From contig NZ_JANFQF010000027.1 of NCBI RefSeq assembly GCF_024438035.1, positions 1 through 64,000 on the forward strand: a DNA stretch of 64,000 nucleotides, written 5' to 3'. The position numbers and the translations under genes were made by a program. Each line of letters starts with the position of its first letter. The stretch's first letter is position 1. Under the pieces are notes generated by a model. That model ran no database searches. It worked only from the letters and a program-made list of their open reading frames with translations, and was not told the origin of the DNA. Source of the stretch: Rhodococcus tibetensis (GTDB lineage Bacteria; Actinomycetota; Actinomycetes; Mycobacteriales; Mycobacteriaceae). Shown in pieces: positions 1 to 64,000 of this stretch.

Positions 1-71
1 CATCGAACGAGTTGTTCGCGTTCGCTATCGGTCAACATCAACTCAGCCTTCGGGCGTCCGGTTCGAGGCAT
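1..71 (-). CDS. IS630-type transposase, N-terminal fragment cut by window edge
   Basis: An ATG on the complement at 71-69 opens 23 codons that run off the left edge, beginning MPRTGRPKAEL and continuing with a short SERE-containing helix. I recognise this opening from IS630-family transposases of actinobacteria. No catalytic DDE residue is inside the window, so the call rests on the N-terminus alone. If right, the outer end of the element should lie between 72 and about 124. I could not place the terminal repeat without seeing the other end. Confidence 0.6.
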   Translation of the reverse strand, partial: MPRTGRPKAELMLTDSEREQLVR

Positions 72-124
72 GCCTCAGAATATCAAGCTAGAGCACGAAT
101 TTATGGCGTACGACACTAGGGCCC

Positions 125-838
125 ATGGACGCGCCCTCGCATACCGACGCTCGATCGACCGGTTCCCGCATCGACCTCGACACCGCGGTGGACGTCACCC
201 GGACCGGTGACATCTGGATCTTCCGCGGAGGGTCGCCGGCGGACCGGGCCATTCAGACGTTGACCAACAGCCCCGTCAACCACGTGGGCATGTCGGTGGT
301 ACTCGACGACCTGCCTCCTCTGATGTGGCACGCCGAACTCGGACATTCGTTGCAGGACATGTGGACCGGGCGTTTCCAGCGTGGCGTGCAGTTGCACGAT
401 CTGCGGGCCGCTGTCCAGGTGTGGGGTGCGCGATACGGCCAGCGGGGGTGGTTGCGACAGCTCGCCGAACCCGCGAAGAAGGAACAGGAAGACGCGCTGC
501 TACGGACCATTGCGCGACTCGACGGAACTCCGTTCCCGTCGACCGCGAAGCTCGCGTCCCGCTGGTTCGGGGGACGGCTCCCCGTCGGCCCGCGTAGGCG
601 GAGCAACTCGGGGAGTCTCGAAAGCGCATACTGCGCCGAGGTGGTCGCCACGACCTACGAAGAGATGGGGCTCATTGCCGGGGATCGCCGCACGAGTTGG
701 TACGACCCCGGGAAGTTCTGGAGTGGCGACCGATTGCCGCTGGTCCCCGGTGTCACGCTGGGCCGCGAGATCGAGGTGGTCCTCAGCGACACCGACCTCG
801 CCGCGGGGCGCGGCCGTCGTCCGTCAGAGGGTTCGTGA
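125..838 (+). CDS. YiiX/YaeF-like permuted papain-fold putative amidase
   Basis: 237 residues, no signal peptide or membrane segment. The fold family is suggested by a conserved His in NHVGMSVV (about residue 56) after a strand carrying GDIWIF, and a conserved Cys in AYCAEVVA near residue 175. This His-before-Cys order is that of the permuted NlpC/P60 (C92, YiiX-like) proteins, which act on amide or ester bonds of peptides or lipids. The substrate here is unknown. There is no clear Shine-Dalgarno before the ATG. The 3' end overlaps the convergent PhzF-like gene by 15 bases. It lies between the transposase fragment and conserved core genes, so it may be a lineage-specific addition. Confidence 0.6.
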   Translation: MDAPSHTDARSTGSRIDLDTAVDVTRTGDIWIFRGGSPADRAIQTLTNSPVNHVGMSVVLDDLPPLMWHAELGHSLQDMWTGRFQRGVQLHDLRAAVQVWGARYGQRGWLRQLAEPAKKEQEDALLRTIARLDGTPFPSTAKLASRWFGGRLPVGPRRRSNSGSLESAYCAEVVATTYEEMGLIAGDRRTSWYDPGKFWSGDRLPLVPGVTLGREIEVVLSDTDLAAGRGRRPSEGS

Positions 839-1504
839 CTTTTCGGCACGCACGCGGCCACCGACCTCGACCCAGCCGGCCGGGTCGTACGTGGTGCGCA
901 GTTGGGAGCCGCGGCCCTGCGTGATCAGCAGGGCATGCCGTAGGTGGGCGGTGATGCGGACGGCGGCCGCTCCGGTCGCTTCGTCCTCCACGATTCCCAT
1001 ATCAGGTGCGAACATTCGGGAACGAATCGAGTGTTCCACCTTGTCCGTCCAGGCCCACAGATAGTGATGACCCTTTCCGAACCTTTTCGGTTCGGCCGCC
1101 TCGACGTCTCGCACGCTGTTCATCGGGTACAGCGAGAATTCGGGTGCCCACTCCGGCTTGGCCCGAACCCAGGTGATCGCTCCCGAATGGCGCGTGGCCA
1201 CAGGTCCGGCCGGTACGTCCACGGTGGTGACGGCGGCACCCCGTTCGCGCAGCCACCAGGACAGCCCGACGGTCGGGTGCCCTGCGAAGGGAAGCTCGGT
1301 GCCGGGTGTGAAGATTCTGGCGCGGGCGTGGTGGTCGCCCGGGGCGGGTAGATCGACGAAGATCGTCTCGCTGTACCCGAGTGTGGCGGCGACCTTCTGC
1401 CGGTCCTCGGGCGGCACAGTCGACGCGTCGACGATGCCGAGCGGATTGCCGTGGCGTCCGTTCTCGTCCGTGAACACCCGGACGACGTCTACGTGAATGG
1501 GCAT
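824..1504 (-). CDS. PhzF-like isomerase family protein (Rv2716-like)
   Basis: 226 residues with the diaminopimelate-epimerase-like PhzF fold. The start VFTDENGRHGNPLG matches the family opening, YSETIFVD holds the conserved Glu that serves as acid/base in PhzF, FAGHPTVG is the family glycine-rich signature, and a second-half DEATGAAA motif completes the active site. It is shorter than the roughly 280 residues of true PhzF, as is the recalled M. tuberculosis homologue Rv2716. There are no phenazine genes nearby, so a role in phenazine synthesis is unlikely and the substrate is unknown. It is convergent with the YiiX-like gene. Confidence 0.8.
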   Translation of the reverse strand: MPIHVDVVRVFTDENGRHGNPLGIVDASTVPPEDRQKVAATLGYSETIFVDLPAPGDHHARARIFTPGTELPFAGHPTVGLSWWLRERGAAVTTVDVPAGPVATRHSGAITWVRAKPEWAPEFSLYPMNSVRDVEAAEPKRFGKGHHYLWAWTDKVEHSIRSRMFAPDMGIVEDEATGAAAVRITAHLRHALLITQGRGSQLRTTYDPAGWVEVGGRVRAEKSRTL

Positions 1505-1530
1505 TAGCGCACTCTATCGCTCCGAGGGGC

Positions 1531-1575
1531 GACGAAGAGCCCCGCACGCGCAGTGCGCGTGCGGGGCCCTTCGTC
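1531..1575 (-). terminator. Rho-independent-type terminator of ahpCD
   Basis: A perfect 13-bp GC-rich stem (1539-1551 with 1555-1567, 3-base loop) is extended by an outer arm pairing 1531-1537 with 1569-1575. It starts 18 bases beyond the ahpD stop codon. There is no long T tract, as is common in actinobacteria. Confidence 0.7.
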
Positions 1576-1592
1576 ACTACCTCGGCGACGTG

Positions 1593-2132
1593 TCAGACGC
1601 TCGCGGTGGCGAGGGTTTCGTTGGCCTCGACGGCCTGGGCGACACCAGCGACGATGGAACCGGCGCGGATCGCTTCGAAGATCACCTCACGGTCCACACC
1701 TTCTTGCCGGAGGGTGTTCTCGTGGGCTTCGAGACAGTGGTTGCAGCCGTTGATCGCGGAGACGGCGAGCGACCACAGCTCGAAATCGGCCTTGTCGACA
1801 CCCGGGTTGCCGATGATGTTCATCCGCAGACCCGCGCGCAGGTCGTCGTACTTACCGCCGAGGTATCCCTTGGTGCGGTAGAAGACGTTGTTCATGCCCA
1901 TGATGGACGCGGCACCCAGAGCTGCGTTGTAGGCGTCCGCCGACAGCGAGTCGGCAGCCTCTTCGGCGATCTCCTTCAGGGTGGTCGCCGACTTGGTGGC
2001 AGCTGCGGTGGCGAGGAGGGTGCCCCACAACTGCTGCTCGTTCAGGACGGTGCTGCGCGCTATGGAACTCAGATTGAGCTTGAGGTCCTTGGCGTACTCG
2101 GGGAGCGAGTTCTTCAGATTCTCGACAGTCAT
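1593..2132 (-). CDS. ahpD: Alkyl hydroperoxide reductase subunit AhpD
   Basis: 179 residues. AhpD is a CxxC-containing hydroperoxidase that relays electrons from dihydrolipoamide systems to oxidised AhpC. All residues of the known M. tuberculosis relay are present at the same numbering: Glu118, Cys130, His132, Cys133 and His137 (motif [10 protein letters not shown]). The helical bundle is full length. Its ATG lies 3 bases after the ahpC stop, so the two are co-transcribed and probably translationally coupled. A strong hairpin follows the stop. Induction by peroxide through the divergent oxyR is expected. Confidence 0.97.
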
Positions 2133-2135
2133 GGC

Positions 2136-2723
2136 TCAGACGCTCGCAGTCAACAGTTCGCCGGCGTCGATCGTCGGATCGCCCTTCTTCCAGTTGCAGG
2201 CGCACAGCTCGTCGGACTGCAGTGCGTCGAGGACACGCAGGACCTCGTCGACGTTGCGGCCAACGGAACCGGCGGTGACGGAGACGAACTGGACCTCGTT
2301 GTTGGGGTCCACGATGAAGGTGGCCCGATCGGCGACACCGTCGGCGTTGAGAACGCCGGTGGCCTCGACCAGTTCACGCTTGAGGTCGGAGAGGATCGGG
2401 AAGGGCAGGGTCTTCAGGTCCTCGTGCTGTGCACGCCACTGGAAGTGAACGAACTCGTTGTCGACGGAGGCGCCGAGCACCTGGGCGTCGCGGTCGGCGA
2501 ACTCGTCGTTCAGCTTGCCGAAAGCGGCAATCTCGGTGGGGCACACGAAGGTGAAGTCCTTCGGCCAGAAGAAGACGACGCGCCACTTACCGGCGTGGTC
2601 GTCGCTGGTGATGGTGGTGAAGTAGTCGTCGGGCTGCTGGGCGTCGACCTTGGACAGGTCGCCGCCGATGACGGCTTTCAGGTTGTACGCGGGGAACTGA
2701 TCGCCGATGGTGAGCAGAGCCAT
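2136..2723 (-). CDS. ahpC: Alkyl hydroperoxide reductase AhpC (peroxiredoxin)
   Basis: 195 residues, cytosolic 2-Cys peroxiredoxin reducing hydroperoxides and peroxynitrite. The peroxidatic Cys61 sits in FVCPTE, and Cys174 and Cys176 lie in DELCACNW; these are the three cysteines used by M. tuberculosis AhpC. The start at 2723 is chosen because an AGGAGG sequence precedes it by 6 bases and it gives the usual MALLTIGD opening; an upstream in-frame start would add 17 unconserved residues. First gene of the ahpCD operon, divergent from oxyR with 187 bases between start codons. Confidence 0.98.
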   Translation of the reverse strand: MALLTIGDQFPAYNLKAVIGGDLSKVDAQQPDDYFTTITSDDHAGKWRVVFFWPKDFTFVCPTEIAAFGKLNDEFADRDAQVLGASVDNEFVHFQWRAQHEDLKTLPFPILSDLKRELVEATGVLNADGVADRATFIVDPNNEVQFVSVTAGSVGRNVDEVLRVLDALQSDELCACNWKKGDPTIDAGELLTASV

Positions 2724-2890
2724 GTTCGTCCTCCTACTTGTCTTGTGAACACGTCGAACGCAGAGCAACCACACCCGAAGGCGCGGTTGAGGATGCGGTA
2801 CCGGAAGCGGGTCGCACTATCGTCGTGCGCCCCGCGTTTTCTGGTGTGATTCCATTCTGCATGAAAGCGGCTGAAAGGTAAAGCCGATAG

Positions 2891-2912
2891 ATGCCTTTAC
2901 ACTGATAGGCAT
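2891..2912. promoter_or_regulatory. Candidate OxyR operator in the ahpC-oxyR divergent region
   Basis: ATGCCT and AGGCAT form a perfect inverted repeat with a 10-base spacer (2891-2896 and 2907-2912); the right arm touches the oxyR start codon. A related TATC/GATA-rich sequence lies just to its left. LysR-type regulators commonly bind such dyads in the divergent promoter and repress their own gene. Binding is inferred only. Confidence 0.45.
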
Positions 2913-3834
2913 GGCTGATCAGAGTTATCAACCGACACTGTCGCAGCTGCGTGCGTTCGTCGCCGTGGCAGAACACCGCCATTTCGGCACTGCAGCTTCG
3001 CGTTTGAGTGTGAGTCAACCCACACTGTCCCAGTCTCTCGCGGCCCTCGAAAGCGGTCTCGGCGTGCAGCTGATCGAGCGGAGTACCCGCCGGGTTCTCG
3101 TGACCACCGCCGGTGAGCGACTACTCGGCCAAGCGAAGGTCATCCTCGAAGCCACCGATGGTTTCGTCGCGACGGCGGCGGGAGTAGGGGAGCGGCTCAC
3201 CGGACCGCTGCGCATCGGATTGATTCCCACTGTGGCCCCGTACGTGTTGCCTGCAGTGCTGCCGGCGCTCCGAAAGGACATGCCGGCCCTGGAACCGCAG
3301 GTGATCGAGGATCAGACTGCGCGCCTTCTGGAGTCGCTGCGCACCGGCTCACTCGACGTCGCGGTGATGGCCCTTCCCAGCGGCGCCGCAGGCCTCACCG
3401 AAATACCGCTGTACACAGAGGACTTCGTGATGCTCGTGCCGGAAGGGCATGAGCTGGCTGGGCAAACGGGCATCTCGCCGTCGGTGCTGGGCGCGTTACC
3501 GCTCCTCCTCCTCGACGAAGGCCACTGTCTGCGGGACCAGACTCTCGATCTGTGCCGCTCGGCCGACGTCCAGCCGATGGCGGGCGACACCCGCGCGACG
3601 TCACTGTCCACGGTGGTCCAGTGCGTGGCCGGGGGGCTCGGCGTGACACTCGTGCCCGAGTCTGCGGTACGGGTGGAGACCGGGCGCGGTCCCTTGGCCA
3701 CCGCCCGATTCGCAGACCCGGCTCCCGGCCGGACGATCGGACTCGTGTTCCGTTCGTCGAGCGCGCGCGCCGAAGACTACGGGCAGCTGGCCGCCTTGTT
3801 CGGGAAGTCGGCCGCGCTCACCGTGTGGCAGTGA
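2911..3834 (+). CDS. oxyR: Peroxide-sensing LysR-type regulator OxyR
   Basis: 307 residues: N-terminal winged helix-turn-helix (about 8-66, TLSQLRAFVAVAE opening) and a periplasmic-binding-protein-like effector domain from about 95. Cys206 and Cys215 in EGHC and LDLC are 9 apart, as are Cys199 and Cys208 of E. coli OxyR, so the disulfide switch is intact. It is divergent from ahpC, the classic OxyR target. M. tuberculosis has a broken oxyR, whereas this copy is full length. The last codons and stop lie inside a tandem duplication. Confidence 0.96.
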   Translation: MADQSYQPTLSQLRAFVAVAEHRHFGTAASRLSVSQPTLSQSLAALESGLGVQLIERSTRRVLVTTAGERLLGQAKVILEATDGFVATAAGVGERLTGPLRIGLIPTVAPYVLPAVLPALRKDMPALEPQVIEDQTARLLESLRTGSLDVAVMALPSGAAGLTEIPLYTEDFVMLVPEGHELAGQTGISPSVLGALPLLLLDEGHCLRDQTLDLCRSADVQPMAGDTRATSLSTVVQCVAGGLGVTLVPESAVRVETGRGPLATARFADPAPGRTIGLVFRSSSARAEDYGQLAALFGKSAALTVWQ

Positions 3835-3871
3835 GGCGCGGGCGCTCTCACCGTGTGGCAGTGAGGCGCGG
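3817..3871. repeat. 25-bp tandem duplication spanning the oxyR stop codon
   Basis: The same 25 bases occur at 3817-3841 and 3847-3871 (period 30). Each copy contains the oxyR C-terminal codons for Leu-Thr-Val-Trp-Gln followed by TGA, so a second, unused stop context lies directly downstream. It looks like a recent slippage or misalignment duplication. Confidence 0.9.
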
Positions 3872-3891
3872 TGCAGCGACGCTCTGCGGAT

Positions 3892-4638
3892 TCACGACCG
3901 GCGGCGGGGTTTGCCGCGGGCGCCGCCGCGCTTCCCCGAGCCCGCACGTGTGTTTTCGGCCCCGGATGTCCGCTGCTGCCGCGTGGCACCAGCCGCCGGA
4001 CGCTTTTTCTTCACCGGCTCGGCCTGCGCACGCCCTCGTGAACTGTTGACGGTGCGCCCGCGCACGATTCCGATGAATTCCTCTACGAGTTCCGTTGTCC
4101 GGTCCTCGGGCCACGACAGGGCGATCCGCGATTCGGGGCCGTCGGTCACGGGCCGGAACGTCAGGTCCTTGCGGTGATGCAGCCGGGCCAGCGACTGCGG
4201 GACGATGACGACTCCCACCCCGGCCGCCACCAGTTCGATTGCGTCCGCCGTCGTCGCCGGACGCTCAGTCGCACGTAATCCGGGTAGTTCGTCCCATTCG
4301 AGGGTGTCGTCGAGGGGATGCAGCGCGACATCGTCCGCAAGGTCGTCCGCGGACACCTCGTCCACCGCTGCCACCACGTGATCCTGAGGAATGACGACGA
4401 CCGGTGTCTCGGCGTAGAGGGGAATGGCGCTGAGGCCGGTCCTATCGATCGGCAAACGGACGAGACCGGCGTCCGCCTCGCCGCGCCGCAATGCCGCGGG
4501 GGCGTCGGCTGCGGACAGCGCGATCAGGGTGAGGGGCACGTCGGGGATCCGCTCGTTCCAGATCCGGATCCACTTGGTGGGCGTCACCCCCGGGACGTAC
4601 GCGAGCCGGAAGGAAGGGGGCACTACCGCGTCTGTCAC
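3892..4638 (-). CDS. LysR-type effector-binding domain protein lacking the DNA-binding domain
   Basis: 248 residues. Residues about 8-190 match the LysR substrate-binding fold (opening FRLAYVPGVTP, AALRRGEADAGLVRLP, GVGVVIVPQS), but there is no helix-turn-helix. The last about 45 residues are a low-complexity Arg/Lys/Gly tail (KKKRPAAG, KRGGARGKPRRR) that could bind nucleic acid or be disordered. I believe stand-alone proteins of this type beside DUF5997 genes recur in actinobacteria. The ATG is 58 bases from the divergent DUF5997 start, which suggests shared control. The ligand is unknown. Confidence 0.75.
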   Translation of the reverse strand: MTDAVVPPSFRLAYVPGVTPTKWIRIWNERIPDVPLTLIALSAADAPAALRRGEADAGLVRLPIDRTGLSAIPLYAETPVVVIPQDHVVAAVDEVSADDLADDVALHPLDDTLEWDELPGLRATERPATTADAIELVAAGVGVVIVPQSLARLHHRKDLTFRPVTDGPESRIALSWPEDRTTELVEEFIGIVRGRTVNSSRGRAQAEPVKKKRPAAGATRQQRTSGAENTRAGSGKRGGARGKPRRRS

Positions 4639-4696
4639 TCCGTCAGGCTACCGGCCGTGGTCGGAAGCGCCGCACATCCTCGTTACTCTTGGCACC

Positions 4697-5101
4697 ATGA
4701 CGTCGCACAAGAGCACCCAGACGATGAAGCCGGCTACCGCGGCGAAGAAGCTGGGTGTGTACCTCGAAGCCACACCTGCCGAGTTCCAGGAGGGTGTCGT
4801 GTCGCGCGACGAGTTGACTGCGTTGCAGTCCGATCCGCCCGAGTGGCTGCTCGAACTGCGGCGCAACGGCCCGCACCCGCGGTCGGTGGTCGCGGCGAAG
4901 CTGGGTGTCTCCATCGCAGGCCTGGCTCGTGGCGGGGTCACCGAGGCCCTCACCACCGACGAGATCGACAGCCTCATGGCGGATCGGCCGGAGTGGCTGC
5001 AACAGGAGCGCGCCACCCAGGCCGAGGTCCGTCAGGAGGCTGTGCGCATCAAGGAGAAGAAGGCGGCGCGACGCGATCAGCCTCGGAAGCGGCGTTCGTA
5101 G
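4697..5101 (+). CDS. DUF5997 family protein
   Basis: 134 residues, small and basic, no signal peptide. It has two similar halves, each with a PPEWLLELR or RPEWLQQER segment near a GV.. turn (about 47-56 and 98-107), which suggests an internal duplication of a helical unit, and it ends in a Lys/Arg-rich tail. I recall the family as DUF5997, function unknown. The ATG at 4697 begins the conserved part; upstream in-frame codons overlap the divergent LysR-like gene and are not used. Confidence 0.7.
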   Translation: MTSHKSTQTMKPATAAKKLGVYLEATPAEFQEGVVSRDELTALQSDPPEWLLELRRNGPHPRSVVAAKLGVSIAGLARGGVTEALTTDEIDSLMADRPEWLQQERATQAEVRQEAVRIKEKKAARRDQPRKRRS

Positions 5102-5104
5102 CAG

Positions 5105-7609
5105 TTATCCCTCGACGATGCTGAGTTCGTCGAACACGACTTCTGAAGCGGCATCGGACTCGGGGAGGTCGACGACGGCGGTCAACGCCCAGCCGTGATC
5201 GCCCTGCGGGTCCTCGAGTACCTGGCGAACGCGCCAGAACTCGGGTGCCATTTCCACCTGGAAGAGCTGGGGTCCGCGTGCGGAGGGCCCGGTGCCCACG
5301 GAGGAGTACTCGTCGAAGTAGGGAAGAAGCTGTTCTTCCCACTCGTAGGCGTCGATGCCGTCGCCGAGCGCCTCGAGTTCGGACCACCGCCGTCGCGACG
5401 CCAACTCGATGCGCCGGAACATGGCATTACGCACCATCACCCGGAATGCACGTTCGTTGGCGGAAATGGGGCGCGGAACGTCGGCGCCGAACGCGACCTG
5501 CTGGACGTCACCCTCGGCGCCCGGATCGGTAAGGGATTCCCACTCGTCGAGAAGGCTGGAATCGACCTGGCGGATGAGCTCGCCCAGCCATTCGATGAGA
5601 TCGTCGAGTTCCTCCGTCCGGGCTTCCGTCGGGACGGTCTGCCGCAGGGCACGATACGCGTCGGCGAGGTAGCGCAGCACCAGTCCCTCGGACCGAGCCA
5701 GCCCGTAGTGGCTGACGAGTTCGGCGAAAGTCATTGCTCGCTCGACCATGTCGCGCACCACCGATTTGGGGGAGAGCGCGAACTCGGAAATCCACGGGTG
5801 CCCACCTCGATACATCTCGAACGCCGGGAACAGTACCTCGGACAAGGGCTTGGGCCACGTGACCTCCTCGAGGAGCTCCATACGCTCCTCGTACTCGATC
5901 CCGTCCGCCTTCATCTGCGCCACAGCCTCGCCGCGAGCGGCATGCTGCTGTGCCATCAGCACCTGCCGCGGGTCGTCGAGGGTCGACTCGATCACCGAGA
6001 CCACGTCGAGCGCATAAGATTCCGACTCCGCGTCGAGCAGCTCCAGCGCCGCGAGCGCGAACGTCGACAGTGGCTGGTTGAGGGCGAAGTCTCGTTGGAG
6101 TTCCATGGTGAGGCGGGCCATCCGGCCATCGGCATCCGGCTCGTCGAGCCGCTGCACGATGCCTGCGTCGATCAGCCCGCGGTACAGCGACAGCGCCTTC
6201 AGGATGTGCTTCCGCTGCGCGGGTCGCGACTCGTGGTTGTCCTCGAGCAGATGCCGCATCGACTGAAAGCAATTGCCGGGTCGCGCGATCACGTTGAGCA
6301 GCATCGAATTCGACACCGAGAACCGTGAGATCAACGGCTCCGGTGAGGCTGCGACGAGGCGGTCGAACGTGGCCTCGCTCCACGAGACGAATCCGTCCGG
6401 CGCCTTCTTACGCTGCACCTTCCTCCGCTTCTTCGGGTCTTCTCCCGCTTTGGCCAGTGCCCGCAGGTTTTCGACTTCGTGTTCGGGGGCCTGGACCACG
6501 ACGGTGCCGAGGGTGTCGTACCCGGCACGGCCGGCACGTCCCGCGATCTGATGGAACTCGCGTGCACGCAGGTGACGTGTGCGGCTGCCGTCGAACTTGG
6601 TCAGACCGGTGAGGAGCACGGTGCGGATGGGAACGTTGATGCCCACGCCCAGCGTGTCGGTGCCGCAAATTACCTTGAGCAGTCCGTCCTGGGCCAGCTT
6701 CTCGATCAGCCTGCGGTACTTGGGCAGCATCCCCGCGTGGTGCACGCCGATACCGTGACGAACCAGGCGGGAGAGGGTCTTGCCGAAACCGGTGGTGAAT
6801 CGGAAACCCCCGAGCGCCTCGGCAATGGCGTCCTTCTCGGCACGGGAGCAGAAGTTCACACTGGTCAGCGCCTGGGCACGTTCGAGCGCCGCGGCCTGGG
6901 TGAAGTGCACGACGTACACCGGAGCCTGATTGGTGGTTACCAGCTCTTCGATGGTCTCGCTCACCGGGGTGGTCGCATACGAGAACATCAGGGGAACGGG
7001 TCGCTCGGTACCGGCCACGACGGTGGTGGGCCTGCCCGTGCGCCGCGTGAGGTCGGTGGAGAAGAAGTCGACCTCACCCAAGGTGGCCGACATCAGCAGG
7101 AACTGGGCGTGGGGCAGTTCGATGAGCGGTACCTGCCACGCCCAGCCGCGGTCCGGCTCGGAATAGAAATGGAACTCGTCCATCACGACTTGTCCGATGT
7201 CGGAGTCGGGTCCTTCACGCAACGCGAGGTTCGCGACAATTTCCGCCGTCGCGCAAATGATGGGTGCCCGCGAGTTGACGGCGGCGTCACCGGTCATCAT
7301 CCCGACGTTCTCCGCTCCGAACACCTCGCAGAGGGCGAAGAACTTCTCGCTCACCAGAGCCTTGATGGGGGCGGTGTAGAAGGTGCGCTTCCCGGTGGCC
7401 ATGGCGAAGAAGTGCGCGCCGACCGCAACCATGGACTTGCCGGACCCTGTGGGGGTCGCCAGGATCACGTTGGCCCCGGAGACGAGCTCCATGATGGACT
7501 CTTCCTGGGCGGGATAGAGCCGCAGACCTCGATCTTCGGTCCATGAGGTGAAGGCGTCGAAAACGGAATCGGGATCCGCGTCTCCGGGGAGAAGGTCGGG
7601 AAGAAGCAC
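5105..7609 (-). CDS. DEAD/DEAH-box (Ski2-like) helicase with DUF3516 C-terminus
   Basis: 834 residues. Helicase motifs: Q-motif-like LRLYPAQEES, Walker A ATPTGSGKS near residue 55, DEFH as Walker B, SATL as motif III, and the second RecA domain with GVGINVPIRT and QIAGRAGRAG. Motif content places it with Ski2/HelY-type ATP-dependent RNA or DNA helicases. The C-terminal about 400 residues match what I recall as DUF3516. Substrate polarity and partner are unknown; an RNA-processing or repair role is inferred. It ends 3 bases after the convergent DUF5997 stop. Confidence 0.85.
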   Translation of the reverse strand: MLLPDLLPGDADPDSVFDAFTSWTEDRGLRLYPAQEESIMELVSGANVILATPTGSGKSMVAVGAHFFAMATGKRTFYTAPIKALVSEKFFALCEVFGAENVGMMTGDAAVNSRAPIICATAEIVANLALREGPDSDIGQVVMDEFHFYSEPDRGWAWQVPLIELPHAQFLLMSATLGEVDFFSTDLTRRTGRPTTVVAGTERPVPLMFSYATTPVSETIEELVTTNQAPVYVVHFTQAAALERAQALTSVNFCSRAEKDAIAEALGGFRFTTGFGKTLSRLVRHGIGVHHAGMLPKYRRLIEKLAQDGLLKVICGTDTLGVGINVPIRTVLLTGLTKFDGSRTRHLRAREFHQIAGRAGRAGYDTLGTVVVQAPEHEVENLRALAKAGEDPKKRRKVQRKKAPDGFVSWSEATFDRLVAASPEPLISRFSVSNSMLLNVIARPGNCFQSMRHLLEDNHESRPAQRKHILKALSLYRGLIDAGIVQRLDEPDADGRMARLTMELQRDFALNQPLSTFALAALELLDAESESYALDVVSVIESTLDDPRQVLMAQQHAARGEAVAQMKADGIEYEERMELLEEVTWPKPLSEVLFPAFEMYRGGHPWISEFALSPKSVVRDMVERAMTFAELVSHYGLARSEGLVLRYLADAYRALRQTVPTEARTEELDDLIEWLGELIRQVDSSLLDEWESLTDPGAEGDVQQVAFGADVPRPISANERAFRVMVRNAMFRRIELASRRRWSELEALGDGIDAYEWEEQLLPYFDEYSSVGTGPSARGPQLFQVEMAPEFWRVRQVLEDPQGDHGWALTAVVDLPESDAASEVVFDELSIVEG

Positions 7610-7649
7610 TGCTACAGGCTAGCCGGACGGCAGTGCGTCGCTCTCGCGC

Positions 7650-8687
7650 CTATGTCGCGCTGCGTTCGTCGGAACCCATGGCGTCGAGAACGGCCATCCG
7701 GGTGGACGCACTGCCGGTGATGGTTCCTTCGCCGACGCCGGAGATCAGCATCTGCCGCCATCTGGCCTCGTCGAACGCCAGCGGGCGGGTGCTGGAGAGG
7801 AATTTCTCAATGGTGCGCAGGAACCGCATCGGGTCGTCCCGGAACGGGAAGTGACCGGCGCCACGGAAGATCTCGAGGTGCGAGCCCGGCATGGCCGCAT
7901 GAGCGAGGTGGGCGTGGCTGACCGGGATGACTGCGTCCTGATCACCCCAGATGAGTTGCACCGGGAGGTTCTCGGTGAGGTAACACCGGTCGAGCATGGT
8001 GACCACCTGACCGCGCCAGTCGACGACCGCGCGCAGTGTGCGCAGGTATGCCTCGTATGCGGTGGGATCGTAGAGTTCGGCGAGCACGCGGACGAGGTCC
8101 GGGGTGTCGTGCAGGATGGCGCCGGGGCGCAGCCGGGTTCCGTTGAGCTGGCCGACTGCGTTGCCGAGTAGCCGGACCGCAGGCATGGCCCCGGGAATGC
8201 GCAGTAGTTTGAGGGCTTCGTTCAGGACGGGGACCGACGCGAGCCGGAGCAGGGGGTGGACGTCCTTGGTGACGCCGCCGGCGGAGACGAGAACGAGGCG
8301 GTCGACCATCTGCGGGAACTGGTACGAGAACTGCATCGCGACGCCACCGCCGAGCGAGTGGCCGATCACGGTGACGTTGTCGATGCCCAGGGTGGACAGC
8401 AAATCGCGCATGCCGTTGGCGTAGGCCGCCACGGAGTAGTCGGCGCGGGGCTTGTCGGAGCGTCCGTGGCCGAGGAGGTCCGGTGCGATGACCGTGTAGT
8501 TGCGGGCCAGATGCGGGATGATCTCGGTCCAGGTGGACGAGTTGTCCCCGATTCCATGGATCAGCAGGAGGGCGGGGCCCTCACCGGCCATGCGGAACGC
8601 GCGACGGTATCCGTGGATGGTGCGAAACATCATGCGGGTTTCGGCGTCGGGAACAGGCCTGAGCTTACGAATGCGAATGTCGCTCAT
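7650..8687 (-). CDS. Alpha/beta-hydrolase fold protein (Rv2715-like)
   Basis: 345 residues. The nucleophile elbow GHSLGGG, the oxyanion segment LLIHGIGDNS, an Asp in WGDQD and a His in GAGHFPF give a complete Ser-Asp-His triad. The body (YRRAF, LLGHGRSDKPRADYSVAAY) closely matches M. tuberculosis Rv2715 from memory, including the C-terminal SNERSAT-like end (SDERSAT). The start at 8687 is supported by AGGAGG 6 bases upstream; an upstream start adds 15 unconserved residues. Substrate not known. It is followed by the helicase gene on the same strand. Confidence 0.88.
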   Translation of the reverse strand: MSDIRIRKLRPVPDAETRMMFRTIHGYRRAFRMAGEGPALLLIHGIGDNSSTWTEIIPHLARNYTVIAPDLLGHGRSDKPRADYSVAAYANGMRDLLSTLGIDNVTVIGHSLGGGVAMQFSYQFPQMVDRLVLVSAGGVTKDVHPLLRLASVPVLNEALKLLRIPGAMPAVRLLGNAVGQLNGTRLRPGAILHDTPDLVRVLAELYDPTAYEAYLRTLRAVVDWRGQVVTMLDRCYLTENLPVQLIWGDQDAVIPVSHAHLAHAAMPGSHLEIFRGAGHFPFRDDPMRFLRTIEKFLSSTRPLAFDEARWRQMLISGVGEGTITGSASTRMAVLDAMGSDERSAT

Positions 8688-8832
8688 GTCGCCTCCTGAA
8701 CTAGGTGAACTTCCCGAATGTTGACCTCTCAATCATCCGCTTCGATTCGACGCTATTGCACGGGCGTCCGGTGAACAACTGATCAGGGCCGCTGCACAGC
8801 CGCAACGTGGCGGCGGCACAGGCACCCCTTCG

Positions 8833-9801
8833 TCAGCCCTGTCCCTCTGATCCATCCTCGCCGTCGAGGCGTTCCCCATAACCGTCCTGCTGCGCCTGCT
8901 CGGCGAGAAAACGCTCGAACTCGGCTCCCAGTTCGTCGCCGCTCGGAATGTCTTCCTCGCTGGCCAGGAGGCTCGACTGCTGTTCCTGGGCCGTCACATA
9001 GGCATCGTACTGACGCTCGAGTGCGTGAACGACGGTTTGGACCTCATCGTTACCTGCGATGTGCTCGTCCACCTGTTCCTTCACGCGTGCGGCGGCCTCG
9101 CCGAGCGCGTGGAGCGGCAACTGGAGATCTGTGACCTCACTAACATTCTCGAGAAGGGTTTCGGCCGCCCCCGGGTAGTCGGTCTGGGCAAGGTAATGCG
9201 GAACGTGGACGGAGAACCCGACCGACTCGTGGCCGTGCTGCGCCATCCGCAACTCGATCAACGACGACGCGCTGCCGGGTACCTGAAGCTCACCCGCCCA
9301 GCGCTGGTGGTCCTTGATCAGTTCCTTGTTGGTCGAATGAGCAGTCACTCCGAGCGGCCGCGTATGCGGAATGGCCATCGGGATCGCGTTGATGCCCACG
9401 GTCCGCCGAACACCGAGCTGTTCCGCCAGCAGGCGAACCGCGCTGGTGAAACGCTCCCACCGCAGGTCGGGCTCCATTCCTGCCAGTAGGAGGAACGGGG
9501 TTCCTGCCGTGTCCTTCAGGGCATACAGGTTCAGTTCCGGCTGGTCGTAGTCCGAAAAATGGTCGGACTTGAAGTTCATGGTCGGCCGACGTGAGCGGTA
9601 GTCGACCAGTTCGTCTACCGCGAAGGAGGCAACCAGTTCGCTCTCGAGGCTCTCGCGGAGGTGGGTCGTGGCGAGTTTGACGGCGTGGCCTGCATCGGAG
9701 AAGCCCTCGAGTCCGTGGATCAACACCGGCCCCTGCCCGTCCGGGGAGGACAGCTGCGGTGCGGGAAACTCCAGCTCGTACATCTTCGACTGTTCGTCCA
9801 T
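8833..9801 (-). CDS. PAC2 family protein (Rv2714-like)
   Basis: 322 residues. The PAC2 domain spans about 25-250 (GPVLIHGLEGFSDAGHA, FAVDELVDYRSRRP, LLAGMEPDLRWERF). Family members include proteasome-assembly chaperone homologues; the actinobacterial ones have no settled function. The C-terminal about 70 residues are helical and acidic, with the conserved SGDELGAEFERFLAEQ near the end. The start at 9801 is the first good ATG before the conserved YELEFPAPQL. It is upstream of the hydrolase gene in the same orientation, as I recall for Rv2714-Rv2715. Confidence 0.88.
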   Translation of the reverse strand: MDEQSKMYELEFPAPQLSSPDGQGPVLIHGLEGFSDAGHAVKLATTHLRESLESELVASFAVDELVDYRSRRPTMNFKSDHFSDYDQPELNLYALKDTAGTPFLLLAGMEPDLRWERFTSAVRLLAEQLGVRRTVGINAIPMAIPHTRPLGVTAHSTNKELIKDHQRWAGELQVPGSASSLIELRMAQHGHESVGFSVHVPHYLAQTDYPGAAETLLENVSEVTDLQLPLHALGEAAARVKEQVDEHIAGNDEVQTVVHALERQYDAYVTAQEQQSSLLASEEDIPSGDELGAEFERFLAEQAQQDGYGERLDGEDGSEGQG

Positions 9802-10114
9802 GACAGACCTCTTCTCCTTCGTGCGTGACCTCCAGTGTCCCCTATCGTCTCCGGCATCGATACGTCGGACATTTTTTCGCGGAGGTGGTGCTTGGGGGAG
9901 AACGCCCCGCAACCGTCGGATAATTCCCGTTGGCGCCCTCTCCGTGTTCGCCGCGGGCGAGACCTCGTGCCCGGATGGGAGTCGCCTCATGTCGAGGATT
10001 GGATTGCCGGGACAAGTTGACGCTCTGCCTCCCCGATGTCGTTGTGGCCTTCTGGCAGAGTGTCGGGAGGGCTCGGCTGCGCAAGAGCCACAGGCATCGG
10101 TACGGAGGTCGACG
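9802..10114. other. Divergent intergenic region, PAC2 gene / lipoprotein gene
   Basis: 313 bases without a supported gene. A TTGACG hexamer at 10017-10022 could be a -35 element for the lipoprotein gene, but I see no convincing -10 at 17-18 bases. GGAGG at 10104-10108 is the lipoprotein gene's ribosome-binding site. Open frames crossing the region lack coding-like start contexts. Confidence 0.5.
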
Positions 10115-10828
10115 GTGAGTTCGCGGCGCACAAGTTTCCCGGCAGCGGTCCTCGTCCCTGTCGCCCTCCTTGCCGCGGCAGCCGGGGTGCTCTCGTCCTG
10201 CTCGTCTGCTGTACCGGGGGTGGCTCAGCCCGCCAGCGGCGTCACGGCCGGAGTGCCATCCGGCAAGGGATTGTCTGCACTGTTGCTGGACCCGTCCGAT
10301 TTCCCGTCCAGATATCAAGCGATCGTGCTTCCGCCGCAGGCGGTGTCGATGGCCGCACCAGATCTCACGGGTGTTCCCCAGGACGCCGTCGTCGAACCGT
10401 CCGAGTGCGCTCCGCCGCCGCAGGACTACGGGCCGACCGGAACGGTGATGGCCGTGGGCACCGACAATGTGAGCCGGTCGACCATCACGGTGGAACTGGC
10501 CAAGACCGACGCGCCGCTCGACGAACTCGCGCAGCAGACGGCAGACTGCGGTGAGATCACCGTGGCCTCCAGCGGTGCGGAATCGACCGTCACCACCGAC
10601 CTCATGCCCGCCCCCCCGATTCGAGCAGACGACACGCTGGCACTGCGCCGCACAGTTCGATCCGGCAGCGACGGCGACAAGGTCACCCAGTCGATGGCCA
10701 CCGTGATCGCCCAGGTGGGCGACGTCCGCGTGTCGGCAACTTTCATGTCCTTCGGCGATGCCTCAGCGGACACTGTGGCGCTCGACGACCTGTTCACGAA
10801 AGCGGTACAGAAGGTTCAGGCAGGCTGA
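10115..10828 (+). CDS. Secreted lipoprotein of unknown function
   Basis: 237 residues from a GTG start preceded by GGAGG at 6 bases. A Lys/Arg-poor signal peptide with Ser-Arg-Arg at the N-terminus, an Ala/Leu/Val core and a lipobox LSSC (Cys about 26) predicts a lipid-anchored cell-envelope protein. The mature part has two conserved-looking Cys (SECAPP, ADCGEI) that could form a disulfide, and ends with KAVQKVQAG. It resembles small sensor-like mycobacterial lipoproteins (DUF5642 or PknH extracellular-domain type), but I am not sure of the family. Confidence 0.75.
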   Translation: MSSRRTSFPAAVLVPVALLAAAAGVLSSCSSAVPGVAQPASGVTAGVPSGKGLSALLLDPSDFPSRYQAIVLPPQAVSMAAPDLTGVPQDAVVEPSECAPPPQDYGPTGTVMAVGTDNVSRSTITVELAKTDAPLDELAQQTADCGEITVASSGAESTVTTDLMPAPPIRADDTLALRRTVRSGSDGDKVTQSMATVIAQVGDVRVSATFMSFGDASADTVALDDLFTKAVQKVQAG

Positions 10829-10985
10829 GCGCGCTAGCACACCGCTCCGACACCACATGCGGTCGACGGTGGATCCGTCCGTCTCGACCGCCGGGTTGTC
10901 CACAACCTGTCGGTCATCCACAGCCCAACCCATCGCCGCTGGTCGGAGAAATCGTGGGCTCGGGTACGCATTCAGAGTCTGGGGC

Positions 10986-12122
10986 ATGACGACATCCGCA
11001 TTCCCGCACAGGTCCGGCTCCGAGCGCGCCGGTCGACACCACTCGCCACCGGAGCAGCTCGGGGTTCGCCTGTCCGATCCCGGTGACCTCCTTGCCGCGA
11101 TTCCCGCGTTCCTCGGCTTCCGTCCGGAACGGTCCATCGTCGCCCTCTGCCTGACGGAGAATTCGACGGTCGGCGCCGTCATGAGGCACGACCTCGTACT
11201 CGGAGGCGGTGATACACCCACCGCACCGATGTACGCGGCCGTGGACCAGTTCGCGGTGGTGTGCGAGCGTGAACAAGCCACAGGCGTGCTGGTCGTCCTC
11301 ATCGACGACCGATTCGCGGACCCCTCGGCCACGTCACGGTCCGAATTGGCAACTATCGTCGCGGAGTTCGAGGACCTCCTGGACCGGACGTCCACCGAAC
11401 TGCTCGACGTCTTCGTGACCGCCGACATCGGCGAGGGCTGCCGATGGTTCGGACTGCTGAGTGGTGGACGATACGGTGTGCAATCGGATCCGGTGGCCTC
11501 CCACGTCGCCGTGGCGCAGGTCGTCAGTGGCCGAGCAATCCGGGCGTCCCGCGAAGATCTGGAAGCGACAGTAGAGGCAGGTCCGGTCGGCGAGCGAATC
11601 CGCATCGCCGAACTCATCGACGACATTCGGGAATCCGCTCCGAGAATCCAGTTTGCGGGACGATCCGACATCCGAGGCGATCGCCGTGAACTGGAACTGG
11701 TGCTGGACCACATCGCGCGTCTGCCTTCGGGAGAGGCAGTGGCCGCGCACGAATGTGCCGACCTCGCCGTCGCGCTGGACAATCTCGTGGTTCGCGACAG
11801 TCTCCTCGCACTCGCGGTCGGCGAATATGCGGGCGATGCCGAACAACTCTGGATTCTGCTGGCGCGTCATCTCCCCGACCCCGAACGCGCCACCGCCGCA
11901 GCTCTTCTCGGATACAGCGCGTATGTACGCGGCGACGGCCCGCTCGCCGGCGTTGCCTTCTGCGCGGCCTTGGAATCCGATCCCGATCACGCGCTGGCCG
12001 CGCTCCTGGACAAGGCCTTGCAGTCGGGACTTCGTCCGGGCGCGGTCCGTGAACTGGCCGGCCTCGGCTACGACTCTGCGCGCAAGATCGGAGTTATCCT
12101 GCCGCCGCCGATCGACACCTGA
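10986..12122 (+). CDS. DUF4192 family protein
   Basis: 378 residues, soluble, no signal peptide. The N-terminal signature RLSDPGDLLAAIPAFLGFRPERSIVALCL is characteristic of DUF4192 proteins of actinobacteria. The C-terminal third is Ala-rich and helical with a TPR-like feel (AGVAFCAALESDPDHALAALL), as expected for the family. Function unknown. The ATG at 10986 is the first start near the signature; earlier in-frame codons come from the 157-base non-coding stretch after the lipoprotein gene. It ends 7 bases from the convergent galE stop. Confidence 0.82.
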   Translation: MTTSAFPHRSGSERAGRHHSPPEQLGVRLSDPGDLLAAIPAFLGFRPERSIVALCLTENSTVGAVMRHDLVLGGGDTPTAPMYAAVDQFAVVCEREQATGVLVVLIDDRFADPSATSRSELATIVAEFEDLLDRTSTELLDVFVTADIGEGCRWFGLLSGGRYGVQSDPVASHVAVAQVVSGRAIRASREDLEATVEAGPVGERIRIAELIDDIRESAPRIQFAGRSDIRGDRRELELVLDHIARLPSGEAVAAHECADLAVALDNLVVRDSLLALAVGEYAGDAEQLWILLARHLPDPERATAAALLGYSAYVRGDGPLAGVAFCAALESDPDHALAALLDKALQSGLRPGAVRELAGLGYDSARKIGVILPPPIDT

Positions 12123-12129
12123 GACCGTG

Positions 12130-13122
12130 TCACCGCTGCGCTGCGTGGGACCTGTCGCCGAGCTGTTGCAGATATGCCCAGGCGTCGGCGACGATCTCGT
12201 CGAGATCGGTGTGTTCCGGCCTCCATCCGAGTTCGGCGATCGCGCGGTCACTGGACGCGACGAGAATCGCGGGGTCTCCAGCCCGGCGGGGCGCGTCTTC
12301 CACCGGAATAGGCAGTCCGGTGACCCGGGCGCAGGCCGAAATGACCTCGCGGACACTGAACCCGGCGCCGCTGCCGAGGTTGTAGATCCGGTGACGGCCT
12401 TCTACGGACGACTCGAGGGCGAGTAGATGTGCCTCGGCCAGATCGAGAACGTGAATGTAGTCCCGGACCGCCGTGCCGTCGGAGGTGGGCCAGTCGGTTC
12501 CGAAGATTGAGATCTTCTCGCGTTGGCCGAGCGCGACCTGAAGAACGAGGGGAATCAAATGCGTTTCCACTACCCGGTTTTCACCGACCGACTTGTACGC
12601 TCCCGCTACGTTGAAATACCGCAGACTTGTCGCCGCGAACGAATGTGCCGCAGCGTAGGACGTGATGGCATGGTCGATCGCGAGCTTGGTGGCCCCGTAC
12701 GGATTGGTGGGCCGGGTCGGATCCGCTTCCGTGATCGGCGAGTGCTCGGGCTCACCGTAAGTGGCGGCAGTGGAAGAGAAGACGAGCCGCCTCGTTCCCG
12801 AATGCCGCATCGCCTCGAGGAGTTCGAGAGTCGTGACGACGTTGCCCCGCCAATACTTCTCCGGGTACTCCACGGACTCGCCGACGAGCGATTGCGCCGC
12901 GAAGTGCAGGACACCGTCGAACCGGGGAGTCCCGCTGGTCCCGAGAACATCCACGGCGAGGTCGGCGACGTCACCTTCGATGAACTCGGCACCGAGCGGC
13001 ACCGCGTCGGCATTGCCCGTGGAAAGGTCGTCGATGATGACGACCTCGTGTCCTCGTTCGAGGAGCACGGTGCTGCACACACTGCCGACATAACCGGCGC
13101 CGCCGGTGACGAGAAGTTTCAT
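12130..13122 (-). CDS. galE: UDP-glucose 4-epimerase GalE
   Basis: 330 residues, extended short-chain dehydrogenase. GGAGYVGS (7-14) binds [11 protein letters not shown] supplies the catalytic Ser/Thr, and NPYGATK the catalytic Tyr and Lys. It interconverts UDP-glucose and UDP-galactose, feeding the arabinogalactan cell wall. It follows ideR by 3 bases on the same strand, the same ideR/dtxR-galE pairing seen in corynebacteria, so the two form an operon. Full length for the family. Confidence 0.95.
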
Positions 13123-13125
13123 CGA

Positions 13126-13821
13126 TTATCCCTGAACCTTCACCTGAACGGCGTGCGCCATCTCTTCGGAAAGGTCGAATCCGCTGTGACCGGGCACGGT
13201 GATCGTGACCGACCCCGGTTTGGTCTCGACTGTCACGCGGGCGTCCGGAACCACGCCCGCCTCACGCAGCTGACCGATGACATCCGGATCGGACTGCACG
13301 TGCTCGGCAAGGCGCCGCACGACCACCGCTGTCGGCTTGCCGGGGGGCACGTCCGTGAGGCGGATGAGGGTCTCCGGCGCGTCCACCGGCCGGTCGAGAC
13401 CGAGCTGCGAGAGCCCGGGAATCGGATTTCCGTACGGCGAGGTGGTGGGGTTGTTGAGCACCTCCACCAGACGCCGCTCGACCTCTTCGCTCATCACGTG
13501 CTCCCAGCGGCACGCCTCGGCGTGTACTTCTTCCCACTTCAGGCCGATGATGTCGACCAGGAGGCGCTCTGCCAGGCGGTGCTTGCGCATCACCGACACC
13601 GCGAGTTCGCGGCCCTTCTCCGTCAATTCGAGATGGCGATCACCGGCGACCAGGAGGAGGCCGTCACGTTCCATCCGGGCGACGGTCTGGCTCACCGTCG
13701 GGCCACTCTGCTCCAGTCGTTCGGCAATCCGTGCTCGAAGCGGGACGACGCCCTCTTCTTCCAAGTCGTAGATCGTCCGGAGGTACATCTCCGTGGTGTC
13801 GACCAGATCCTTCACACTCAC
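13126..13821 (-). CDS. ideR: Iron-dependent repressor IdeR (DtxR family)
   Basis: 231 residues: winged helix (1-70), dimerisation and metal-binding domain (71-145), flexible Pro-rich linker and SH3-like third domain (150-231). Metal ligands are all visible, offset by 2 from M. tuberculosis IdeR: Met12, His81, Glu85, His100, Cys104, Glu107, His108 (motif HAEACRWEH). Fe(II)-loaded IdeR represses siderophore and uptake genes at TTAGGTTAG-type boxes; one such box occurs at 50029-50047 in this window. Operon with galE. Confidence 0.97.
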   Translation of the reverse strand: MSVKDLVDTTEMYLRTIYDLEEEGVVPLRARIAERLEQSGPTVSQTVARMERDGLLLVAGDRHLELTEKGRELAVSVMRKHRLAERLLVDIIGLKWEEVHAEACRWEHVMSEEVERRLVEVLNNPTTSPYGNPIPGLSQLGLDRPVDAPETLIRLTDVPPGKPTAVVVRRLAEHVQSDPDVIGQLREAGVVPDARVTVETKPGSVTITVPGHSGFDLSEEMAHAVQVKVQG

Positions 13822-13948
13822 ACCCCTTCGTCTTCGCCGATTCTACCGGTCATCGACTCTCTGCGGCGCGCTCCCTCCCACAGCGCGCCGGGGCAGGTCC
13901 CTGTGGGGTCTGCTCGCACCGCCCACGGAGGACCAGTAGCGTGAGTTC

Positions 13949-15220
13949 ATGACCGCGTCGTTCAGTTCCGGGGAGGATTCGGCTGCAGTGGCATCGAACC
14001 GTGTAGTCGTGTGGAGTCCGGACTATCTCAGCTACCGGTGGAGTGCGGACCACCCGATGAATCCCACTCGGCTCGAGCTCACCATGTCGCTCGCGCGGGC
14101 GCTGGGCACGCTCGAGGGCGCAGAGCTCGTTCGCCCTGACGCAGCATCCGACGCAGATCTGTTACGCATCCACACCCCCGGATACGTCGAGGCGGTCAAA
14201 CAGGCCGGGCACTCGAACGCATCGGGTGTGCTGGGCGCGGACGCCCCCTACGGGCTCGGCACCGAGGACAACCCGGTGTTTCCCCAGATGCACGAGGCGA
14301 GTGCCATCCTCGCCGGTGGCTCTCTCGCTGCGGCACAGGAGATCGCGTCGGGGCGCACACGCAGAGCGGTGAGTATCGGCGGGGGAATGCACCACGCGAT
14401 GCCCGGCTGGGCTTCCGGTTTCTGTGTGTACAACGATGTGGCCATCGCCATTTCCTGGTTGCTGGACAACGGGTTCGACCGCATCGCCTACATCGATGTG
14501 GACGCTCACCACGGGGACGGTGTCCAGCACGCCTTCGCGGGCGATCCGCGAGTCCTGACCGTCTCGTTGCACCAGCATCCCGCGACGTTGTGGCCCAACA
14601 CCGGGTGGTCCAGTGAAGTGGGCGAGGGTGCGGGGGAGGGCACCTCGATCAACCTCCCGGTTCTGCCGGGGACGGTGGATGCGCTGTGGCTCAGGGGTTT
14701 TCATGCCATCGTTCCCGGTGCAATCGCCGCGTTCCGCCCTCAGATCGTGATCAGCCAATGTGGCGTCGACAGTCATCGGGAGGATCCGCTCGCCGATCTG
14801 GCGCTGACGGTCGACGGTCAGCGCGCGGCGTTTCTCGCGATGCGTGACCTCGCGGATCGGTACGCGGAGGGTCGTTGGCTGGCAGTCGGCGGCGGCGGCT
14901 ACGGTCTCGTGCGGGTGGTTCCGCGGTCGTGGACACACCTCATCGCCGCGGCCCTGGACCGCGAGATCGACACCGGCACCCCGGTGCCCGAGGTGTGGCG
15001 GGAGCAGGCCTCTGCTCTCGCACCGAGTGTCGACCTACCCGAGACGATGGGTGACAGCGGTGAGGTCGATTACCTGCCCTGGGACGGACCGGGTGGCACA
15101 CCGGAAACGGGAAACCCGTCGGTCGACCGCGCACTGACCCGCATCGACTCCGCAGTCATCGCCACCCGCCGGGCCTGCTTCCCGCTACTCGGCCTCGACC
15201 CGGAGGATCCTCGTGACTGA
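13949..15220 (+). CDS. acuC: AcuC-type lysine deacetylase (class I HDAC fold)
   Basis: 423 residues. Zn-dependent deacetylase signatures: GGGMHHAMPGWASGFCVYND carries the tandem active-site His, IDVDAHHGDG gives the Asp and His metal ligands, SQCGVDSHREDPLA gives the second Asp, and GGGGYG the C-terminal loop. AcuC enzymes deacetylate acetyl-CoA synthetase and other proteins. The stop overlaps by 8 bases the start of a GNAT/acyl-CoA-synthetase fusion, so the putative deacetylase and acetyltransferase are coupled in translation. Divergent from ideR with 127 bases between them. Confidence 0.92.
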   Translation: MTASFSSGEDSAAVASNRVVVWSPDYLSYRWSADHPMNPTRLELTMSLARALGTLEGAELVRPDAASDADLLRIHTPGYVEAVKQAGHSNASGVLGADAPYGLGTEDNPVFPQMHEASAILAGGSLAAAQEIASGRTRRAVSIGGGMHHAMPGWASGFCVYNDVAIAISWLLDNGFDRIAYIDVDAHHGDGVQHAFAGDPRVLTVSLHQHPATLWPNTGWSSEVGEGAGEGTSINLPVLPGTVDALWLRGFHAIVPGAIAAFRPQIVISQCGVDSHREDPLADLALTVDGQRAAFLAMRDLADRYAEGRWLAVGGGGYGLVRVVPRSWTHLIAAALDREIDTGTPVPEVWREQASALAPSVDLPETMGDSGEVDYLPWDGPGGTPETGNPSVDRALTRIDSAVIATRRACFPLLGLDPEDPRD

Positions 15221-17888
15221 ATCGACGGACAGCGCACCGGATGCCGCGCACGACTACCCGCACCACTGGGTGGTCGATGTGCTGGCAGCGGACGGCGGCG
15301 CCGTGGCGCTTCGGCCGATCGTGCCGGAGGACGCCGAGAAGCTGATCGCGTTCCACGCGAAGCTGTCCGAACGTACGCGGTATCTGCGCTATTTCGGGCC
15401 GTACCCCACCATGTCGCAACGGGACGTCGTGCATTTCACCACGGTCGACCACAAGAACCGGGTGGCATTCGTGGTGGTGCTCGGCGACGAGATCATCGCC
15501 GTCGGGCGCTACGAACGGCTTCTCGGTGAAGGGGACGGCAAGTCGGCGGAAGTGGCGTTCGTCGTCGCCGACGCGCACCAGGGGCGGGGCCTCGGGCCGA
15601 TCCTCCTCGAGCATCTCGCCGGGGCGGCAGCGGAAAACGGGCTCACCATGTTCGTCGCCGAGGTTCTCGCGGAGAACCGCAACATGGTCACCGTGTTTCG
15701 TGAAGCGGGTTACCAGGTCAGTCGCAGCTTCGAGGGCGGGGTGCTGAAACTCGAATTCGCGATAGACCCCACCGAAGCCATGGTGTCGGTTCGCAATTCC
15801 CGTGAACGGGCGGCCGAGGCGCGCAGCATGCGGAATGTGCTCAGTCCGCGGTCGGTTGCGGTGATCGGTGCCTCCACCGACAGCGCCAAGGTCGGGCACG
15901 CGGTGCTCACCAACCTCCTGCGGGCCGGGTTCACCGGACCCGTGTACCCGGTCAATGCCGAGCATCGTTCAGTCCAGGGCGTGCGGGCGTACCCGACCGT
16001 CCGCGACATTCCCGACGAGGTGGATCTCGGGGTGGTCGCCGTCCCCGCCGAGTCGATCAGCGCGGTTCTGGACGACTGCCTGGACAAGGGCGTCAAGGCG
16101 CTCGTCGTGGTCTCGTCCGGATTCAGCGAGACCGGCCTCGACGGAAAGCAGTCCGAGAGGCGCCTCGTCCACGCGGCCCGGGCGCACGGGATGCGGCTTA
16201 TCGGGCCCAACGCACTCGGGGTGGCGAACAACGACACCGCGGTGTCCCTCAACGCCACTCTCGCACCCGTGCTGCCCAGCCCGGGCAACGTCGGATTCTT
16301 CTGCCAGTCCGGTGCGCTCGGAATCGCCATCCTGGACGAGGCCGCGCGCAGCCGAATCGGTCTGTCGGCCTTCGTCTCGGCCGGTAACCGGGCAGACGTC
16401 TCGGGGAACGATCTTTTGCAGTACTGGGACTCCGACCCGGCCACCGAGGTGGTCCTGCTCTATCTCGAGAGTTTCGGTAACCCGCGCAAATTTTCGCGAA
16501 TCGCTCGTCGCGTCGCCCGCAACAAGCCGATCGTCGCGGTGAAGAGTGGCAGGCACGCCGTTCCCCCGGCACTGGCGGCGACGGGCGTCGAGATGGACGA
16601 TTCGATCGTGCGGGCACTGTTCGAGCAGGCCGGTGTCGTGCAGGTGGGATCGATCTCCCAGTTGTTCGACTGCGCCCTTCTGTTCGGCTATCAGCCGCTG
16701 CCGGCGGGGCCTCGGCTCGCTGTGGTCGGAAACTCCACCGCGTTGGGGGTGCTGGCAGCAGATGCGGCGCGCAGCGAGGGTTTGCACGTCGGCGACCCGG
16801 TGGACCTCGGCCCGCAGGCGGGACCGGACGAGTTCGCCAGCGCGGTGCACACGGCGCTGTCCTCGGCCGATGTCGACTCGGTCATCGCGGTCTTCGTTCC
16901 GCCCGTAGCTATTCCCGTCGAACCTTTCGCCCAGGCGCTGAAGCAAGCCGTTCGCGACGCCGACAAGCCGGTACTGACGACGTTCCTCGCCGCGGAGGGC
17001 GTCCCGGACGTCCTGGCGGTGCGGGACGAGGACGGGCATCCGACCCGGGGTTCGGTTCCGTCCTATCCGGGGCCGGAAAGGGCCGCGCTGGCGCTCGCGC
17101 GCGCCTGGCGTTACGCCGCATGGAAGAGCAAACCCTCATCGAAGGTCGTGCGACCCGCCGGAATCGATCCAGAGAAGGCCAAATCGATGGTGGACACCTG
17201 GTTGTCCACCTCGTCGGGGCGGTGGTTGTCGGATTACGAGGCAGCGCAACTCCTCGCGTGTTACGGAGTCGAAGTGGTGGAATTCCGGTCGGCCACCACC
17301 GAGGAAGAAGCGGTCGTCGCGGCCGACGAGCTCGGCTACCCGGTGGCGGTGAAAGCGACCGGTGAGCAGTGGCGCCATCGCCCCGACCTGGGGGGTGTGC
17401 GGCTCGACCTCGTCGGCCCCGAGTCGGTGCGGCTGGCCTATCGCGACCTGGCCGCCGCTTCTGGTGAACCACTACTTCACGTGCAGCGAATGGCAACGAA
17501 AGGAATTGGCTGCGTGGTCGGCGTTCAGGATGACCCGTCGTTCGGCTCGCTCATCTCGTTCGGGCTCGCCGGCGTGATCTCCGACCTCCTCGGGGACCGC
17601 GCCTACCGGGTGCTGCCGCTGACCGAGGACGCGGCCACCGAACTGATCGATGCACCGAAGGCTGCACCGCTGCTGTCGGGGTACCGGAGTGCGGTGCCGG
17701 TGAACAAGTCGGCGCTCGTCGACCTCGTGCAGCGGATCTCTGCGCTTGCCGACGATCTTCCCGAGGTGCGGGAACTGGCCTGCGAACCCGTTCTGGCCTC
17801 CGCCGAGGGCGCTCAGATCACCGACTCGCGGGTGCGAATCGGGCCGGAACCGAGCTTCGCCGATCTGGGACCCCGCAGGCTGCGCTGA
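15213..17888 (+). CDS. Protein lysine acetyltransferase: GNAT fused to ADP-forming acyl-CoA synthetase-like domains
   Basis: 891 residues in this order: GNAT acetyltransferase (about 20-180; acetyl-CoA loop AHQGRGLG), CoA-binding domain (about 205-330; VAVIGASTDSAKVG), succinyl-CoA-ligase-like domains (about 340-640; FFCQSGALGIA), and ATP-grasp domain (about 660-890). This is the Pat/PatZ architecture, but with GNAT at the N-terminus as in some streptomycete Pat proteins; E. coli PatZ has it at the C-terminus. Such enzymes acetylate and inactivate acetyl-CoA synthetase. The overlap with acuC supports a reversible acetylation role. Confidence 0.88.
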   Translation: MTESTDSAPDAAHDYPHHWVVDVLAADGGAVALRPIVPEDAEKLIAFHAKLSERTRYLRYFGPYPTMSQRDVVHFTTVDHKNRVAFVVVLGDEIIAVGRYERLLGEGDGKSAEVAFVVADAHQGRGLGPILLEHLAGAAAENGLTMFVAEVLAENRNMVTVFREAGYQVSRSFEGGVLKLEFAIDPTEAMVSVRNSRERAAEARSMRNVLSPRSVAVIGASTDSAKVGHAVLTNLLRAGFTGPVYPVNAEHRSVQGVRAYPTVRDIPDEVDLGVVAVPAESISAVLDDCLDKGVKALVVVSSGFSETGLDGKQSERRLVHAARAHGMRLIGPNALGVANNDTAVSLNATLAPVLPSPGNVGFFCQSGALGIAILDEAARSRIGLSAFVSAGNRADVSGNDLLQYWDSDPATEVVLLYLESFGNPRKFSRIARRVARNKPIVAVKSGRHAVPPALAATGVEMDDSIVRALFEQAGVVQVGSISQLFDCALLFGYQPLPAGPRLAVVGNSTALGVLAADAARSEGLHVGDPVDLGPQAGPDEFASAVHTALSSADVDSVIAVFVPPVAIPVEPFAQALKQAVRDADKPVLTTFLAAEGVPDVLAVRDEDGHPTRGSVPSYPGPERAALALARAWRYAAWKSKPSSKVVRPAGIDPEKAKSMVDTWLSTSSGRWLSDYEAAQLLACYGVEVVEFRSATTEEEAVVAADELGYPVAVKATGEQWRHRPDLGGVRLDLVGPESVRLAYRDLAAASGEPLLHVQRMATKGIGCVVGVQDDPSFGSLISFGLAGVISDLLGDRAYRVLPLTEDAATELIDAPKAAPLLSGYRSAVPVNKSALVDLVQRISALADDLPEVRELACEPVLASAEGAQITDSRVRIGPEPSFADLGPRRLR

Positions 17889-17951
17889 ACCTTTCCGCCG
17901 TCCATTCGTCACGATCACGGACCGCGGAGCGACCGCGGACGTGACGATGCC

Positions 17952-17982
17952 GGTGCCGGTCTGGGCGACCGACACCGGCACC
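17952..17982. terminator. Hairpin between the convergent acetyltransferase and sigB genes
   Basis: Arms GGTGCCGGT (17952-17960) and ACCGGCACC (17974-17982) pair perfectly with a 13-base loop. It lies 63 bases after the upstream stop and 14 bases before the sigB stop, so it may terminate both transcripts. Confidence 0.5.
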
Positions 17983-17996
17983 GGGTCGACAATGGA

Positions 17997-18968
17997 TCAG
18001 CTGGCGTAGGACCGCAGCCGCTCCGCGCGATCGCCCTGACGGAGCTTGCCCATTACTTCACGCTCTATCTGGCGGACCCGCTCGCGGGAGAGCCCGAAGA
18101 GCTTCCCGATCTGATCGAGGGTCCGCGGCTGACCGTCGTCGAGTCCGTACCGCAAACGGATCACTTGCTGCTCGCGCTCGTCGAGGGTGGCGAGGACGCT
18201 GCGAACGTCGCTGTGCAGAAGACCGGCGATGACGGCGTTCTCCGCCGATGTAGCCTCCGAGTCTTCGATGAAGTCGCCGAGCGGGGCCTCTTCGTCGTTG
18301 CCGACCGGCATGTCGAGGCTGACCGGGTCGCGGCTGTGGTCGAGGAGATCCGCGATCTTGTGTGCGGGGATGCCCGACTCCTCTGCCAGTTCGTCGTCGG
18401 TTGCCTCACGGCCGAGTTGCTGGTGCAGTTCACGCTTGATGCGGGCGAGTTTGTTCACCTGCTCGACGAGGTGCACTGGCAGCCGAATCGTGCGGCTCTG
18501 ATCGGCCATGCCCCTGGTGATGGCCTGACGGATCCACCACGTCGCGTACGTCGAGAACTTGAAGCCCTTGGAGTAGTCGAACTTCTCCATCGCCCGGATC
18601 AGGCCCAGATTGCCTTCCTGGATGAGGTCGAGCAAGGGCATGCCGCGGCCCGTGTAACGCTTGGCGAGCGAGACGACGAGACGCAGGTTCGCCTCGAGCA
18701 GATGCGCCCTGGCCGACTGTCCTTCGCGGACGATCGCTGCAAGGTCGCGCTTCTTCGCGGGGGACAGTCGCTTGCCGGTCTCGAGAATGTGCGCGGCGTA
18801 CAGCCCAGCCTCGATTCGCTTGGACAGCTCTACCTCGTCTGCGGCCGTCAGCAGAGCAGTGCGACCGATCCCGTTCAGGTAGACGCGGACCAGGTCGGCA
18901 GCGGGGCTCTGGGCGTCCAGATCGGCGGCGCTGGGGCGAATGCGAGTAGTGGTGCTGGGGCTTGTCAT
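17997..18968 (-). CDS. sigB: RNA polymerase sigma factor SigB (principal-like)
   Basis: 323 residues, sigma-70 regions 1.2 to 4.2 with no long N-terminal extension. Region 2 has [16 protein letters not shown] and the Trp-rich ATWWIRQAI, and region 4.2 ends in [18 protein letters not shown]. It is the non-essential stress partner of SigA, which is also in this window. The start at 18968 follows GAGGAGG at 7 bases; an upstream start would add 81 unconserved residues and run through the promoter. Full length, same order relative to ideR as in mycobacteria apart from inserted genes. Confidence 0.96.
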
Positions 18969-19004
18969 GACTTGCCTCCTCATCGGTGGTGTCTCATAGG
19001 GAAC

Positions 19005-19032
19005 AACGCTCCGGCCGGCACGGAAAGTTCCC
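19005..19032 (-). promoter_or_regulatory. Candidate ECF-type (SigE/SigH-like) promoter of sigB
   Basis: On the complement, GGGAAC (19032-19027) is followed after 18 bases by CGTT (19008-19005), fitting the GGAAC-N18/19-GTT consensus of oxidative and envelope-stress sigma factors. It would give a leader of about 30 bases before the sigB ATG. M. tuberculosis sigB is known to be driven by SigE and SigH from such a promoter. Confidence 0.65.
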
Positions 19033-19134
19033 GGAGACTTTTCGACAGGAGGGCTCTGACCTGCGCGTTCCCGCGTCGGGTCCTGAGAAGTTGCTGAGAA
19101 CACGTATAAGGGGAACGGCGACGGAACCGAATGG

Positions 19135-20613
19135 CTACGCCGGCAGGACCAGACCGTGCCGTACGAGGGAGTGCACGAGCGGTATCGCCGACTCCGCGAG
19201 ATCGGCGGCATCCGTGTCGTGCGCGGCGGCCAGGAGTTCGATCAGTTCTTCCAGCACAAGGCCGTCGCTGCGCATCCCTGCGACGAGTGAGGCAACCAGG
19301 TCGTCGATCTCGTGCTGCCAGGCAGGCCCGTTTCCGCGATGCAGGCGCGCCACTACCTGCGTCCACCCCTCCTCGCCGGGCAGAAATACCCGCTCGAGCG
19401 CTGTGCTTTCCTGCACCTGGAAGCGAGCCGTGAGTACGTCGTTCTGCCGCAGCCACGCCACCCGGTCGAAGTAGGCGAGAGCCTCGGCTCCCAGCGGATC
19501 GTCGAAACCATGCGTCAGATCCTCGGCCAGGAGATCGCTCGGTGCGTCCGTCCGGCGCAGGTAGACGAATCCGAAGCCGACCCCTTCGACGTCGGCGCTG
19601 TCGAGATGGTCGAGCCATTCCTCGGCCGTCACGGCAGCGGACGGGTCCTTGGTGTCCAGTCCGCCGTCGCGCATCCAGGTGCCCACGTAGAGGGCGGGGT
19701 CGGCCACGTCACGCTGGACGACCCACGCGTCGATGCCGTGGGCCGGCAACCACGACGCCACCCGGGTGCGCCAGTCCTCGCCCGCGACGTGGACCCAGGA
19801 CGCCAGGAGCGCTGCGGTGCCCCCCGGAGCCAGGTAGTCGGGGGTCCGGGAGATCATCAGTTTGCTCGCGCCGTCTAGGTCGAGGCCGGAGTCCCGATAG
19901 GTGTGGCCCACCGTCGCTCGGCTGACGACGAAGGGGGGATTTGCGACGACCTGGTCGAAAGTGCGGCCCTCGACCGGATCGAACCACGATCCGGTCAGCA
20001 GTTCGACGTCCTCTTCATTGAGGGCCATGGTGACTGCCGTCAGATCGACCGCCCTGCCGTTGAGATCGGTCGCGGTGACCGACTGCGAATAGGACGTTCC
20101 GTGCAGGGCTTGGATGCCGCACCCCGTTCCGATGTCGAGCAGAGTTCGGACGGGCGCAGTCGGAGTGGCCTGCAGCAAGGACAGGGATGCGTGGCCTACC
20201 CCGATGACGTGGTCGATTGCAGCGTCGCGGGGGCGCATCGACCCGTCGAGATCGGAAAGCACCCACCGGTTTCCGGCACCGGTGTCGATGGGCCGCAGGT
20301 CGAGTGCCGCGCGGACCATCCCCGCGTCGCGCCCCAGGAGACCCGCGTCGACCGCTGCCTCGACGTCGAGAGGATCGAGCGCCGCCGCGACCTCCACGGT
20401 GGGGCAGTCGTCGCCCAGTAGAAATAGCCGGATCAGCGTTCCGAGATCACCGCAGCCGGCGCTGGCTCGGCGGACCGGCACCGGCTCGTTACGACTGAGG
20501 GCGGCATGGATGTCGGGTCCGAGCGTAGCGAGCAAGGTGTCGGTGTCATACCGATTGCGACGAAGAGCTTCGCGCAGGGGAGGGCAGATCGATAGCAGCG
20601 TGTTCCGGTTCAC
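19135..20613 (-). CDS. Class I SAM-dependent methyltransferase (NPPF type)
   Basis: 492 residues. The middle is a Rossmann methyltransferase: [13 protein letters not shown] binds [13 protein letters not shown] is motif II, and VANPPFVVS is the NPPF motif of enzymes that methylate planar amide or exocyclic amino nitrogens (HemK/PrmC, N6-adenine or guanine enzymes). An extra N-terminal helical domain (1-130) and C-terminal domain (about 360-492) flank it, as in a conserved actinobacterial family (I believe DUF7059/DUF7782). The substrate is unproven; ribosomal RNA, tRNA or a release factor are the alternatives. Confidence 0.82.
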
Positions 20614-20643
20614 CCGTGCATTGTGGCAGTTCGTGTGGCGGTG

Positions 20644-21003
20644 TCAGCCTTCGATCGTTCGGTGCGGCGGCGCCGGCAGAGCGGTGGACGACGCGTCCCG
20701 ATGGTCGTATCGACTCGGTTCGTCCTTGGTCCGCGGTGGCCGGTCGTTCGCGATGAGGACCGCGATCCAGGGCAAGGGAATGGACAGTCCGATGATCGCC
20801 ATGGAGATCCAGGCGTTGCCCCAGATGCCGTATGCCACCGCCGAGAAGATGAGCGCAGGGAAGCGGAACGACATGATGATCAGGTACTTACGGACACGCG
20901 CGCGGTGCTGATCCTCGATGGATCGCGCCGCTTCGGTGATGAGAACCGGGTTGTTCGGTGAGCCGGCTTCGCCTGATGCGCCGAACCCTGCACTTCGGGC
21001 CAT
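20644..21003 (-). CDS. DUF3099 small membrane protein (Rv2709-like)
   Basis: 119 residues with two adjacent membrane helices (about 48-65 and 70-88; IIMSFRFPALIFSAVAYGIW, then ISMAIIGLSIPLPWIAVLI) between charged ends. The conserved segment PVLITEAARSIEDQHRARVRKYL precedes them, and ANDRPPR follows. Function unknown; conserved next to DUF3039 and sigB in mycolata. The start at 21003 is chosen to match family length; a longer frame adds 34 residues and would overlap the divergent DUF3039 start. Confidence 0.82.
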   Translation of the reverse strand: MARSAGFGASGEAGSPNNPVLITEAARSIEDQHRARVRKYLIIMSFRFPALIFSAVAYGIWGNAWISMAIIGLSIPLPWIAVLIANDRPPRTKDEPSRYDHRDASSTALPAPPHRTIEG

Positions 21004-21089
21004 GCCTCCACTGTTCCACTGTCGGGGAACAAATGCACACAGCGGGTCGGAGGGGTGGGATCGTCGGGCAGTTGCGGCATTATTGAGGG

Positions 21090-21326
21090 GTGAGCACTCA
21101 AACAAAGGAACGGCCCGACGTCACTACTGACGAGTCGACCGATGACGACACCCCCAAGGTCTTCCACTATGTGAAGAAGAACAAGATCGCCGAGAGCGCG
21201 GTGATGGGCACACACGTCGTCGCTTTGTGCGGCGAGGTGTTTCCCGTCACCAAGTCCGCCAAGCCGGGATCACCCGTCTGCCCCGACTGCAAGAAGATCT
21301 ACGAGGGGTTGCGCAAGGGCGACTGA
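21090..21326 (+). CDS. DUF3039 small putative zinc-binding protein (Rv2708c-like)
   Basis: 78 residues from a GTG start. The acidic N-terminus is followed by FHYVKKNKIAESAVMGT, a His and Cys (THVVALCGE), and CPDC near the C-terminus, so three Cys and a His could hold one zinc. Function unknown, but the protein is conserved beside DUF3099 and sigB. Its last 28 bases overlap the 3' end of the convergent BrkB-like gene. Confidence 0.85.
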   Translation: MSTQTKERPDVTTDESTDDDTPKVFHYVKKNKIAESAVMGTHVVALCGEVFPVTKSAKPGSPVCPDCKKIYEGLRKGD

Positions 21327-22513
21327 GGCGTCGGCCCGGGTCGCACACCAGGGGGCTCGGGGGTTTCTTCCCGCAGGACCCGGCCTTTGGGGCTGTCGTC
21401 TCTCGGCGGAGTCGGCGCGGCGTCCTCGTCGAACGCCTGTGGGTCGGCGGCCTGATGCCTGCCGCCCGGACGGCTGCGGTCTCCGATGATGTTGATCGGC
21501 CCCGTGGCGATGCGGCGGGTGAGGTTGGTCACCGGGCCCGCCGACGGCGAACTGTCGGCCTGCGCGGCGATCCAGTCCCGCATCTGATCGATGCGGGTCG
21601 CGCGTGCGGGCCAGAACTCCTGAATGGTCGCGTTGAACTCGGCGCCGAGCACCACGGCGAAACCGAGGAAGAAAGTGAACAGCAGGAAGGCGATCGGGGC
21701 TGCGAGCGCCCCGTACGTGTATCCGGTCCCGGTCGCCCAGCTCAGGTACCGCCGCAGGCCCGTGCTGGCCCCGAGGAAGAACACTCCCGCGACGAGTGCG
21801 CCACCGAGCAGGCGGTGCCAAGGCAACGACTTCGGAAGCGCCACCTTGTACAGGGTGGTCAGCCCGATGATCATCAGCAGGCCGACACCCGGGTAGTAGA
21901 ACGTGTCCACGATCTCCGTTCCGATGGTGCGCCATGCCTCGGGGAGAACCTGGCCGACCAGAGTCGGCCCCAGCGCCACCAGTGGCAGGGTGAACACCGC
22001 GAGGACGAGAAATGCCACGTACAGCAGCAACGCGAACACCCGCTGCCAGACGGGGTGGCGTGCCTCCTGCTGCCCATGCGCCTCCACGATCGAGTCCACG
22101 AACGTCGAAATCGCGGACGACCCAGCCCACAGCGAGAGCAGGAAGCTCATGGACACGATCTCGGGACGACCCTGACGGAGCACGTCGCCGACCGTCGGGC
22201 GGATGATCTCCTCGACCACGCTGTCGCTGAATACAGTGCCGCTGAAGGTGATGATCTTGGACTGGATGATGTCGACGGTGTCCGGACCGAACCATCCACC
22301 TACGTAACCGAGCATCCCGAGAAGCCCCAGCAGAAGCGGGGGCAACGAGAGCGTCTGCCAGAACGCCGCGGTCGCGGCCTTCGCGAAAATGGAGTCGTCC
22401 CACGCCGCGCTCACCGTGTGTCGGATCACACTCAGCGTCCGGCGTAGCGGATGCCACCGCGCTCGGTGTCGGGCGGCACCGCTCTCCGACGTCTTCGCGG
22501 GTGTTTCGCTCAT
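21299..22513 (-). CDS. YihY/BrkB family inner membrane protein (Rv2707-like)
   Basis: 404 residues with about six membrane helices between 45 and 315 (LPPLLLGLLGMLGYVGG, FALLLYVAFLVLAVF, LAAPIAFLLFTFFLGFAVVLGAEFNA). The last helix with GAEFNA is the YihY/BrkB signature. The C-terminal about 85 residues are a hydrophilic Pro/Arg-rich tail predicted to be cytosolic and disordered. The BrkB name comes from Bordetella serum resistance, but the biochemical role is unknown. It is divergent from the downstream helicase gene. Confidence 0.87.
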   Translation of the reverse strand: MSETPAKTSESGAARHRARWHPLRRTLSVIRHTVSAAWDDSIFAKAATAAFWQTLSLPPLLLGLLGMLGYVGGWFGPDTVDIIQSKIITFSGTVFSDSVVEEIIRPTVGDVLRQGRPEIVSMSFLLSLWAGSSAISTFVDSIVEAHGQQEARHPVWQRVFALLLYVAFLVLAVFTLPLVALGPTLVGQVLPEAWRTIGTEIVDTFYYPGVGLLMIIGLTTLYKVALPKSLPWHRLLGGALVAGVFFLGASTGLRRYLSWATGTGYTYGALAAPIAFLLFTFFLGFAVVLGAEFNATIQEFWPARATRIDQMRDWIAAQADSSPSAGPVTNLTRRIATGPINIIGDRSRPGGRHQAADPQAFDEDAAPTPPRDDSPKGRVLREETPEPPGVRPGPTPQSPLRNPS

Positions 22514-22728
22514 GATTCCTCCAGCATCCCTGACGACACGCCCGGTTGCCCACCGCTGTGTTCCTCGTGTTGCAAAGAATCTGCCGCTGCAGGACGTCGC
22601 GAATGCGGATCGAGTCGGATGCGGGCGCTAGGCTCCTTGACGGACAGCACCTTCGGGGGCTGACCCTCAACACGTCGGACGGACACGAGGAGTGCAGCAA
22701 ACAGTGCCATGTCAGCGGAGGGCCGCCA

Positions 22729-24504
22729 GTGAGTGCTGAGACCGTAGGTCCCGGGGCGGCGCAGATAGTGGGCACCGAGGCGTATCTCGCTCAGACCGAA
22801 CCAGCTCGACCGGCAGCAGGGTCACTGCGCGCGTGGCAGCGCCGCGCCCTGACCAAATACCTGTCCACCGGTCCGCGCGATTTCCTCGCGGTCGCAACGC
22901 CGGGCGCCGGTAAGACGACCTTTGCCCTGCGGGTGGCGTCGGAACTGCTCCGTGATCGCACGGTCGACCAAGTGACGGTGGTCGCGCCCACCGAACACCT
23001 CAAGCACCAGTGGGCCGAGTCGGCCACCCGCAACGGGATCGCGCTGGACTCCTACTTCTCGAACTCGACCGGGCAGACCTCGAGCGACTATCAGGGGGTG
23101 GTCGTCACCTACGCACAGGTGGCTTCCCACCCGTTCAAGCACCGGGTCCGCACCGAAAGCCGACGGACTCTGGTGATTCTCGACGAGATCCACCACGGCG
23201 GCGACGCGAAGAGCTGGGGAGATGCGATTCGTGAAGCTTTCGGCGACGCCACGCGCCGCCTCGCGCTGACCGGAACGCCGTTCCGAAGCGACGACAGCGC
23301 TATCCCCTTCGTGACGTACGAACCCGACCGCGAGGGCCTCCTCCGGTCGAAGGCCGACCACTCGTACGGATATTCCGACGCCCTGGCAGACGGCGTCGTC
23401 CGACCTGTCGTGTTCCTCGCATATTCCGGTGAGGCCCGGTGGCGGAACAACGCGGGCGAGGAATTCTCGGCACGACTCGGCGAGCCGCTCAGCGCCGAAC
23501 AGACCGCGCGTGCCTGGCGGACGGCGCTCGACCCTGCAGGTGACTGGATTCCGGCTGTGCTGCACGCCGCCGACACCCGGCTCGGACAGCTACGTGCAGG
23601 TGGCATGCCCGACGCGGGCGGACTCGTCATCGCCACCGATCAGACGGTCGCTCGCGCGTACGCGCAGACCTTGACCGCCGTGACCGGCGAAGAACCGGTC
23701 GTCGTTCTCTCGGACGACCCGACGGCCTCGAGGCGGATCGCGGAGTTCGGCGCAAGCACCCAGAAGTGGATGGTCGCCGTCCGCATGGTGTCCGAGGGTG
23801 TCGACGTTCCGCGTCTGGCTGTCGGCGTCTACGCCACCAGTGCGTCCACCCCTCTCTACTTCGCGCAGGCGATCGGACGGTTCGTGCGGTCGCGGCGCAA
23901 GGGCGAGACCGCCAGCGTCTTCCTTCCGTCGGTGCCCGTGCTGCTCGACCTGGCCAGCCAGCTCGAGGCGCAGCGAGACCACGTGCTGGGGAAGCCACAT
24001 CGTGAGAAGGAAGGGTTCGACGACGACCTCCTCGCCGACGCCAACAAGCAGAAGGACGAGCTCGGGGAAGACGAGAAAGCGTTCACCTCGATCGGCGCCG
24101 ATGCGGAACTCGATCAGGTGATCTACGACGGATCGTCCTTCGGGACGGCTACCTTCTCGGGTTCGGACGAGGAGGCGGATTACCTGGGGTTGCCGGGACT
24201 CCTCGACGCCGAGCAGATGCGTGCGCTTCTTCGTCAACGCCAGCAGGAGCAGATCAACAAGCCGGAAGCCCCGGCTGCCGTTGCGCCGCCGGTTCCGCAG
24301 GTTGCCGAGCGAGCCGCAGCAGCCGGACAGCTCGCGCAGCTCCGTCGCGAGTTGAACAGTCTCGTCGCGATGCACCACCACAGGACCGGTAAGCCGCACG
24401 GCACCATTCACGGCGAACTTCGTCGTGTGTGTGGTGGACCGCCGACGGCCATCGCCACCGTAGAGCAGCTCACCGACCGGATCGCGACCCTCCGGCAGTG
24501 GTAG
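22729..24504 (+). CDS. DEAD/DEAH-box superfamily 2 helicase (type III restriction-like ATPase)
   Basis: 591 residues. Walker A ATPGAGKTTF near residue 68, DEIHHGGD as Walker B, LTGTPFRSD as motif III, MVSEGVDVPRL and QAIGRFVRSRRKGE as motifs V and VI. No nuclease motif is seen. The C-terminal about 190 residues form a charged helical region (RQRQQEQINKPE, QLAQLRRELNSLVAMHHH). The GTG at 22729 is preceded by GGAGGG at 6 bases; upstream in-frame codons are not conserved-looking. No methylase or specificity gene is adjacent, so a housekeeping role is likelier than restriction. Confidence 0.84.
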   Translation: MSAETVGPGAAQIVGTEAYLAQTEPARPAAGSLRAWQRRALTKYLSTGPRDFLAVATPGAGKTTFALRVASELLRDRTVDQVTVVAPTEHLKHQWAESATRNGIALDSYFSNSTGQTSSDYQGVVVTYAQVASHPFKHRVRTESRRTLVILDEIHHGGDAKSWGDAIREAFGDATRRLALTGTPFRSDDSAIPFVTYEPDREGLLRSKADHSYGYSDALADGVVRPVVFLAYSGEARWRNNAGEEFSARLGEPLSAEQTARAWRTALDPAGDWIPAVLHAADTRLGQLRAGGMPDAGGLVIATDQTVARAYAQTLTAVTGEEPVVVLSDDPTASRRIAEFGASTQKWMVAVRMVSEGVDVPRLAVGVYATSASTPLYFAQAIGRFVRSRRKGETASVFLPSVPVLLDLASQLEAQRDHVLGKPHREKEGFDDDLLADANKQKDELGEDEKAFTSIGADAELDQVIYDGSSFGTATFSGSDEEADYLGLPGLLDAEQMRALLRQRQQEQINKPEAPAAVAPPVPQVAERAAAAGQLAQLRRELNSLVAMHHHRTGKPHGTIHGELRRVCGGPPTAIATVEQLTDRIATLRQW

Positions 24505-24532
24505 GTCGGTGAATATGCGGAGCTGACACAGA

Positions 24533-24565
24533 AGAGACCGGCGAGTGGAGCACTCGCCGGTCTCT
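24533..24565. terminator. Bidirectional terminator, helicase / DUF7455
   Basis: A perfect 15-bp stem (24533-24547 with 24551-24565) with a GAG loop, ending in TCTCTGTTCT. It sits between convergent genes and can serve both. Confidence 0.82.
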
Positions 24566-24609
24566 GTTCTGAAGAGGTGAGCCTGGGACGGGTCACCCGG
24601 GCTGACGTA

Positions 24610-24804
24610 TCAGATTGCAGGTTCGGCTTCGGACACGATCGTGGCGTTCATCTCGCGAAGACGGTCTGCGTGCTCGTTGGCGTGGTGACCGCAGAAGAGC
24701 AACTCTCCTCCGGTGGGGAGTACCGCGCGAACGCGAGCTCCCGCACCGCACCGGTCGCAGCGATCGGCTGCGGTCAACGGGGGGCTGGTCAGTGTTCCGG
24801 GCAT
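24610..24804 (-). CDS. DUF7455 small zinc-ribbon-like protein
   Basis: 64 residues. CDRCGAG and CGHHANEH give three Cys and several His spaced like a rubredoxin-type zinc knuckle, separated by RVRAVLPTGGELLF. Small actinobacterial proteins of this kind are often found near sigma factor genes; function unknown. The start at 24804 has GGAGG 4 bases upstream. Confidence 0.75.
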   Translation of the reverse strand: MPGTLTSPPLTAADRCDRCGAGARVRAVLPTGGELLFCGHHANEHADRLREMNATIVSEAEPAI

Positions 24805-25066
24805 GACTCCTCCGTACTGGCTTTCGGCTGATGCCGAGTTGCCTGGGGCCTGGTCCGCCGCGTCGGGGTGGCGCGGTGAATCTACTCTGTCAGACGTTTG
24901 CGGTTTACGCGTTGTTCCCGTAGGCGTTTCACAGTGTTGCATCACACACGAAACAGCTCAAAAATCAGCACAACAGCCCGTGAAGAGGGCAGATGTGAAC
25001 AGACTCCGCGGTATGAGTTCGCTGACAGCTGATTCGCCGGACTTGTTGGAACGCTATTCTCGCCGA

Positions 25067-25420
25067 GTGAATTCCGAACAGCCGCTCGTGCATATCTGTA
25101 GCCGCGACGACTGGCAGGTGGCGACCCGTAGCGGGCGGCGGGTACCCGAGACGTTCGGCGCCGACGGATTCGTCCACCTCTCGACCCCGGCTCAGGTGCA
25201 TCTGCCCGCCAACAGGCTCTTCGCGGGGCGCACGGATCTGGTGGTGCTGTGGCTCGATCCGACGGCCCTCGGCTCGCCGGTGAAGTGGGAGCCCGGAGTC
25301 CCGACCGACCCCTCCTCGATGCGCTTCCCCCACCTCTACGGGCCGTTGCCCTCGGCCGCGGTGATGGCGGTGGAGCACTACCGGCCAGGTGCCGACGGCC
25401 GGTTTTCCGCTCTGGCGTGA
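25067..25420 (+). CDS. DUF952 family protein
   Basis: 117 residues. Opening LVHICSRDDWQVA, DGFVHLSTPAQV, LVVLWLDP, and RFPHLYGPLP are the conserved blocks of DUF952. The fold resembles ADP-ribosyltransferase-like DUF952 proteins, with no proven reaction. The GTG at 25067 is chosen because the family begins a few residues before the LVHIC block; an ATG at 25013 would add 18 residues. Neither has a good Shine-Dalgarno sequence. Confidence 0.75.
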   Translation: MNSEQPLVHICSRDDWQVATRSGRRVPETFGADGFVHLSTPAQVHLPANRLFAGRTDLVVLWLDPTALGSPVKWEPGVPTDPSSMRFPHLYGPLPSAAVMAVEHYRPGADGRFSALA

Positions 25421-25506
25421 TCGAGAATGCGAGTTGCGCCCGTAACGGGAACGCGACTCTCGCGCGCCCACCGCGGCCAAATCCCCCGCGGGACTAACGT
25501 GGAGAT

Positions 25507-25989
25507 ATGAACGTAGAAGTGACGCCTCTACCGGGTATCGGAGTACGTAAGGACTTCGTTCTCGCTTCCGGTCGTCGTATCGGTGTCGTCAGCCATCGTG
25601 ACGGTCGGACAGACCTCATCGTCTCGAAGCAGGACGACCCCGACGCATGCGCCGCGTCCCTACCGCTGAGTACCGAGGAAGCGGCGGTTCTCAGCAATTT
25701 GCTGGGGGCGCCGCAGCTGGTGGCCCAGTTGGAGGAGGAGCATCGCGACCTCCCGGGGATCCGCACGAAGCAGCTCTACATCAAAGAAGGATCCCGATTC
25801 GACGGTCGTCCGCTCGGGGACACTGCGATGCGCACCCGGACCGGCGTCTCGATCGTCGCGGTGATGCGGGCGGGTCAGGTGTACCCGTCACCGAAGCCGG
25901 ACTTCATGCTCACATCGGGCGATCTTCTCGTTACCGTCGGAACTACAGAGGGACTGGACGCAGCGGCCAAGCTCCTGGCCAACGGCTGA
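25507..25989 (+). CDS. KhtT-like RCK_C (TrkA-C) regulatory subunit
   Basis: 160 residues, soluble. The C-terminal about 80 residues are a TrkA-C/RCK_C domain (GRPLGDTAMRTRTGVSIVAVMRAGQVYPSP, FMLTSGDLLVTVGT). The N-terminal domain opens MNVEVTPLPGIGVRKDF, as in Bacillus KhtT. The stop is 7 bases before the antiporter start, matching the KhtT-KhtU gene order, so this is the gating subunit that probably senses a nucleotide or pH. Confidence 0.88.
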   Translation: MNVEVTPLPGIGVRKDFVLASGRRIGVVSHRDGRTDLIVSKQDDPDACAASLPLSTEEAAVLSNLLGAPQLVAQLEEEHRDLPGIRTKQLYIKEGSRFDGRPLGDTAMRTRTGVSIVAVMRAGQVYPSPKPDFMLTSGDLLVTVGTTEGLDAAAKLLANG

Positions 25990-25996
25990 CAGCCCC

Positions 25997-27169
25997 GTGA
26001 ACACCACCACGCTCGCGCTCATCGAACTGGGCGCGGTGTTCTTCGCGCTCGGCCTTCTCGGCCGTCTGGCTGCACGATTCGGTATGTCGCCGATCCCGTT
26101 CTACCTCTTGGGCGGATTGTGTTTCGGCAGTGGGGGATTCGTCCCACTCGGGGACATCAGTGAGTTCAGCCATATCGCCAGCGAGATCGGTGTCGTGCTG
26201 CTGCTGTTGCTCCTCGGACTGGAGTACACGGCCTCCGAGCTCGTCACCGGTTTGCGCCGATCGTGGATGGCGGGTGTCGTCGATCTGGTCCTCAACGCGG
26301 CGCCCGGTGCCGCGGTCGCCCTTTTTCTCGGTTGGGGGACCACCGGGGCCGTGGTGCTGGGCGGCGTCACCTATATCTCGTCTTCGGGCATCATCGCGAA
26401 GGTACTGACCGATCTCGGCCGCCTCGGCAACCGGGAAACTCCTGTCGTGCTGTCCATCCTCGTGTTCGAGGACCTCGCGATGGCGGTCTACCTGCCGATC
26501 CTCACCGCTCTGCTCGCCGGTGTCAGTTTCGCCGGTGGCCTCGAAGCGGTCGGTATCTCGCTGGTCGTGATTTCGGTCGTCCTCGTGATCGCGCTGCGGT
26601 ACGGACGTTACGTCTCTGCTGTACTGGACAGCCCGGACAGCGAGACGTTGTTGTTGAAGTTGCTCGGCGCCGCCCTGTTGATCGCCGGAATCAGTTCGGC
26701 TATGCAGGTTTCTGCCGCGGTGGGAGCCTTCCTTCTCGGAATTGCGATTTCCGGTTCCACCGCGCACAACGCGAGTCGTGTCCTCGAGCCGCTCCGCGAC
26801 CTTTTTGCCGCCATGTTCTTCGTGGTGTTCGGGCTCAGTACGGATCCGATGGCGATTCCCCCGGTCCTCGGCTGGGCCGCCCTGCTGGCGGTCATCACAG
26901 CCCTGACGAAGATGATCACCGGTGCGTGGGCGGCCAAACGGCAGGGCGTCGGCCGCCTCGGCCGCGCCCGAGCCGGGGTGGCACTGATTGCGCGGGGTGA
27001 GTTCTCGATTGTCATCGCCGGACTCGCTGTGTCCGCCGGCGCGGTGGAGGGCAAACTGGTCGCCCTCGCTACGGCCTACGTTCTCTTGATGGCTGTTATC
27101 GGACCCATCGCGGCCCGGGTGGTCGAACCAGTCGCCGAGACCTGGCTGCGCGTACGAGCAAGCACCTGA
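25997..27169 (+). CDS. KhtU-like K+(Na+)/H+ antiporter (CPA2 family)
   Basis: 390 residues, about 12-13 membrane helices through the whole length. CPA2 signatures: LLLLLGLEYTASEL, YISSSGIIAKVLTDLG, VFEDLAMAVYLPILT (the DLA loop of the ion site) and LIARGEFSIVIAG. No C-terminal RCK domain is fused, consistent with the separate KhtT-like partner upstream. Probable role: potassium efflux in exchange for protons under alkaline or electrophile stress. GTG start. A strong hairpin separates it from sigA. Confidence 0.88.
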   Translation: MNTTTLALIELGAVFFALGLLGRLAARFGMSPIPFYLLGGLCFGSGGFVPLGDISEFSHIASEIGVVLLLLLLGLEYTASELVTGLRRSWMAGVVDLVLNAAPGAAVALFLGWGTTGAVVLGGVTYISSSGIIAKVLTDLGRLGNRETPVVLSILVFEDLAMAVYLPILTALLAGVSFAGGLEAVGISLVVISVVLVIALRYGRYVSAVLDSPDSETLLLKLLGAALLIAGISSAMQVSAAVGAFLLGIAISGSTAHNASRVLEPLRDLFAAMFFVVFGLSTDPMAIPPVLGWAALLAVITALTKMITGAWAAKRQGVGRLGRARAGVALIARGEFSIVIAGLAVSAGAVEGKLVALATAYVLLMAVIGPIAARVVEPVAETWLRVRAST

Positions 27170-27222
27170 CGACGCCTGATACGAGTCGCTGCGGCGCGAC
27201 AGCAACTACGCGGACATCAATA

Positions 27223-27263
27223 CGGCGATGCCCCCGAAACTCGGAAGTTCGGGGGCATCGCCG
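27223..27263. terminator. Bidirectional terminator, antiporter / sigA
   Basis: A 16-bp perfect stem (27223-27238 with 27248-27263) with a 9-base loop lies between the convergent antiporter and sigA genes, 14 bases from the sigA stop. Confidence 0.85.
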
Positions 27264-27277
27264 TGCAATGTGTGCGC

Positions 27278-28654
27278 CTAGTCCAGGTAGTCGCGCAGGA
27301 CCTGGGACCGGGACGGGTGCCGTAGCTTCGACATCGTCTTCGACTCGATCTGACGGATGCGTTCGCGCGTCACGCCGTACACCTGCCCGATCTCGTCGAG
27401 GGTGCGAGGCTGTCCGTCGGTCAACCCGAAGCGGAGCCGGACGACACCTGCCTCGCGTTCGGACAGCGTCTCGAGTACCGATTGCAGCTGATCCTGCAAT
27501 AGCGTGAACGACACCGCGTCGACGGCCACGACAGCTTCGGAGTCCTCGATGAAGTCACCGAGCTGGCTGTCGCCCTCGTCGCCGATGGTCTGGTCGAGGG
27601 AGATGGGCTCACGGGCGTACTGCTGGATCTCCAGCACCTTCTCCGGCGTGATGTCCATTTCTTTCGCGAGCTCTTCGGGGGTGGGTTCGCGACCCAGATC
27701 CTGGAGCAGCTCCCGTTGGATGCGGCCGAGCTTGTTGATGACCTCCACCATGTGTACCGGGATACGGATGGTGCGTGCCTGGTCCGCCATGGCGCGGGTG
27801 ATGGCCTGGCGGATCCACCACGTGGCGTAGGTCGAGAACTTGTAACCCTTGGTGTAGTCGAACTTCTCGACTGCACGGATGAGGCCTAGGTTGCCCTCCT
27901 GGATGAGGTCGAGGAAGGCCATACCGCGACCGGTGTAGCGCTTGGCCAAGGACACCACGAGGCGAAGGTTCGCCTCGAGTAGATGGTTCTTGGCGCGGTT
28001 GCCGTCGCGGCAGATCCAGCTCATGTCGCGGCGCTGGGCGGCGGGGAGCTTCTCGCCTGAGTCGGCGAGCTCCTGCATGATCTGCGTGGCGTACAAGCCC
28101 GCCTCGATCCGCTTGGCGAGCTCCACCTCCTCCTCGGCGTTCAGGAGGGCGACCTTGCCGATCTGCTTCAGGTAGGCGCGGACCGAGTCGGCCGAGGCCG
28201 TCAGTTCGGCGTCCTTACGAGCCTGGCGGAGCGCCTCCGACTCTTCCTCGTCCCAGACGAAGTCGCCGGATGCCTTGTCCTTGTCGGACGGCTCCTCGGT
28301 TTCGTCTTCCTCGCCGACTGCGACTACCTCGACGACATCGGATTCGACCTCGGCGAGGTCTCCTTCGGTGATGTCGATGTCCTCGATGTCCGCGACATCC
28401 TCGTCGGGACCGTCCTCACCGTCGCCGGTCTTGCCGGACGTGGCCTTCTTGCCGCCCGCCTTCTTTGCTGCTGCTTTCTTGGCAGGAGCCTTCTTTGCCG
28501 CCGCTTTCTTGGCGGGAGCCTTCTTGGCCGGAGCCTTCTTCGCGGGAGCTTCCTCGGCTGCGGGAGCAGTTCCGTCGGCTGCCTCTGCGACTGGTGCTTC
28601 CGGTCCTGACTCTGAAGTCGAATCAGCAGTCTGACGTGTATCGGTGGCTGCCAC
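27278..28654 (-). CDS. sigA: Primary sigma factor SigA (RpoD/HrdB)
   Basis: 458 residues. The N-terminal about 140 residues are low complexity: an Ala/Pro/Lys tract with repeated APAKKA (about 35-70), then a very acidic stretch. The conserved sigma-70 core follows: region 1.2 [16 protein letters not shown], region 2 [21 protein letters not shown] and [16 protein letters not shown], region 3, and region 4.2 [20 protein letters not shown]. Essential housekeeping sigma factor. GTG start with an AAGGG Shine-Dalgarno-like sequence upstream. It lies next to ppgK and suhB, as in M. tuberculosis. Confidence 0.97.
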
Positions 28655-28775
28655 GTACGCCCTTTCGTGACGGTGTCGTGCGGCGTCACGCCAGAGTGGT
28701 CATCCGGCGGAGAGGTCTACTGGTTTTGCCGGCGCGCAGCCGGGCTCTTCCATTGTAACGACCTATCCGAAACAG

Positions 28776-29528
28776 TTACGGAGCGATGCCCGTTTCGACC
28801 GCCAGAGCAGCGCCGACGATGCCCGCCGTGTTGAGGAGGGCAGCAGGTACGACGGTGGTCCGGTTGGTGAGATGCGGGATCCACTTCTCGTGTTTGCGGC
28901 TGATACCGCCGCCGGCGATGAACAAGTCGGGCCACAGGAGGTCTTCGAAGCGCGTCAGCACTCGAGACACCTCGACGGCCCATTCCTTGTACGAAAGATC
29001 TTTGTCTTCCTTCACCGAGGACGCCGCGCGATGCTCGGCCTCCTTGCCGTCCACTTCCATGTGCCCGAACTCGGTGTTGGGAAGGAGGACGCCGTCGTGC
29101 AGGATCGCCGATCCGATGCCCGTGCCGAAGGTGAGCAGGATGATGACACCCTTGGCGTCCCTACCGGCGCCGAGGGCGTCCTCGGCGATCCCGGCGGCGT
29201 CGGCGTCGTTGAGGACGGTGACCGTCCGTCCACCGAGCGCTTTCCCGAACAATGCCCGGGCGTCCGTGCCGATCCACTTTTTGTCGATGTTCGCCGCGGA
29301 GCGTGCGACTCCGCCGGTGACCACGCTCGGCAGGGTGATTCCGACCGGTCCGTCCCACGACGCCTGGCGAACGATCTCGGCGACCGTGTCGGCGACGGCC
29401 TCCGGCGTGGACGGTTGCGGAGTGAGGATCTTGATCCGATCCCCGATCAACTTGCCGGTTTCGAGGTCCACCAGACCACCCTTGACGCCGCTGCCTCCGA
29501 CGTCGACACCGAACCCGGTCTTGGTCAT
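28776..29528 (-). CDS. ppgK: Polyphosphate glucokinase PpgK
   Basis: 250 residues, ROK-type sugar kinase fold. The N-terminal phosphate loop [16 protein letters not shown], the catalytic Asp in [10 protein letters not shown], and [11 protein letters not shown] are visible. A Lys-rich segment [11 protein letters not shown] is typical of polyphosphate-using glucokinases. It phosphorylates glucose with polyphosphate or ATP, in the cytosol. Divergent from suhB; upstream of sigA on the same strand with 121 bases between. Confidence 0.94.
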
Positions 29529-29686
29529 GGCGTTTTACTCCTCCGTGTCGACTGCGGCGTGCTCTTCCTACGCTCCTGCTGATCGTCACACTAACGGGTG
29601 CGGCTCGGTTCGGAGGTGGATGACACGGAGCCCCACCGGGCCTCCAGCGGTGGTGGGAGGCAGTCGAAGTGTGATCCGATGGGTGA

Positions 29687-30586
29687 GTGCATGCACCCCA
29701 GAGTCGAGACACTGCCCGAGGCCACGCCGACGCCGATCCGCAACACCTGCTCGAGGTTGCGGTGGCGGTCGCGCAGGAGGCCGCAGCTCATGTCCGCGCC
29801 CGACGACCGGAGGTGTTCGGCCTCGTCGGGAGCCGCGTGGGCTCCGGCGACTCCGTGGCGTCGAAGAGCAGTCCCACCGATCCCGTGACGGTGGTGGACA
29901 CCGAGGCAGAAAACGTGATCCGGGAACGCCTCGCGCAGTGGCGTCCCGTTGACGCGATTCTGGGGGAAGAGGGTGGGGGAGAAGCGGATTCCCTCGACGG
30001 CGTGCGGTGGGTGGTGGATCCGATCGACGGCACGGTGAACTTCTTGTACGGCGTCCCGGCCTACGCCGTGTCGGTCGCGGCCCAGATCGACGGAGTGTCG
30101 GTCGCCGGGGCGGTGGTCGACGTGGCGGCGCATACGACGTATTCCGCCGCGTTGGGCAGCGGTGCCACCATGACGGATGGGGAGGGCCGCGTGAGTGAAC
30201 TGCGCTGCAACCCCGTCAGCGAGCTGTCGATGACTCTGCTCGCCACCGGGTTCGGATACGGCGCAGGCAGGCGTGCGGTTCAGGGTGCGCTCATCCGCGA
30301 CGTCCTGCCGCGGGTGCGGGACATCCGGCGCATCGGTTCGGCGGCCCTCGACCTGTGCATGGTCGCTTCAGGCCGGGTGGACGCTCACTTCGAGCACGGG
30401 TTGAGCCCCTGGGACTGGGCTGCCGGATCGCTGATCGCCGCGGAGGCGGGAGCACGGGTGCGTGTCCCTTCGCCGCACACCCCCGGTACGGACGGGGAGA
30501 TCGTCGTCGCTGCCGCCCCCGGCATCGCCGACGCCCTCGACGAACTGTTCGCGGAGGTCGGGGTCGACCGGCCGATCCCGGAGTAA
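29687..30586 (+). CDS. suhB: Inositol monophosphatase family protein SuhB
   Basis: 299 residues. Mg-binding motifs: ILGEEGG supplies Glu, [15 protein letters not shown] supplies the two Asp, and [16 protein letters not shown] supplies the third Asp. It hydrolyses inositol 1-phosphate, giving inositol for phosphatidylinositol mannosides and mycothiol. GTG start 158 bases from divergent ppgK. M. tuberculosis SuhB has the same gene position (Rv2701c). Confidence 0.92.
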
Positions 30587-30597
30587 CGAAGTCTGGA

Positions 30598-31278
30598 TCA
30601 GCAGCGGGCGGTACGAGCGGCCTTCAGCAGGTCGATGTCGAGCGGGGCGGGCTGGGTGCCGGGGGGCGGATCCTTCAGGGAGCGCAACACCTCTTCGGCG
30701 TCTGTGTTCGGCGAAATCTTCCGGAAGTAGGTGCCGAGTGCGAGATCGACGGTGTCGTCAGGGCGTGCATCCTGGATCAGTTCCGCGCAGGGTGCCACCA
30801 GCCAGACGGCACTCGCGGCGGCGAGACCGTGAGGACCGAACCGCAGCTGCCCTTGGCACTGCATGTTCTGGTCGAGATAGATCGGGTCGTTGCCTACCTG
30901 GACGTCGGGCGCGCTCGCGAATCCGTAGTCGCTCAGCTGCGCGGCCACCTGGGCCGCCTGACCGTGCTCGCCGTTCGCGTTGAACACGCGCACCTTGGTC
31001 GCGGACAGCGCGGCCGGGTCGACGTCCCGGAGCGTCGAAGCGTCCACCTTCTCGCCCAGCGTCTGCTGCGGCGGATCCGCCGGCTGTGCCGCAGGTGCGG
31101 GCGCATTGCAATCCACGGTGGTGGCGAGATCCTCGTCCTCGCCGAGAATGCCGGCCCACACCACGGCGCCGAGTAGGGCGAGAACCGTGAACACCACGAG
31201 AACGGGCAGCGCCCGTCGTCGCCGGAACGGCCGACCGTTCTCGTCGCGCGAGCTGCCTTCGGTGATCAGTGAAACCAC
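30598..31278 (-). CDS. cei: Cell envelope integrity protein Cei (Rv2700-like)
   Basis: 226 residues: basic N-terminus, one membrane helix (about 23-43, LPVLVVFTVLALLGAVVWAGIL), then an extracytoplasmic LytR_C domain (KVRVFNANGEHGQAAQVAAQL). Cys57 and further Cys (NMQCQG, APCAEL, and the C-terminal Cys) may form disulfides outside the membrane. In mycobacteria the Rv2700 homologue supports envelope integrity and virulence. It is convergent with suhB, 11 bases apart, and begins with GTG. Confidence 0.88.
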   Translation of the reverse strand: MVSLITEGSSRDENGRPFRRRRALPVLVVFTVLALLGAVVWAGILGEDEDLATTVDCNAPAPAAQPADPPQQTLGEKVDASTLRDVDPAALSATKVRVFNANGEHGQAAQVAAQLSDYGFASAPDVQVGNDPIYLDQNMQCQGQLRFGPHGLAAASAVWLVAPCAELIQDARPDDTVDLALGTYFRKISPNTDAEEVLRSLKDPPPGTQPAPLDIDLLKAARTARC

Positions 31279-31756
31279 AGTGTGCCTCGACCTCTCCTAC
31301 GAACAGCGCTGGGTACGTTCCGCCCGTACAGCGCATCGGTTCAGGGCCCGGCCACACGTCGTGGCGCAGGTTCGGCACCTACCTTAGATCCCACCCGTGT
31401 CATATACCCGTACCCGTCCCTGTTGTGGAATGTCACAGCTTGCTGTGGTGTTGGTGACGATTAGCAGACAATTTGCGCGATCGGTGGATTCGGTTACGAC
31501 TTTTGTACTCCCTTCGGCTACTGTCTGGCGGCCCCAGTCGTTAAAAGCACGCGCGACGAGGGCGACAGAAGAGACGAAGTGAGGCGCACGTCATGTTCCC
31601 GGGAGCTGGTTCCGGGCACTTACCCACCTGCTGCAGCGTTGTGCAGCCGCAGGGTGTGATCTGCGCCGAGGCGGTTTTCGTGTGGACGATCGACCAACTC
31701 GAAGTCGACGGACCCGCGGGGCCGGGATACATGAAAGAAGATGAGGGGAAGACGAC
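31279..31756. other. Long divergent intergenic region, cei / DUF4193
   Basis: 478 bases with no supported gene. A perfect palindrome CACAGC-TT-GCTGTG lies at 31434-31447, with a GTGAC 5 bases after it. A weak promoter candidate for the DUF4193 gene is TTACGA (31494-31499) and TACTGT (31519-31524), spaced 19. A small frame at 31593-31871 overlaps the DUF4193 gene and is rejected. A long leader of more than 200 bases on the DUF4193 mRNA is possible. Confidence 0.4.
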
Positions 31757-32059
31757 ATGGCAACTGACTACGACGCACCGCGGCGAACGGAGTCCGACGA
31801 GGTTTCGGAGGATTCGCTGGAGGAGCTCAAGGCGCGACGCAATGAGGCTCAGTCGGCTGTCGTCGACGTAGACGAAACCGACACCGCGGAATCGTTCGAA
31901 CTCCCGGGCGCCGACCTGTCGGGCGAGGAGCTCTCGGTGCGGGTCGTCCCCAAGCAGGCCGACGAGTTCACCTGTTCGAGCTGCTTCCTCGTGCATCACC
32001 GCAGCCGCCTCGCCACCGACGCCGGTGGAGTGCTGGTGTGCAGGGACTGCGCAGCCTGA
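31757..32059 (+). CDS. DUF4193 small zinc-ribbon protein (Rv2699c-like)
   Basis: 100 residues, acidic. The first half is charged (MATDYDAPRRTESDEVSEDS opening); the C-terminal half has FTCSSCFLVHHRSRL and VCRDCAA, two CxxC knuckles that can hold one zinc. DUF4193 is nearly universal in actinobacteria, and its strong conservation suggests an RNA polymerase- or ribosome-linked role, which is unproven. Terminator hairpin after the stop. Confidence 0.9.
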   Translation: MATDYDAPRRTESDEVSEDSLEELKARRNEAQSAVVDVDETDTAESFELPGADLSGEELSVRVVPKQADEFTCSSCFLVHHRSRLATDAGGVLVCRDCAA

Positions 32060-32075
32060 CGGACGAGTGCATTTG

Positions 32076-32102
32076 ACGGACGGTGGGATCACCACCGTCC
32101 GT
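32076..32102 (+). terminator. Terminator of the DUF4193 gene
   Basis: Arms ACGGACGGTGG (32076-32086) and CCACCGTCCGT (32092-32102) pair perfectly over 11 bp with a 5-base loop, 16 bases after the stop. It abuts the tandem duplication that follows. Confidence 0.75.
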
Positions 32103-32165
32103 TCAGTGTGCCTGGGGAACGGACCGTTCAGTGTGCCTGGGGAACGGACCGTTCAGTGCGCCTGT
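32101..32165. repeat. 25-bp tandem repeat spanning the DUF3093 stop codon
   Basis: A 25-base unit occurs at 32101-32125 and 32126-32150, followed by a partial third copy at 32151-32165 with one substitution. On the complement each unit carries the Gln-Ala-His-TGA end of the DUF3093 gene, so extra copies of the gene's stop lie downstream of the true one. The pattern parallels the repeat at the end of oxyR. Confidence 0.9.
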
Positions 32166-32668
32166 GGGCGCACGCGATCGATGGCGGCCAGCAATTCGGC
32201 GGGCCGCCGGGTGCTGATCAACCAGTAGGGCGTCGGGTCCTCGGGGTCGTCGAGGACGATCAAGGCCATCGTCTTCACCCACACGCGGTGCTGGACGAAC
32301 GCCGCCGGGTCGAGCTGCCGTCCGAGCGCTGCACTCTTGGCGGACGCCGGGACTTGGGCAACACGCGCAATCACGTTCACCGGCAGATGAGCCTGTCCGA
32401 CGCGGAGGTGGACGCCGTCGGCCTCGTCGACGAGTTCCACTCTGGTTCTGCTGAGCCACACCACTCCCCAGAGCGGGAGGGGAAGCAGTAGAAGGTAGGG
32501 CAGCCAGGAGCGGATACCGGGCGCTCCCATGTGCACTTCCGCAGCGAGCAATCCCGCCACGAAGAGTCCCGCGATCCACCACCAGACGGGCACCCACAGG
32601 CGTTCCGAGTACAGCGTCGGCGAGGTGCGGTCGGTGGGCGCGACTTTGGGCCGGGACGTTTCTGACAC
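32153..32668 (-). CDS. DUF3093 membrane protein (Rv2698-like)
   Basis: 171 residues, GTG start at 32668 with GGTGG just upstream. Two membrane helices (about 26-45 and 52-70, [20 protein letters not shown], then [18 protein letters not shown]) are followed by a cytosolic part with [19 protein letters not shown] and [16 protein letters not shown], a PH-like beta region. Function unknown. Divergent from dut, as in M. tuberculosis. The 3' end is tandemly duplicated. Confidence 0.87.
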
Positions 32669-32703
32669 GCCACCAGGATAGTCGCTGTCTGCGAGTAGGC
32701 TCG

Positions 32704-33225
32704 GTGCACGTGAGCGACCTATCTCCCGGCCTTCCTCTCGGAGGAACTGCAGCCCTTCCGCCCGTTGCCCTTCAACGGCTGGACCCAGCCATACCGGTAC
32801 CACGCCGCGTGCACGACGGCGACGCCGGTGTTGACCTGTGCAGTACTACCGATGTCACCCTCGAGCCCGGTCAGCGCGCCCTCGTCGGAACGGGCATCGC
32901 GATCGCACTGCCCGTGGGTACTGTCGGCCTGATTCATCCTCGGTCAGGGCTGGCTGCGAAGTCGGGACTGTCGGTGGTCAACACACCCGGCACCATCGAC
33001 GCGGGGTACCGCGGTGAAATCAAGGTCTGCCTGATCAACCACGATCGCGAGACGCCGATCGAGATCCGCCGCGGCGACCGCATCGCACAACTGCTGGTGC
33101 AGCGTGTGGAGTTGGTGTCCTTCGTCGAGGTGGAGTTGCTCGACGGCACCACACGTGGCACGGACGGACACGGGTCGAGTGGGGGCCATGCCAGCCTCGT
33201 CGGCAAAGCCAGAGAAGGAGCCTGA
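32704..33225 (+). CDS. dut: dUTP diphosphatase (dUTPase)
   Basis: 173 residues, trimeric dUTPase. All five motifs are visible: [36 protein letters not shown] and the C-terminal [11 protein letters not shown] arm that closes over the site. It converts dUTP to dUMP, limiting uracil in DNA and feeding thymidylate. Two GTG starts, 32704 and 32710, are possible. It is followed after 2 bases by the DUF3710 gene, so they are co-transcribed. Confidence 0.96.
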
Positions 33226-33227
33226 TC

Positions 33228-34070
33228 ATGTTCGGACGCCGCAAGAAGAACCAGGCCGAGGACGATCATCCCGCTTTCTTCGCCGACGCCGATGCGGGAA
33301 GCCCCGCTGACGACTACGACGAGATGGGCACCGGCGACGACTACGACGCGGTCGGTGACCTGGACGGTGGCCCCTACGATGCCGACGACCTCGAGGCGGA
33401 CTCCGACCTCACAGTGGGGGAGGTGGGGACCCGGCTCGATCTCGGTTCGGTTCTCGTCCCGATGCCGCAGGGCGCCCAGTTGCAGGTCGAGATGGCGCCC
33501 GATGGTTCGCCGCAGGCCGTTCATCTCGTCACCCAGCACGGACGGGTCACGGTCGCGGCGTACGCCGCACCCAAGTCGCCCGGCCAGTGGCGGGAAGTGG
33601 CCGGCGATCTCGCCGAATCACTGAGGGGCGACAACGCGGCCGTCAGCATCGAGAACGGACCGTGGGGGCGAGAGGTTGTCGCTGTGACGCCGAACGCCGA
33701 CCTGCGCTTCATCGGCGTCGACGGTTACCGGTGGATGGTGCGTTGCGTCGTCGCCGGTCCCAGTGGCGCAAACACCGCCGACTCGGACCTGGTTGCCACG
33801 GCGCGGGCCATCCTGCGGGACACCGTGGTCAAGCGGGGAACCGAACCGCACCCGGTACGCACCCCGTTGCCGGTCGTCCTGCCGCAGGTCCTCGCCGAGC
33901 AACTCGCAGCGGCGCACCAGCAGCAGTTGGCCCAGCAGCAAGCCGGGACGCAACCACCGACGGCTCCCGCGCAACCCCAGAACAGGCAGCCGGAACCGCC
34001 TGCCGCCCCGAGTCCGCCGCAACAGCGGCGCGGCGAATCCGGGTCGGCGATGCAGCAGCTGGGCCGCTGA
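33228..34070 (+). CDS. DUF3710 family protein (Rv2696c-like)
   Basis: 280 residues. Basic N-terminal MFGRRKKN, acidic linker (about 15-65) rich in Asp, a beta-rich DUF3710 core (about 66-215; LDLGSVLVPMPQG, DLRFIGVDGYRWMVRCVVAGP), then a Gln/Pro-rich disordered tail (AHQQQLAQQQAG). Function unknown; conserved right after dut in mycolata, which is the only functional hint. Starts 2 bases after dut. Confidence 0.88.
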   Translation: MFGRRKKNQAEDDHPAFFADADAGSPADDYDEMGTGDDYDAVGDLDGGPYDADDLEADSDLTVGEVGTRLDLGSVLVPMPQGAQLQVEMAPDGSPQAVHLVTQHGRVTVAAYAAPKSPGQWREVAGDLAESLRGDNAAVSIENGPWGREVVAVTPNADLRFIGVDGYRWMVRCVVAGPSGANTADSDLVATARAILRDTVVKRGTEPHPVRTPLPVVLPQVLAEQLAAAHQQQLAQQQAGTQPPTAPAQPQNRQPEPPAAPSPPQQRRGESGSAMQQLGR

Positions 34071-34075
34071 CGAAC

Positions 34076-34789
34076 TCAGGACAGGCGCAGCACCGAGTCC
34101 AGTGCGCGCAGACTTGCGTATCCGAGTACCGCCGGGTCCGCGCCGACCTCGTCGAGCGACACGGTTACCAAGGCGGCGTGCGGTAGCCGAGTGGCCCACG
34201 TCCGGGCCACCTCGATGGGGTGAACGGCGTCGTCGGTGGCCGCAGCGATGCCGACCGGCACGTCTATCCGTCGGAGGTCGTTTTCGCCGGGGCCGTGGTA
34301 TCGCGACGCCTCGTCCAGGGCTGCCGGAAGATGCGGCCATTGCGACCGCCACGACTTCGCCAGTTCACGTCCGAGCCAAGGCGGGCTCGAGGCGACCATG
34401 TCGGCGGTCACCCGTTCGAGGCCGTCCGCTCGCAGGCGGGCCGCGGTGAACCGCGCGCTTGCGGCCGCGGGTGCATCATCGGCGCAACCGGTCCAGGCCG
34501 GTAGTGCCGCCAGCACACCGGCCACCTGATCGTGGTGAGCGGCGGCCCACTGCAGCGCAACAGCGGCCCCGATGGAGACTCCACCGACGAGAATCGGTTC
34601 ATCGGTCGAGGCGGCAGCGTCGAGTGCATCCACGTAGCTTCCGACGACCCTGCGAGGGTCCGGGTCAACGGCCAGCGTGCGCACACCACGGAGGGCAAGT
34701 GGCTCGGTGAAGGCGCGTGCGACGAAGTCCGCATCGGATCCCGTTCCCGGGAGAACCACGGCCGTGCGTGGCCGGTAGGTCGAGGGCAT
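34076..34789 (-). CDS. Alpha/beta-hydrolase fold protein (Rv2695-like)
   Basis: 237 residues. Nucleophile Ser in GGVSIGAAVALQWA, oxyanion segment VVLPGTGSDADF, and an Asp in AATDDAVHP. The last segment has no obvious GxGH-type catalytic His, so activity is uncertain. Small soluble protein with no signal peptide. Convergent with the DUF3710 gene, 5 bases apart, and divergent from the OB-fold gene. Confidence 0.8.
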   Translation of the reverse strand: MPSTYRPRTAVVLPGTGSDADFVARAFTEPLALRGVRTLAVDPDPRRVVGSYVDALDAAASTDEPILVGGVSIGAAVALQWAAAHHDQVAGVLAALPAWTGCADDAPAAASARFTAARLRADGLERVTADMVASSPPWLGRELAKSWRSQWPHLPAALDEASRYHGPGENDLRRIDVPVGIAAATDDAVHPIEVARTWATRLPHAALVTVSLDEVGADPAVLGYASLRALDSVLRLS

Positions 34790-34925
34790 GAGGTGATCTT
34801 GCCTGGTCCATCACGGTGCGACTCCGGTGGTGTGGTTGCCGCGAAGTATTGGGTCTACAGTGGCGACTACACAGCCCTACGAGCGGCGCGAAGATCTCGT
34901 GCCGCACATGCTCCAGGAGCGCGCA

Positions 34926-35303
34926 ATGGCACCCGCCACGGCAGGATATTTTCGTCGGCTCACTCGCAGGCTCACCGAAGACCTCGAGCAGCTTGACGCC
35001 GAGGAAATGGCTGAGACGTCTCAGGCGTCCGGCGCGCAGCGCGCCTGCGACTGCAGCCGCGGTGAGGAAGTAACCATGCTGGGACGGCTCCGCAGCGTCG
35101 AGGCGTGTCCCAAGTCCGGCAATGCCAGCATCGAAGCGGAGTTCTTCGACGGCACCGAACAGGTCAAGCTGGTCTGGATCGGGCGACGCAGGATTCCGGG
35201 TATCGAACCTGGTAAAACCCTGTTGGTGCGTGGTCGAGTGGGCGACCGCGGCGGCCAGAAGGTGATCTTCAACCCTTACTACGAGTTGCGGGGCGAATCG
35301 TAG
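34926..35303 (+). CDS. OB-fold nucleic-acid-binding protein (Rv2694c-like)
   Basis: 125 residues. After a helical charged N-terminus (YFRRLTRRLTEDLEQLDAEE) comes an OB fold: VTMLGRLRSVEACP, VKLVWIGRRRIPGIEPGKTLLVRGRV, with the conserved FNPYYEL end. Likely single-stranded nucleic-acid binding; target unknown. The ATG at 34926 has AGGAG 5 bases upstream; a frame starting at 34827 would add 33 unconserved residues. Confidence 0.86.
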   Translation: MAPATAGYFRRLTRRLTEDLEQLDAEEMAETSQASGAQRACDCSRGEEVTMLGRLRSVEACPKSGNASIEAEFFDGTEQVKLVWIGRRRIPGIEPGKTLLVRGRVGDRGGQKVIFNPYYELRGES

Positions 35304-35331
35304 CTCTCGTTTGGTGTGGCACTCTCGTCGA

Positions 35332-36036
35332 GTGACCGAAACGAAGCAGCAGTCCGTCCTCGAGCAGCTCGGTGGGTTCAGCGGGCTGATCTATTCCACA
35401 CTGCCCATCCTCGTCTTTGTTCCGGTCAACGGGGTGTGGGGTCTGGGCCCGGCCATCTGGGCCGCCCTCGGGGTTGCGGTGGCGATACTCGTCTGGCGGA
35501 TCATTCGGCGCAGTCCCGTGCAACCGGCCATCTCCGGTTTCTTCGGTGTCGGCATTTCTGCTTTCATCGCCTATCGCACCGGTGACGCGAAGGGCTACTT
35601 TCTGTTCGGGATCTACACCAGCCTCGCGTACGCGGCGGTGTTCCTGGGCTCGATTCTTGTGCGCTGGCCGATCGTCGGCATCATCTGGGGCTTCTTGAAC
35701 GGTCACGGGAATGTGTGGAGACGACACCGAGGCGCAGTGCGGGCCTACGACGTGGCGACAGCAGCCTGGGCGTTGGTTTTCGGTGCCCGGTACCTCGTGC
35801 AGTCGCAGTTGTATGATTCGGATCACACCGGCTGGCTCGCCGTGGCGCGCATCGCGATGGGGTGGCCGCTCGCCGGACTGGCACTGCTGGTAACGATTTG
35901 GGCGGTACGGCGCGCTGATCGGATCGTCGAGCCGGGGCCCACGGAGGCTGCGGAGCCGAGCGACGATACGGAGGCTGCGGAGCCGAGCGACGATACGGAG
36001 GCGGGTGGGCCGCGCGAGGATCCACGGTCCCCTTAG
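35332..36036 (+). CDS. DUF3159 membrane protein (Rv2693c-like)
   Basis: 234 residues with about five or six helices between 20 and 195 (SGLIYSTLPILVFVPVN, AALGVAVAILVWRIIRR, LFGIYTSLAYAAVFLGSIL, GWPLAGLALLVTIWAV). Conserved motif VRWPIVGIIWGF. The hydrophilic C-terminal tail contains two copies of EAAEPSDDT from a 27-bp DNA repeat. Function unknown. It lies downstream of the OB-fold gene and near potassium-uptake regulators, so a transport-linked role is conceivable. GTG start. Confidence 0.85.
   Translation: MTETKQQSVLEQLGGFSGLIYSTLPILVFVPVNGVWGLGPAIWAALGVAVAILVWRIIRRSPVQPAISGFFGVGISAFIAYRTGDAKGYFLFGIYTSLAYAAVFLGSILVRWPIVGIIWGFLNGHGNVWRRHRGAVRAYDVATAAWALVFGARYLVQSQLYDSDHTGWLAVARIAMGWPLAGLALLVTIWAVRRADRIVEPGPTEAAEPSDDTEAAEPSDDTEAGGPREDPRSP
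35941..35994. repeat. 27-bp in-frame tandem duplication in the DUF3159 gene
   Basis: Two identical 27-base units (35941-35967 and 35968-35994), followed by the first bases of a third, encode a repeated nine-residue acidic motif in the C-terminal tail. Length is a multiple of three, so the frame is kept. Confidence 0.92.
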
Positions 36037-36106
36037 GGCGGCAGGTGTGGATGTAAAGTGTTGCCGCGCCCGATGTTCCGGCCGTCAATTAGGTCCAGAG
36101 TTGAGG

Positions 36107-36766
36107 CTAGGAGAGGCCGACAGCGGCCCGGAGCTCGTCTTCGACGTCGACACCGGCGACGAAGAGTAGCTCGTCGCCGCCCTCGAGTGGATCGTCCCCC
36201 TGCGGCACGATCACTCGGCCGCCGCGAAGGATGGTGACCAGCGCGGCATCGCGAGGCAACCGGAGCTTGCGAACGGCTTTGCCCGCCAGAGGCGTGTTGT
36301 CGGGCAAAGTGACCTCCACGAGGTTGGCCTGTCCCTGGCGGAGGGTCATGAGGCGCACGAGGTCGCCGACCGACACCGCCTCCTCGACGAGCGACGCCAG
36401 CATGCGCGGCGTGGACACAGCGACGTCGACGCCCCACGACTCGTCGAACAGCCATTCGTTGCGGGGATCGTTGACGCGTGCCACGACGCGGCGGACTCCG
36501 AACTCGGTTTTGGCAAGGAGACTGAGGACGAGATTCGCCTTGTCGTCGCCGGTGGCGGCGATGACCACCTCGTACGTTTCCAGGGTCGCCGCCTCGAGGC
36601 TACTCAATTCACAGGCGTCGGCATGCACCCAGGTGGCCTCGGGCACGGATTCCTGCTCGACATGGTCGAGCTTGCGCTCGATCAGCATGACATCGTGTTC
36701 GCTGCGCACCAGTTCCCGGGCAATGGAGCGCCCTACGGCACCCGCGCCTGCGATTGCGACTCTCAT
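36107..36766 (-). CDS. ceoC: Potassium uptake regulator CeoC (TrkA family)
   Basis: 219 residues. RCK_N Rossmann domain with VAIAGAGAVGRSIA for NAD binding and VIAATGDDKANLVLS, then RCK_C (about 140-219; ANLVEVTLPDNTPLAGKAVRKL). TrkA-type subunits gate K+ channels or transporters by NAD(H) or c-di-AMP binding. It follows ceoB on the same strand with 47 bases between; M. tuberculosis ceoB-ceoC (Rv2691-Rv2692) is the recalled parallel. Confidence 0.93.
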   Translation of the reverse strand: MRVAIAGAGAVGRSIARELVRSEHDVMLIERKLDHVEQESVPEATWVHADACELSSLEAATLETYEVVIAATGDDKANLVLSLLAKTEFGVRRVVARVNDPRNEWLFDESWGVDVAVSTPRMLASLVEEAVSVGDLVRLMTLRQGQANLVEVTLPDNTPLAGKAVRKLRLPRDAALVTILRGGRVIVPQGDDPLEGGDELLFVAGVDVEDELRAAVGLS

Positions 36767-36813
36767 CGGCTTCTTCCGTTCGGGCGTTCGATCGTGAACT
36801 TTCTCACTGTCAT

Positions 36814-37479
36814 TCAGTTCTCCGAGGGTGGGGGATTGCCCGCGAGAGCGACAGCTTCGGCGACGGTTCCGGACACGGCAGCGATGTACACCTGATCGTC
36901 GGCCTGGAAGATCGTCTTGCGGTCGGGCAGGATGCCGGTTCCGAATCGGATGATGAAGGCGACCCGTGACGTGGTGGCGGCCTCGAGTTCGGTGATCGGC
37001 CTGCCGACCCAGTCCTCGTGGAGCGACAGTTCCGTGACGGCAACGGTTCCCGAAGGATCACGCCACTTGGCGGTCTGGCTGTCACGAGTCAGGGTGTGCA
37101 GGAAACGATCCGTCGACCAGGGGACCGTGGCGACGGTGGGGATTCCGAGCCGCTCGTAGACGGCGGCGCGCTTCGCGTCGTAGATGCGGGCGACTACGCG
37201 CTCGACGCCGAACGTCTCCCGCGCCACACGTGCCGAAATGATGTTGGAGTTGTCGCCCGAAGACACGGCGGCGAAGGCCTCGGCCCGTTCGATTCCGGAC
37301 TTCACCAGGACATCGCGGTCGAACCCCATTCCGACGACCGTGCGTCCGGGAAAGTCGGGGTCGAGTCGCAGAAATGCGGCCGGATCGCGGTCGATGACCG
37401 CGACGTCATGGCCGATGCGGGTCAGCGAGCCGGCGAGAGACGAGCCGACTCGGCCGCATCCCATGATGACCACATACAC
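36814..37479 (-). CDS. ceoB: Potassium uptake regulator CeoB (TrkA family)
   Basis: 221 residues, same two-domain RCK layout as CeoC. GCGRVGSSLAGSL binds NAD, VSSGDNSNIISARVARE is the family strand, and RCK_C begins near TVAVTELSLHEDWVG. With CeoC it probably forms a hetero-octameric ring gating a K+ transporter. Divergent from the APC permease gene, whose product may be the controlled transporter. Full length. Confidence 0.93.
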   Translation of the reverse strand: MYVVIMGCGRVGSSLAGSLTRIGHDVAVIDRDPAAFLRLDPDFPGRTVVGMGFDRDVLVKSGIERAEAFAAVSSGDNSNIISARVARETFGVERVVARIYDAKRAAVYERLGIPTVATVPWSTDRFLHTLTRDSQTAKWRDPSGTVAVTELSLHEDWVGRPITELEAATTSRVAFIIRFGTGILPDRKTIFQADDQVYIAAVSGTVAEAVALAGNPPPSEN

Positions 37480-37642
37480 CTGTTGCTCCGTTCATGGACT
37501 TGTGGTGTCACGTCCCGAGTACGTGCGTACCGAATCGAACCGTACAGTGCCCAGGCCAAAGAGCAACCGAGACACAGATCGCAATCCGGACACTTTGGTG
37601 GGTGAGGGTCCAGGTTTTCCGTGGACGGCTTACGCTTTGCCG

Positions 37643-39637
37643 GTGTCAAAGCTCTCGACCGCCACCAAGCGGCTACTGCTCGGCAGACCCTTCCGGAGCG
37701 ACAAGCTCGGGCACACGCTGCTTCCCAAAAGAATCGCACTACCGGTCTTCGCATCCGATGCGATGTCCTCGGTCGCGTACGCGCCCGAGGAAATCTTCCT
37801 GGTGTTGTCGGTGGCTGGCATCTCCGCGTACGCGTACACGCCGTGGATCGGACTTGCCGTTGCCGCGGTGATGGCAGTGGTGGTAGCCAGCTATCGGCAG
37901 AACGTACATGCCTATCCGTCGGGCGGCGGCGACTACGAAGTCGCCACGGTCAACCTGGGTCCCACTGCCGGCCTGACCGTCGGCAGCGCGCTGCTGGTCG
38001 ACTACGTGCTCACCGTGGCGGTGTCCATCTCTTCGGCAGCTTCCAATATCGGCTCGGCCGTGCCATTCGTGTCGCAGCACAAGGTTCTCTTCGCGGTGGC
38101 GGCCATCGTCCTGCTCACCGCGATCAACCTTCGCGGTATCCGCGAATCCGGTATCGCGTTCGCGATTCCGACGTATGCCTTCATCTTCGGCATGGTGCTG
38201 ATGCTGTGCTGGGGGCTCTTCCGCATCTACGTCCTCGACGAAGACCTGCAGGCCGAATCTGCGGGGTTCGAACTCGCGGCCGAGGACTCCCACCTGTACG
38301 GCATCGCCTTCGCCTTCCTCATAGCCCGCGCTTTCTCCTCCGGATGCGCGGCGCTCACCGGTGTGGAGGCCATCAGCAACGGTGTTCCCGCGTTCCGCAA
38401 ACCGAAGTCCAGGAACGCGGCCACTACGCTTCTCCTGCTCGGGACCATCGCGATCGTGCTCCTGATGGGCATCATCATCCTGGCGCAGAAGATCGGGATC
38501 GTATACGCGCACAAACCCGCTGAGCAGTTGATCGGCGCGCCGAGCGACTACGAACAGAAGACGCTGATCGCTCAGGTGGCCGAGACGGTGTTCGGGGGAT
38601 TTCCCGTCGGCTTCTACTTCATCGCCGTCGTGACGGCCCTCATCCTCGTGCTTGCGGCCAACACGGCATTCAACGGTTTCCCGGTCCTGGGTTCCATCCT
38701 GGCGCAGGACAGATACCTGCCGCGGCAGTTGCACACCCGTGGTGACCGGCTCGCGTTCAGCAACGGCATCCTCTTTCTCTCCGGTGCGGCAATCGCCTTT
38801 GTCGTCCTCTTCGGCGCCGAGGTCACGAAGCTGATCCAGCTCTACATCGTCGGGGTGTTCGTCTCGTTCGTCTTGAGCCAGACCGGGATGATCCGGCACT
38901 GGACCCGGCACCTCGCGTCGGAGACCGATCCGCGGCAACGTCGCCGGATGCAACGTTCCCGGGTGATCAACTCCATCGGCCTCGCCATGACCGCGGCAGT
39001 TCTGATCATCGTGTTGATCACCAAGTTCGCGGCGGGGGCGTGGATCGCCCTCGTCGCGATGGTGGCCATCTTCGCGGTGATGAAGATGATCCGGAAGCAC
39101 TACGACAGTGTCACTGCCGAACTCGAGGAGCAGGAGTGGGACGGTGTGCTACCCAGTCGGACCCACTCGATCGTCCTGGTGTCCAAGCTCCACATGCCAA
39201 CCATGCGCGCACTCGCATACGCCCGCGCCACCCGGCCCGACACTCTCGAAGCCATCACGGTCAACGTCGACGAACCGGATACGCGTGCGCTGGTGCGGCA
39301 GTGGGAGAAGAGCGACATCGCGGTGCCGCTCAAGGTCATCGAATCGCCGTACCGCGAAATCACCAAACCTGTCCTCGACTATGTGCGCCGAGTCCGCAAG
39401 GACGCCCCACGCGACGTCGTCACCGTTTTCATTCCCGAGTACGTCGTCGGTCACTGGTGGGAGCAGACCCTGCACAACCAGAGCGCGCTGCGGCTGAAGA
39501 GCCGGTTGTTGTTCCAGCCCGGTGTGATGGTGACCAGCGTTCCGTGGCAGCTGAATTCGTCGGAGAAGGCGAAGACACTCGGTGTCGAGTACACCGCCGG
39601 CGCCACGCGGCGCGGGTACGAACCCGAAGAGAAATGA
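37643..39637 (+). CDS. APC superfamily amino acid/K+ permease (Rv2690c-like)
   Basis: 664 residues, GTG start. Twelve membrane helices (about 35-480), with FASDAMSSVAYAPEEI and YPSGGGDYEVATVNLG in the first helices, then a large soluble C-terminal domain (about 490-664; VLVSKLHMPTMRALAYARATRP, VTVFIPEYVVGHWWEQ). This layout fits the actinobacterial APC/KUP-like permeases whose cytosolic domain resembles a universal-stress or c-di-AMP-binding unit. Divergent from ceoBC, which suggests K+ or amino-acid transport regulated by CeoBC. Upstream in-frame codons overlap ceoB and are rejected. Confidence 0.87.
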   Translation: MSKLSTATKRLLLGRPFRSDKLGHTLLPKRIALPVFASDAMSSVAYAPEEIFLVLSVAGISAYAYTPWIGLAVAAVMAVVVASYRQNVHAYPSGGGDYEVATVNLGPTAGLTVGSALLVDYVLTVAVSISSAASNIGSAVPFVSQHKVLFAVAAIVLLTAINLRGIRESGIAFAIPTYAFIFGMVLMLCWGLFRIYVLDEDLQAESAGFELAAEDSHLYGIAFAFLIARAFSSGCAALTGVEAISNGVPAFRKPKSRNAATTLLLLGTIAIVLLMGIIILAQKIGIVYAHKPAEQLIGAPSDYEQKTLIAQVAETVFGGFPVGFYFIAVVTALILVLAANTAFNGFPVLGSILAQDRYLPRQLHTRGDRLAFSNGILFLSGAAIAFVVLFGAEVTKLIQLYIVGVFVSFVLSQTGMIRHWTRHLASETDPRQRRRMQRSRVINSIGLAMTAAVLIIVLITKFAAGAWIALVAMVAIFAVMKMIRKHYDSVTAELEEQEWDGVLPSRTHSIVLVSKLHMPTMRALAYARATRPDTLEAITVNVDEPDTRALVRQWEKSDIAVPLKVIESPYREITKPVLDYVRRVRKDAPRDVVTVFIPEYVVGHWWEQTLHNQSALRLKSRLLFQPGVMVTSVPWQLNSSEKAKTLGVEYTAGATRRGYEPEEK

Positions 39638-39640
39638 TGG

Positions 39641-40906
39641 ATGGCTGCGTTGAGTGAGAACTGGTCCGGTCGGCGCCTCGAGCTGACGCTGGGCAATCCG
39701 GGGCACGGTGGATTCGTCGTCGCCCGGCACGAGGGCAGGGTGGTGTTCGTGCGGCACGGCCTGCCGGGCGAGCGGGTCTCTGCGGTTGTTACCGAAGATC
39801 GCGGCGGCTCCTATTGCCGCGCCGACGCCGTCGACATTCTGGAGGGGTCGCCGGACCGGATTGCACCGATGTGCCCGATATCGGGACCTGGGGGCGCGGG
39901 GTGCTGTGATTTATCCCACGCCCGCCTGGATTTCCAGCGACAGATGAAGTCGCAGATCATCTCGGAGCAATTGATGCGGCTCGCACGTGTGGACCGGAAT
40001 GTGGACGTCGAGGAACTGCCCGGGACCAGCGACGGAACCGGCTGGCGCACCCGGGTGCGGTTGGCGGTCGATGAAGAGGGGCGGCCGGGTTATCACCGGC
40101 ACCGGAGTTCGGGGATTGTCACCGACCTCGAGTGCCCGCAGATCGAGCCTGCTGCCTATCACGGCATCGCCGACCACGAGTGGACGCCGGGCAGCGAGGT
40201 CCAGATCGTTCTCGACGGTGCCGGCGAGCGTCACATTGTCGAGATCGCGCCGCCGAAAGTGTCGAAGACGGGACGCACCAGTCCCGGTCGACGGGGTGCC
40301 ACAGCGCGACGGGCCGCGGGTGGGGCGCCCCGAGCCGAGCGGGTGTTCGAGGGGTCCGGGCGGCCGCGGGAACGGGTCCAGAACAGAGAATGGACGTTGG
40401 CTGCCACCGGATTCTGGCAGGCGCACCGCGGGGCCGCGCAGACGTATTCGACTGTGGTCGCGGAGTGGGCCGGTGTATCGGCGGGTGACACGGCATGGGA
40501 TCTGTACGGCGGCGTCGGTGTGTTCGCGGCGGCGCTGGGACGCGCCGGGCTCGTGGAGTCGGTGGAGTCTTCGAGACAGGCTGTCTCCGACGGGAGGGCG
40601 GCACTGGCAGATCTGCCGCAGGTCCGATTCCACCCGGAGCGCGTCGAACGTGCACTGCCCGAACTCGCCACACCGCCGCGCGTGGTGGTGCTCGACCCGC
40701 CCCGCACCGGCGCCGGACGGGACGTGATCGCGGCGGTCGCAGCGGCAGGTGCCGAACGCATCGTGCACGTCGGGTGTGATCCGGCGTCGTTCGCCCGCGA
40801 CCTCGGCCTCTACCTCCACGAGGGGTACCGGCTCGACACCGTCCGCGCTTTCGACGCGTTTCCGCTCACCCACCACGTGGAGTGCATCGCTCTGCTCACG
40901 CACTGA
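39641..40906 (+). CDS. TRAM-domain RNA (uracil-5)-methyltransferase (Rv2689c-like)
   Basis: 421 residues. TRAM RNA-binding domain (about 8-65), a Cys cluster (MCPISGPGGAGCCDL) like the iron-sulfur site of RumA, and a TrmA/RumA methyltransferase domain with DLYGGVGVFAAAL for SAM, VVLDPPRTGAGR and HVGCDPASFARDL carrying the nucleophilic Cys. It should methylate C5 of a uridine in rRNA or tRNA. Starts 3 bases after the permease stop, probably one operon. Confidence 0.92.
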   Translation: MAALSENWSGRRLELTLGNPGHGGFVVARHEGRVVFVRHGLPGERVSAVVTEDRGGSYCRADAVDILEGSPDRIAPMCPISGPGGAGCCDLSHARLDFQRQMKSQIISEQLMRLARVDRNVDVEELPGTSDGTGWRTRVRLAVDEEGRPGYHRHRSSGIVTDLECPQIEPAAYHGIADHEWTPGSEVQIVLDGAGERHIVEIAPPKVSKTGRTSPGRRGATARRAAGGAPRAERVFEGSGRPRERVQNREWTLAATGFWQAHRGAAQTYSTVVAEWAGVSAGDTAWDLYGGVGVFAAALGRAGLVESVESSRQAVSDGRAALADLPQVRFHPERVERALPELATPPRVVVLDPPRTGAGRDVIAAVAAAGAERIVHVGCDPASFARDLGLYLHEGYRLDTVRAFDAFPLTHHVECIALLTH

Positions 40907-40951
40907 CGGGCACTGGATCTACGTGCAGGACGCCGACCTCCGTATAGTTTT

Positions 40952-40965
40952 CCTGCAACAGCAGG
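40952..40965. promoter_or_regulatory. Candidate MarR operator
   Basis: CCTGC-AACA-GCAGG forms a perfect 5-bp inverted repeat 17 bases upstream of the MarR-type gene, just after a TATAGT hexamer at 40943-40948 that could be its -10 box. Autorepression is inferred only. Confidence 0.35.
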
Positions 40966-40982
40966 CCTAGGACGGGGATTGA

Positions 40983-41471
40983 ATGTCGGTACAGCCAGAT
41001 ACGGCCCGGGCGCTCGCTGATGCGGTGCTCGCCCTGGGGCGCTCCCTGCGTGCGGTGGTCTTCACGAGCGGTGAGACGGTGATCGCGCCCGCCCTGACGA
41101 GTGTGCTGTTCGTGCTGTCGACCCGCGGTGAGTGCCGGCAGAACGAACTGGCCGCCGATCTGTGCGTCAGTCAGTCGTCGCTGAGCCGGCAGATTGCCGA
41201 ACTGGTCGAAGCGGGATATGTCTCCCGCACGGCAGACCCACATGACAAGCGCGCCTCTCGTATCCAGGTGTCGCCCACGGGATTCGACATTCTCCGCGAA
41301 ACCACCGAGAGGCGGGCCGAACGGCTTCGCGCGATGCTGGACGGCTGGTCGCAGGAGCAGGCTTTGGCCGCGGTGACATCTCTGCTTCAACTCAACGAGA
41401 CCTTCACCGCATCTGTGCAACAGCGGAACGGTCGAGCGCAGATCTCCGCGCCGCCTCAGCGCGAGAGTTGA
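40983..41471 (+). CDS. MarR family transcriptional regulator
   Basis: 162 residues. Winged helix-turn-helix of MarR type: ALTSVLFVLSTRGECRQNELAADLCVSQSSLSRQIAELVEAGYVSRTADPHDKRASRIQVSPTG in outline, with the DxRAS wing turn seen as DPHDKRAS. Helical dimerisation ends. The gene is convergent with a DrrAB-like exporter operon, so it may control it, though MarR regulators are usually divergent from their targets. Ligand unknown. Confidence 0.88.
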   Translation: MSVQPDTARALADAVLALGRSLRAVVFTSGETVIAPALTSVLFVLSTRGECRQNELAADLCVSQSSLSRQIAELVEAGYVSRTADPHDKRASRIQVSPTGFDILRETTERRAERLRAMLDGWSQEQALAAVTSLLQLNETFTASVQQRNGRAQISAPPQRES

Positions 41472-41520
41472 GAAGACCTTCAAGCATCGACATCTACGTA
41501 GGGCGATGGCGTACCCGCTA

Positions 41521-42360
41521 CTAGGACTTCCGGTTGTAGAGGCGCATCGTCAGCGGTCCGAAGATCACGATGAAGCCGGCGCACCAGCCGAAGACCACGA
41601 CGAGTTCGGCCGTCTGCACCGACCCGGCCATCAGCCCACGAATGGCCGTCACCAGCTTGCTGATCGGATTGACGCCGACGAATGCCTGGAGCCATCCGGG
41701 CATCGTGGCGGGATCGACGAAGATATTGCTGGCGAAAGTCAGCGGGAACAGGATGAACATCGACACTCCCATCACCGCCTGTTCGGTTCGCATGAGCATC
41801 GCGAACATCGTCCAGATCCAGGACAGGCTGAACGAGAACAGCAGTAGCAGTCCGATCGACGCCACGACCCCGACGATGCCGCCATCCGGCCGGAAGCCGA
41901 GGACCAGACCGAGGATCAGGACGATGATCGAGGCGATCGTGTACCGGATCACGTCACCGAGCAGGGCGCCCACGAGGGGTGACGGACGCCAGATCGGGAG
42001 CGAACGGAAGCGGTCGAAGACCCCTTTCTCGATGTCCTTGTTCAGGGTCAGACCGGTGTACATCGTGATCATGACGACCGTCTGGACGAGGACGCCGGGC
42101 AGCAGAAACTGGATGTAGGCGTCGGTCGAACCGGCGAGCGCCCCACCGAACAGGTACGTGAACATCAACGTGAACATGATCGGGAACATGGTGACGTCGA
42201 AGAGTTGTTCGGGAACGTGCTTGATCTTCAGCAGTGCACGCCACCCGAACGACAGCGAGGTAGACCACGCGGTCGGACGTGTTGGCCGCGGTTCGGGCAT
42301 TTTCAAGACGTCGGCAACCGCTTTCGAGGTGTCTGCGGTCCGGTCGGTGGTAGAGGTCAT
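41521..42360 (-). CDS. ABC-2 type exporter permease (DrrB-like)
   Basis: 279 residues, six membrane helices (about 50-275), with the ABC-2 signature between helices 5 and 6 ([16 protein letters not shown]). Motif [25 protein letters not shown] is typical of DrrB/daunorubicin-type exporters. The start overlaps the stop of the ATPase gene by 4 bases, so the pair is translationally coupled. Substrate unknown; drugs or envelope lipids are the usual cargoes. Confidence 0.9.
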
Positions 42361-43319
42361 GACGCAGGCTCCTCGGTGGGTCGGCCGGTCAGGGAAAGGA
42401 AGACTTCGTCGAGGCTCGGCTGTCCCAGAGCGAATGTGCTGACAGCGATTCCGGCGTCGTCGAGGGCGGGCAGTGCCCGTGCGACCCTTCCGGGATCGTC
42501 GATGCGGGCGGTCAGCGCGGCGGGGTCGTTCTCCTCGGTCACCGGCACACCGAGTACCTCACGGAGGAGCGCCGCTGCGGCCTGCCGGGTGCCAGGATCG
42601 GTGACTCGCACGTGCAGTGACCCTGATCCGACCGACGCCTTCAGTTCGCCGGTGGTGCCCTCCGCGATGACCTTGCCGTGATCGATCACGGCCACCCGGT
42701 CGGCCAACTGGTCTGCCTCGTCGAGATACTGCGTGGTCAGCAGCACCGTCGTGCCCCCGGCGACGAGGGCGCGCACGATGTCCCACACCTGGTTGCGGCT
42801 GCGGGGATCGAGTCCGGTGGTGGGTTCGTCGAGGAAGATCATCTCGGGTGTGACGATGATGCTGGCCGCAATGTCGAGCTTGCGGCGCATCCCGCCCGAG
42901 TAGTTCTTCACCTGACGATTTCCGGCCTCCTCGAGGCCGAATGCCGCGAGCAGTCGCTCGCATCGCGATCGGGCTGCCGCGCGGGAGTAACCGAACAGGC
43001 GGCCGAGCAGCAGGAGGTTCTCGGCCCCCGTCAGATCCTCGTCGAGCGAGGCGAACTGACCCGTCAGCGACACCTTGCCGCGGACGGCGTCCGGTTCGGT
43101 GGCGACGTCGTGCCCGAGTACCGTGGCCGAACCGCCGTCGAGGGGCAGCAGTGTGGTGAGCATGCGGATTGCGGTGGTCTTGCCGGCACCGTTGGGGCCC
43201 AGGACGCCGTAGACGCCGCCGAGGGGCACGCACAGGTCGAGTCCATCGACGGCGCGGGTGGAACCGAAAGTCTTGACGAGTCCCGTCGTCTCGATGGCCA
43301 GCTTCGTGGCTGTGAGCAT
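42357..43319 (-). CDS. ABC exporter ATPase (DrrA-like)
   Basis: 320 residues. Walker [15 protein letters not shown], signature [14 protein letters not shown], Walker [14 protein letters not shown], and a C-terminal DUF4162-like domain (about 225-315; [16 protein letters not shown]) as in DrrA. It energises the DrrB-like permease encoded immediately downstream. Operon of two on the minus strand, convergent with the MarR-type gene. Confidence 0.92.
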
Positions 43320-43413
43320 TGCACCCTGCTTTCGCGTTCGAGTGTCATAGATCCCGAGACCTCGAGCCTGTCCGATATTTCCGATTCAGGCAAGCGGGTT
43401 TCCGGTGGGCCGA

Positions 43414-45234
43414 TCAGTCGCCGTTTCCTTGTCTCAGCAGCGACCGCAACATGACGTCGAGCTGTTCGTAGGCGCCCGATGCCAGCCGCTCGAGCAGGGC
43501 GACTTTCAGTTCGGGTTCCTTCGACGCCATGTAGGCGTATCGCTCGGGGGTGAGTACCGCGACTGTCACGGTGGTGTCGGCCCGAACGTCGTTGAGGAAG
43601 CGGGAGTCGAGCATCATCGGCATCTCACCGAAGCTCATCCCGGATGACAAGGTCATGATCCGGTACGTCGAACCCGACTGATCGGTGATCGTGGTACTGA
43701 CCTTGCCCGAGAGAATGAGGAAGAGCCCGGACGCGGAATCCCCCCGATGAACGATGCACTCGCCATGATCGAAGGTTCGGATCTCGAGGTCGCGGGTGAG
43801 CCGATCGAGTTGTTCGGGACCGAGCGCGGACAGGACAGGATGCTCGGCGACAGTAATGGAGACCGGCTGGCGGGCCGACCCGCAGTGCCGATCGAGAAGG
43901 ACATCCTCACACCACTGCACGGCGGCGTCGAGATCGGCGAACACCCTCCCGGTATCTCCCGAAAGGTCCGAGCGGGAATTGCCGAGCAGTCCGCCGGGGT
44001 CTACGAACGCCACCGCGCACCCACCCCGAGCGAGCGTGCCGCGAAGCGTCTCGATCATCCGGCAGGCCACACCGCTCACTTCGTCGACCCGCCGGACGTC
44101 GATCACCACCACCTCGAGGTTCTCGTCGACACCGCCGATCTCACGGACGGCGGTCTCCGCGCCGGCGAACAACAGGTCACCGTGCAGCTCGTAGATGCGG
44201 CTGCGCTTGCCCACGTCGTCGAGGGTGGCTCGCTCGATCGGGGTGCGGCGCATTCTCGACGGCGCATCCGACACGGAGTAGCGGGCGCGGATCGCGGCGC
44301 GCGCCGCACGAGTGACGTGGAGGAAATGCAACTCGAGTTCGGTCGACAGCGCCCTGCACGCCTCGACGCCGCGGACGCTGTTGCCGTGGGCATCGAGCCT
44401 CGGCGAGTAGATGGCGATACCGATCTGGCCCGGCAGCACAGCCACTATCCCGCCACCGACGCCGCTCTTCGCAGGCAGACCCACCTCGTACAGCCATTTG
44501 CCGGCGCCGTCGTACATACCGCAGGTGGACATCACGCTCAGCACCCGCTCGACCAGGACGGGCGCGAGGACCGTGTCCTGCGTAACGGGGTTGACGCCGT
44601 TGTTGGCCATCGTCGCGGCCATGAGGCTCAGGTCTCGGCAGGTCACGTCGATCGAGCACTGCCGGAAGTAGAGGTCCACTGCCTCGTCCGGGTCGCCCGT
44701 GATGATGTCGAACGAGCGCAGCATGTGCCCGATGGCGCGGTTGCGGTGGCCGGTGTGCGATTCGGATGCGTAGACCGCCTCGTTGAACGTGAGCTCACGC
44801 CCCGCATACCGCGAGTAGGTCCCGCGGATGCGTTCGAATCTCGACTCCACATCGGGCCCGGCCACCAACGAGGCAGCGGTGATCGCGCCCGCGTTGATCA
44901 TCGGATTTCGTGGCCGCTCGGTGGTCGGGTCGAGGCTGATCTCGTTGAACGGTTCCCCCGACGGTTCGACGTCGATCTTCTCCCCGACGGCCTCCGCGCC
45001 TCGGTCGGCGAGCGCGAGCGCATAGGTGAACGGTTTGGAAATCGACTGGATCGTGAATGGGAGCCGGGCGTCACCCACCTCGTACACGTAGCCGTCGACC
45101 GTGGCGATGCAGATCCCGAACGAATCGGGGGCCACGGCCGCAAGCTCCGGAATGTAATCGGCCAGCTCGCCGTCGCGGTTACTGCAGGTCTCGGAGAAGA
45201 TCTTCTCGATCAACGCGCCGACGACGGTGCTCAT
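43414..45234 (-). CDS. glsA: Glutaminase fused to STAS and cyclic-nucleotide-binding domains
   Basis: 606 residues in three parts. 1-308 is a serine-dependent beta-lactamase-fold glutaminase with Ser64-x-x-Lys67 (SISK), PRNPMINAGAI, and GLPAKSGVGGGI. About 340-445 is a STAS domain (LEVVVIDVRRVDEVSGVA). About 463-580 is a Crp-type cyclic nucleotide-binding domain with GECIVHRGDS and the phosphate cassette FGEMPM, with Arg551. Glutaminase converts glutamine to glutamate and ammonia; the added domains suggest control by cNMP and a protein partner. Plain bacterial glutaminases stop near 310. Confidence 0.9.
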   Translation of the reverse strand: MSTVVGALIEKIFSETCSNRDGELADYIPELAAVAPDSFGICIATVDGYVYEVGDARLPFTIQSISKPFTYALALADRGAEAVGEKIDVEPSGEPFNEISLDPTTERPRNPMINAGAITAASLVAGPDVESRFERIRGTYSRYAGRELTFNEAVYASESHTGHRNRAIGHMLRSFDIITGDPDEAVDLYFRQCSIDVTCRDLSLMAATMANNGVNPVTQDTVLAPVLVERVLSVMSTCGMYDGAGKWLYEVGLPAKSGVGGGIVAVLPGQIGIAIYSPRLDAHGNSVRGVEACRALSTELELHFLHVTRAARAAIRARYSVSDAPSRMRRTPIERATLDDVGKRSRIYELHGDLLFAGAETAVREIGGVDENLEVVVIDVRRVDEVSGVACRMIETLRGTLARGGCAVAFVDPGGLLGNSRSDLSGDTGRVFADLDAAVQWCEDVLLDRHCGSARQPVSITVAEHPVLSALGPEQLDRLTRDLEIRTFDHGECIVHRGDSASGLFLILSGKVSTTITDQSGSTYRIMTLSSGMSFGEMPMMLDSRFLNDVRADTTVTVAVLTPERYAYMASKEPELKVALLERLASGAYEQLDVMLRSLLRQGNGD

Positions 45235-45484
45235 GAGACGACCTTAGAGCCTGTTCACGGCATTGTCGGGAGTTCCGAGGTGTGCGCACGTGCCGCAATG
45301 ATGTGAACCCTGTCACCGCTGTCGGGGCGGGTGCCGAGGATGCGGGCGTGTTCGGAGGACGCCCGTGTGCACATGGTGTGTCGCCCGGTCTCGCGGCTCC
45401 GTAGACTGGTTGCACTGTGACGTGACACGAAGCCACGAAGCAGAGGCACGTAATGCGGCGTGCATCACGGAGGGAGCGATCTCG

Positions 45485-47440
45485 TTGGGTGTTCTTGCCC
45501 GTATCCAGACGCCTGACGATCTACGTCAGCTGAATCCGGCGGAGATGAAGCAACTCGCCGCGGAAATCCGTGAGTTCCTCGTCCAGAAGGTGTCCGCGAC
45601 CGGCGGCCACCTCGGCCCGAACCTCGGTGTCGTAGAGCTGACTCTCGCCCTGCACCGCACGTTCGTCTCGCCCGCGGACCCGATCATCTTCGACACCGGT
45701 CACCAGGCGTACGTCCACAAGATCCTCACCGGTCGCAAAGGTGACTTCGAATCGCTCCGCAAGCAGGGTGGGCTCTCGGGGTACCCGTGCCGGGCCGAGA
45801 GCGAACACGACTGGGTCGAGTCCTCGCACGCCTCCGCATCGCTGTCCTACGCGGACGGGCTGGCGAAGGCATTCGAGTTGACCGGCCAGGCCCGCCATGT
45901 GGTCGCCGTTGTGGGTGACGGCGCCTTGACCGGCGGTATGTGCTGGGAAGCCCTCAACAACATCGCGGCAGGCAAGAGTCGTTCGGTGATCATCGTCGTC
46001 AACGACAACGGCAGGTCGTACGCGCCGACGATCGGGGGTTTGGCCGATCACCTTGCCACCCTCCGTCTGCAGCCCGCCTATGAGCGGGTACTCGACAACG
46101 GTCGCAGGATAGTCAAGAAACTGCCGTGGGTGGGCCGCACCGCCTACTCCGTCCTGCACGGTATGAAAGCCGGTCTCAAAGACGCGGTGGCCCCCCAGGT
46201 CATGTTCACGGACCTGGGAATCAAGTACCTCGGCCCCGTGGACGGTCACGACGAAGCTGCCCTCGAATCTGCGCTGCGCCGTGCCAAGGCGTTCGGGGGT
46301 CCGGTGATCGTGCACGCCGTCACCCGCAAGGGCATGGGGTACGCACCCGCCGAGAATCACGTCGCCGACCAGATGCATTCGACGGGTGTGATCGACCCCC
46401 TGACCGGAAAGTCGACTGCGACGGCGTCCGCCGACTGGACCTCCGTGTTCTCGGCCGAGCTGATCGATCAGGCGAGTCGCCGCGAGGACATCGTTGCAAT
46501 CACCGCCGCCATGGCAGGTCCGACCGGCCTGGCCGCTTTCGGTGACGCGTTTCCCGACCGGATGTTCGACGTCGGGATCGCCGAGCAGCACGCAGTCACT
46601 TCCGCGGCGGGGCTGGCGCTCGGGGGGCTGCACCCGGTGGTTGCGGTGTACTCGACCTTTCTCAACCGTGCGTTCGACCAACTGCTGATGGACGTCGCCC
46701 TGCTGAACCTGCCCGTCACCCTGGTGCTGGACCGCGCAGGTATCACCGGCAACGACGGTGCCAGCCACAACGGCATGTGGGACATGTCGCTGCTGGGCAT
46801 CGTGCCCGGCATGAGGGTCGCTGCTCCGCGCGACGCCGCGACCCTGCGTGAGGAACTGGATGAGGCGCTTGCCGTCGACGACGGGCCCACGGCGGTGCGC
46901 TTCCCTAAGGGCACGGTCGGTGATGACGTACCCGCTCTGAGCCGAATCGGCGGCGTCGTCGACGTCCTGCGGGATTCTTCCGGAGGGAAGGATGTGCTGC
47001 TGGTGTCGGTCGGGGCGTTCGCCGGTCTCGCTCTGGCCGCGGCCGAGCGTCTCGAGCAGCAAGGTATCTCCGCGACGGTCGTCGACCCGCGATGGGTCCT
47101 TCCGGTACCGGAATCGCTGGTCAAGCTCGCCGAGGACTACAGCATGGTGGTCACCGTCGAGGACAGTGGCCTGCACGGGGGTATCGGTTCCACCGTGTCC
47201 GCGGCCCTGCGCTCCGCCGGCGTCGATGTGCCGTGCCGGGATCTGGGCGTTCCGCAACGTTTCCTCGACCATGCCTCCCGCACACAGGTTCATGCCGAAC
47301 TGGGGCTGACTGCACAGGACGTCGCGCGCCAGATCACCGGGTGGGTGGCGAGTCTGGGGAATCAGCCCCCGTCGGCGACCAACGGGGTGGTTGCGCACGA
47401 GAGCGCCGAACACATCGAGAACAGCGGCAGGCAGAGCTGA
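45485..47440 (+). CDS. dxs: 1-deoxy-D-xylulose-5-phosphate synthase
   Basis: 651 residues, first enzyme of the MEP isoprenoid pathway, thiamin-diphosphate dependent. [29 protein letters not shown] (ThDP/Mg motif), [15 protein letters not shown] with the catalytic Glu, and [20 protein letters not shown] are visible. The start is taken as TTG at 45485, with GGAGGG 10 bases upstream, because it gives the usual short leader before [13 protein letters not shown]; a frame open from 45365 adds 40 unconserved residues. Divergent from glsA. Confidence 0.95.
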
Positions 47441-47451
47441 CACACGTGAAG

Positions 47452-47492
47452 TACAGATCCGGCCGAATCGGAGCGATTCGGCCGGATCTGTA
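47452..47492. terminator. Bidirectional terminator, dxs / MFS porter
   Basis: A perfect 19-bp stem (47452-47470 with 47474-47492) with a GAG loop, the longest hairpin in the window, lies 12 bases after the dxs stop and 11 bases before the stop of the convergent transporter gene. Confidence 0.9.
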
Positions 47493-47503
47493 TGTAGACA
47501 ACG

Positions 47504-48901
47504 TCAGGTCGTCATCTCCTCGAGTTCCATCCCCTTCGTCTCCCGGACCTTCGACCGGACGAAGAAGAACGACAGTAACGCGAAGAACGCGAACAGCCCG
47601 TACAGGAACCACAGCCCCACCGAGCGGGTGAGCGGCGGGAATGCCAGCGTGACGGTGAAGTTCGCGATCCAGTTCGCCGCCGTGCTGATGCCGAGTGCGT
47701 AGGCGCGCATGTTGTTGGGGAACATCTCGCCCAGCATCACCCACATGACCGGGCCCCAGGTGGAGGCGAAGAAGATCACGAACAGGTTGGCGCCGATCAG
47801 GGCGACTGCCCCCCACGGGCTGGGGAGCACGACGTCGTCACCGCTGCCCGTCGCCTGGGAGAAGGCGATTGCGGCCGTCAGCAGGCTCACGAACATGCCG
47901 AGCGAGCCGACCATGAGCAGGATGCGCCTGCCGATCCGGTCGACGAACAGGATGGCGACGAATGTCATACCGACGTTGATGACCGCGGTGATCACCGACG
48001 TAACGAACGACTCGTTCTCGGTGAAGCCCACCGACTTCCAGAGCGTGGTTGAGTAGTAGAAGATCGCGTTGATACCCACGAACTGCTGGAAGATGGCCAT
48101 GAAGATACCGACCCAGACGATGGGCTGCAGCCCGAACTTGGGGCCGCGAATGTCGTCGAACGACGCCGTCGATTCGTGGCGAAGGGTCACCCGGATCTCG
48201 GATACGCGCCCCTGCGGGTCGACTTCGCCGGTGATGTTCGCGAGGATGTCGGCCGCTTCCTGGTCGAGGTGCTTGCCGACCAGGTAGCGCGGAGACTCGG
48301 GAATCATCAGCGCGATAATGCCGTACACGACCGCGGGGACCACGCCGACGATGAACATCCAGCGCCACGCCTCGAGGTTCAGCCACAACTCGTTCGATGC
48401 GCCGCCTGCGGCATTCTGCAGCACCGCGTCCGACAGCAGCGCGGCGAAGATGCCGAGAGTGATCGCCAGCTGCTGCAGCGACGCCAACGCGCCGCGGTAG
48501 CGGGCGGGTGCGATCTCCGCGATGTACGTGGGCGCAATGACCGACGCGATACCGATGCCGAGGCCGCCGAGGACGCGCCACAGCATCAGGTCGGGGACGC
48601 TGAACGCGAGACCCGCTCCGAGCGAGGACACGACGAACAGCACCGAACCCAGCAGCATCACCTTCTTGCGGCCCCACCGGTCTGCGAGGCGGCCCGCAAA
48701 CCACGCGCCCACAGCGCATCCGAGCAACGCAATGGCCACCGCGAAGCCGGTGAAGAACGAACTCAGTTCGAAGTGCCCCTGGATGGAATCGACGGCTCCG
48801 TTGATGACCGAGCTGTCGAATCCGAAGAGGAAACCCCCGACCGCGGCAGCGACCGTGACCCCGATGACCTTGGCGGTGTGCCCTTCGGATATCTGCGTCA
48901 T
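47504..48901 (-). CDS. MFS sugar porter family transporter
   Basis: 465 residues, 12 membrane helices. Sugar porter signatures: GRLADRWGRKKVML between helices 2 and 3, PESPRYLVGKH before the central loop, QQFVGINAIFYYS in helix 7, and DRIGRRILL. These fit proton-coupled hexose or polyol importers (GlcP, XylE type); the exact sugar cannot be read. It opens the accessory block between dxs and the RNase D gene. No regulator is adjacent. Confidence 0.9.
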   Translation of the reverse strand: MTQISEGHTAKVIGVTVAAAVGGFLFGFDSSVINGAVDSIQGHFELSSFFTGFAVAIALLGCAVGAWFAGRLADRWGRKKVMLLGSVLFVVSSLGAGLAFSVPDLMLWRVLGGLGIGIASVIAPTYIAEIAPARYRGALASLQQLAITLGIFAALLSDAVLQNAAGGASNELWLNLEAWRWMFIVGVVPAVVYGIIALMIPESPRYLVGKHLDQEAADILANITGEVDPQGRVSEIRVTLRHESTASFDDIRGPKFGLQPIVWVGIFMAIFQQFVGINAIFYYSTTLWKSVGFTENESFVTSVITAVINVGMTFVAILFVDRIGRRILLMVGSLGMFVSLLTAAIAFSQATGSGDDVVLPSPWGAVALIGANLFVIFFASTWGPVMWVMLGEMFPNNMRAYALGISTAANWIANFTVTLAFPPLTRSVGLWFLYGLFAFFALLSFFFVRSKVRETKGMELEEMTT

Positions 48902-48994
48902 CGCATACCTGCTTTCGGCGAGCGTGGCTGTGGGCCGGCTACGAAATTCCGTGTGGAAACACGCTACGCCCGCGACGGCTGATCAGGCGGGACT

Positions 48995-50001
48995 TCACGC
49001 ACCGGCGTTGTTCGCGGCCGCGCTCAGTCGCGGGGTCAGCCTCTCGAGCGCCCAGGGAGTGGCGAGCACGCTGGTCTGGCTGAGGCCCGCAATCACCTGG
49101 GTGTCCGACAACGTCACCGCGGTGTCCCGCCCGAGGGCACCGAGATTCGCGTACGCCGGGTTGGCTGCGACGGTGGTGTCGTCGGCGACGAACGCGACCA
49201 CGACATCGGCGTCGATATCGGCGATGTTCTCCACCGAGATGTCGGCGAAGAACTTGTCCGCGTTGGACTCGGCGAGCTTCGACACACCCGGTGCGACCGT
49301 GAATCCGAGCTCGGTGAGCACCTGCACGCGGGGGTCGGAGGGCATGTAGACGTTCACTGTGGCAGCGTCGGTATCGAAGTTCACCACCGACACCGTCTTT
49401 CCGGCGAACTCCGGGTGTTCGGCAGCGGTCTTTGCGAGCCGGTCGTCGAGGCCGGTGACGAGAGCCTCCGCCTCGGCGGTCTTACCGAGCGCCTGACCGA
49501 TCAGGGTGGTCTGGTCCTGCCAGCTGGTCTGCCACGCCTTGTCCGGGTAGGCGACGGTGGGGGCGAGCGCGGAGAGTTTTTCGTAGGTGCCCTGGTCGAA
49601 TCCCTCGTAAGGTGCGAGGACGACATCGGGTGCAGCGAAGCCACTTGCTCGACGGGAATGGTAGTGGCGGTGTCGAGGAGGGTGGTCCGGCTCGGGTCGT
49701 AGCGGTCCTGTAGCCAGGGCATCACTCCGTTCGACTCGGCGCCGTAAGAGTACTTGGGCATGCCGACGGGTGTCTCGCCGAGCGCATACACGACATCCTG
49801 GGCGTTCCAGCCCAGGGTGACGATGCGCTCCGGTGCGGCGTCGATCGTGGTGGATCCGAAGGTGTTCTCGATGGTGACCGGAAAGCCGGCCCCGCCCCCT
49901 TCCGCGCTCGGGCCGTTGTCGTCGGTCGAGCAGGCGGTGACGAGCAGCGCGGTGCCGGCCACGGCGAGTGCGATAGCGATCGAGCGTGGGGGTGTGAACA
50001 C
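48995..50001 (-). pseudogene. Siderophore ABC transporter binding lipoprotein, broken by a frameshift
   Basis: The N-terminal half (from ATG 50001) has a signal peptide with lipobox VTAC and the FecB/FepB-type start PERIVTLGWNAQDVVYALGE. It reads in frame through VEQVASL, then shifts. The continuation APDVVLAPYEGFD lies in another frame and runs to 48995. Restoring one G in CTGGCACCC on the complement (between 49633 and 49634) rejoins both halves into a full protein of about 335 residues. A single-base loss or sequencing error explains it. No permease or ATPase gene is beside it. An IdeR box lies upstream. Confidence 0.85.
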
Positions 50002-50028
50002 GGCGACGACTCCTTCGATGGGCGGTTG

Positions 50029-50047
50029 AAAGGTAAGCCTAACCTAG
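50029..50047 (-). promoter_or_regulatory. IdeR/DtxR iron box
   Basis: On the complement the 19 bases match the palindromic TTAGGTTAGGCTAACCTAA consensus at 15 of 19 positions. It is 28 bases upstream of the start of the frameshifted siderophore-binding lipoprotein gene, so iron repression by the IdeR encoded at 13126-13821 is expected. Confidence 0.8.
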
Positions 50048-50291
50048 ATGCCGACCGGGACCGAGGCACGCGCCGGACTTCGAATCACGGTGAATGAAAG
50101 TCCGCTCCCGGGCCTTCGGTGGCGCAATGGAGTGCCGGCTCCGGGTTCACGCAGGTGAGGGGCGCAGTCCGCGAGCCGTATCCGGCCGATTCGCGGAGAC
50201 CCCGCCGCGAGCTACGCAGGCACGACTTCCGCTGGCCGAACAGCGGTTAGCGTCACTTTTCGTCCAGCTCACGATTTACGGAGGAAAACGC

Positions 50292-51099
50292 ATGACGCTC
50301 GCCGGGGATGCCGAAGACGCGATGGTGACTCCGACTGCTCTGCACGCCCAGACGTCCGCGCGTAGATCCCGCGCAGACGAGGCACGCCGATTCGCCGACC
50401 TCCTGCGGCAGCAGATCCACGCAGGAACCTTTGCCGACCGCGGACTTCCTCCGGAATCGGAGTTGGCGCACGAGTTCGGGGTCTCCCGTAACGCTGTGCG
50501 GGACGGGTTGGCTCTCCTCAAACACGAGGGGCTCATCGACCGGGCACCGCGAGTGGGCACACACGTTGCTCGGCGCAAGTACGACCACGGACTCGACGCC
50601 CTCCTCGGATTGAGGGAAACCTTGAAGGAACACGGCGAGGTGCGAAACGACGTCCGGGTGGCCGGGGAGATCACCCCACCGCCGGCCGTCGTGCGCCGAT
50701 TGCGTGGCTCCAGGGGAATCCGCGGTCTACATCGAACGCGTCCGTTATCTCGGTGACCTCCCTCTCAGTCTCGATCTCACGTAGCTGGCGCCCGACATCG
50801 GGCGTGAGATCCTCGGCCGCGACCTCGAGGGAAACGACGTGTTCACACTGATCGAGGAGATCTGCGAGCAACCGCTCGGTTCCGCGGACGTGGCGATCGA
50901 ATCGGTGAACGCGGACTCACATTCCGCGGCCAATCTGCAGACCCCGGACGGTGCAGCGCTCCTGTTGCTCGAGCGTCTCACCCGACTCGTCGACGAGCGC
51001 CCCGTCGACCTCGAATACATTCGCATGCGCGGTGACCGAATCACCATGCGCAGCAACCTTACCCGACGTCCCGACATAACGAACTGGGAGCTCACATGA
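50292..51099 (+). pseudogene. GntR/HutC-type regulator gene, disrupted by frameshift and stop codon
   Basis: The first part has a GntR winged helix (LLRQQIHAGTFADRG, PPESELAHEFGVSRNAVRDGL), start ATG 50292 with GGAGG upstream. Near 50703-50706 the frame shifts, and the UTRA effector domain continues one frame over (APGESAVYIERVRYLGDLPL), consistent with loss of a GT dinucleotide. That frame also has TAG at 50782-50784 where a Tyr codon is expected. It then runs to 51099 (FTLIEEICEQPLG, LLERLTRLVDERPVDLEYIRMR). Two lesions make true decay likely. It is the first gene of the importer/flavoprotein operon and overlaps the ferredoxin start by 4 bases. Confidence 0.85.
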
Positions 51100-51323
51100 C
51101 ACTTGTCAACGCCCGTGCGGACGTACCGGTCACCATCGACGAGTCACTGTGCATCGAAGGGTGCACGTTGTGCGTCGAGATCTGTCCTCTCGACTCGCTG
51201 GCGATCAACCCGGACAACGGCAAAGCCTTCATGCACGTCGACGAATGCTGGTACTGCGGCCCGTGTGCTGCCCGCTGTCCCACCGGCGCCGTCACCGTGA
51301 ACATGCCGTACCTCCTCCGCTGA
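51096..51323 (+). CDS. Two-[4Fe-4S] ferredoxin, AprB-like
   Basis: 75 residues. Two cluster motifs: Cys19-x3-Cys23-x2-Cys26-x3-Cys30-Pro, and Cys51-x2-Cys54-x2-Cys57-x3-Cys61-Pro (CWYCGPCAARCP). The first has an extra residue in its first gap. The second cluster strongly resembles that of the beta subunit of APS reductase, but the long AprB C-terminal tail is absent. It probably passes electrons to or from the AprA-like flavoprotein encoded four genes downstream. ATGA overlap with the decayed gntR gene. Confidence 0.85.
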   Translation: MTLVNARADVPVTIDESLCIEGCTLCVEICPLDSLAINPDNGKAFMHVDECWYCGPCAARCPTGAVTVNMPYLLR

Positions 51324-51341
51324 GCGAAAGACACAGAAAAC

Positions 51342-52772
51342 ATGTTGCGTCCCTACTTCTTTCTTGTGCTGACCGTTACGGTTGCACTGCTCGCGACAGG
51401 CTGCTCCTTGGAAAGCACTGCCAGCGACAGCGACGATGCAGTGACCGTGGTGATCGGCTACCAATCGAAGACGATCAACACCGTCACCGCGGGAACGCTG
51501 CTGCGAGCGCAGGGCTATCTCGAACAGCGTCTGCAGGACCTGACCGAGCAGACGGGGACGACGTACTCCGTCGACTGGCAGGACTACGACACCGGCGCGC
51601 CGATCACCGCGCAGATGGTGGCCGAGAAGATCGACATCGGCTCGATGGGCGACTATCCGATGCTGATCAATGGATCGCGCACACAGGCGAATCCGCGATC
51701 GAAAATGGAGTTTCTATCGGTCACCGGGTACAACTCGAAGGGTGCCCTCAACATGGTGGTGGTCCCACCGAACTCTCCGGCCACCACCCTCGCCGAACTC
51801 GCGGGCCGGAAGGTGTCTGCCAGCGTCGGCTCGGCCGGACACGGCACCCTCGTCCGTGCGCTCGACCGCGCCGGGATCGACCCGAGCACCGGCGTCGAGG
51901 TCCTCAACCAGCAACCGCCGGTCGGCTCGTCCGCCCTCGAATCCGGCCAGGTCGAGGCATTGTCGCAGTTCGTCGCCTGGCCGGGGCTTCTGGTTTTCCA
52001 GGACAAGGCGAAACTGCTGTACGACGGCGCCGAGCTGAACACACCGACTCTGCACGGCGTCGTGGTGCGGGAGGCATACGCGGACGAGCACCCCGAAGTC
52101 GTCGATGCGTTTCTCCGTGCGCAACTCGATGCCACTCACTTCATCCGAACCGAGCCCCTCGAGGCTGCACGCATCGTCGCGGAAGACAGCGGACTGCCGC
52201 AAGAGGTGGTGTACCTGTACAACGGGCCCGGCGGTACGACGTTCGACACCACGCTCCGGCCCGAACTGGTCGAAGCATTGAAGGCCGACGTTCCGTACCT
52301 GAAGTCGATCGGTGACTTCGCGGACCTCGACGTCGGGGCCTTCGTCGACGAAGCGCCTCTGCGTGCGGCATTCGATGCCGAGGGGCAGAACTACGAGGCC
52401 ACCGTCACTACGCCCGGCAGCCCCACCGCCGTGACCGGTACCGATCCTGTGTGCGGGACGCCTGCGACGGATTCGGCTCTGGCCGGGGAAGTCTGGTTGG
52501 CCGACGCGGCGCAGACGCAGCCGGCCGCGAACCCGACGTGCTTGCTCCGGGCAGTGAAACAGGCACGCGCCGAGGGCCGTAGCATTCGCGGCGCCTACGT
52601 TCCCGATGCTGAACTCGGCACCCGCTGGTTCGCGGACAAGGCGGTGTGGGTGCGCGACGGTGACACCTTCCTGCCCTTCACCACCGATGCCGCCGCCGGC
52701 CGCTACTTGCGCGCCCACCCCGCGGGGACGGTCGTCACGTATGACCGCGCCGTGGAGGAGGTTCGGCAATGA
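51342..52772 (+). CDS. ABC importer binding lipoprotein with NosL-like C-terminal domain
   Basis: 476 residues. Signal peptide and lipobox LLATGC (Cys about 21), then an SsuA/TauA/NrtA-type binding domain (about 35-340; AEKIDIGSMGDYPMLI, TLAELAGRKVSASVGSAGHGTLV). Residues about 365-475 match the NosL metal-binding fold from memory: DPVCG with Cys371, Cys400 in the second segment, TRWFADKAVWVRDG, TFLPFTTDAAAGRYL, and GTVVTYDRAV. Ordinary binding proteins of this type stop near 330. The substrate is probably a small anion such as a sulfonate, nitrate-like ion or related compound. Confidence 0.8.
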   Translation: MLRPYFFLVLTVTVALLATGCSLESTASDSDDAVTVVIGYQSKTINTVTAGTLLRAQGYLEQRLQDLTEQTGTTYSVDWQDYDTGAPITAQMVAEKIDIGSMGDYPMLINGSRTQANPRSKMEFLSVTGYNSKGALNMVVVPPNSPATTLAELAGRKVSASVGSAGHGTLVRALDRAGIDPSTGVEVLNQQPPVGSSALESGQVEALSQFVAWPGLLVFQDKAKLLYDGAELNTPTLHGVVVREAYADEHPEVVDAFLRAQLDATHFIRTEPLEAARIVAEDSGLPQEVVYLYNGPGGTTFDTTLRPELVEALKADVPYLKSIGDFADLDVGAFVDEAPLRAAFDAEGQNYEATVTTPGSPTAVTGTDPVCGTPATDSALAGEVWLADAAQTQPAANPTCLLRAVKQARAEGRSIRGAYVPDAELGTRWFADKAVWVRDGDTFLPFTTDAAAGRYLRAHPAGTVVTYDRAVEEVRQ

Positions 52773-53629
52773 CCACCGTGCAGCCGTCGATCGTGTCGAT
52801 CGAACCCGAAGGCGCCGTGGTGCAGTCCGACCGGGTGCCATTGCCATTGCCGGCGTCTTCGCGGCGATCACGCCTTCTGCGCATCACGTCCGTCGTCGCC
52901 GCCATCGTGGCGTGGCAGCTGCTCACGGCCAACGACGTGCGGTTGTGGCTGCGATTCGACACCCTTCCCACCGTCACCGACGTCGTATCCGCATTCGCCG
53001 CCCAGCTGCGCAACGATCTCTTCTACCTCGACCTGGGTCAGTCCTTGATCCGCATACTCAGCGGATTTGCACTCGCCACCGTGGTCGGTGTGGCCGCCGG
53101 GATCGCACTCGGCAGATCGGAGCTGTTCGCCGACGTCCTCGGACCGTTGACCGAACTGGCCCGGCCGATTCCGGCGATCGCCGTGGTGCCCGTTGCCATC
53201 CTGTTGTTTCCGAGCGACGAGGCTGGGATCGTGTTCATCACGTTCGTTGCCGCGTTCTTTCCGATCACGGTGAGCACCCGGCATGCGGTCCGGGCATTGC
53301 CCACGCTGTGGGAAGACTCCGTGCGCACCCTCGGCGGTGGCCGCTGGGACGTGCTGGTCCGGGTGGTGCTCCCGGGGATCCTTCCCGGAGTGTTCGGTGG
53401 CTTGTCGGTCGGCATCGGTGTCGCGTGGATCTGCGTCATCTCCGCCGAAATGATCTCGGGCCGTCTCGGTGTCGGCTACCGCACCTGGCAGGCCTACACG
53501 ATCGTCGACTATCCCGGTGTATTCGTCGGCATGATCACCATCGGTGTCCTGGGCTTCGTCACGTCGGCGGCGGTTGAGCTGCTCGGCCGCCGCGTCACCC
53601 GCTGGTTGCCGCGAGGGGAGCGCGCATGA
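52769..53629 (+). CDS. ABC importer permease (SsuC/TauC type)
   Basis: 286 residues, about six membrane helices, with the EAA-type loop near 195-215 (RTLGGGRWDVLVRVVLPGILPGV). Family features are the aliphatic sulfonate/nitrate/taurine permeases (LARPIPAIAVVPVAILLFP, GLSVGIGVAWICVISAEMI). The start overlaps the binding-protein stop by 4 bases and its stop overlaps the ATPase start by 4 bases, so all three are translationally coupled. Acts in the cytoplasmic membrane. Confidence 0.92.
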   Translation: MTTVQPSIVSIEPEGAVVQSDRVPLPLPASSRRSRLLRITSVVAAIVAWQLLTANDVRLWLRFDTLPTVTDVVSAFAAQLRNDLFYLDLGQSLIRILSGFALATVVGVAAGIALGRSELFADVLGPLTELARPIPAIAVVPVAILLFPSDEAGIVFITFVAAFFPITVSTRHAVRALPTLWEDSVRTLGGGRWDVLVRVVLPGILPGVFGGLSVGIGVAWICVISAEMISGRLGVGYRTWQAYTIVDYPGVFVGMITIGVLGFVTSAAVELLGRRVTRWLPRGERA

Positions 53630-54420
53630 CCGCCACCACGCTCGCGACCGGAATGTCGTTGGTACTCGAAGACGTCACGTTGTCGTACACCGGAGCCCCG
53701 GTCATCCGTTCGCTGTCGCTGACCGTCGTTCCGGGTGAGATCCTGGTCCTCACTGGCCCTTCCGGCTGCGGTAAATCGACGGTGCTCCGGGCTCTGGCCG
53801 GGCTACTGCCTCCCACCGCAGGCCGGGTCGTCGCGGACGGACGGTCGGTGGTGTCCACGTCGCGGGACCGGGCCGTGGTGTTCCAGGACAATGCCCTGCT
53901 GCCGTGGCGCAGCGTCCGCTCGAACATCGAGCTTGCTCTGGCCCTTCGCGGTGAGCCGAGGAGGGGTCGCAGGGCCGCTGCCGATCGCTGGATCGAAGAA
54001 GTCGGTCTCACCGGTTTCGGGAACTTTCTTCCCAAGAACCTGTCCGGTGGCATGCGACAACGTGTGCAGTTGGCGCGTGGTCTCGCCGGAGCGCCCCGCG
54101 CCGTGATGATGGATGAGCCGTTCGGTGCTCTCGACACGCAGACCCGCGGCGTGATGCAGCGGCTTCTGGTCGACACCTGGAGCACCCATCCCACGACGGT
54201 GGTCTTCGTGACCCACGACGTGGACGAGGCGGTCCTGCTCGGGGACCGGGTGGCGGTCCTCGGCGGAGCGGGCAGGCCGCTGCGGGCACTCGTCGACATC
54301 CCCCACCCGCGCAAGCGGGCGTTCGTCGGCCACGCCGGAACCCGAGCCGCACGCGGCGAGGTACTGGCGGCGCTGGAACAGACCGATGACACCCCGACGA
54401 ACGATCCGGAGAACCGATGA
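53626..54420 (+). CDS. ABC importer ATPase (SsuB/TauB type)
   Basis: 264 residues. Walker A GPSGCGKSTVLRAL, Q-loop VVFQDNALLPWRSV (the LPW signature of the nitrate/sulfonate/taurine subfamily), signature NLSGGMRQRVQLARG, Walker B AVMMDEPFGALD, and H-loop FVTHDVDEAVLLGD. Drives the permease encoded just upstream. 4-base overlaps on both sides. Confidence 0.94.
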   Translation: MTATTLATGMSLVLEDVTLSYTGAPVIRSLSLTVVPGEILVLTGPSGCGKSTVLRALAGLLPPTAGRVVADGRSVVSTSRDRAVVFQDNALLPWRSVRSNIELALALRGEPRRGRRAAADRWIEEVGLTGFGNFLPKNLSGGMRQRVQLARGLAGAPRAVMMDEPFGALDTQTRGVMQRLLVDTWSTHPTTVVFVTHDVDEAVLLGDRVAVLGGAGRPLRALVDIPHPRKRAFVGHAGTRAARGEVLAALEQTDDTPTNDPENR

Positions 54421-57119
54421 ATATCCCCGACCTTGCCGAGACCGTGCGTCTCGACTGCGATGTACTCGTCATCGGCGGCGGTACAGCCGGCACGATGGCT
54501 GCGCTGACAGCAGCCGAAAACGGCGCGAACGTCCTGCTTCTCGAGAAGGCACACGTGCGGCACTCGGGAGCCCTCGCCATGGGCATGGACGGGGTCAACA
54601 ACGCTGTCATCCCCGGCAAGGCCGAACCCGAGGACTACGTCGCGGAGATCACCCGCGCCAACGACGGAATCGTCAATCAGCGGACGGTCTATCAGACCGC
54701 GACTCGCGGTTTCGCCATGGTGCAGCGACTCGAGAAGTACGGAGTGAAGTTCGAGAAGGACGAGTACGGAGAGTACGCGGTGCGGCGCGTGCATCGCTCC
54801 GGTTCCTATGTGCTGCCGATGCCCGAGGGCAAGGACGTGAAGAAGGCGCTGTACCGCGTGCTGCGTCAGCGGAAGATGCGGGAGAAGATCCGCATCGAGA
54901 ACCGGTTGATGCCTGTTCGCGTCCTGACGGAGAACCGCCGGGCGGTCGGGGCAGCCGCGTTGAACACCCGGACGGGGGCGTTCGTCGCAGTCGGCGCGAA
55001 GGCCGTGATCCTTGCGACCGGTCCCTGCGGCCGATTGGGACTTCCGGCCTCCGGATACCTCTACGGCACCTACGAGAATCCGACGAACGCCGGAGACGGC
55101 TACTCGATGGCGTACCACGCGGGCGCCGAGCTCAGCGGTATCGAATGCTTCCAGATCAATCCTTTGATCAAGGACTACAACGGGCCTGCCTGCGCATACG
55201 TAGCGAACCCCTTCGGCGGCTACCAGGTCAATGCGCACGGCGAACGGTTTGTCGATTCCGACTACTGGTCAGGGCAGATGATGAGCGAGGTCAAGAGCGA
55301 GATCGAATCGGCCCGTGGACCCATCTATCTCAAGGTGAGCCACCTTCCGGAGGAAACGCTCGACACCCTGGAATCGATCCTTCACACCACCGAGCGCCCC
55401 ACCCGCGGCACGTTCCACGCGGGCCGCGGTCACGACTACCGCAGCCACGACATCGAGATGCACATCTCCGAGATCGGGCTCTGCAGTGGACATTCCGCGT
55501 CCGGCGTATGGGTGGACGAGCACGGTGCCACCACCGTGCCCGGGTTGTACGCCGCCGGCGACCTCGCCTGCGTTCCGCACAACTACATGATCGGCGCGTT
55601 CGTGTACGGCGACCTCGCCGGTGCACACGCGACCGGTACGCTGCCCGGCACTCCGGCGCCCACGCTGCTGCCCGAAGACCAGTTGAAGGACGCGCATGAG
55701 CTGATCTACCGCCCGTTGCGTAACCCGGATGGCCCCCCGCAACCGCAGGTCGAATACAAGCTGCGCCGATTCGTCAACGACTATGTCGCACCGCCGAAGA
55801 GCGCCACCAAGCTGTCCATTGCCGTGGAGACCTTCGAACGGATGGAGCGCGAGATCGCCGAGATGGGTGCCACCACCCCGCACGAGTTGATGCGCTGCGC
55901 GGAGGTCACCTTCATTCGCGACTGCGCCGAGATGGCGTCCCGCAGTTCCCTCACCAGGACCGAGAGTCGCTGGGGCCTCTACCATGAGCGCGCCGACCTA
56001 CCGGAGTCGAGCGACGAGAAATGGGGATATCACCTGAACCTGCGTCGCAGCGCGGACCGGGAGATGGAGTTCTTCAAGAGACCGGTGGCTCCCTACTTCG
56101 TTCCGGTTCCCGGTCTCGACTCCCTTCCGCCGCTGGACCAGACCGTGATCCAGGTGTCGCAGCCGCCGCTCGCCGGAGGACGCGCGCCGGTCGAGGAGCG
56201 CTCGCGTATCGCGGCGTCGGTCCGTCAGGAACCGTCGTCGCCCGACCTCGTCGCACTGCTCGGCCTCGATGCACCCAGCATCGACGAGTTGGACCCGTAC
56301 CTCCGAAATTCCGATCCGCAGGTACGGGTGACGGCGCTGTCGGTGCTGACCGAGGGAACCCCCGACGGCTTCGCGGGAGCCCTCGTCGCGGCACTCGGTG
56401 ACGGCGCCGTCGAAGTCCGCCGCGCCGCCGCGGGCGGGCTGCGCGAATTGGTCGAGGTGCTCACGTCTGCCGATGGGCTGGGGGCACATTTGGAGTCGGG
56501 TGACGCGGTTGTCCGGGCTGCGGTGGTCGACGTGCTGCGTGCACTGCGCGCGGGGTCGGCGGACCAGTTTCTCGCGGCGTTGTCCGACCCGGACCATCAC
56601 GTCCGCATCGAAGCGGTCCGCGGACTGGTGTCGCTGGACAGGTGGGAGTCGGTGGCGTCGGGAGCGCGGGACGAGAACCGGGAGGTGCGAATCACCGTGG
56701 CGCACGGGCTCGCTACCATCGGTCTCGGTGGACTCGACGCCGTGAGGGCGCTGGCCGGTGACCGCGACCCGCTGGTGCGGGCGGCCGCGCTGACGGCATT
56801 CGCTGCATTGGGGTGCCGCGGCGAGGAAGATGTCACCCTGGCCGTTGCTGCGCTACGCGAATCCGCCTGGCAGGTACGTCAGGGCGCGGCACGCGGACTG
56901 GCCGGAGCGGAGCCGAGTATTGCCGTGCCCGCTCTCGCGGAAGCGTTGCGCGATCCGCATCTCGATGTGCGGAAGGCTGCCGTGCTCTCACTCGGACGGT
57001 GGGTCGGCGATCGGACCGCGGCCCTGGCTCTGACCGTGGCCCTGGACGACACGGATGCCGACGTGCGGGCCTACGCACGGCAGGCGTTGAGCGCGGCGAA
57101 CCGCATTCCGGTCGCCTGA
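54417..57119 (+). CDS. AprA-like FAD oxidoreductase fused to HEAT repeats
   Basis: 900 residues. 1-about 600 is a FAD_binding_2 flavoprotein: Gly20-x-Gly-x-x-Gly25 for FAD, VRHSGALAMGMDG, EPEDYVAEITRANDGIVNQRTV, CSGHSASGVW with His359, and LYAAGDLACVPH. These resemble the alpha subunit of APS reductase (AprA) more than fumarate reductase; His359 aligns with the AprA active-site His398 from memory. About 620-900 is a HEAT-repeat solenoid (AALGDGAVEVRRAAAGGL, DPHLDVRKAAVLSLGRWVGD). It is the last gene of the operon; the ferredoxin is its likely electron partner. The substrate is unknown. Confidence 0.85.
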   Translation: MNIPDLAETVRLDCDVLVIGGGTAGTMAALTAAENGANVLLLEKAHVRHSGALAMGMDGVNNAVIPGKAEPEDYVAEITRANDGIVNQRTVYQTATRGFAMVQRLEKYGVKFEKDEYGEYAVRRVHRSGSYVLPMPEGKDVKKALYRVLRQRKMREKIRIENRLMPVRVLTENRRAVGAAALNTRTGAFVAVGAKAVILATGPCGRLGLPASGYLYGTYENPTNAGDGYSMAYHAGAELSGIECFQINPLIKDYNGPACAYVANPFGGYQVNAHGERFVDSDYWSGQMMSEVKSEIESARGPIYLKVSHLPEETLDTLESILHTTERPTRGTFHAGRGHDYRSHDIEMHISEIGLCSGHSASGVWVDEHGATTVPGLYAAGDLACVPHNYMIGAFVYGDLAGAHATGTLPGTPAPTLLPEDQLKDAHELIYRPLRNPDGPPQPQVEYKLRRFVNDYVAPPKSATKLSIAVETFERMEREIAEMGATTPHELMRCAEVTFIRDCAEMASRSSLTRTESRWGLYHERADLPESSDEKWGYHLNLRRSADREMEFFKRPVAPYFVPVPGLDSLPPLDQTVIQVSQPPLAGGRAPVEERSRIAASVRQEPSSPDLVALLGLDAPSIDELDPYLRNSDPQVRVTALSVLTEGTPDGFAGALVAALGDGAVEVRRAAAGGLRELVEVLTSADGLGAHLESGDAVVRAAVVDVLRALRAGSADQFLAALSDPDHHVRIEAVRGLVSLDRWESVASGARDENREVRITVAHGLATIGLGGLDAVRALAGDRDPLVRAAALTAFAALGCRGEEDVTLAVAALRESAWQVRQGAARGLAGAEPSIAVPALAEALRDPHLDVRKAAVLSLGRWVGDRTAALALTVALDDTDADVRAYARQALSAANRIPVA

Positions 57120-57124
57120 CGCAC

Positions 57125-57156
57125 GGGGCGAGGTACGCCAGTGCGTACCTCGCCCC
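57125..57156. terminator. Bidirectional terminator, AprA-like gene / fadB
   Basis: A perfect 14-bp stem (57125-57138 with 57143-57156) with a CAGT loop lies 5 bases after the AprA-like stop and 9 bases before the fadB stop. Confidence 0.85.
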
Positions 57157-57165
57157 CCACCCGGA

Positions 57166-59274
57166 TCAGACGCTTGCGACGCCCGGTGCGAGGAACCGCT
57201 TGCCGTTGACGGCCTCGGACGTGCCGGTGCGGTCCAGGTACGGCGTGATGCCGCCGTTCCAGAATCCGAACCCGCCGCCCAGGATCAGGCAGAGGTCGAT
57301 GTCCTCGGCCGCTGCGACCACACCCTCGTCGAGCATGATCTGGATTTCTTCGGCGAACGCGCGACGTGTGCGCTCCAGAACTTCTTCGGACGTGGACGCC
57401 TTGTCGCCCTGTTTCCACAGCTCGGCGACCTCGGGGTCGACGACCTGCTTGCCGTCGGCGCCGTAGCTCCACACCGCCGACTTCTTGGCCTCGACCAGCG
57501 CCTCGAGTCCGGGGGAGTTGTGGAACCGCCCGGGGTACGCCTCGGCGAGGGTCTCGCCGGTGTGCAGCGCAACTGCCGGGCCGACGAGGGCTAGCAGCGT
57601 GAACGGCGTCATCGGCATGCCGAGTTCGGCGATGGCGTTGTCGGCCACCTCGAACGGGGTGCCCTCGTCTACCGCGTTCATGACCTCACCGAGGGTGCGG
57701 ATCAGGAGCCGGTTGAACACGAAGCCGGGCAGGTCGGCGGAACCGACGGCCGACTTCTTGAGCGCCTTGGCGGTCGCGAATGCCGTTGCCAGGGTGGCAT
57801 CGTCGGTCTTCTCACCCTTGATCACCTCGAGGAGCGGAAGGACCGCAACAGGGTTGAAGAAGTGGAAGCCGACCACGCGCTCGGGATGCTTCAGGTCGGC
57901 GGCCATCTTCGTGATCGACAGTGAAGACGTATTGGTCGCCAGGATCGTCTCGGGAGCGATGTATTCCTCGAGTTCCGCGAAGATCTTCTTCTTCAGATCG
58001 AGGTTCTCGAACACGGCCTCGATCACGAAGTCGGTCTTCGCGAAGGCGGACTTGTCCAGCGACCCGGACACCAGGCCCTTGAGACGATTCGCGGCGTCGG
58101 GAGACAACCGGCCCTTGCCCTGGAGCTTGTCGATCTCGCCGTGGACGTAGCCGACACCCTTGTCGATGCGCTCCTGGTCGATGTCGGTGAGGATCACCGG
58201 CACCTTGAGCTGACGCACGAACAGCATGGCAAGCTGGCTGGCCATCAGGCCGGCACCGACGATGCCGACGCCGGTGACCTTGCGTGCTAGGGACTTGTCC
58301 GGCGCCCCCGCCGGACGCTTCGCCCGCTTGTTCACCAGGTCGAACGCGTACAGGCCGGCGCGGAGCTCGTCCGCCAGCAGAAGATCGGCGAGAGCCTCGT
58401 CTTCGGCGGCGAAACCCTTGTCGAGCGACGCCGGATCGGTGAGGTCCGTGTGGCGAGCCAACTCCAGCAGCTCGACGGCCTTGACCGGTCCGGGGGCGTT
58501 GTTCTTCGTCTTGCCCTCGACGATGGCATTCGCGCGCGCGATTGCCTCGTCCCAGCCCTTGCCACGATCGATCTCGGGGCGGGCCGGGGTGATCTCTCCG
58601 GTGAGAACGCGTGCCGCCCAGGCGAACGACTGCTCGAGGAAGTCGGCGGAACCGAACACGGCATCCACGACGCCGAGCTCGAGGGCCTTCTTCGGGTTGA
58701 GAGTCTTGTTCTGGTTCAGCGCATTCTCGATGACGACGGTGACGGCATTCGAGGGCCCGATCAGGTTGGGCAGCAACTGCGTACCGCCCCAGCCGGGGAC
58801 GAGGCCGAGGAACGTCTCGGGCAGGCCGAGCGCACCGGCGCTTTCCGACGCGGTGCGGTAGTGGCTGTGCAACGCGACCTCGAGGCCGCCGCCGAGCGCA
58901 ACACCGTTGACGAACGCGAAGGTCGGCACGGAGGACTCACGTAGGCGACGGAACACCTTGTGGCCCAAGCGGCCGAGTTCGAGCGCCTGCTCGCGGTCGG
59001 TGATGCTCGGGACGCCCTTGAGGTCGGCGCCGGCAGCGAAGATGAACGGCTTGCCGGTGATCGCGACCGCAACCGGGTTCGCCGCGAAGGCTTCGTCCAG
59101 GGCTGCGTCCAGGGCAGCGAGGCCGCCCGGGCCGAACGACGACGGCTTGGTGTGGTCGAATCCGTTGTCCAGGGTGATCAGGGCGACCGGACCTTCGATG
59201 CCCGGAACGGCAACGATTTTGGTGTACGCGTTCGTGACGACCTCGTCGGCGAATGCAGTGGTGATAGAAGTCAT
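57166..59274 (-). CDS. fadB: Fatty-acid oxidation complex alpha subunit FadB (enoyl-CoA hydratase/3-hydroxyacyl-CoA dehydrogenase)
   Basis: 702 residues. N-terminal crotonase domain (about 15-310) with oxyanion residues in FAAGADLKG and NGVALGGGLEVAL; Rossmann dehydrogenase (about 330-510) with GVGIVGAGLMASQLA and the catalytic HFFNP; C-terminal dimerisation domains. It hydrates enoyl-CoA and oxidises hydroxyacyl-CoA in beta-oxidation. Its start directly follows the fadA stop with no gap, so the pair is one operon. Resembles mycobacterial Rv0860 from memory. Confidence 0.95.
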   Translation of the reverse strand: MTSITTAFADEVVTNAYTKIVAVPGIEGPVALITLDNGFDHTKPSSFGPGGLAALDAALDEAFAANPVAVAITGKPFIFAAGADLKGVPSITDREQALELGRLGHKVFRRLRESSVPTFAFVNGVALGGGLEVALHSHYRTASESAGALGLPETFLGLVPGWGGTQLLPNLIGPSNAVTVVIENALNQNKTLNPKKALELGVVDAVFGSADFLEQSFAWAARVLTGEITPARPEIDRGKGWDEAIARANAIVEGKTKNNAPGPVKAVELLELARHTDLTDPASLDKGFAAEDEALADLLLADELRAGLYAFDLVNKRAKRPAGAPDKSLARKVTGVGIVGAGLMASQLAMLFVRQLKVPVILTDIDQERIDKGVGYVHGEIDKLQGKGRLSPDAANRLKGLVSGSLDKSAFAKTDFVIEAVFENLDLKKKIFAELEEYIAPETILATNTSSLSITKMAADLKHPERVVGFHFFNPVAVLPLLEVIKGEKTDDATLATAFATAKALKKSAVGSADLPGFVFNRLLIRTLGEVMNAVDEGTPFEVADNAIAELGMPMTPFTLLALVGPAVALHTGETLAEAYPGRFHNSPGLEALVEAKKSAVWSYGADGKQVVDPEVAELWKQGDKASTSEEVLERTRRAFAEEIQIMLDEGVVAAAEDIDLCLILGGGFGFWNGGITPYLDRTGTSEAVNGKRFLAPGVASV

Positions 59275-60483
59275 TTACTTCGCTCCGTCGAAAATCGGGT
59301 TCTCCCAGATCACCGTTCCGCCCATGCCCAGACCGATGCACATCGTGGTCAGGCCGTAGCGGACGTCGGGACGCTGGGCGAACTGGCGGGAAAGCTGAGT
59401 CATCAGGCGCACCCCGGAGGAGGCGAGGGGGTGGCCGCAGGCGATCGCGCCACCCCACTGGTTGACCCGCGGATCGTCGTCTGCGATGCCGTAGTGCTCG
59501 AGGAACGCGAGCACCTGCACGGCAAATGCCTCGTTGATCTCGAACAGGCCGATGTCCTCGATCTTCAGACCGGTGCGCGCGAGCAGCTTCTCGGTGGCCG
59601 GGACGGGACCGATGCCCATGACGGCGGGGTCGACACCCTGGAACGCGAATCCGACCATGCGCATGCCGACCGGCAGTCCGAGCTCGTTGGCAGTGTCCTC
59701 ACCCGCGAGGATCGCCGCGGTGGCACCGTCATTGAGACCTGCTGCGTTGCCGGCGGTGATGCGGCCCGCCGGACGGAACGGGGTCTTGAGCTTGGCGAGG
59801 TCTTCGATCGTGGTGCCCGGGCGGGGCGGCTCGTCCTCGGTGGCGAGTCCCCAGCCGGAGGCGGAGCGGGTGGCGACGGGCACGAGGGTGTCGGCGATGA
59901 AGCCCGCCTTCTTCGCGGCGTCGTACTTGTTCTGGCTGGCGACGGCATACGCGTCGGTGCGGTCCTTGGTGATGCTCGGGAACCTGTCGTGCAGGTTCTC
60001 GGCGGTGTTTCCCATCACCAGGGCGCTCGGGTCCACGAGGCGGTCGGCAAGGAATCGCGGGTTCGGGTCGGCCCCCTCACCCATCGGGTGGCGGCCCATG
60101 TGCTCGACGCCACCGGCGATCACCACGTCGTACTGGCCGAAACCGATGCCCGACGCGGTGGTGGTGACCGAGGTCATGGCACCGGCACACATGCGGTCGA
60201 CGGCGAAACCGGGCACCGTTTCGGGCAGACCGGCGAGGATTCCGGCGGTGCGGCCAATCGTAAGACCCTGATCGCCGGTCTGCGTGGTCGCAGCGACGGC
60301 GACCTCGTCGATCCGCGCAGGATCGAGCTGCGGATTGCGGCGGAGCAGTTCACGGATGGTTTTGACGACGAGGTCGTCTGCCCGGGTCTCGGCGTACATA
60401 CCCTTCGGGCCGGCCTTGCCGAACGGGGTGCGGATCCCGTCGACGAACACGACGTTGCGTTGAGATGTGGTGGATGGAGCCAC
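59275..60483 (-). CDS. fadA: 3-ketoacyl-CoA thiolase / acetyl-CoA acetyltransferase FadA
   Basis: 402 residues. Catalytic Cys in DRMCAGAMTSV, His in ACGHPLASSGVR and second Cys in TTMCIGLGMGG. It cleaves 3-ketoacyl-CoA to acetyl-CoA, the last step of beta-oxidation with the FadB partner downstream. The GTG at 60483 is chosen: AGGAGG lies 8 bases upstream and it gives the usual short leader before NVVFVDGIRTPFG; an upstream frame adds 29 unconserved residues. Confidence 0.95.
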   Translation of the reverse strand: MAPSTTSQRNVVFVDGIRTPFGKAGPKGMYAETRADDLVVKTIRELLRRNPQLDPARIDEVAVAATTQTGDQGLTIGRTAGILAGLPETVPGFAVDRMCAGAMTSVTTTASGIGFGQYDVVIAGGVEHMGRHPMGEGADPNPRFLADRLVDPSALVMGNTAENLHDRFPSITKDRTDAYAVASQNKYDAAKKAGFIADTLVPVATRSASGWGLATEDEPPRPGTTIEDLAKLKTPFRPAGRITAGNAAGLNDGATAAILAGEDTANELGLPVGMRMVGFAFQGVDPAVMGIGPVPATEKLLARTGLKIEDIGLFEINEAFAVQVLAFLEHYGIADDDPRVNQWGGAIACGHPLASSGVRLMTQLSRQFAQRPDVRYGLTTMCIGLGMGGTVIWENPIFDGAK

Positions 60484-60561
60484 GCGAATTCCTCCTGATG
60501 GAGCAGTCTGGTGCCGGACCACGGCCAAGCGTCCGGCCTCGGGGCACAGACTACCCCTACC

Positions 60562-60577
60562 GTTACTCATGGGTAAC
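60562..60577. promoter_or_regulatory. Candidate regulator palindrome upstream of fadA
   Basis: GTTACTCATGGGTAAC is a 16-bp palindrome with one mismatched pair, about 79 bases upstream of the fadA start. It suits a TetR-type fatty-acid regulator, but I cannot name the protein. Confidence 0.4.
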
Positions 60578-60630
60578 TTAATGGGTACTTCATCAGGATT
60601 TTCGACGCATGACTGCGCTATCGTTCCGGG

Positions 60631-61941
60631 TCAGGCGCCCGCCGGCTCGTCGCTCGCGGTCTCCGGCAGTGCCGCACCCAGCGCGGGCACCGTCAACTCA
60701 CGCTGCCACGGACGCGCGCCGCCGGCCTCGAGGATGCGGTCGATGGCTGCCTCGACGTCACCGTCAACGGGAGGTGCCCAGTCCCAACACAGCCGGCGCA
60801 CGAGATCGGGAGTGACCAGGTTCTCCACCGGAACCGACACCTTCTCGCCGAGGGCGGCCAGCGCAGCGCGAGCCGCCGTCAACCGGTCGGCAGCGGCCGG
60901 GTCGTGGCGCGCCCACCGACTCGGCGGAGGAGGTCCCGTAAACGGCTGGGTCTTGGGTGGCAGCTCGGAGTCCGGAAGCGCCCGCGCCTCCTCCAACGCC
61001 GCCAACCAGAGTCGCGTGTGCCGCCGCTGACGCGGGCCACCGAACACCGGAAGGGCGCGCAGAGTGTCGATACTCCGCGGACTCTTCACCGACGCCTCGA
61101 TGATCGCGGAGTCGGGCAGCACGCGACTGGGGGAAACGTCACGTGTGCGGGCGAGGTCTTCCCGGGCCTGCCAGAGAGCGCGCGCCGCGGCGAGCTGACG
61201 TTGCGTTTTCAAGGACGTGATGTGTGAGGTACGACGCCAGCGGTCGGGCTTGGGCTTCGGCGGACCGGCCAGCCGGATGTACTCGAACTCCTGCGCAGCC
61301 CAGCCGGTCTTGCCCTGCTTGTCGAGCTCCGCGGCCATGACTTCACGCAACTCGATGAGAACCTCGACGTCGAGAGCGGCGTAATTGAGCCACGAGTTGG
61401 GAAGGGGACGCTTCGACCAATCTGCGGCACCATGCCCCTTCCTCAGCTCGAGGCCCAAGGTTCGCTCCACGATGGCGGCGAGACCCACCCGCTCGAACCC
61501 CGCGAGACGGCCTGCGAGTTCGGTGTCGAACAAGGCCGCCGGCGCGAGCCCCAGCTCGGCCAGACCCGGCAGGTCCTGATCGGCGGAATGCAGAATCCAC
61601 TCCAGCGGATTGATCGCCTCCGCGAGCGGTGCGAGGTCGGCTGCCGTTGGAATCGGATCGAGCAGCACCGTCCCGGCGCCTTCCCGTCGCAGCTGCACCA
61701 GATACGCCCGAGCCGAATACCGGAAGCCCGAAGCGCGTTCGGCGTCCACAGCCAATGGTCCGGTGCCCTCACTCAACGCAGCAGCAGCCTTGGCCACACC
61801 CTCCGCCGTGGTCACGACCTCCGGCACCCCATCGCGCGGGGCGAGGAGCGGCACTACCTGCCGGGCGGTCTGCTCGTCGGTAACAGGGGACGAGGTCTCG
61901 TCGGTAACAGGGGACGAGGTCTCGTCGGTGACTTCGGACAT
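60631..61941 (-). CDS. Ribonuclease D-like 3'-5' exonuclease with HRDC domain (Rv2681-like)
   Basis: 436 residues. DEDDy exonuclease domain: VDAERASG supplies Asp and Glu, HSADQDLPGL the third Asp, and YAALDVEVL the Tyr-x3-Asp. An HRDC domain (about 235-310) and a further helical C-terminus follow. Likely tRNA 3' maturation. The start at 61941 is the first ATG before the acidic N-terminus, which carries an in-frame duplication of an eight-residue motif (TDETSSPV). It lies next to dxs in M. tuberculosis; here a block of about 13 kb separates them. Confidence 0.87.
   Translation of the reverse strand: MSEVTDETSSPVTDETSSPVTDEQTARQVVPLLAPRDGVPEVVTTAEGVAKAAAALSEGTGPLAVDAERASGFRYSARAYLVQLRREGAGTVLLDPIPTAADLAPLAEAINPLEWILHSADQDLPGLAELGLAPAALFDTELAGRLAGFERVGLAAIVERTLGLELRKGHGAADWSKRPLPNSWLNYAALDVEVLIELREVMAAELDKQGKTGWAAQEFEYIRLAGPPKPKPDRWRRTSHITSLKTQRQLAAARALWQAREDLARTRDVSPSRVLPDSAIIEASVKSPRSIDTLRALPVFGGPRQRRHTRLWLAALEEARALPDSELPPKTQPFTGPPPPSRWARHDPAAADRLTAARAALAALGEKVSVPVENLVTPDLVRRLCWDWAPPVDGDVEAAIDRILEAGGARPWQRELTVPALGAALPETASDEPAGA
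61873..61920. repeat. 24-bp in-frame tandem duplication at the RNase D N-terminus
   Basis: Identical 24-base units at 61873-61896 and 61897-61920 encode a repeated eight-residue acidic motif, and a partial third unit follows. Length is a multiple of three. Confidence 0.92.
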
Positions 61942-61990
61942 GGGACTTGACTCTACGTCGCCGCCCGAATCCCGCAGCGAATCGGCGGTC

Positions 61991-63385
61991 TCAGGCACGG
62001 GCGGCGGCGGCCTTGGCGAGTTCGTCCAGGGCGTCGGGGAAGGCATCGGCAAGGTCCCAGAGCTGCGGAGCGAGCTCGGGGCAGCTCATCAAGCCGATGT
62101 CGAGTTGCCCGTTCAGGGACATCACCGTCACGTTGAGGCCCGCCCCGTGGAAGATCGGTCCCAACGGATACATCGCCTTGATCAGGGCGCCGAGGAAGTA
62201 GAGCGGATCCGACGGTCCCGGCACGTTCGAGATCACCAGGTTGTGCACGACGGGATGACGTTCGGCCAGGCCGAGTGTGGAGTACAAGCGCATGGCGGTG
62301 CCGAACACCGACTGCCCGATGAACTGGGACCAGTCCTGCAGGAGAGTCGCGCCGAGCGTCTCGTTGTGTTCTTTCGAGGTGGAGTTGTGTTCGGCGATGG
62401 CGAGGAGCCGTTCCACCGGATCGTCGATATCGGTTCCCAGTTCGGTGAACATTCCGCTCACCTGATTGGTGCCGGGCCGGTCGGACTTGCCGCGCACCGA
62501 CACCGGGACGATGGCGACGAGCGACTTGTCGGGCAATTCCCGGCGTGTGTCGAGGTACGTGCGTAGTGCCCCCGAGCAAAGGGCGAGGACCACATCGTTC
62601 ACCTTGACTCCGAACGCATTCTTCACCTGCTTGACCAGGTCGAAATCGAGTTGAGCGAAGGCAAGGGTGCGGTGGCTCGTAAGCGTGCCGTTGAGCGAGG
62701 TTCGGGGAGCGGTGAACGGCGCGGGCATCGCGTCTCCACGCCGTGCGCGGTCGATCCAGCGGGGGAGCAGGCCGACGCTCTGAGGAATGATCTTCAGCAG
62801 CTTCGCCGGCCGTGACGCGACGGACAGTAACCCGCCGACGGCGATGTCGAGTGAGCTGGCGCCACCGGCGCCCGGCTTGGAGTCTGCGGGATCGGGCCTC
62901 GGCGAATCCGGTTCGAGGCCACACAGCTGGGCGATCATGTTTGCGCCCGTGACTCCGTCAACCCCTGCGTGATGCATCTTCGACATGACCGCCACGGACC
63001 CGTCTTCCAGGCCTTCTATCACCCACATTTCCCACAGCGGCCGCGCGCGGTCGAGCGGTTGCCCTGCGATGTTTCCGCACAGTTCGGCGAGTTCGTCCCG
63101 TCCGCCGGGTGCGGGGACGGCAACTCGATGGCAGTGGCGGTCGATGTCGAAATCGGTGTCGTCCACCCACACGGGATGGTCGAGGTTGAAGCGGGAGTCC
63201 TGCAGCTTCCGCCGGAACGAGGGGATGGACTCGGTCCGTATGCCGAGTTCTTCCTTCAGCCGGCTGTACGAGTACCCCTCGGGGACCGTGGAGGTATCGA
63301 GCACGATGAGCCCACAGACGTGGAGGAGTTGAGTCGATGTTTCGAGGTACAGGAAGGAGGCATCGAGCCCGCTGAGTCGCTGCAT
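61991..63385 (-). CDS. Wax ester synthase/diacylglycerol acyltransferase (WS/DGAT)
   Basis: 464 residues. The N-terminal acyltransferase domain starts MQRLSGLDASFLYLET and has the catalytic HHAGVDG (HHxxxDG) near residue 138; the C-terminal domain has the family NVPGP block. It esterifies diacylglycerol or fatty alcohols with acyl-CoA to make storage triacylglycerol or wax, at the membrane and lipid-body surface. Rhodococci carry many paralogues. ATG 63385 gives the canonical start; a GTG 18 bases earlier is possible. A KstR-like box lies 10 bases upstream. Confidence 0.93.
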   Translation of the reverse strand: MQRLSGLDASFLYLETSTQLLHVCGLIVLDTSTVPEGYSYSRLKEELGIRTESIPSFRRKLQDSRFNLDHPVWVDDTDFDIDRHCHRVAVPAPGGRDELAELCGNIAGQPLDRARPLWEMWVIEGLEDGSVAVMSKMHHAGVDGVTGANMIAQLCGLEPDSPRPDPADSKPGAGGASSLDIAVGGLLSVASRPAKLLKIIPQSVGLLPRWIDRARRGDAMPAPFTAPRTSLNGTLTSHRTLAFAQLDFDLVKQVKNAFGVKVNDVVLALCSGALRTYLDTRRELPDKSLVAIVPVSVRGKSDRPGTNQVSGMFTELGTDIDDPVERLLAIAEHNSTSKEHNETLGATLLQDWSQFIGQSVFGTAMRLYSTLGLAERHPVVHNLVISNVPGPSDPLYFLGALIKAMYPLGPIFHGAGLNVTVMSLNGQLDIGLMSCPELAPQLWDLADAFPDALDELAKAAAARA

Positions 63386-63395
63386 GATCAAATGG

Positions 63396-63409
63396 TAGAA
63401 CACGTTCTA
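63396..63409. promoter_or_regulatory. KstR-like operator, WS/DGAT side
   Basis: TAGAACACGTTCTA fits the known KstR (cholesterol-catabolism repressor) motif TnnAACnnGTTnnA exactly. It lies 10 bases upstream of the WS/DGAT ATG, where a bound repressor would block transcription start. Confidence 0.7.
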
Positions 63410-63517
63410 GTAAATGGTCCATGGAAGCGGAAGAATGCGAGTTGGGCGGCATACGGCGCGGAGTGGAAGCGGCCGGGATTGTTCTCGCCGGGCGCGAGGC
63501 CGCGTACCGTCGAGAGC

Positions 63518-63531
63518 AAGAACATGTTCTA
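63518..63531. promoter_or_regulatory. KstR-like operator, esterase side
   Basis: AAGAACATGTTCTA contains a perfect 12-bp palindrome (63519-63530) and fits TnnAACnnGTTnnA except for the first base. It is 10 bases upstream of the preferred esterase start, mirroring the other box. Confidence 0.6.
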
Positions 63532-63541
63532 CGATGTCGGG

Positions 63542-64000
63542 ATGACTCGAGGCTTCGTTCTCCGGCAGGGCGTGGGTGCCGCGCTCGCCGCCAATGCGTT
63601 GCGCCCGCTGCCCGGCGCACCGACGTCGGTCGTCGCCTTCTTCTCCGGATGGCTCACAACCGAATTGGCGCCGCACATCCTCGCGGCGACTGCTGCGGAC
63701 ACGGCCGTCCACGTCGCGCGACACGGACTCCGTTCGCGCACCGACCGCATCGGGGTCGCACTCGCCGCCGCGTCGATGGGCAGCCTGGCCGCCGTGATTG
63801 CCACCGGTCGCGGAGCCGGGAGGGAAGCCGAATCTGCGCTCGTCGAGGCGCTCGGGGAGAACTACGCCGAGCGCGACCACGCCATCGAACGTTCCGGACG
63901 GCCCGTGTGGCGTCAGCTGCTCAATCCGTTCCGGATGGCCAACGAAGATGTCACCCGGGTCCGGAACATCGCGTACGGCCCGGGCGGACGCCGCGCACGA
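63542..64000 (+). CDS. LipM-like alpha/beta-hydrolase esterase, N-terminal part cut by window edge
   Basis: 153 codons open to the right edge. MTRGFVLRQG is followed by a Pro-rich turn (ANALRPLPGAP), two hydrophobic segments (about 25-60 and 75-95), and ALGENYAERDH. This N-terminal region resembles membrane-associated mycobacterial Lip esterases such as LipM; the catalytic GDSAGG part lies beyond the window. An ATG at 63524 is in frame but lies inside the operator palindrome, so 63542 is preferred. Divergent from WS/DGAT. Confidence 0.7.
   Translation, partial: MTRGFVLRQGVGAALAANALRPLPGAPTSVVAFFSGWLTTELAPHILAATAADTAVHVARHGLRSRTDRIGVALAAASMGSLAAVIATGRGAGREAESALVEALGENYAERDHAIERSGRPVWRQLLNPFRMANEDVTRVRNIAYGPGGRRAR

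Follow-up and report, generated by a model that had tools for sequence, protein, structure and literature searches.

We describe here an operon that joins a putative anion importer to an FAD protein and a two-cluster ferredoxin, located in a 64,000-nucleotide stretch of Rhodococcus tibetensis DNA (the window). The operon is real and widespread. From its sequence relationships we propose, with a probability of roughly 0.4, that it is a sulfur-scavenging unit which would import a sulfate ester or a related sulfo-compound and release sulfite from it reductively. In this proposal we infer the cargo, the direction of reduction, the product and a role of the HEAT and NosL parts in assembly or docking.

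Organisation and distribution of the operon

The operon consists of a gntR remnant followed by five intact genes encoding the ferredoxin, a binding lipoprotein, a permease, an ATPase and the FAD protein, all on the plus strand (Table 1). The positions given for these genes in an earlier note on this DNA were all borne out, as were the 4-base overlaps that it reported at most junctions, present at four of the five; the ferredoxin and binding protein genes are separated by an 18-base gap. The decay of gntR was likewise confirmed: the reading frame changes between its GntR half (50292-50756) and its UTRA half (50839-51099), and one in-frame stop precedes the second half. The stretch between the matched halves is open in 113 of 115 relatives (both halves were found in 115 of the 120 loci searched). 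A common upstream GntR operator was rejected, as any one exact palindrome was shared by at most 10 of 116 upstream stretches. By the Pfam domains of its genes, the operon itself contains no monooxygenase gene; the note had reported no sulfonate-monooxygenase gene adjacent to it.

Table 1. Features of the operon (positions are those of the window)
Feature	Position	Strand	Evidence
gntR/UTRA regulator, broken	50292..51099	+	Pfam GntR 52 bits on 50292-50756; UTRA 42 bits on 50839-51096
75-residue two-[4Fe-4S] ferredoxin	51096..51323	+	Pfam Fer4 families
Binding lipoprotein, SsuA/TauA/NrtA-type (NMT1)	51342..52772	+	Pfam NMT1 44.6 bits; lipobox read from sequence
Putative NosL-family C-terminal domain of binding protein	52326..52772	+	2 of 6 homologous C-termini over Pfam NosL cut-off
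ABC permease	52769..53629	+	Pfam BPD_transp_1 77.9 bits
ABC ATPase	53626..54420	+	Pfam ABC_tran 105 bits
FAD protein, 900 residues, whole gene	54417..57119	+	NCBIfam NF010374
FAD domain (FAD_binding_2 + Succ_DH_flav_C) of flavoprotein	54417..56140	+	NF010374; PDB 8a8o_A; tree
HEAT-repeat C-terminal domain of flavoprotein	56250..57119	+	Pfam HEAT_2 97 bits, 4 stretches

The identical gene set was found together in 39 of the 40 loci fetched from the class, the exception being cut by the start of its contig, and the set was together in 75 of 80 loci from genome contigs. Of 394 class genomes, 46 hold the flavoprotein and the same 46 hold the ferredoxin; the binding protein is present in 48, namely those 46 and two others (G049 and G138). 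This grouping is far beyond chance, and the five genes do stay together across actinobacteria, a point that the note had left to be checked. Outside the operon no neighbour, sulfur-related or other, is conserved across actinobacterial families; among greedily chosen open reading frames of at least 110 residues no neighbour cluster covered more than two lineage groups, the largest of those comprising 5 loci, and conserved neighbours beyond the actinobacterial operon were rejected on this ground. Genes of the PAPS_reduct and NIR_SIR families are present elsewhere in the genome that carries the operon.

The operon is not confined to actinobacteria, since plasmids of proteobacteria and cyanobacteria carry related sets. 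Nine of 16 plasmid regions have another sulfur gene close to the operon, compared with 1 of 12 control stretches (one-sided Fisher p 0.011, the key words having been chosen after viewing the regions, which are not all independent). These neighbours include TauE/SafE exporters in four regions and a TSUP transporter in one, and in locus L164 FdxA and a ferredoxin-NADP reductase adjoin the operon. The importer is absent beside the enzyme in 3 of the 16 plasmid regions and in loci L146 and L152. An operon of Acinetobacter baumannii, AUO97_RS16340-RS16365, was published in 2026 as a "GntR-ABC efflux" system; in the passages available from that article it is reported to be H2O2-responsive, with its GntR required for H2O2 tolerance (PMC13104710).

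The flavoprotein and its ferredoxin partner

The FAD protein matches the NCBIfam model NF010374 (PRK13800) over its whole length with 1760 bits, above the cut-off of 1196. Its best solved relatives are the alpha subunits of PAPS reductase (8a8o_A, E 5e-56) and APS reductase (E 2e-30), with succinate dehydrogenase (SDH) behind. It scored 264 bits with the PRK06854 model NF005331 (cut-off 557), 128 bits with TIGR02061 aprA (cut-off 642) and 135 bits with the SdhA/FrdA model TIGR01812 (cut-off 567), reaching none of these cut-offs. In the tree its family forms a separate clade, outside both the Apr/PAPS reductase (PAPSR) rows and the SDH-like rows, the latter being two proteins of the same genome (L002 and L003) that we read as SDH-like; two PAPSR-like rows cluster with Apr and not with the FAD protein family. 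By profile and PDB match, this putative reductase is closest to the AprA/PAPS-reductase side.

We compared the pocket residues of 16 family rows with those of 5 Apr/PAPSR-like rows. The positions of AprA Trp234 and Arg265, which we take to be substrate-pocket residues, hold Tyr and Leu in all 16 family rows, whereas Trp and Arg are found in all 5 Apr/PAPSR-like rows. Asn61, Lys252, Asp253 and His359 of the family are common to these same 5 rows. Six further residues, Glu220, Gln246, Asn248, Arg327, Arg330 and Asn389, are invariant in the 16 rows and unlike Apr/PAPSR, with the SDH-like letter at Gln246 and Asn389 in both alignments and at Arg330 in one of two. The predicted active site of the family is thus partly conserved, with two pocket residues replaced. 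Regarding the SDH motifs, SHT and GANRLG of L002 stand opposite gaps in the family rows, the Arg of its PRD motif stands opposite Ser or Gly, and the His of the HPT motif corresponds to Asn248. In SDH and fumarate reductase (FRD), the SHT His presumably binds FAD, and the PRD Arg and GANRLG Arg are presumably functional residues. An SDH/FRD identity was ruled out by profile, tree and motifs, and an APS or PAPS reductase identity by the cut-offs, the tree and the two pocket residues. The AprA-like flavoprotein announced by the note is nearest to AprA and PAPSR, and falls outside the SDH-like rows in the profile and tree comparison that the note had called for, but judged by cut-offs, tree and the two pocket residues it is not itself an APS or PAPS reductase.

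HEAT repeats, which the earlier note did not mention, occupy the C-terminal third of the FAD protein. In a second arrangement (layout B, loci L074-L077, by Pfam in L074 and L076) a separate gene encodes them, as is also the case in 15 of the 16 annotated plasmid regions of gram-negatives.

The second cluster motif of the ferredoxin is CWYC, of the AprB-like CWxC type, in an alignment with AprB and PAPSR-beta open reading frames, which bears out the AprB-like motif described previously; the same alignment shows that the C-terminal tail of AprB is missing. The 122 PDB matches of the ferredoxin include the beta subunits of PAPS reductase and APS reductase, and its score with TIGR02060 aprB (29.8 bits) did not reach the cut-off of 136.

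The importer

The three transport genes have the architecture of the SsuABC/TauABC superfamily: an NMT1 binding protein, one BPD_transp_1 permease and one ABC_tran ATPase. The NMT1 domain spans about residues 36-292 of the binding lipoprotein, which scored 126 bits with NCBIfam SsuA_fam, below the cut-off of 163.5, and matched a taurine-binding protein in the PDB (E 1e-17). The closest NCBIfam models were SaoP, nitrate, taurine and sulfonate permeases for the permease and taurine, nitrate and sulfonate ATPases for the ATPase, all below cut-off; none of the curated SsuA/TauA, SsuC/TauC and SsuB/TauB cut-offs was reached by the importer parts.

The C-terminal domain of the binding protein, which had also escaped the earlier note, appears NosL-like as judged by its homologues. 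The window copy itself gave no NosL match, and close relatives gave one in 3 of 45 cases (best E 0.034); two of six homologous C-termini passed the 24-bit gathering score of Pfam NosL (PF05573), those of L173 (29.3) and L167 (33.7). Among 148 class genomes the best NosL match was such a binding-protein C-terminus, at 18 bits, below the cut-off. A role as copper carrier was considered and metal delivery was dropped, the window domain being without the Met residues that we take to be the copper ligands of NosL.

Sister operons carrying a sulfatase

In 44 fetched binding-protein loci, which were chosen and not random, 32 had the flavoprotein without a sulfatase, 9 had a sulfatase without the flavoprotein (L237, L239, L240 and L243-L248) and 3 had neither, two of the latter lying on short contigs. 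All nine sulfatase loci showed a GntR match and SulP, and a formylglycine-generating enzyme (FGE) was found in seven; Pfam identities were checked for L237 and L240. Where the binding protein occurred without the flavoprotein, in genome G049 and as extra copies in G149 and G031, it stood beside a sulfatase. That of G138 did not: the neighbours of this flavoprotein-less importer (L238) are a glycoside hydrolase and a galactokinase-like gene. In our reading no signal peptide is present on the sulfatases of L237 and L240, so their substrate would need to be imported.

The sulfatase-type proteins fall into a single clade of the binding-protein tree (100/100), which joins the flavoprotein type of layout B (99/98). 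A nested importer clade thus has a sulfatase set where the others have the flavoprotein pair, which makes a sulfate ester the leading cargo candidate. A single fixed difference separates the two types of binding protein; despite this, at 45-48% identity their ligands could differ.

Proposed function and alternative explanations

In the proposed mechanism, the binding lipoprotein, permease and ATPase would import a small organic anion that carries a sulfo group. The likeliest such anion is a sulfate ester (R-O-SO3-) or something closely related, for instance a sulfamate. In the cytosol, the two-cluster ferredoxin would relay electrons to the FAD protein, and the flavin of the latter, once reduced, would attack the sulfur in the way suggested for APS/PAPS reductases, yielding sulfite and a desulfated alcohol or amine. 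The sulfite would then be assimilated by the ordinary sulfite reductase of the cell, or exported, and the HEAT and NosL parts may serve assembly or docking. Put more specifically, and as a tentative possibility, the FAD and Fe-S proteins may constitute an APS-reductase-like "reductive sulfatase". Drawing on reduced ferredoxin, it would liberate sulfite directly from sulfate esters or sulfamates brought in by the importer, avoiding both hydrolysis to sulfate and the ATP cost of re-activating that sulfate. The importer-enzyme cassette, itself widespread, would be one in which an ordinary sulfatase can take the enzyme's place.

In favour of a sulfur-scavenging unit we count the PAPS and APS reductase alpha subunits as nearest solved relatives, the stronger PRK06854 score (264 against 135 bits for SdhA/FrdA), the nearness of the importer parts to taurine, sulfonate and nitrate systems, the co-occurrence of flavoprotein and ferredoxin, the sulfatase sister loci, the sulfur neighbours on plasmids, the PAPS_reduct and NIR_SIR genes of the same genome, and FdxA with ferredoxin-NADP reductase in L164. 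Against it we count the SDH-like letters at Gln246, Asn389 and, in one of two alignments, Arg330, the lack of a conserved actinobacterial neighbour, L238 with no sulfatase, and the importer-less plasmid regions, L146 and L152. Moreover, the leaving group of an alkyl sulfate is far poorer than that of APS, and AprA Arg265 is replaced by Leu in 16/16 rows, so the mechanism of AprA may not apply here. The H2O2 induction of other sulfur-uptake ABC systems in A. baumannii (PMC7315123), parallel to that of the operon (PMC13104710) in the passages available from both articles, is also counted in favour. The earlier suggestion that a sulfur-containing or similar anion is taken up and undergoes redox conversion gains partial support from the co-occurrence of the genes and the AprA/AprB-like pair; it had left the cargo open.

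A sulfonate, imported in the Ssu/Tau manner and cleaved at its C-S bond by oxygen-free reductive desulfonation to sulfite, would suit importer parts nearest to sulfonate and taurine systems and the sulfite exporters and LLM/TauD-type sulfur genes close by in several regions. We regard it as rather unlikely, because the enzyme carried by the nested sister operons is a sulfatase, which acts on S-O or S-N bonds and not on C-S bonds, and because an unactivated sulfonate is a chemically difficult target for direct attack by a flavin. The flavoprotein could also be a fumarate-reductase-like enzyme of C-C bond redox acting on an imported organic anion, the sulfur neighbours being incidental. Many C-C redox enzymes belong to this fold family, NMT1-type binding proteins accept many anions, and the six invariant residues differ from Apr/PAPSR, two of them (Gln246 and Asn389) being SDH-like. 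Yet this is unlikely given that no Arg stands opposite the SDH PRD Arg or GANRLG Arg, that the HPT His is replaced by Asn248, that an AprB-type ferredoxin is the partner, that Asn61 and His359 are retained as in Apr/PAPSR rows, and that the sulfatase swap and the sulfur neighbourhood point to sulfur.

The remaining explanations are considerably weaker. That the pair runs oxidatively, for example to detoxify sulfite or another reduced sulfur anion, could be argued from the reversibility of dissimilatory APS reductases, as stated in the available part of PMC10322725, and from the H2O2 response and GntR-dependent H2O2 tolerance in A. baumannii. It is nevertheless very unlikely, as FdxA and ferredoxin-NADP reductase beside L164 suggest an electron supply and an importer with sulfite exporters better fits sulfite production. 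Even less probable is a role of the transporter in efflux, conferring tolerance to oxidative stress and drugs. This was published for A. baumannii from knockout phenotypes (PMC13104710, in the passages available), but a shortage of sulfur during oxidative stress, a condition that induces other sulfur importers there (PMC7315123), could account for them; moreover, in the Ssu/Tau/Nrt type the combination of a binding lipoprotein, one permease and one ATPase is that of an importer. Least probable of all is that the protein serves as an additional assimilatory APS or PAPS reductase. The nearest solved structure is indeed a PAPS reductase, but the protein is below the NF005331 and TIGR02061 cut-offs and in a separate clade, the pocket Arg and Trp are replaced in 16/16 rows, PAPS_reduct-family genes already exist in the same genome, and an importer has no role for an internal nucleotide.

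If sulfur scavenging is the function, many soil, plant-associated and aquatic bacteria would possess an unrecognised route from organic sulfate to sulfite without sulfate activation, a well-populated NCBI family that lacks a tested function would acquire a role, and the A. baumannii "efflux" operon would be recast as a sulfur-acquisition system. The sister operon types would constitute a matched reductive and hydrolytic pair behind one type of importer, which makes the claim directly testable.

Comparison with known systems

The PAPS reductase of Methanothermococcus thermolithotrophicus (PDB 8a8o) and the dissimilatory APS reductase AprAB resemble the window pair in combining an FAD subunit of the fumarate-reductase fold with a small two-[4Fe-4S] partner of the CWxC type. 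The window family differs from both by its separate clade, by Leu and Tyr for AprA Arg265 and Trp234 (16/16), by a ferredoxin without the AprB tail, by the added HEAT domain and by its tie to an importer. The SsuABC, TauABC and nitrate importers have a binding protein, permease and ATPase of matching type, whereas the parts of this operon fall below the curated cut-offs, its binding protein has a putative NosL-family domain and no monooxygenase or dioxygenase belongs to it. Pseudomonas AtsRBC, an Ssu-like sulfate-ester importer with an arylsulfatase, likewise couples such an importer to sulfate-ester cleavage, but its sulfatase is hydrolytic and it is without an AprAB-like pair. The sister operons share with the window operon paralogous GntR, permease, ATPase and binding protein, the latter with a matching C-terminal extension; flavoprotein and ferredoxin were not found in them, a formylglycine sulfatase, FGE (7/9) and SulP being present instead.

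The note had called it a candidate undescribed system; it is not wholly so, as NCBI models of the flavoprotein (NF010374 and NF006131) already exist and the A. baumannii operon is published under a different reading. Besides that article (PMC13104710), no description was found in the literature, as far as abstracts and passages covered it. In its available passages, the A. baumannii operon matches in gene order, and four of its six published spacings (241, 28, 19 and 34 bp) equal those of our locus L159; the other two (74 vs 20 and 16 vs 1) differ by multiples of three, as alternative start codons would give. It was published as an efflux pump, whereas we read the transporter as an importer.

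Composition and distribution of the operon

The earlier note had described a decayed gntR followed by five intact genes chained by overlaps, and all six were found as placed (see table). Neighbours overlap by 4 bases at four of the five junctions, and 18 bases separate the ferredoxin gene from the binding-protein gene. The gntR copy carries a frame change and an in-frame stop; the frame is open between both halves in 113 of the 115 relatives that hold both (120 loci searched). Directly upstream, a lipoprotein-like gene is apparently split over two frames, and a Pfam scan of both pieces gave no match. These two adjacent genes that look broken point to local decay or to draft-sequence errors.

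Features of the window and of related loci, with coordinates
Feature	Position	Strand	Pfam
Lipoprotein-like gene, split (48995-49393, 49501-50001)	48995-50001	-	
gntR remnant	50292-51099	+	
Ferredoxin	51096-51323	+	Fer4
Binding lipoprotein	51342-52772	+	NMT1
Permease	52769-53629	+	BPD_transp_1
ATPase	53626-54420	+	ABC_tran
FAD protein	54417-57119	+	FAD_binding_2, HEAT_2
L237, GyrB homolog	6393-8315		
L238 (G138 contig 6), importer relative and neighbours	2491-8689	-	
L160 (Acidithiobacillus caldus plasmid pTcM1), core and neighbours	10574-14035		
L076, neighbour of the operon	12455-13447		Cons_hypoth698

Two domains had been overlooked. In the FAD protein, the C-terminal third consists of HEAT repeats (Pfam, 97 bits). 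They form a gene of their own in the variant layout B (L074-L077; Pfam support for L074 and L076); among the 16 annotated plasmid regions they do so in 15 and are fused in one (L166). Since it occurs either way, the HEAT protein looks like a working component of the system. The binding protein carries about 145 extra C-terminal residues, for which the window copy gave no Pfam match. NosL was touched in just 3 of 45 close relatives (best E 0.034). Aligned C-termini from Paraburkholderia sprentiae (L173, 29.3 bits) and Leptolyngbya (L167, 33.7 bits) exceeded the NosL cut-off of 24 bits, and four further ones scored below it (13.6 to 23.4 bits). When 148 genomes of the source class were scanned with NosL, the top match (18 bits, under the cut-off) lay in this C-terminal domain, as did two more of the 15 matches listed.

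The flavoprotein is present in 46 of the 394 class genomes (45 over the cut-off) and in 10 of 138 genera; the ferredoxin occurs in exactly these 46, and the binding protein in these and two more (48). The co-occurrence across actinobacteria that the earlier note proposed as a check was borne out: all six genes lie together in 39 of the 40 class loci fetched with flanks, the exception (L052) beginning at a contig end. Among the best 80 loci of named genomes, every one of them from Mycobacteriales, 75 have the genes in order. Three of these 80 are truncated by contig ends, and in L146 and L152 the ferredoxin directly precedes the flavoprotein; because transporter genes are missing there, the enzyme core can persist without an importer alongside. 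In L074 gntR lies on the opposite strand, and L271, L072 and L261 hold about 1.3-4.8 kb of extra DNA within an otherwise compact operon, in the ferredoxin/binding protein gap or before the flavoprotein.

The system also extends beyond actinobacteria: of 51 plasmid records with a relative, most come from proteobacteria and cyanobacteria. In the 16 of the 51 that were inspected, flavoprotein, ferredoxin and HEAT were found in 16 and the three importer genes in 13. A Mrp/NBP35 or DUF971 gene, taken as help in Fe-S assembly, was found in 11 of the 16, counting two genes named gamma-butyrobetaine hydroxylase-like that we presume to be DUF971.

Identity of the redox pair

The flavoprotein scored 1760 bits (cut-off 1196) with NF010374 (PRK13800), a model whose sole name is 'fumarate reductase/succinate dehydrogenase flavoprotein subunit', followed by NF006131 (PRK08275; 853 bits), an APS-reductase alpha model (264) and SdhA/FrdA (135). 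The closest solved structure by sequence was the archaeal PAPS reductase alpha subunit (E 5e-56), then AprA and then SDH. A tree of 46 rows, 44 of them different, puts the window group (14 rows) and the PRK08275 group (13 rows) in a single clade (95/100). The Apr/PAPSR clade (100/100) lies apart from it, as do the own-genome rows read as SDH-like; several long branches leave the deep branching order uncertain. The tree and the SdhA/FrdA score of 135 bits do not place the protein within ordinary succinate dehydrogenase or fumarate reductase, a placement that would have counted against the earlier note.

Pocket residues were compared using AprA numbers read off in this analysis. The flavoprotein has Asn61, Lys252, Asp253 and His359 in common with all five Apr/PAPSR-like rows compared, and Tyr219 and Leu250 replace AprA Trp234 and Arg265 in 16 of 16 family rows. 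Six further residues, Glu220, Gln246, Asn248, Arg327, Arg330 and Asn389, never vary in the family and differ from those of Apr/PAPSR. The ferredoxin (75-81 residues) retains AprB's Trp in its second motif (CWYC or CWFC) and is without the AprB tail. The profile, tree, pocket and ferredoxin comparisons thus indicate a pair that resembles APS/PAPS reductase in make-up; the model scores, the separate clade and the replacement of Trp234 and Arg265 speak against identity with that enzyme. Of the AprA-like/AprB-like pair claimed previously, the likeness stands, with its nearest solved structures and conserved Trp.

Cargo of the importer

The best clue to the cargo comes from binding-protein homologs that lack the flavoprotein. 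In L237, L239 and L240, paralogs of GntR (43-45% to that of fetched locus L038), of the binding protein (45-48%), of the permease and of the ATPase accompany a sulfatase (CTPTR motif; Pfam Sulfatase confirmed in L237 and L240), a formylglycine-generating enzyme (FGE) and a SulP permease. A search across the family turned up 109 places with the binding protein, in 103 of 341 genomes. Forty of these, chosen to include those nearest L237's binding protein, were fetched with flanks and, with L237-L240 (three also among the 109), gave 44 loci, the other 66 places lying outside the count. The flavoprotein was found in 32, a sulfatase in nine, both in none and neither in three (L263 and L264, on short contigs, and L238). 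All nine sulfatase loci (L237, L239, L240, L243-L248) have SulP and a GntR match, and seven have FGE. Their binding proteins fall in a single clade (100/100), which branches with layout B rows of the flavoprotein type (99/98) and so is nested inside the flavoprotein-type set; fixed differences between the two types fall in one column only, a weak measure because variable columns are left uncounted. No signal peptide was apparent by eye in the sulfatases inspected, so these enzymes would depend on import of their substrate. On the simplest reading, the cargo bears an S-O (or S-N) sulfo group, and the AprA-like pair achieves by reduction what the sulfatase achieves by hydrolysis.

A GyrB homolog, an odd partner for a sulfatase, lies near all nine sulfatase loci, and that of L237 exceeds the gyrB model cut-off. 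In L238 the importer relative is linked with genes for a glycoside hydrolase (Melibiase/GH31 type) and a galactokinase-like protein, hinting at a cargo linked to sugar.

In 9 of the 16 plasmid regions a further sulfur gene occurs no more than about 8 kb from the operon: TauE/SafE exporters (L165, L167, L168, L172), a TSUP transporter (L159), and sulfonate/sulfate ABC parts, TauD or LLM-type monooxygenases (L158, L162, L169, L170). Among 12 control stretches distant from the operon, from 12 of the 16 plasmids (the other four having no control), one held such a gene (L227, TauD and SulP; one-sided Fisher p 0.011, with key words picked post hoc and some records close kin); a looser key-word rule would add control-side metE (L225) and an FGE-type protein (L230). 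In actinobacteria, a search for an outside neighbour conserved between families found none. YeiH or putative sulfate exporters lie near the operon in three cyanobacterial plasmids (L165, L167, L172), and a Cons_hypoth698 protein, which we take to be of the YeiH family, in two actinobacterial loci (L076 and one mycobacterial). FdxA and a ferredoxin-NADP reductase adjoin the operon in L164. In L160 the core has FdxA and a large FAD-dependent oxidoreductase, which may be an electron donor, as direct neighbours.

Proposed function

We tentatively propose, with a probability of about 0.4, that the system imports sulfate esters or related sulfo-compounds and releases sulfite reductively. The binding protein, permease and ATPase would import the cargo, and the ferredoxin would pass electrons to the FAD of the flavoprotein. 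Flavin N5 would then attack the sulfur, as proposed for PAPS reductase in PMC10322725, and sulfite would be released, any excess being handled by exporters. Outside the operon the genome holds PAPS_reduct-family and NIR_SIR-family genes (the latter sulfite or nitrite reductases), two of them adjacent on contig 4, so the host cell can probably assimilate sulfite. The main chemical objections are that the Arg of AprA has been lost and that simple alkyl sulfates have a poor leaving group. A fumarate-reductase-like reaction at a C-C bond, which we consider unlikely, would fit three of the invariant residues: Gln246 and Asn389 carry the SDH-like letter in both alignments, Arg330 in one of two. Opposite the Arg of the SDH PRD and GANRLG motifs the family has no Arg, and the His of HPT is Asn.

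Comparison with known systems

Acinetobacter baumannii AUO97_RS16340-RS16365 has the same gene order as the window operon. Four of the six spacings given in PMC13104710 equal those of L159 (241, 28, 19 and 34 bp); the other two (74 against 20, 16 against 1) are off by a multiple of three, as would result from a different choice of start codon. That paper describes the transporter as an efflux pump belonging to the OxyR regulon, and its GntR as an activator with a role in H2O2 tolerance. According to PMC7315123, uptake systems of A. baumannii for taurine, sulfate and sulfonate increase with H2O2, and those for taurine and sulfate decrease with sulfide, a response compatible with a sulfur role for the operon. 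A literature search, with subscription papers mostly outside its reach, found no description of the system besides PMC13104710.

The earlier interpretation, an importer with an APS-reductase-like pair acting on a sulfur-type anion, was right in outline and has been sharpened, in that the pair falls outside APS/PAPS reductase by profile cut-off, tree and pocket residues. Reductive desulfation, if true, would be new enzymology, a reading we infer from sequence. The system is a new combination assembled from known kinds of parts, its FAD protein and ferredoxin being alike in make-up to those of APS/PAPS reductase.
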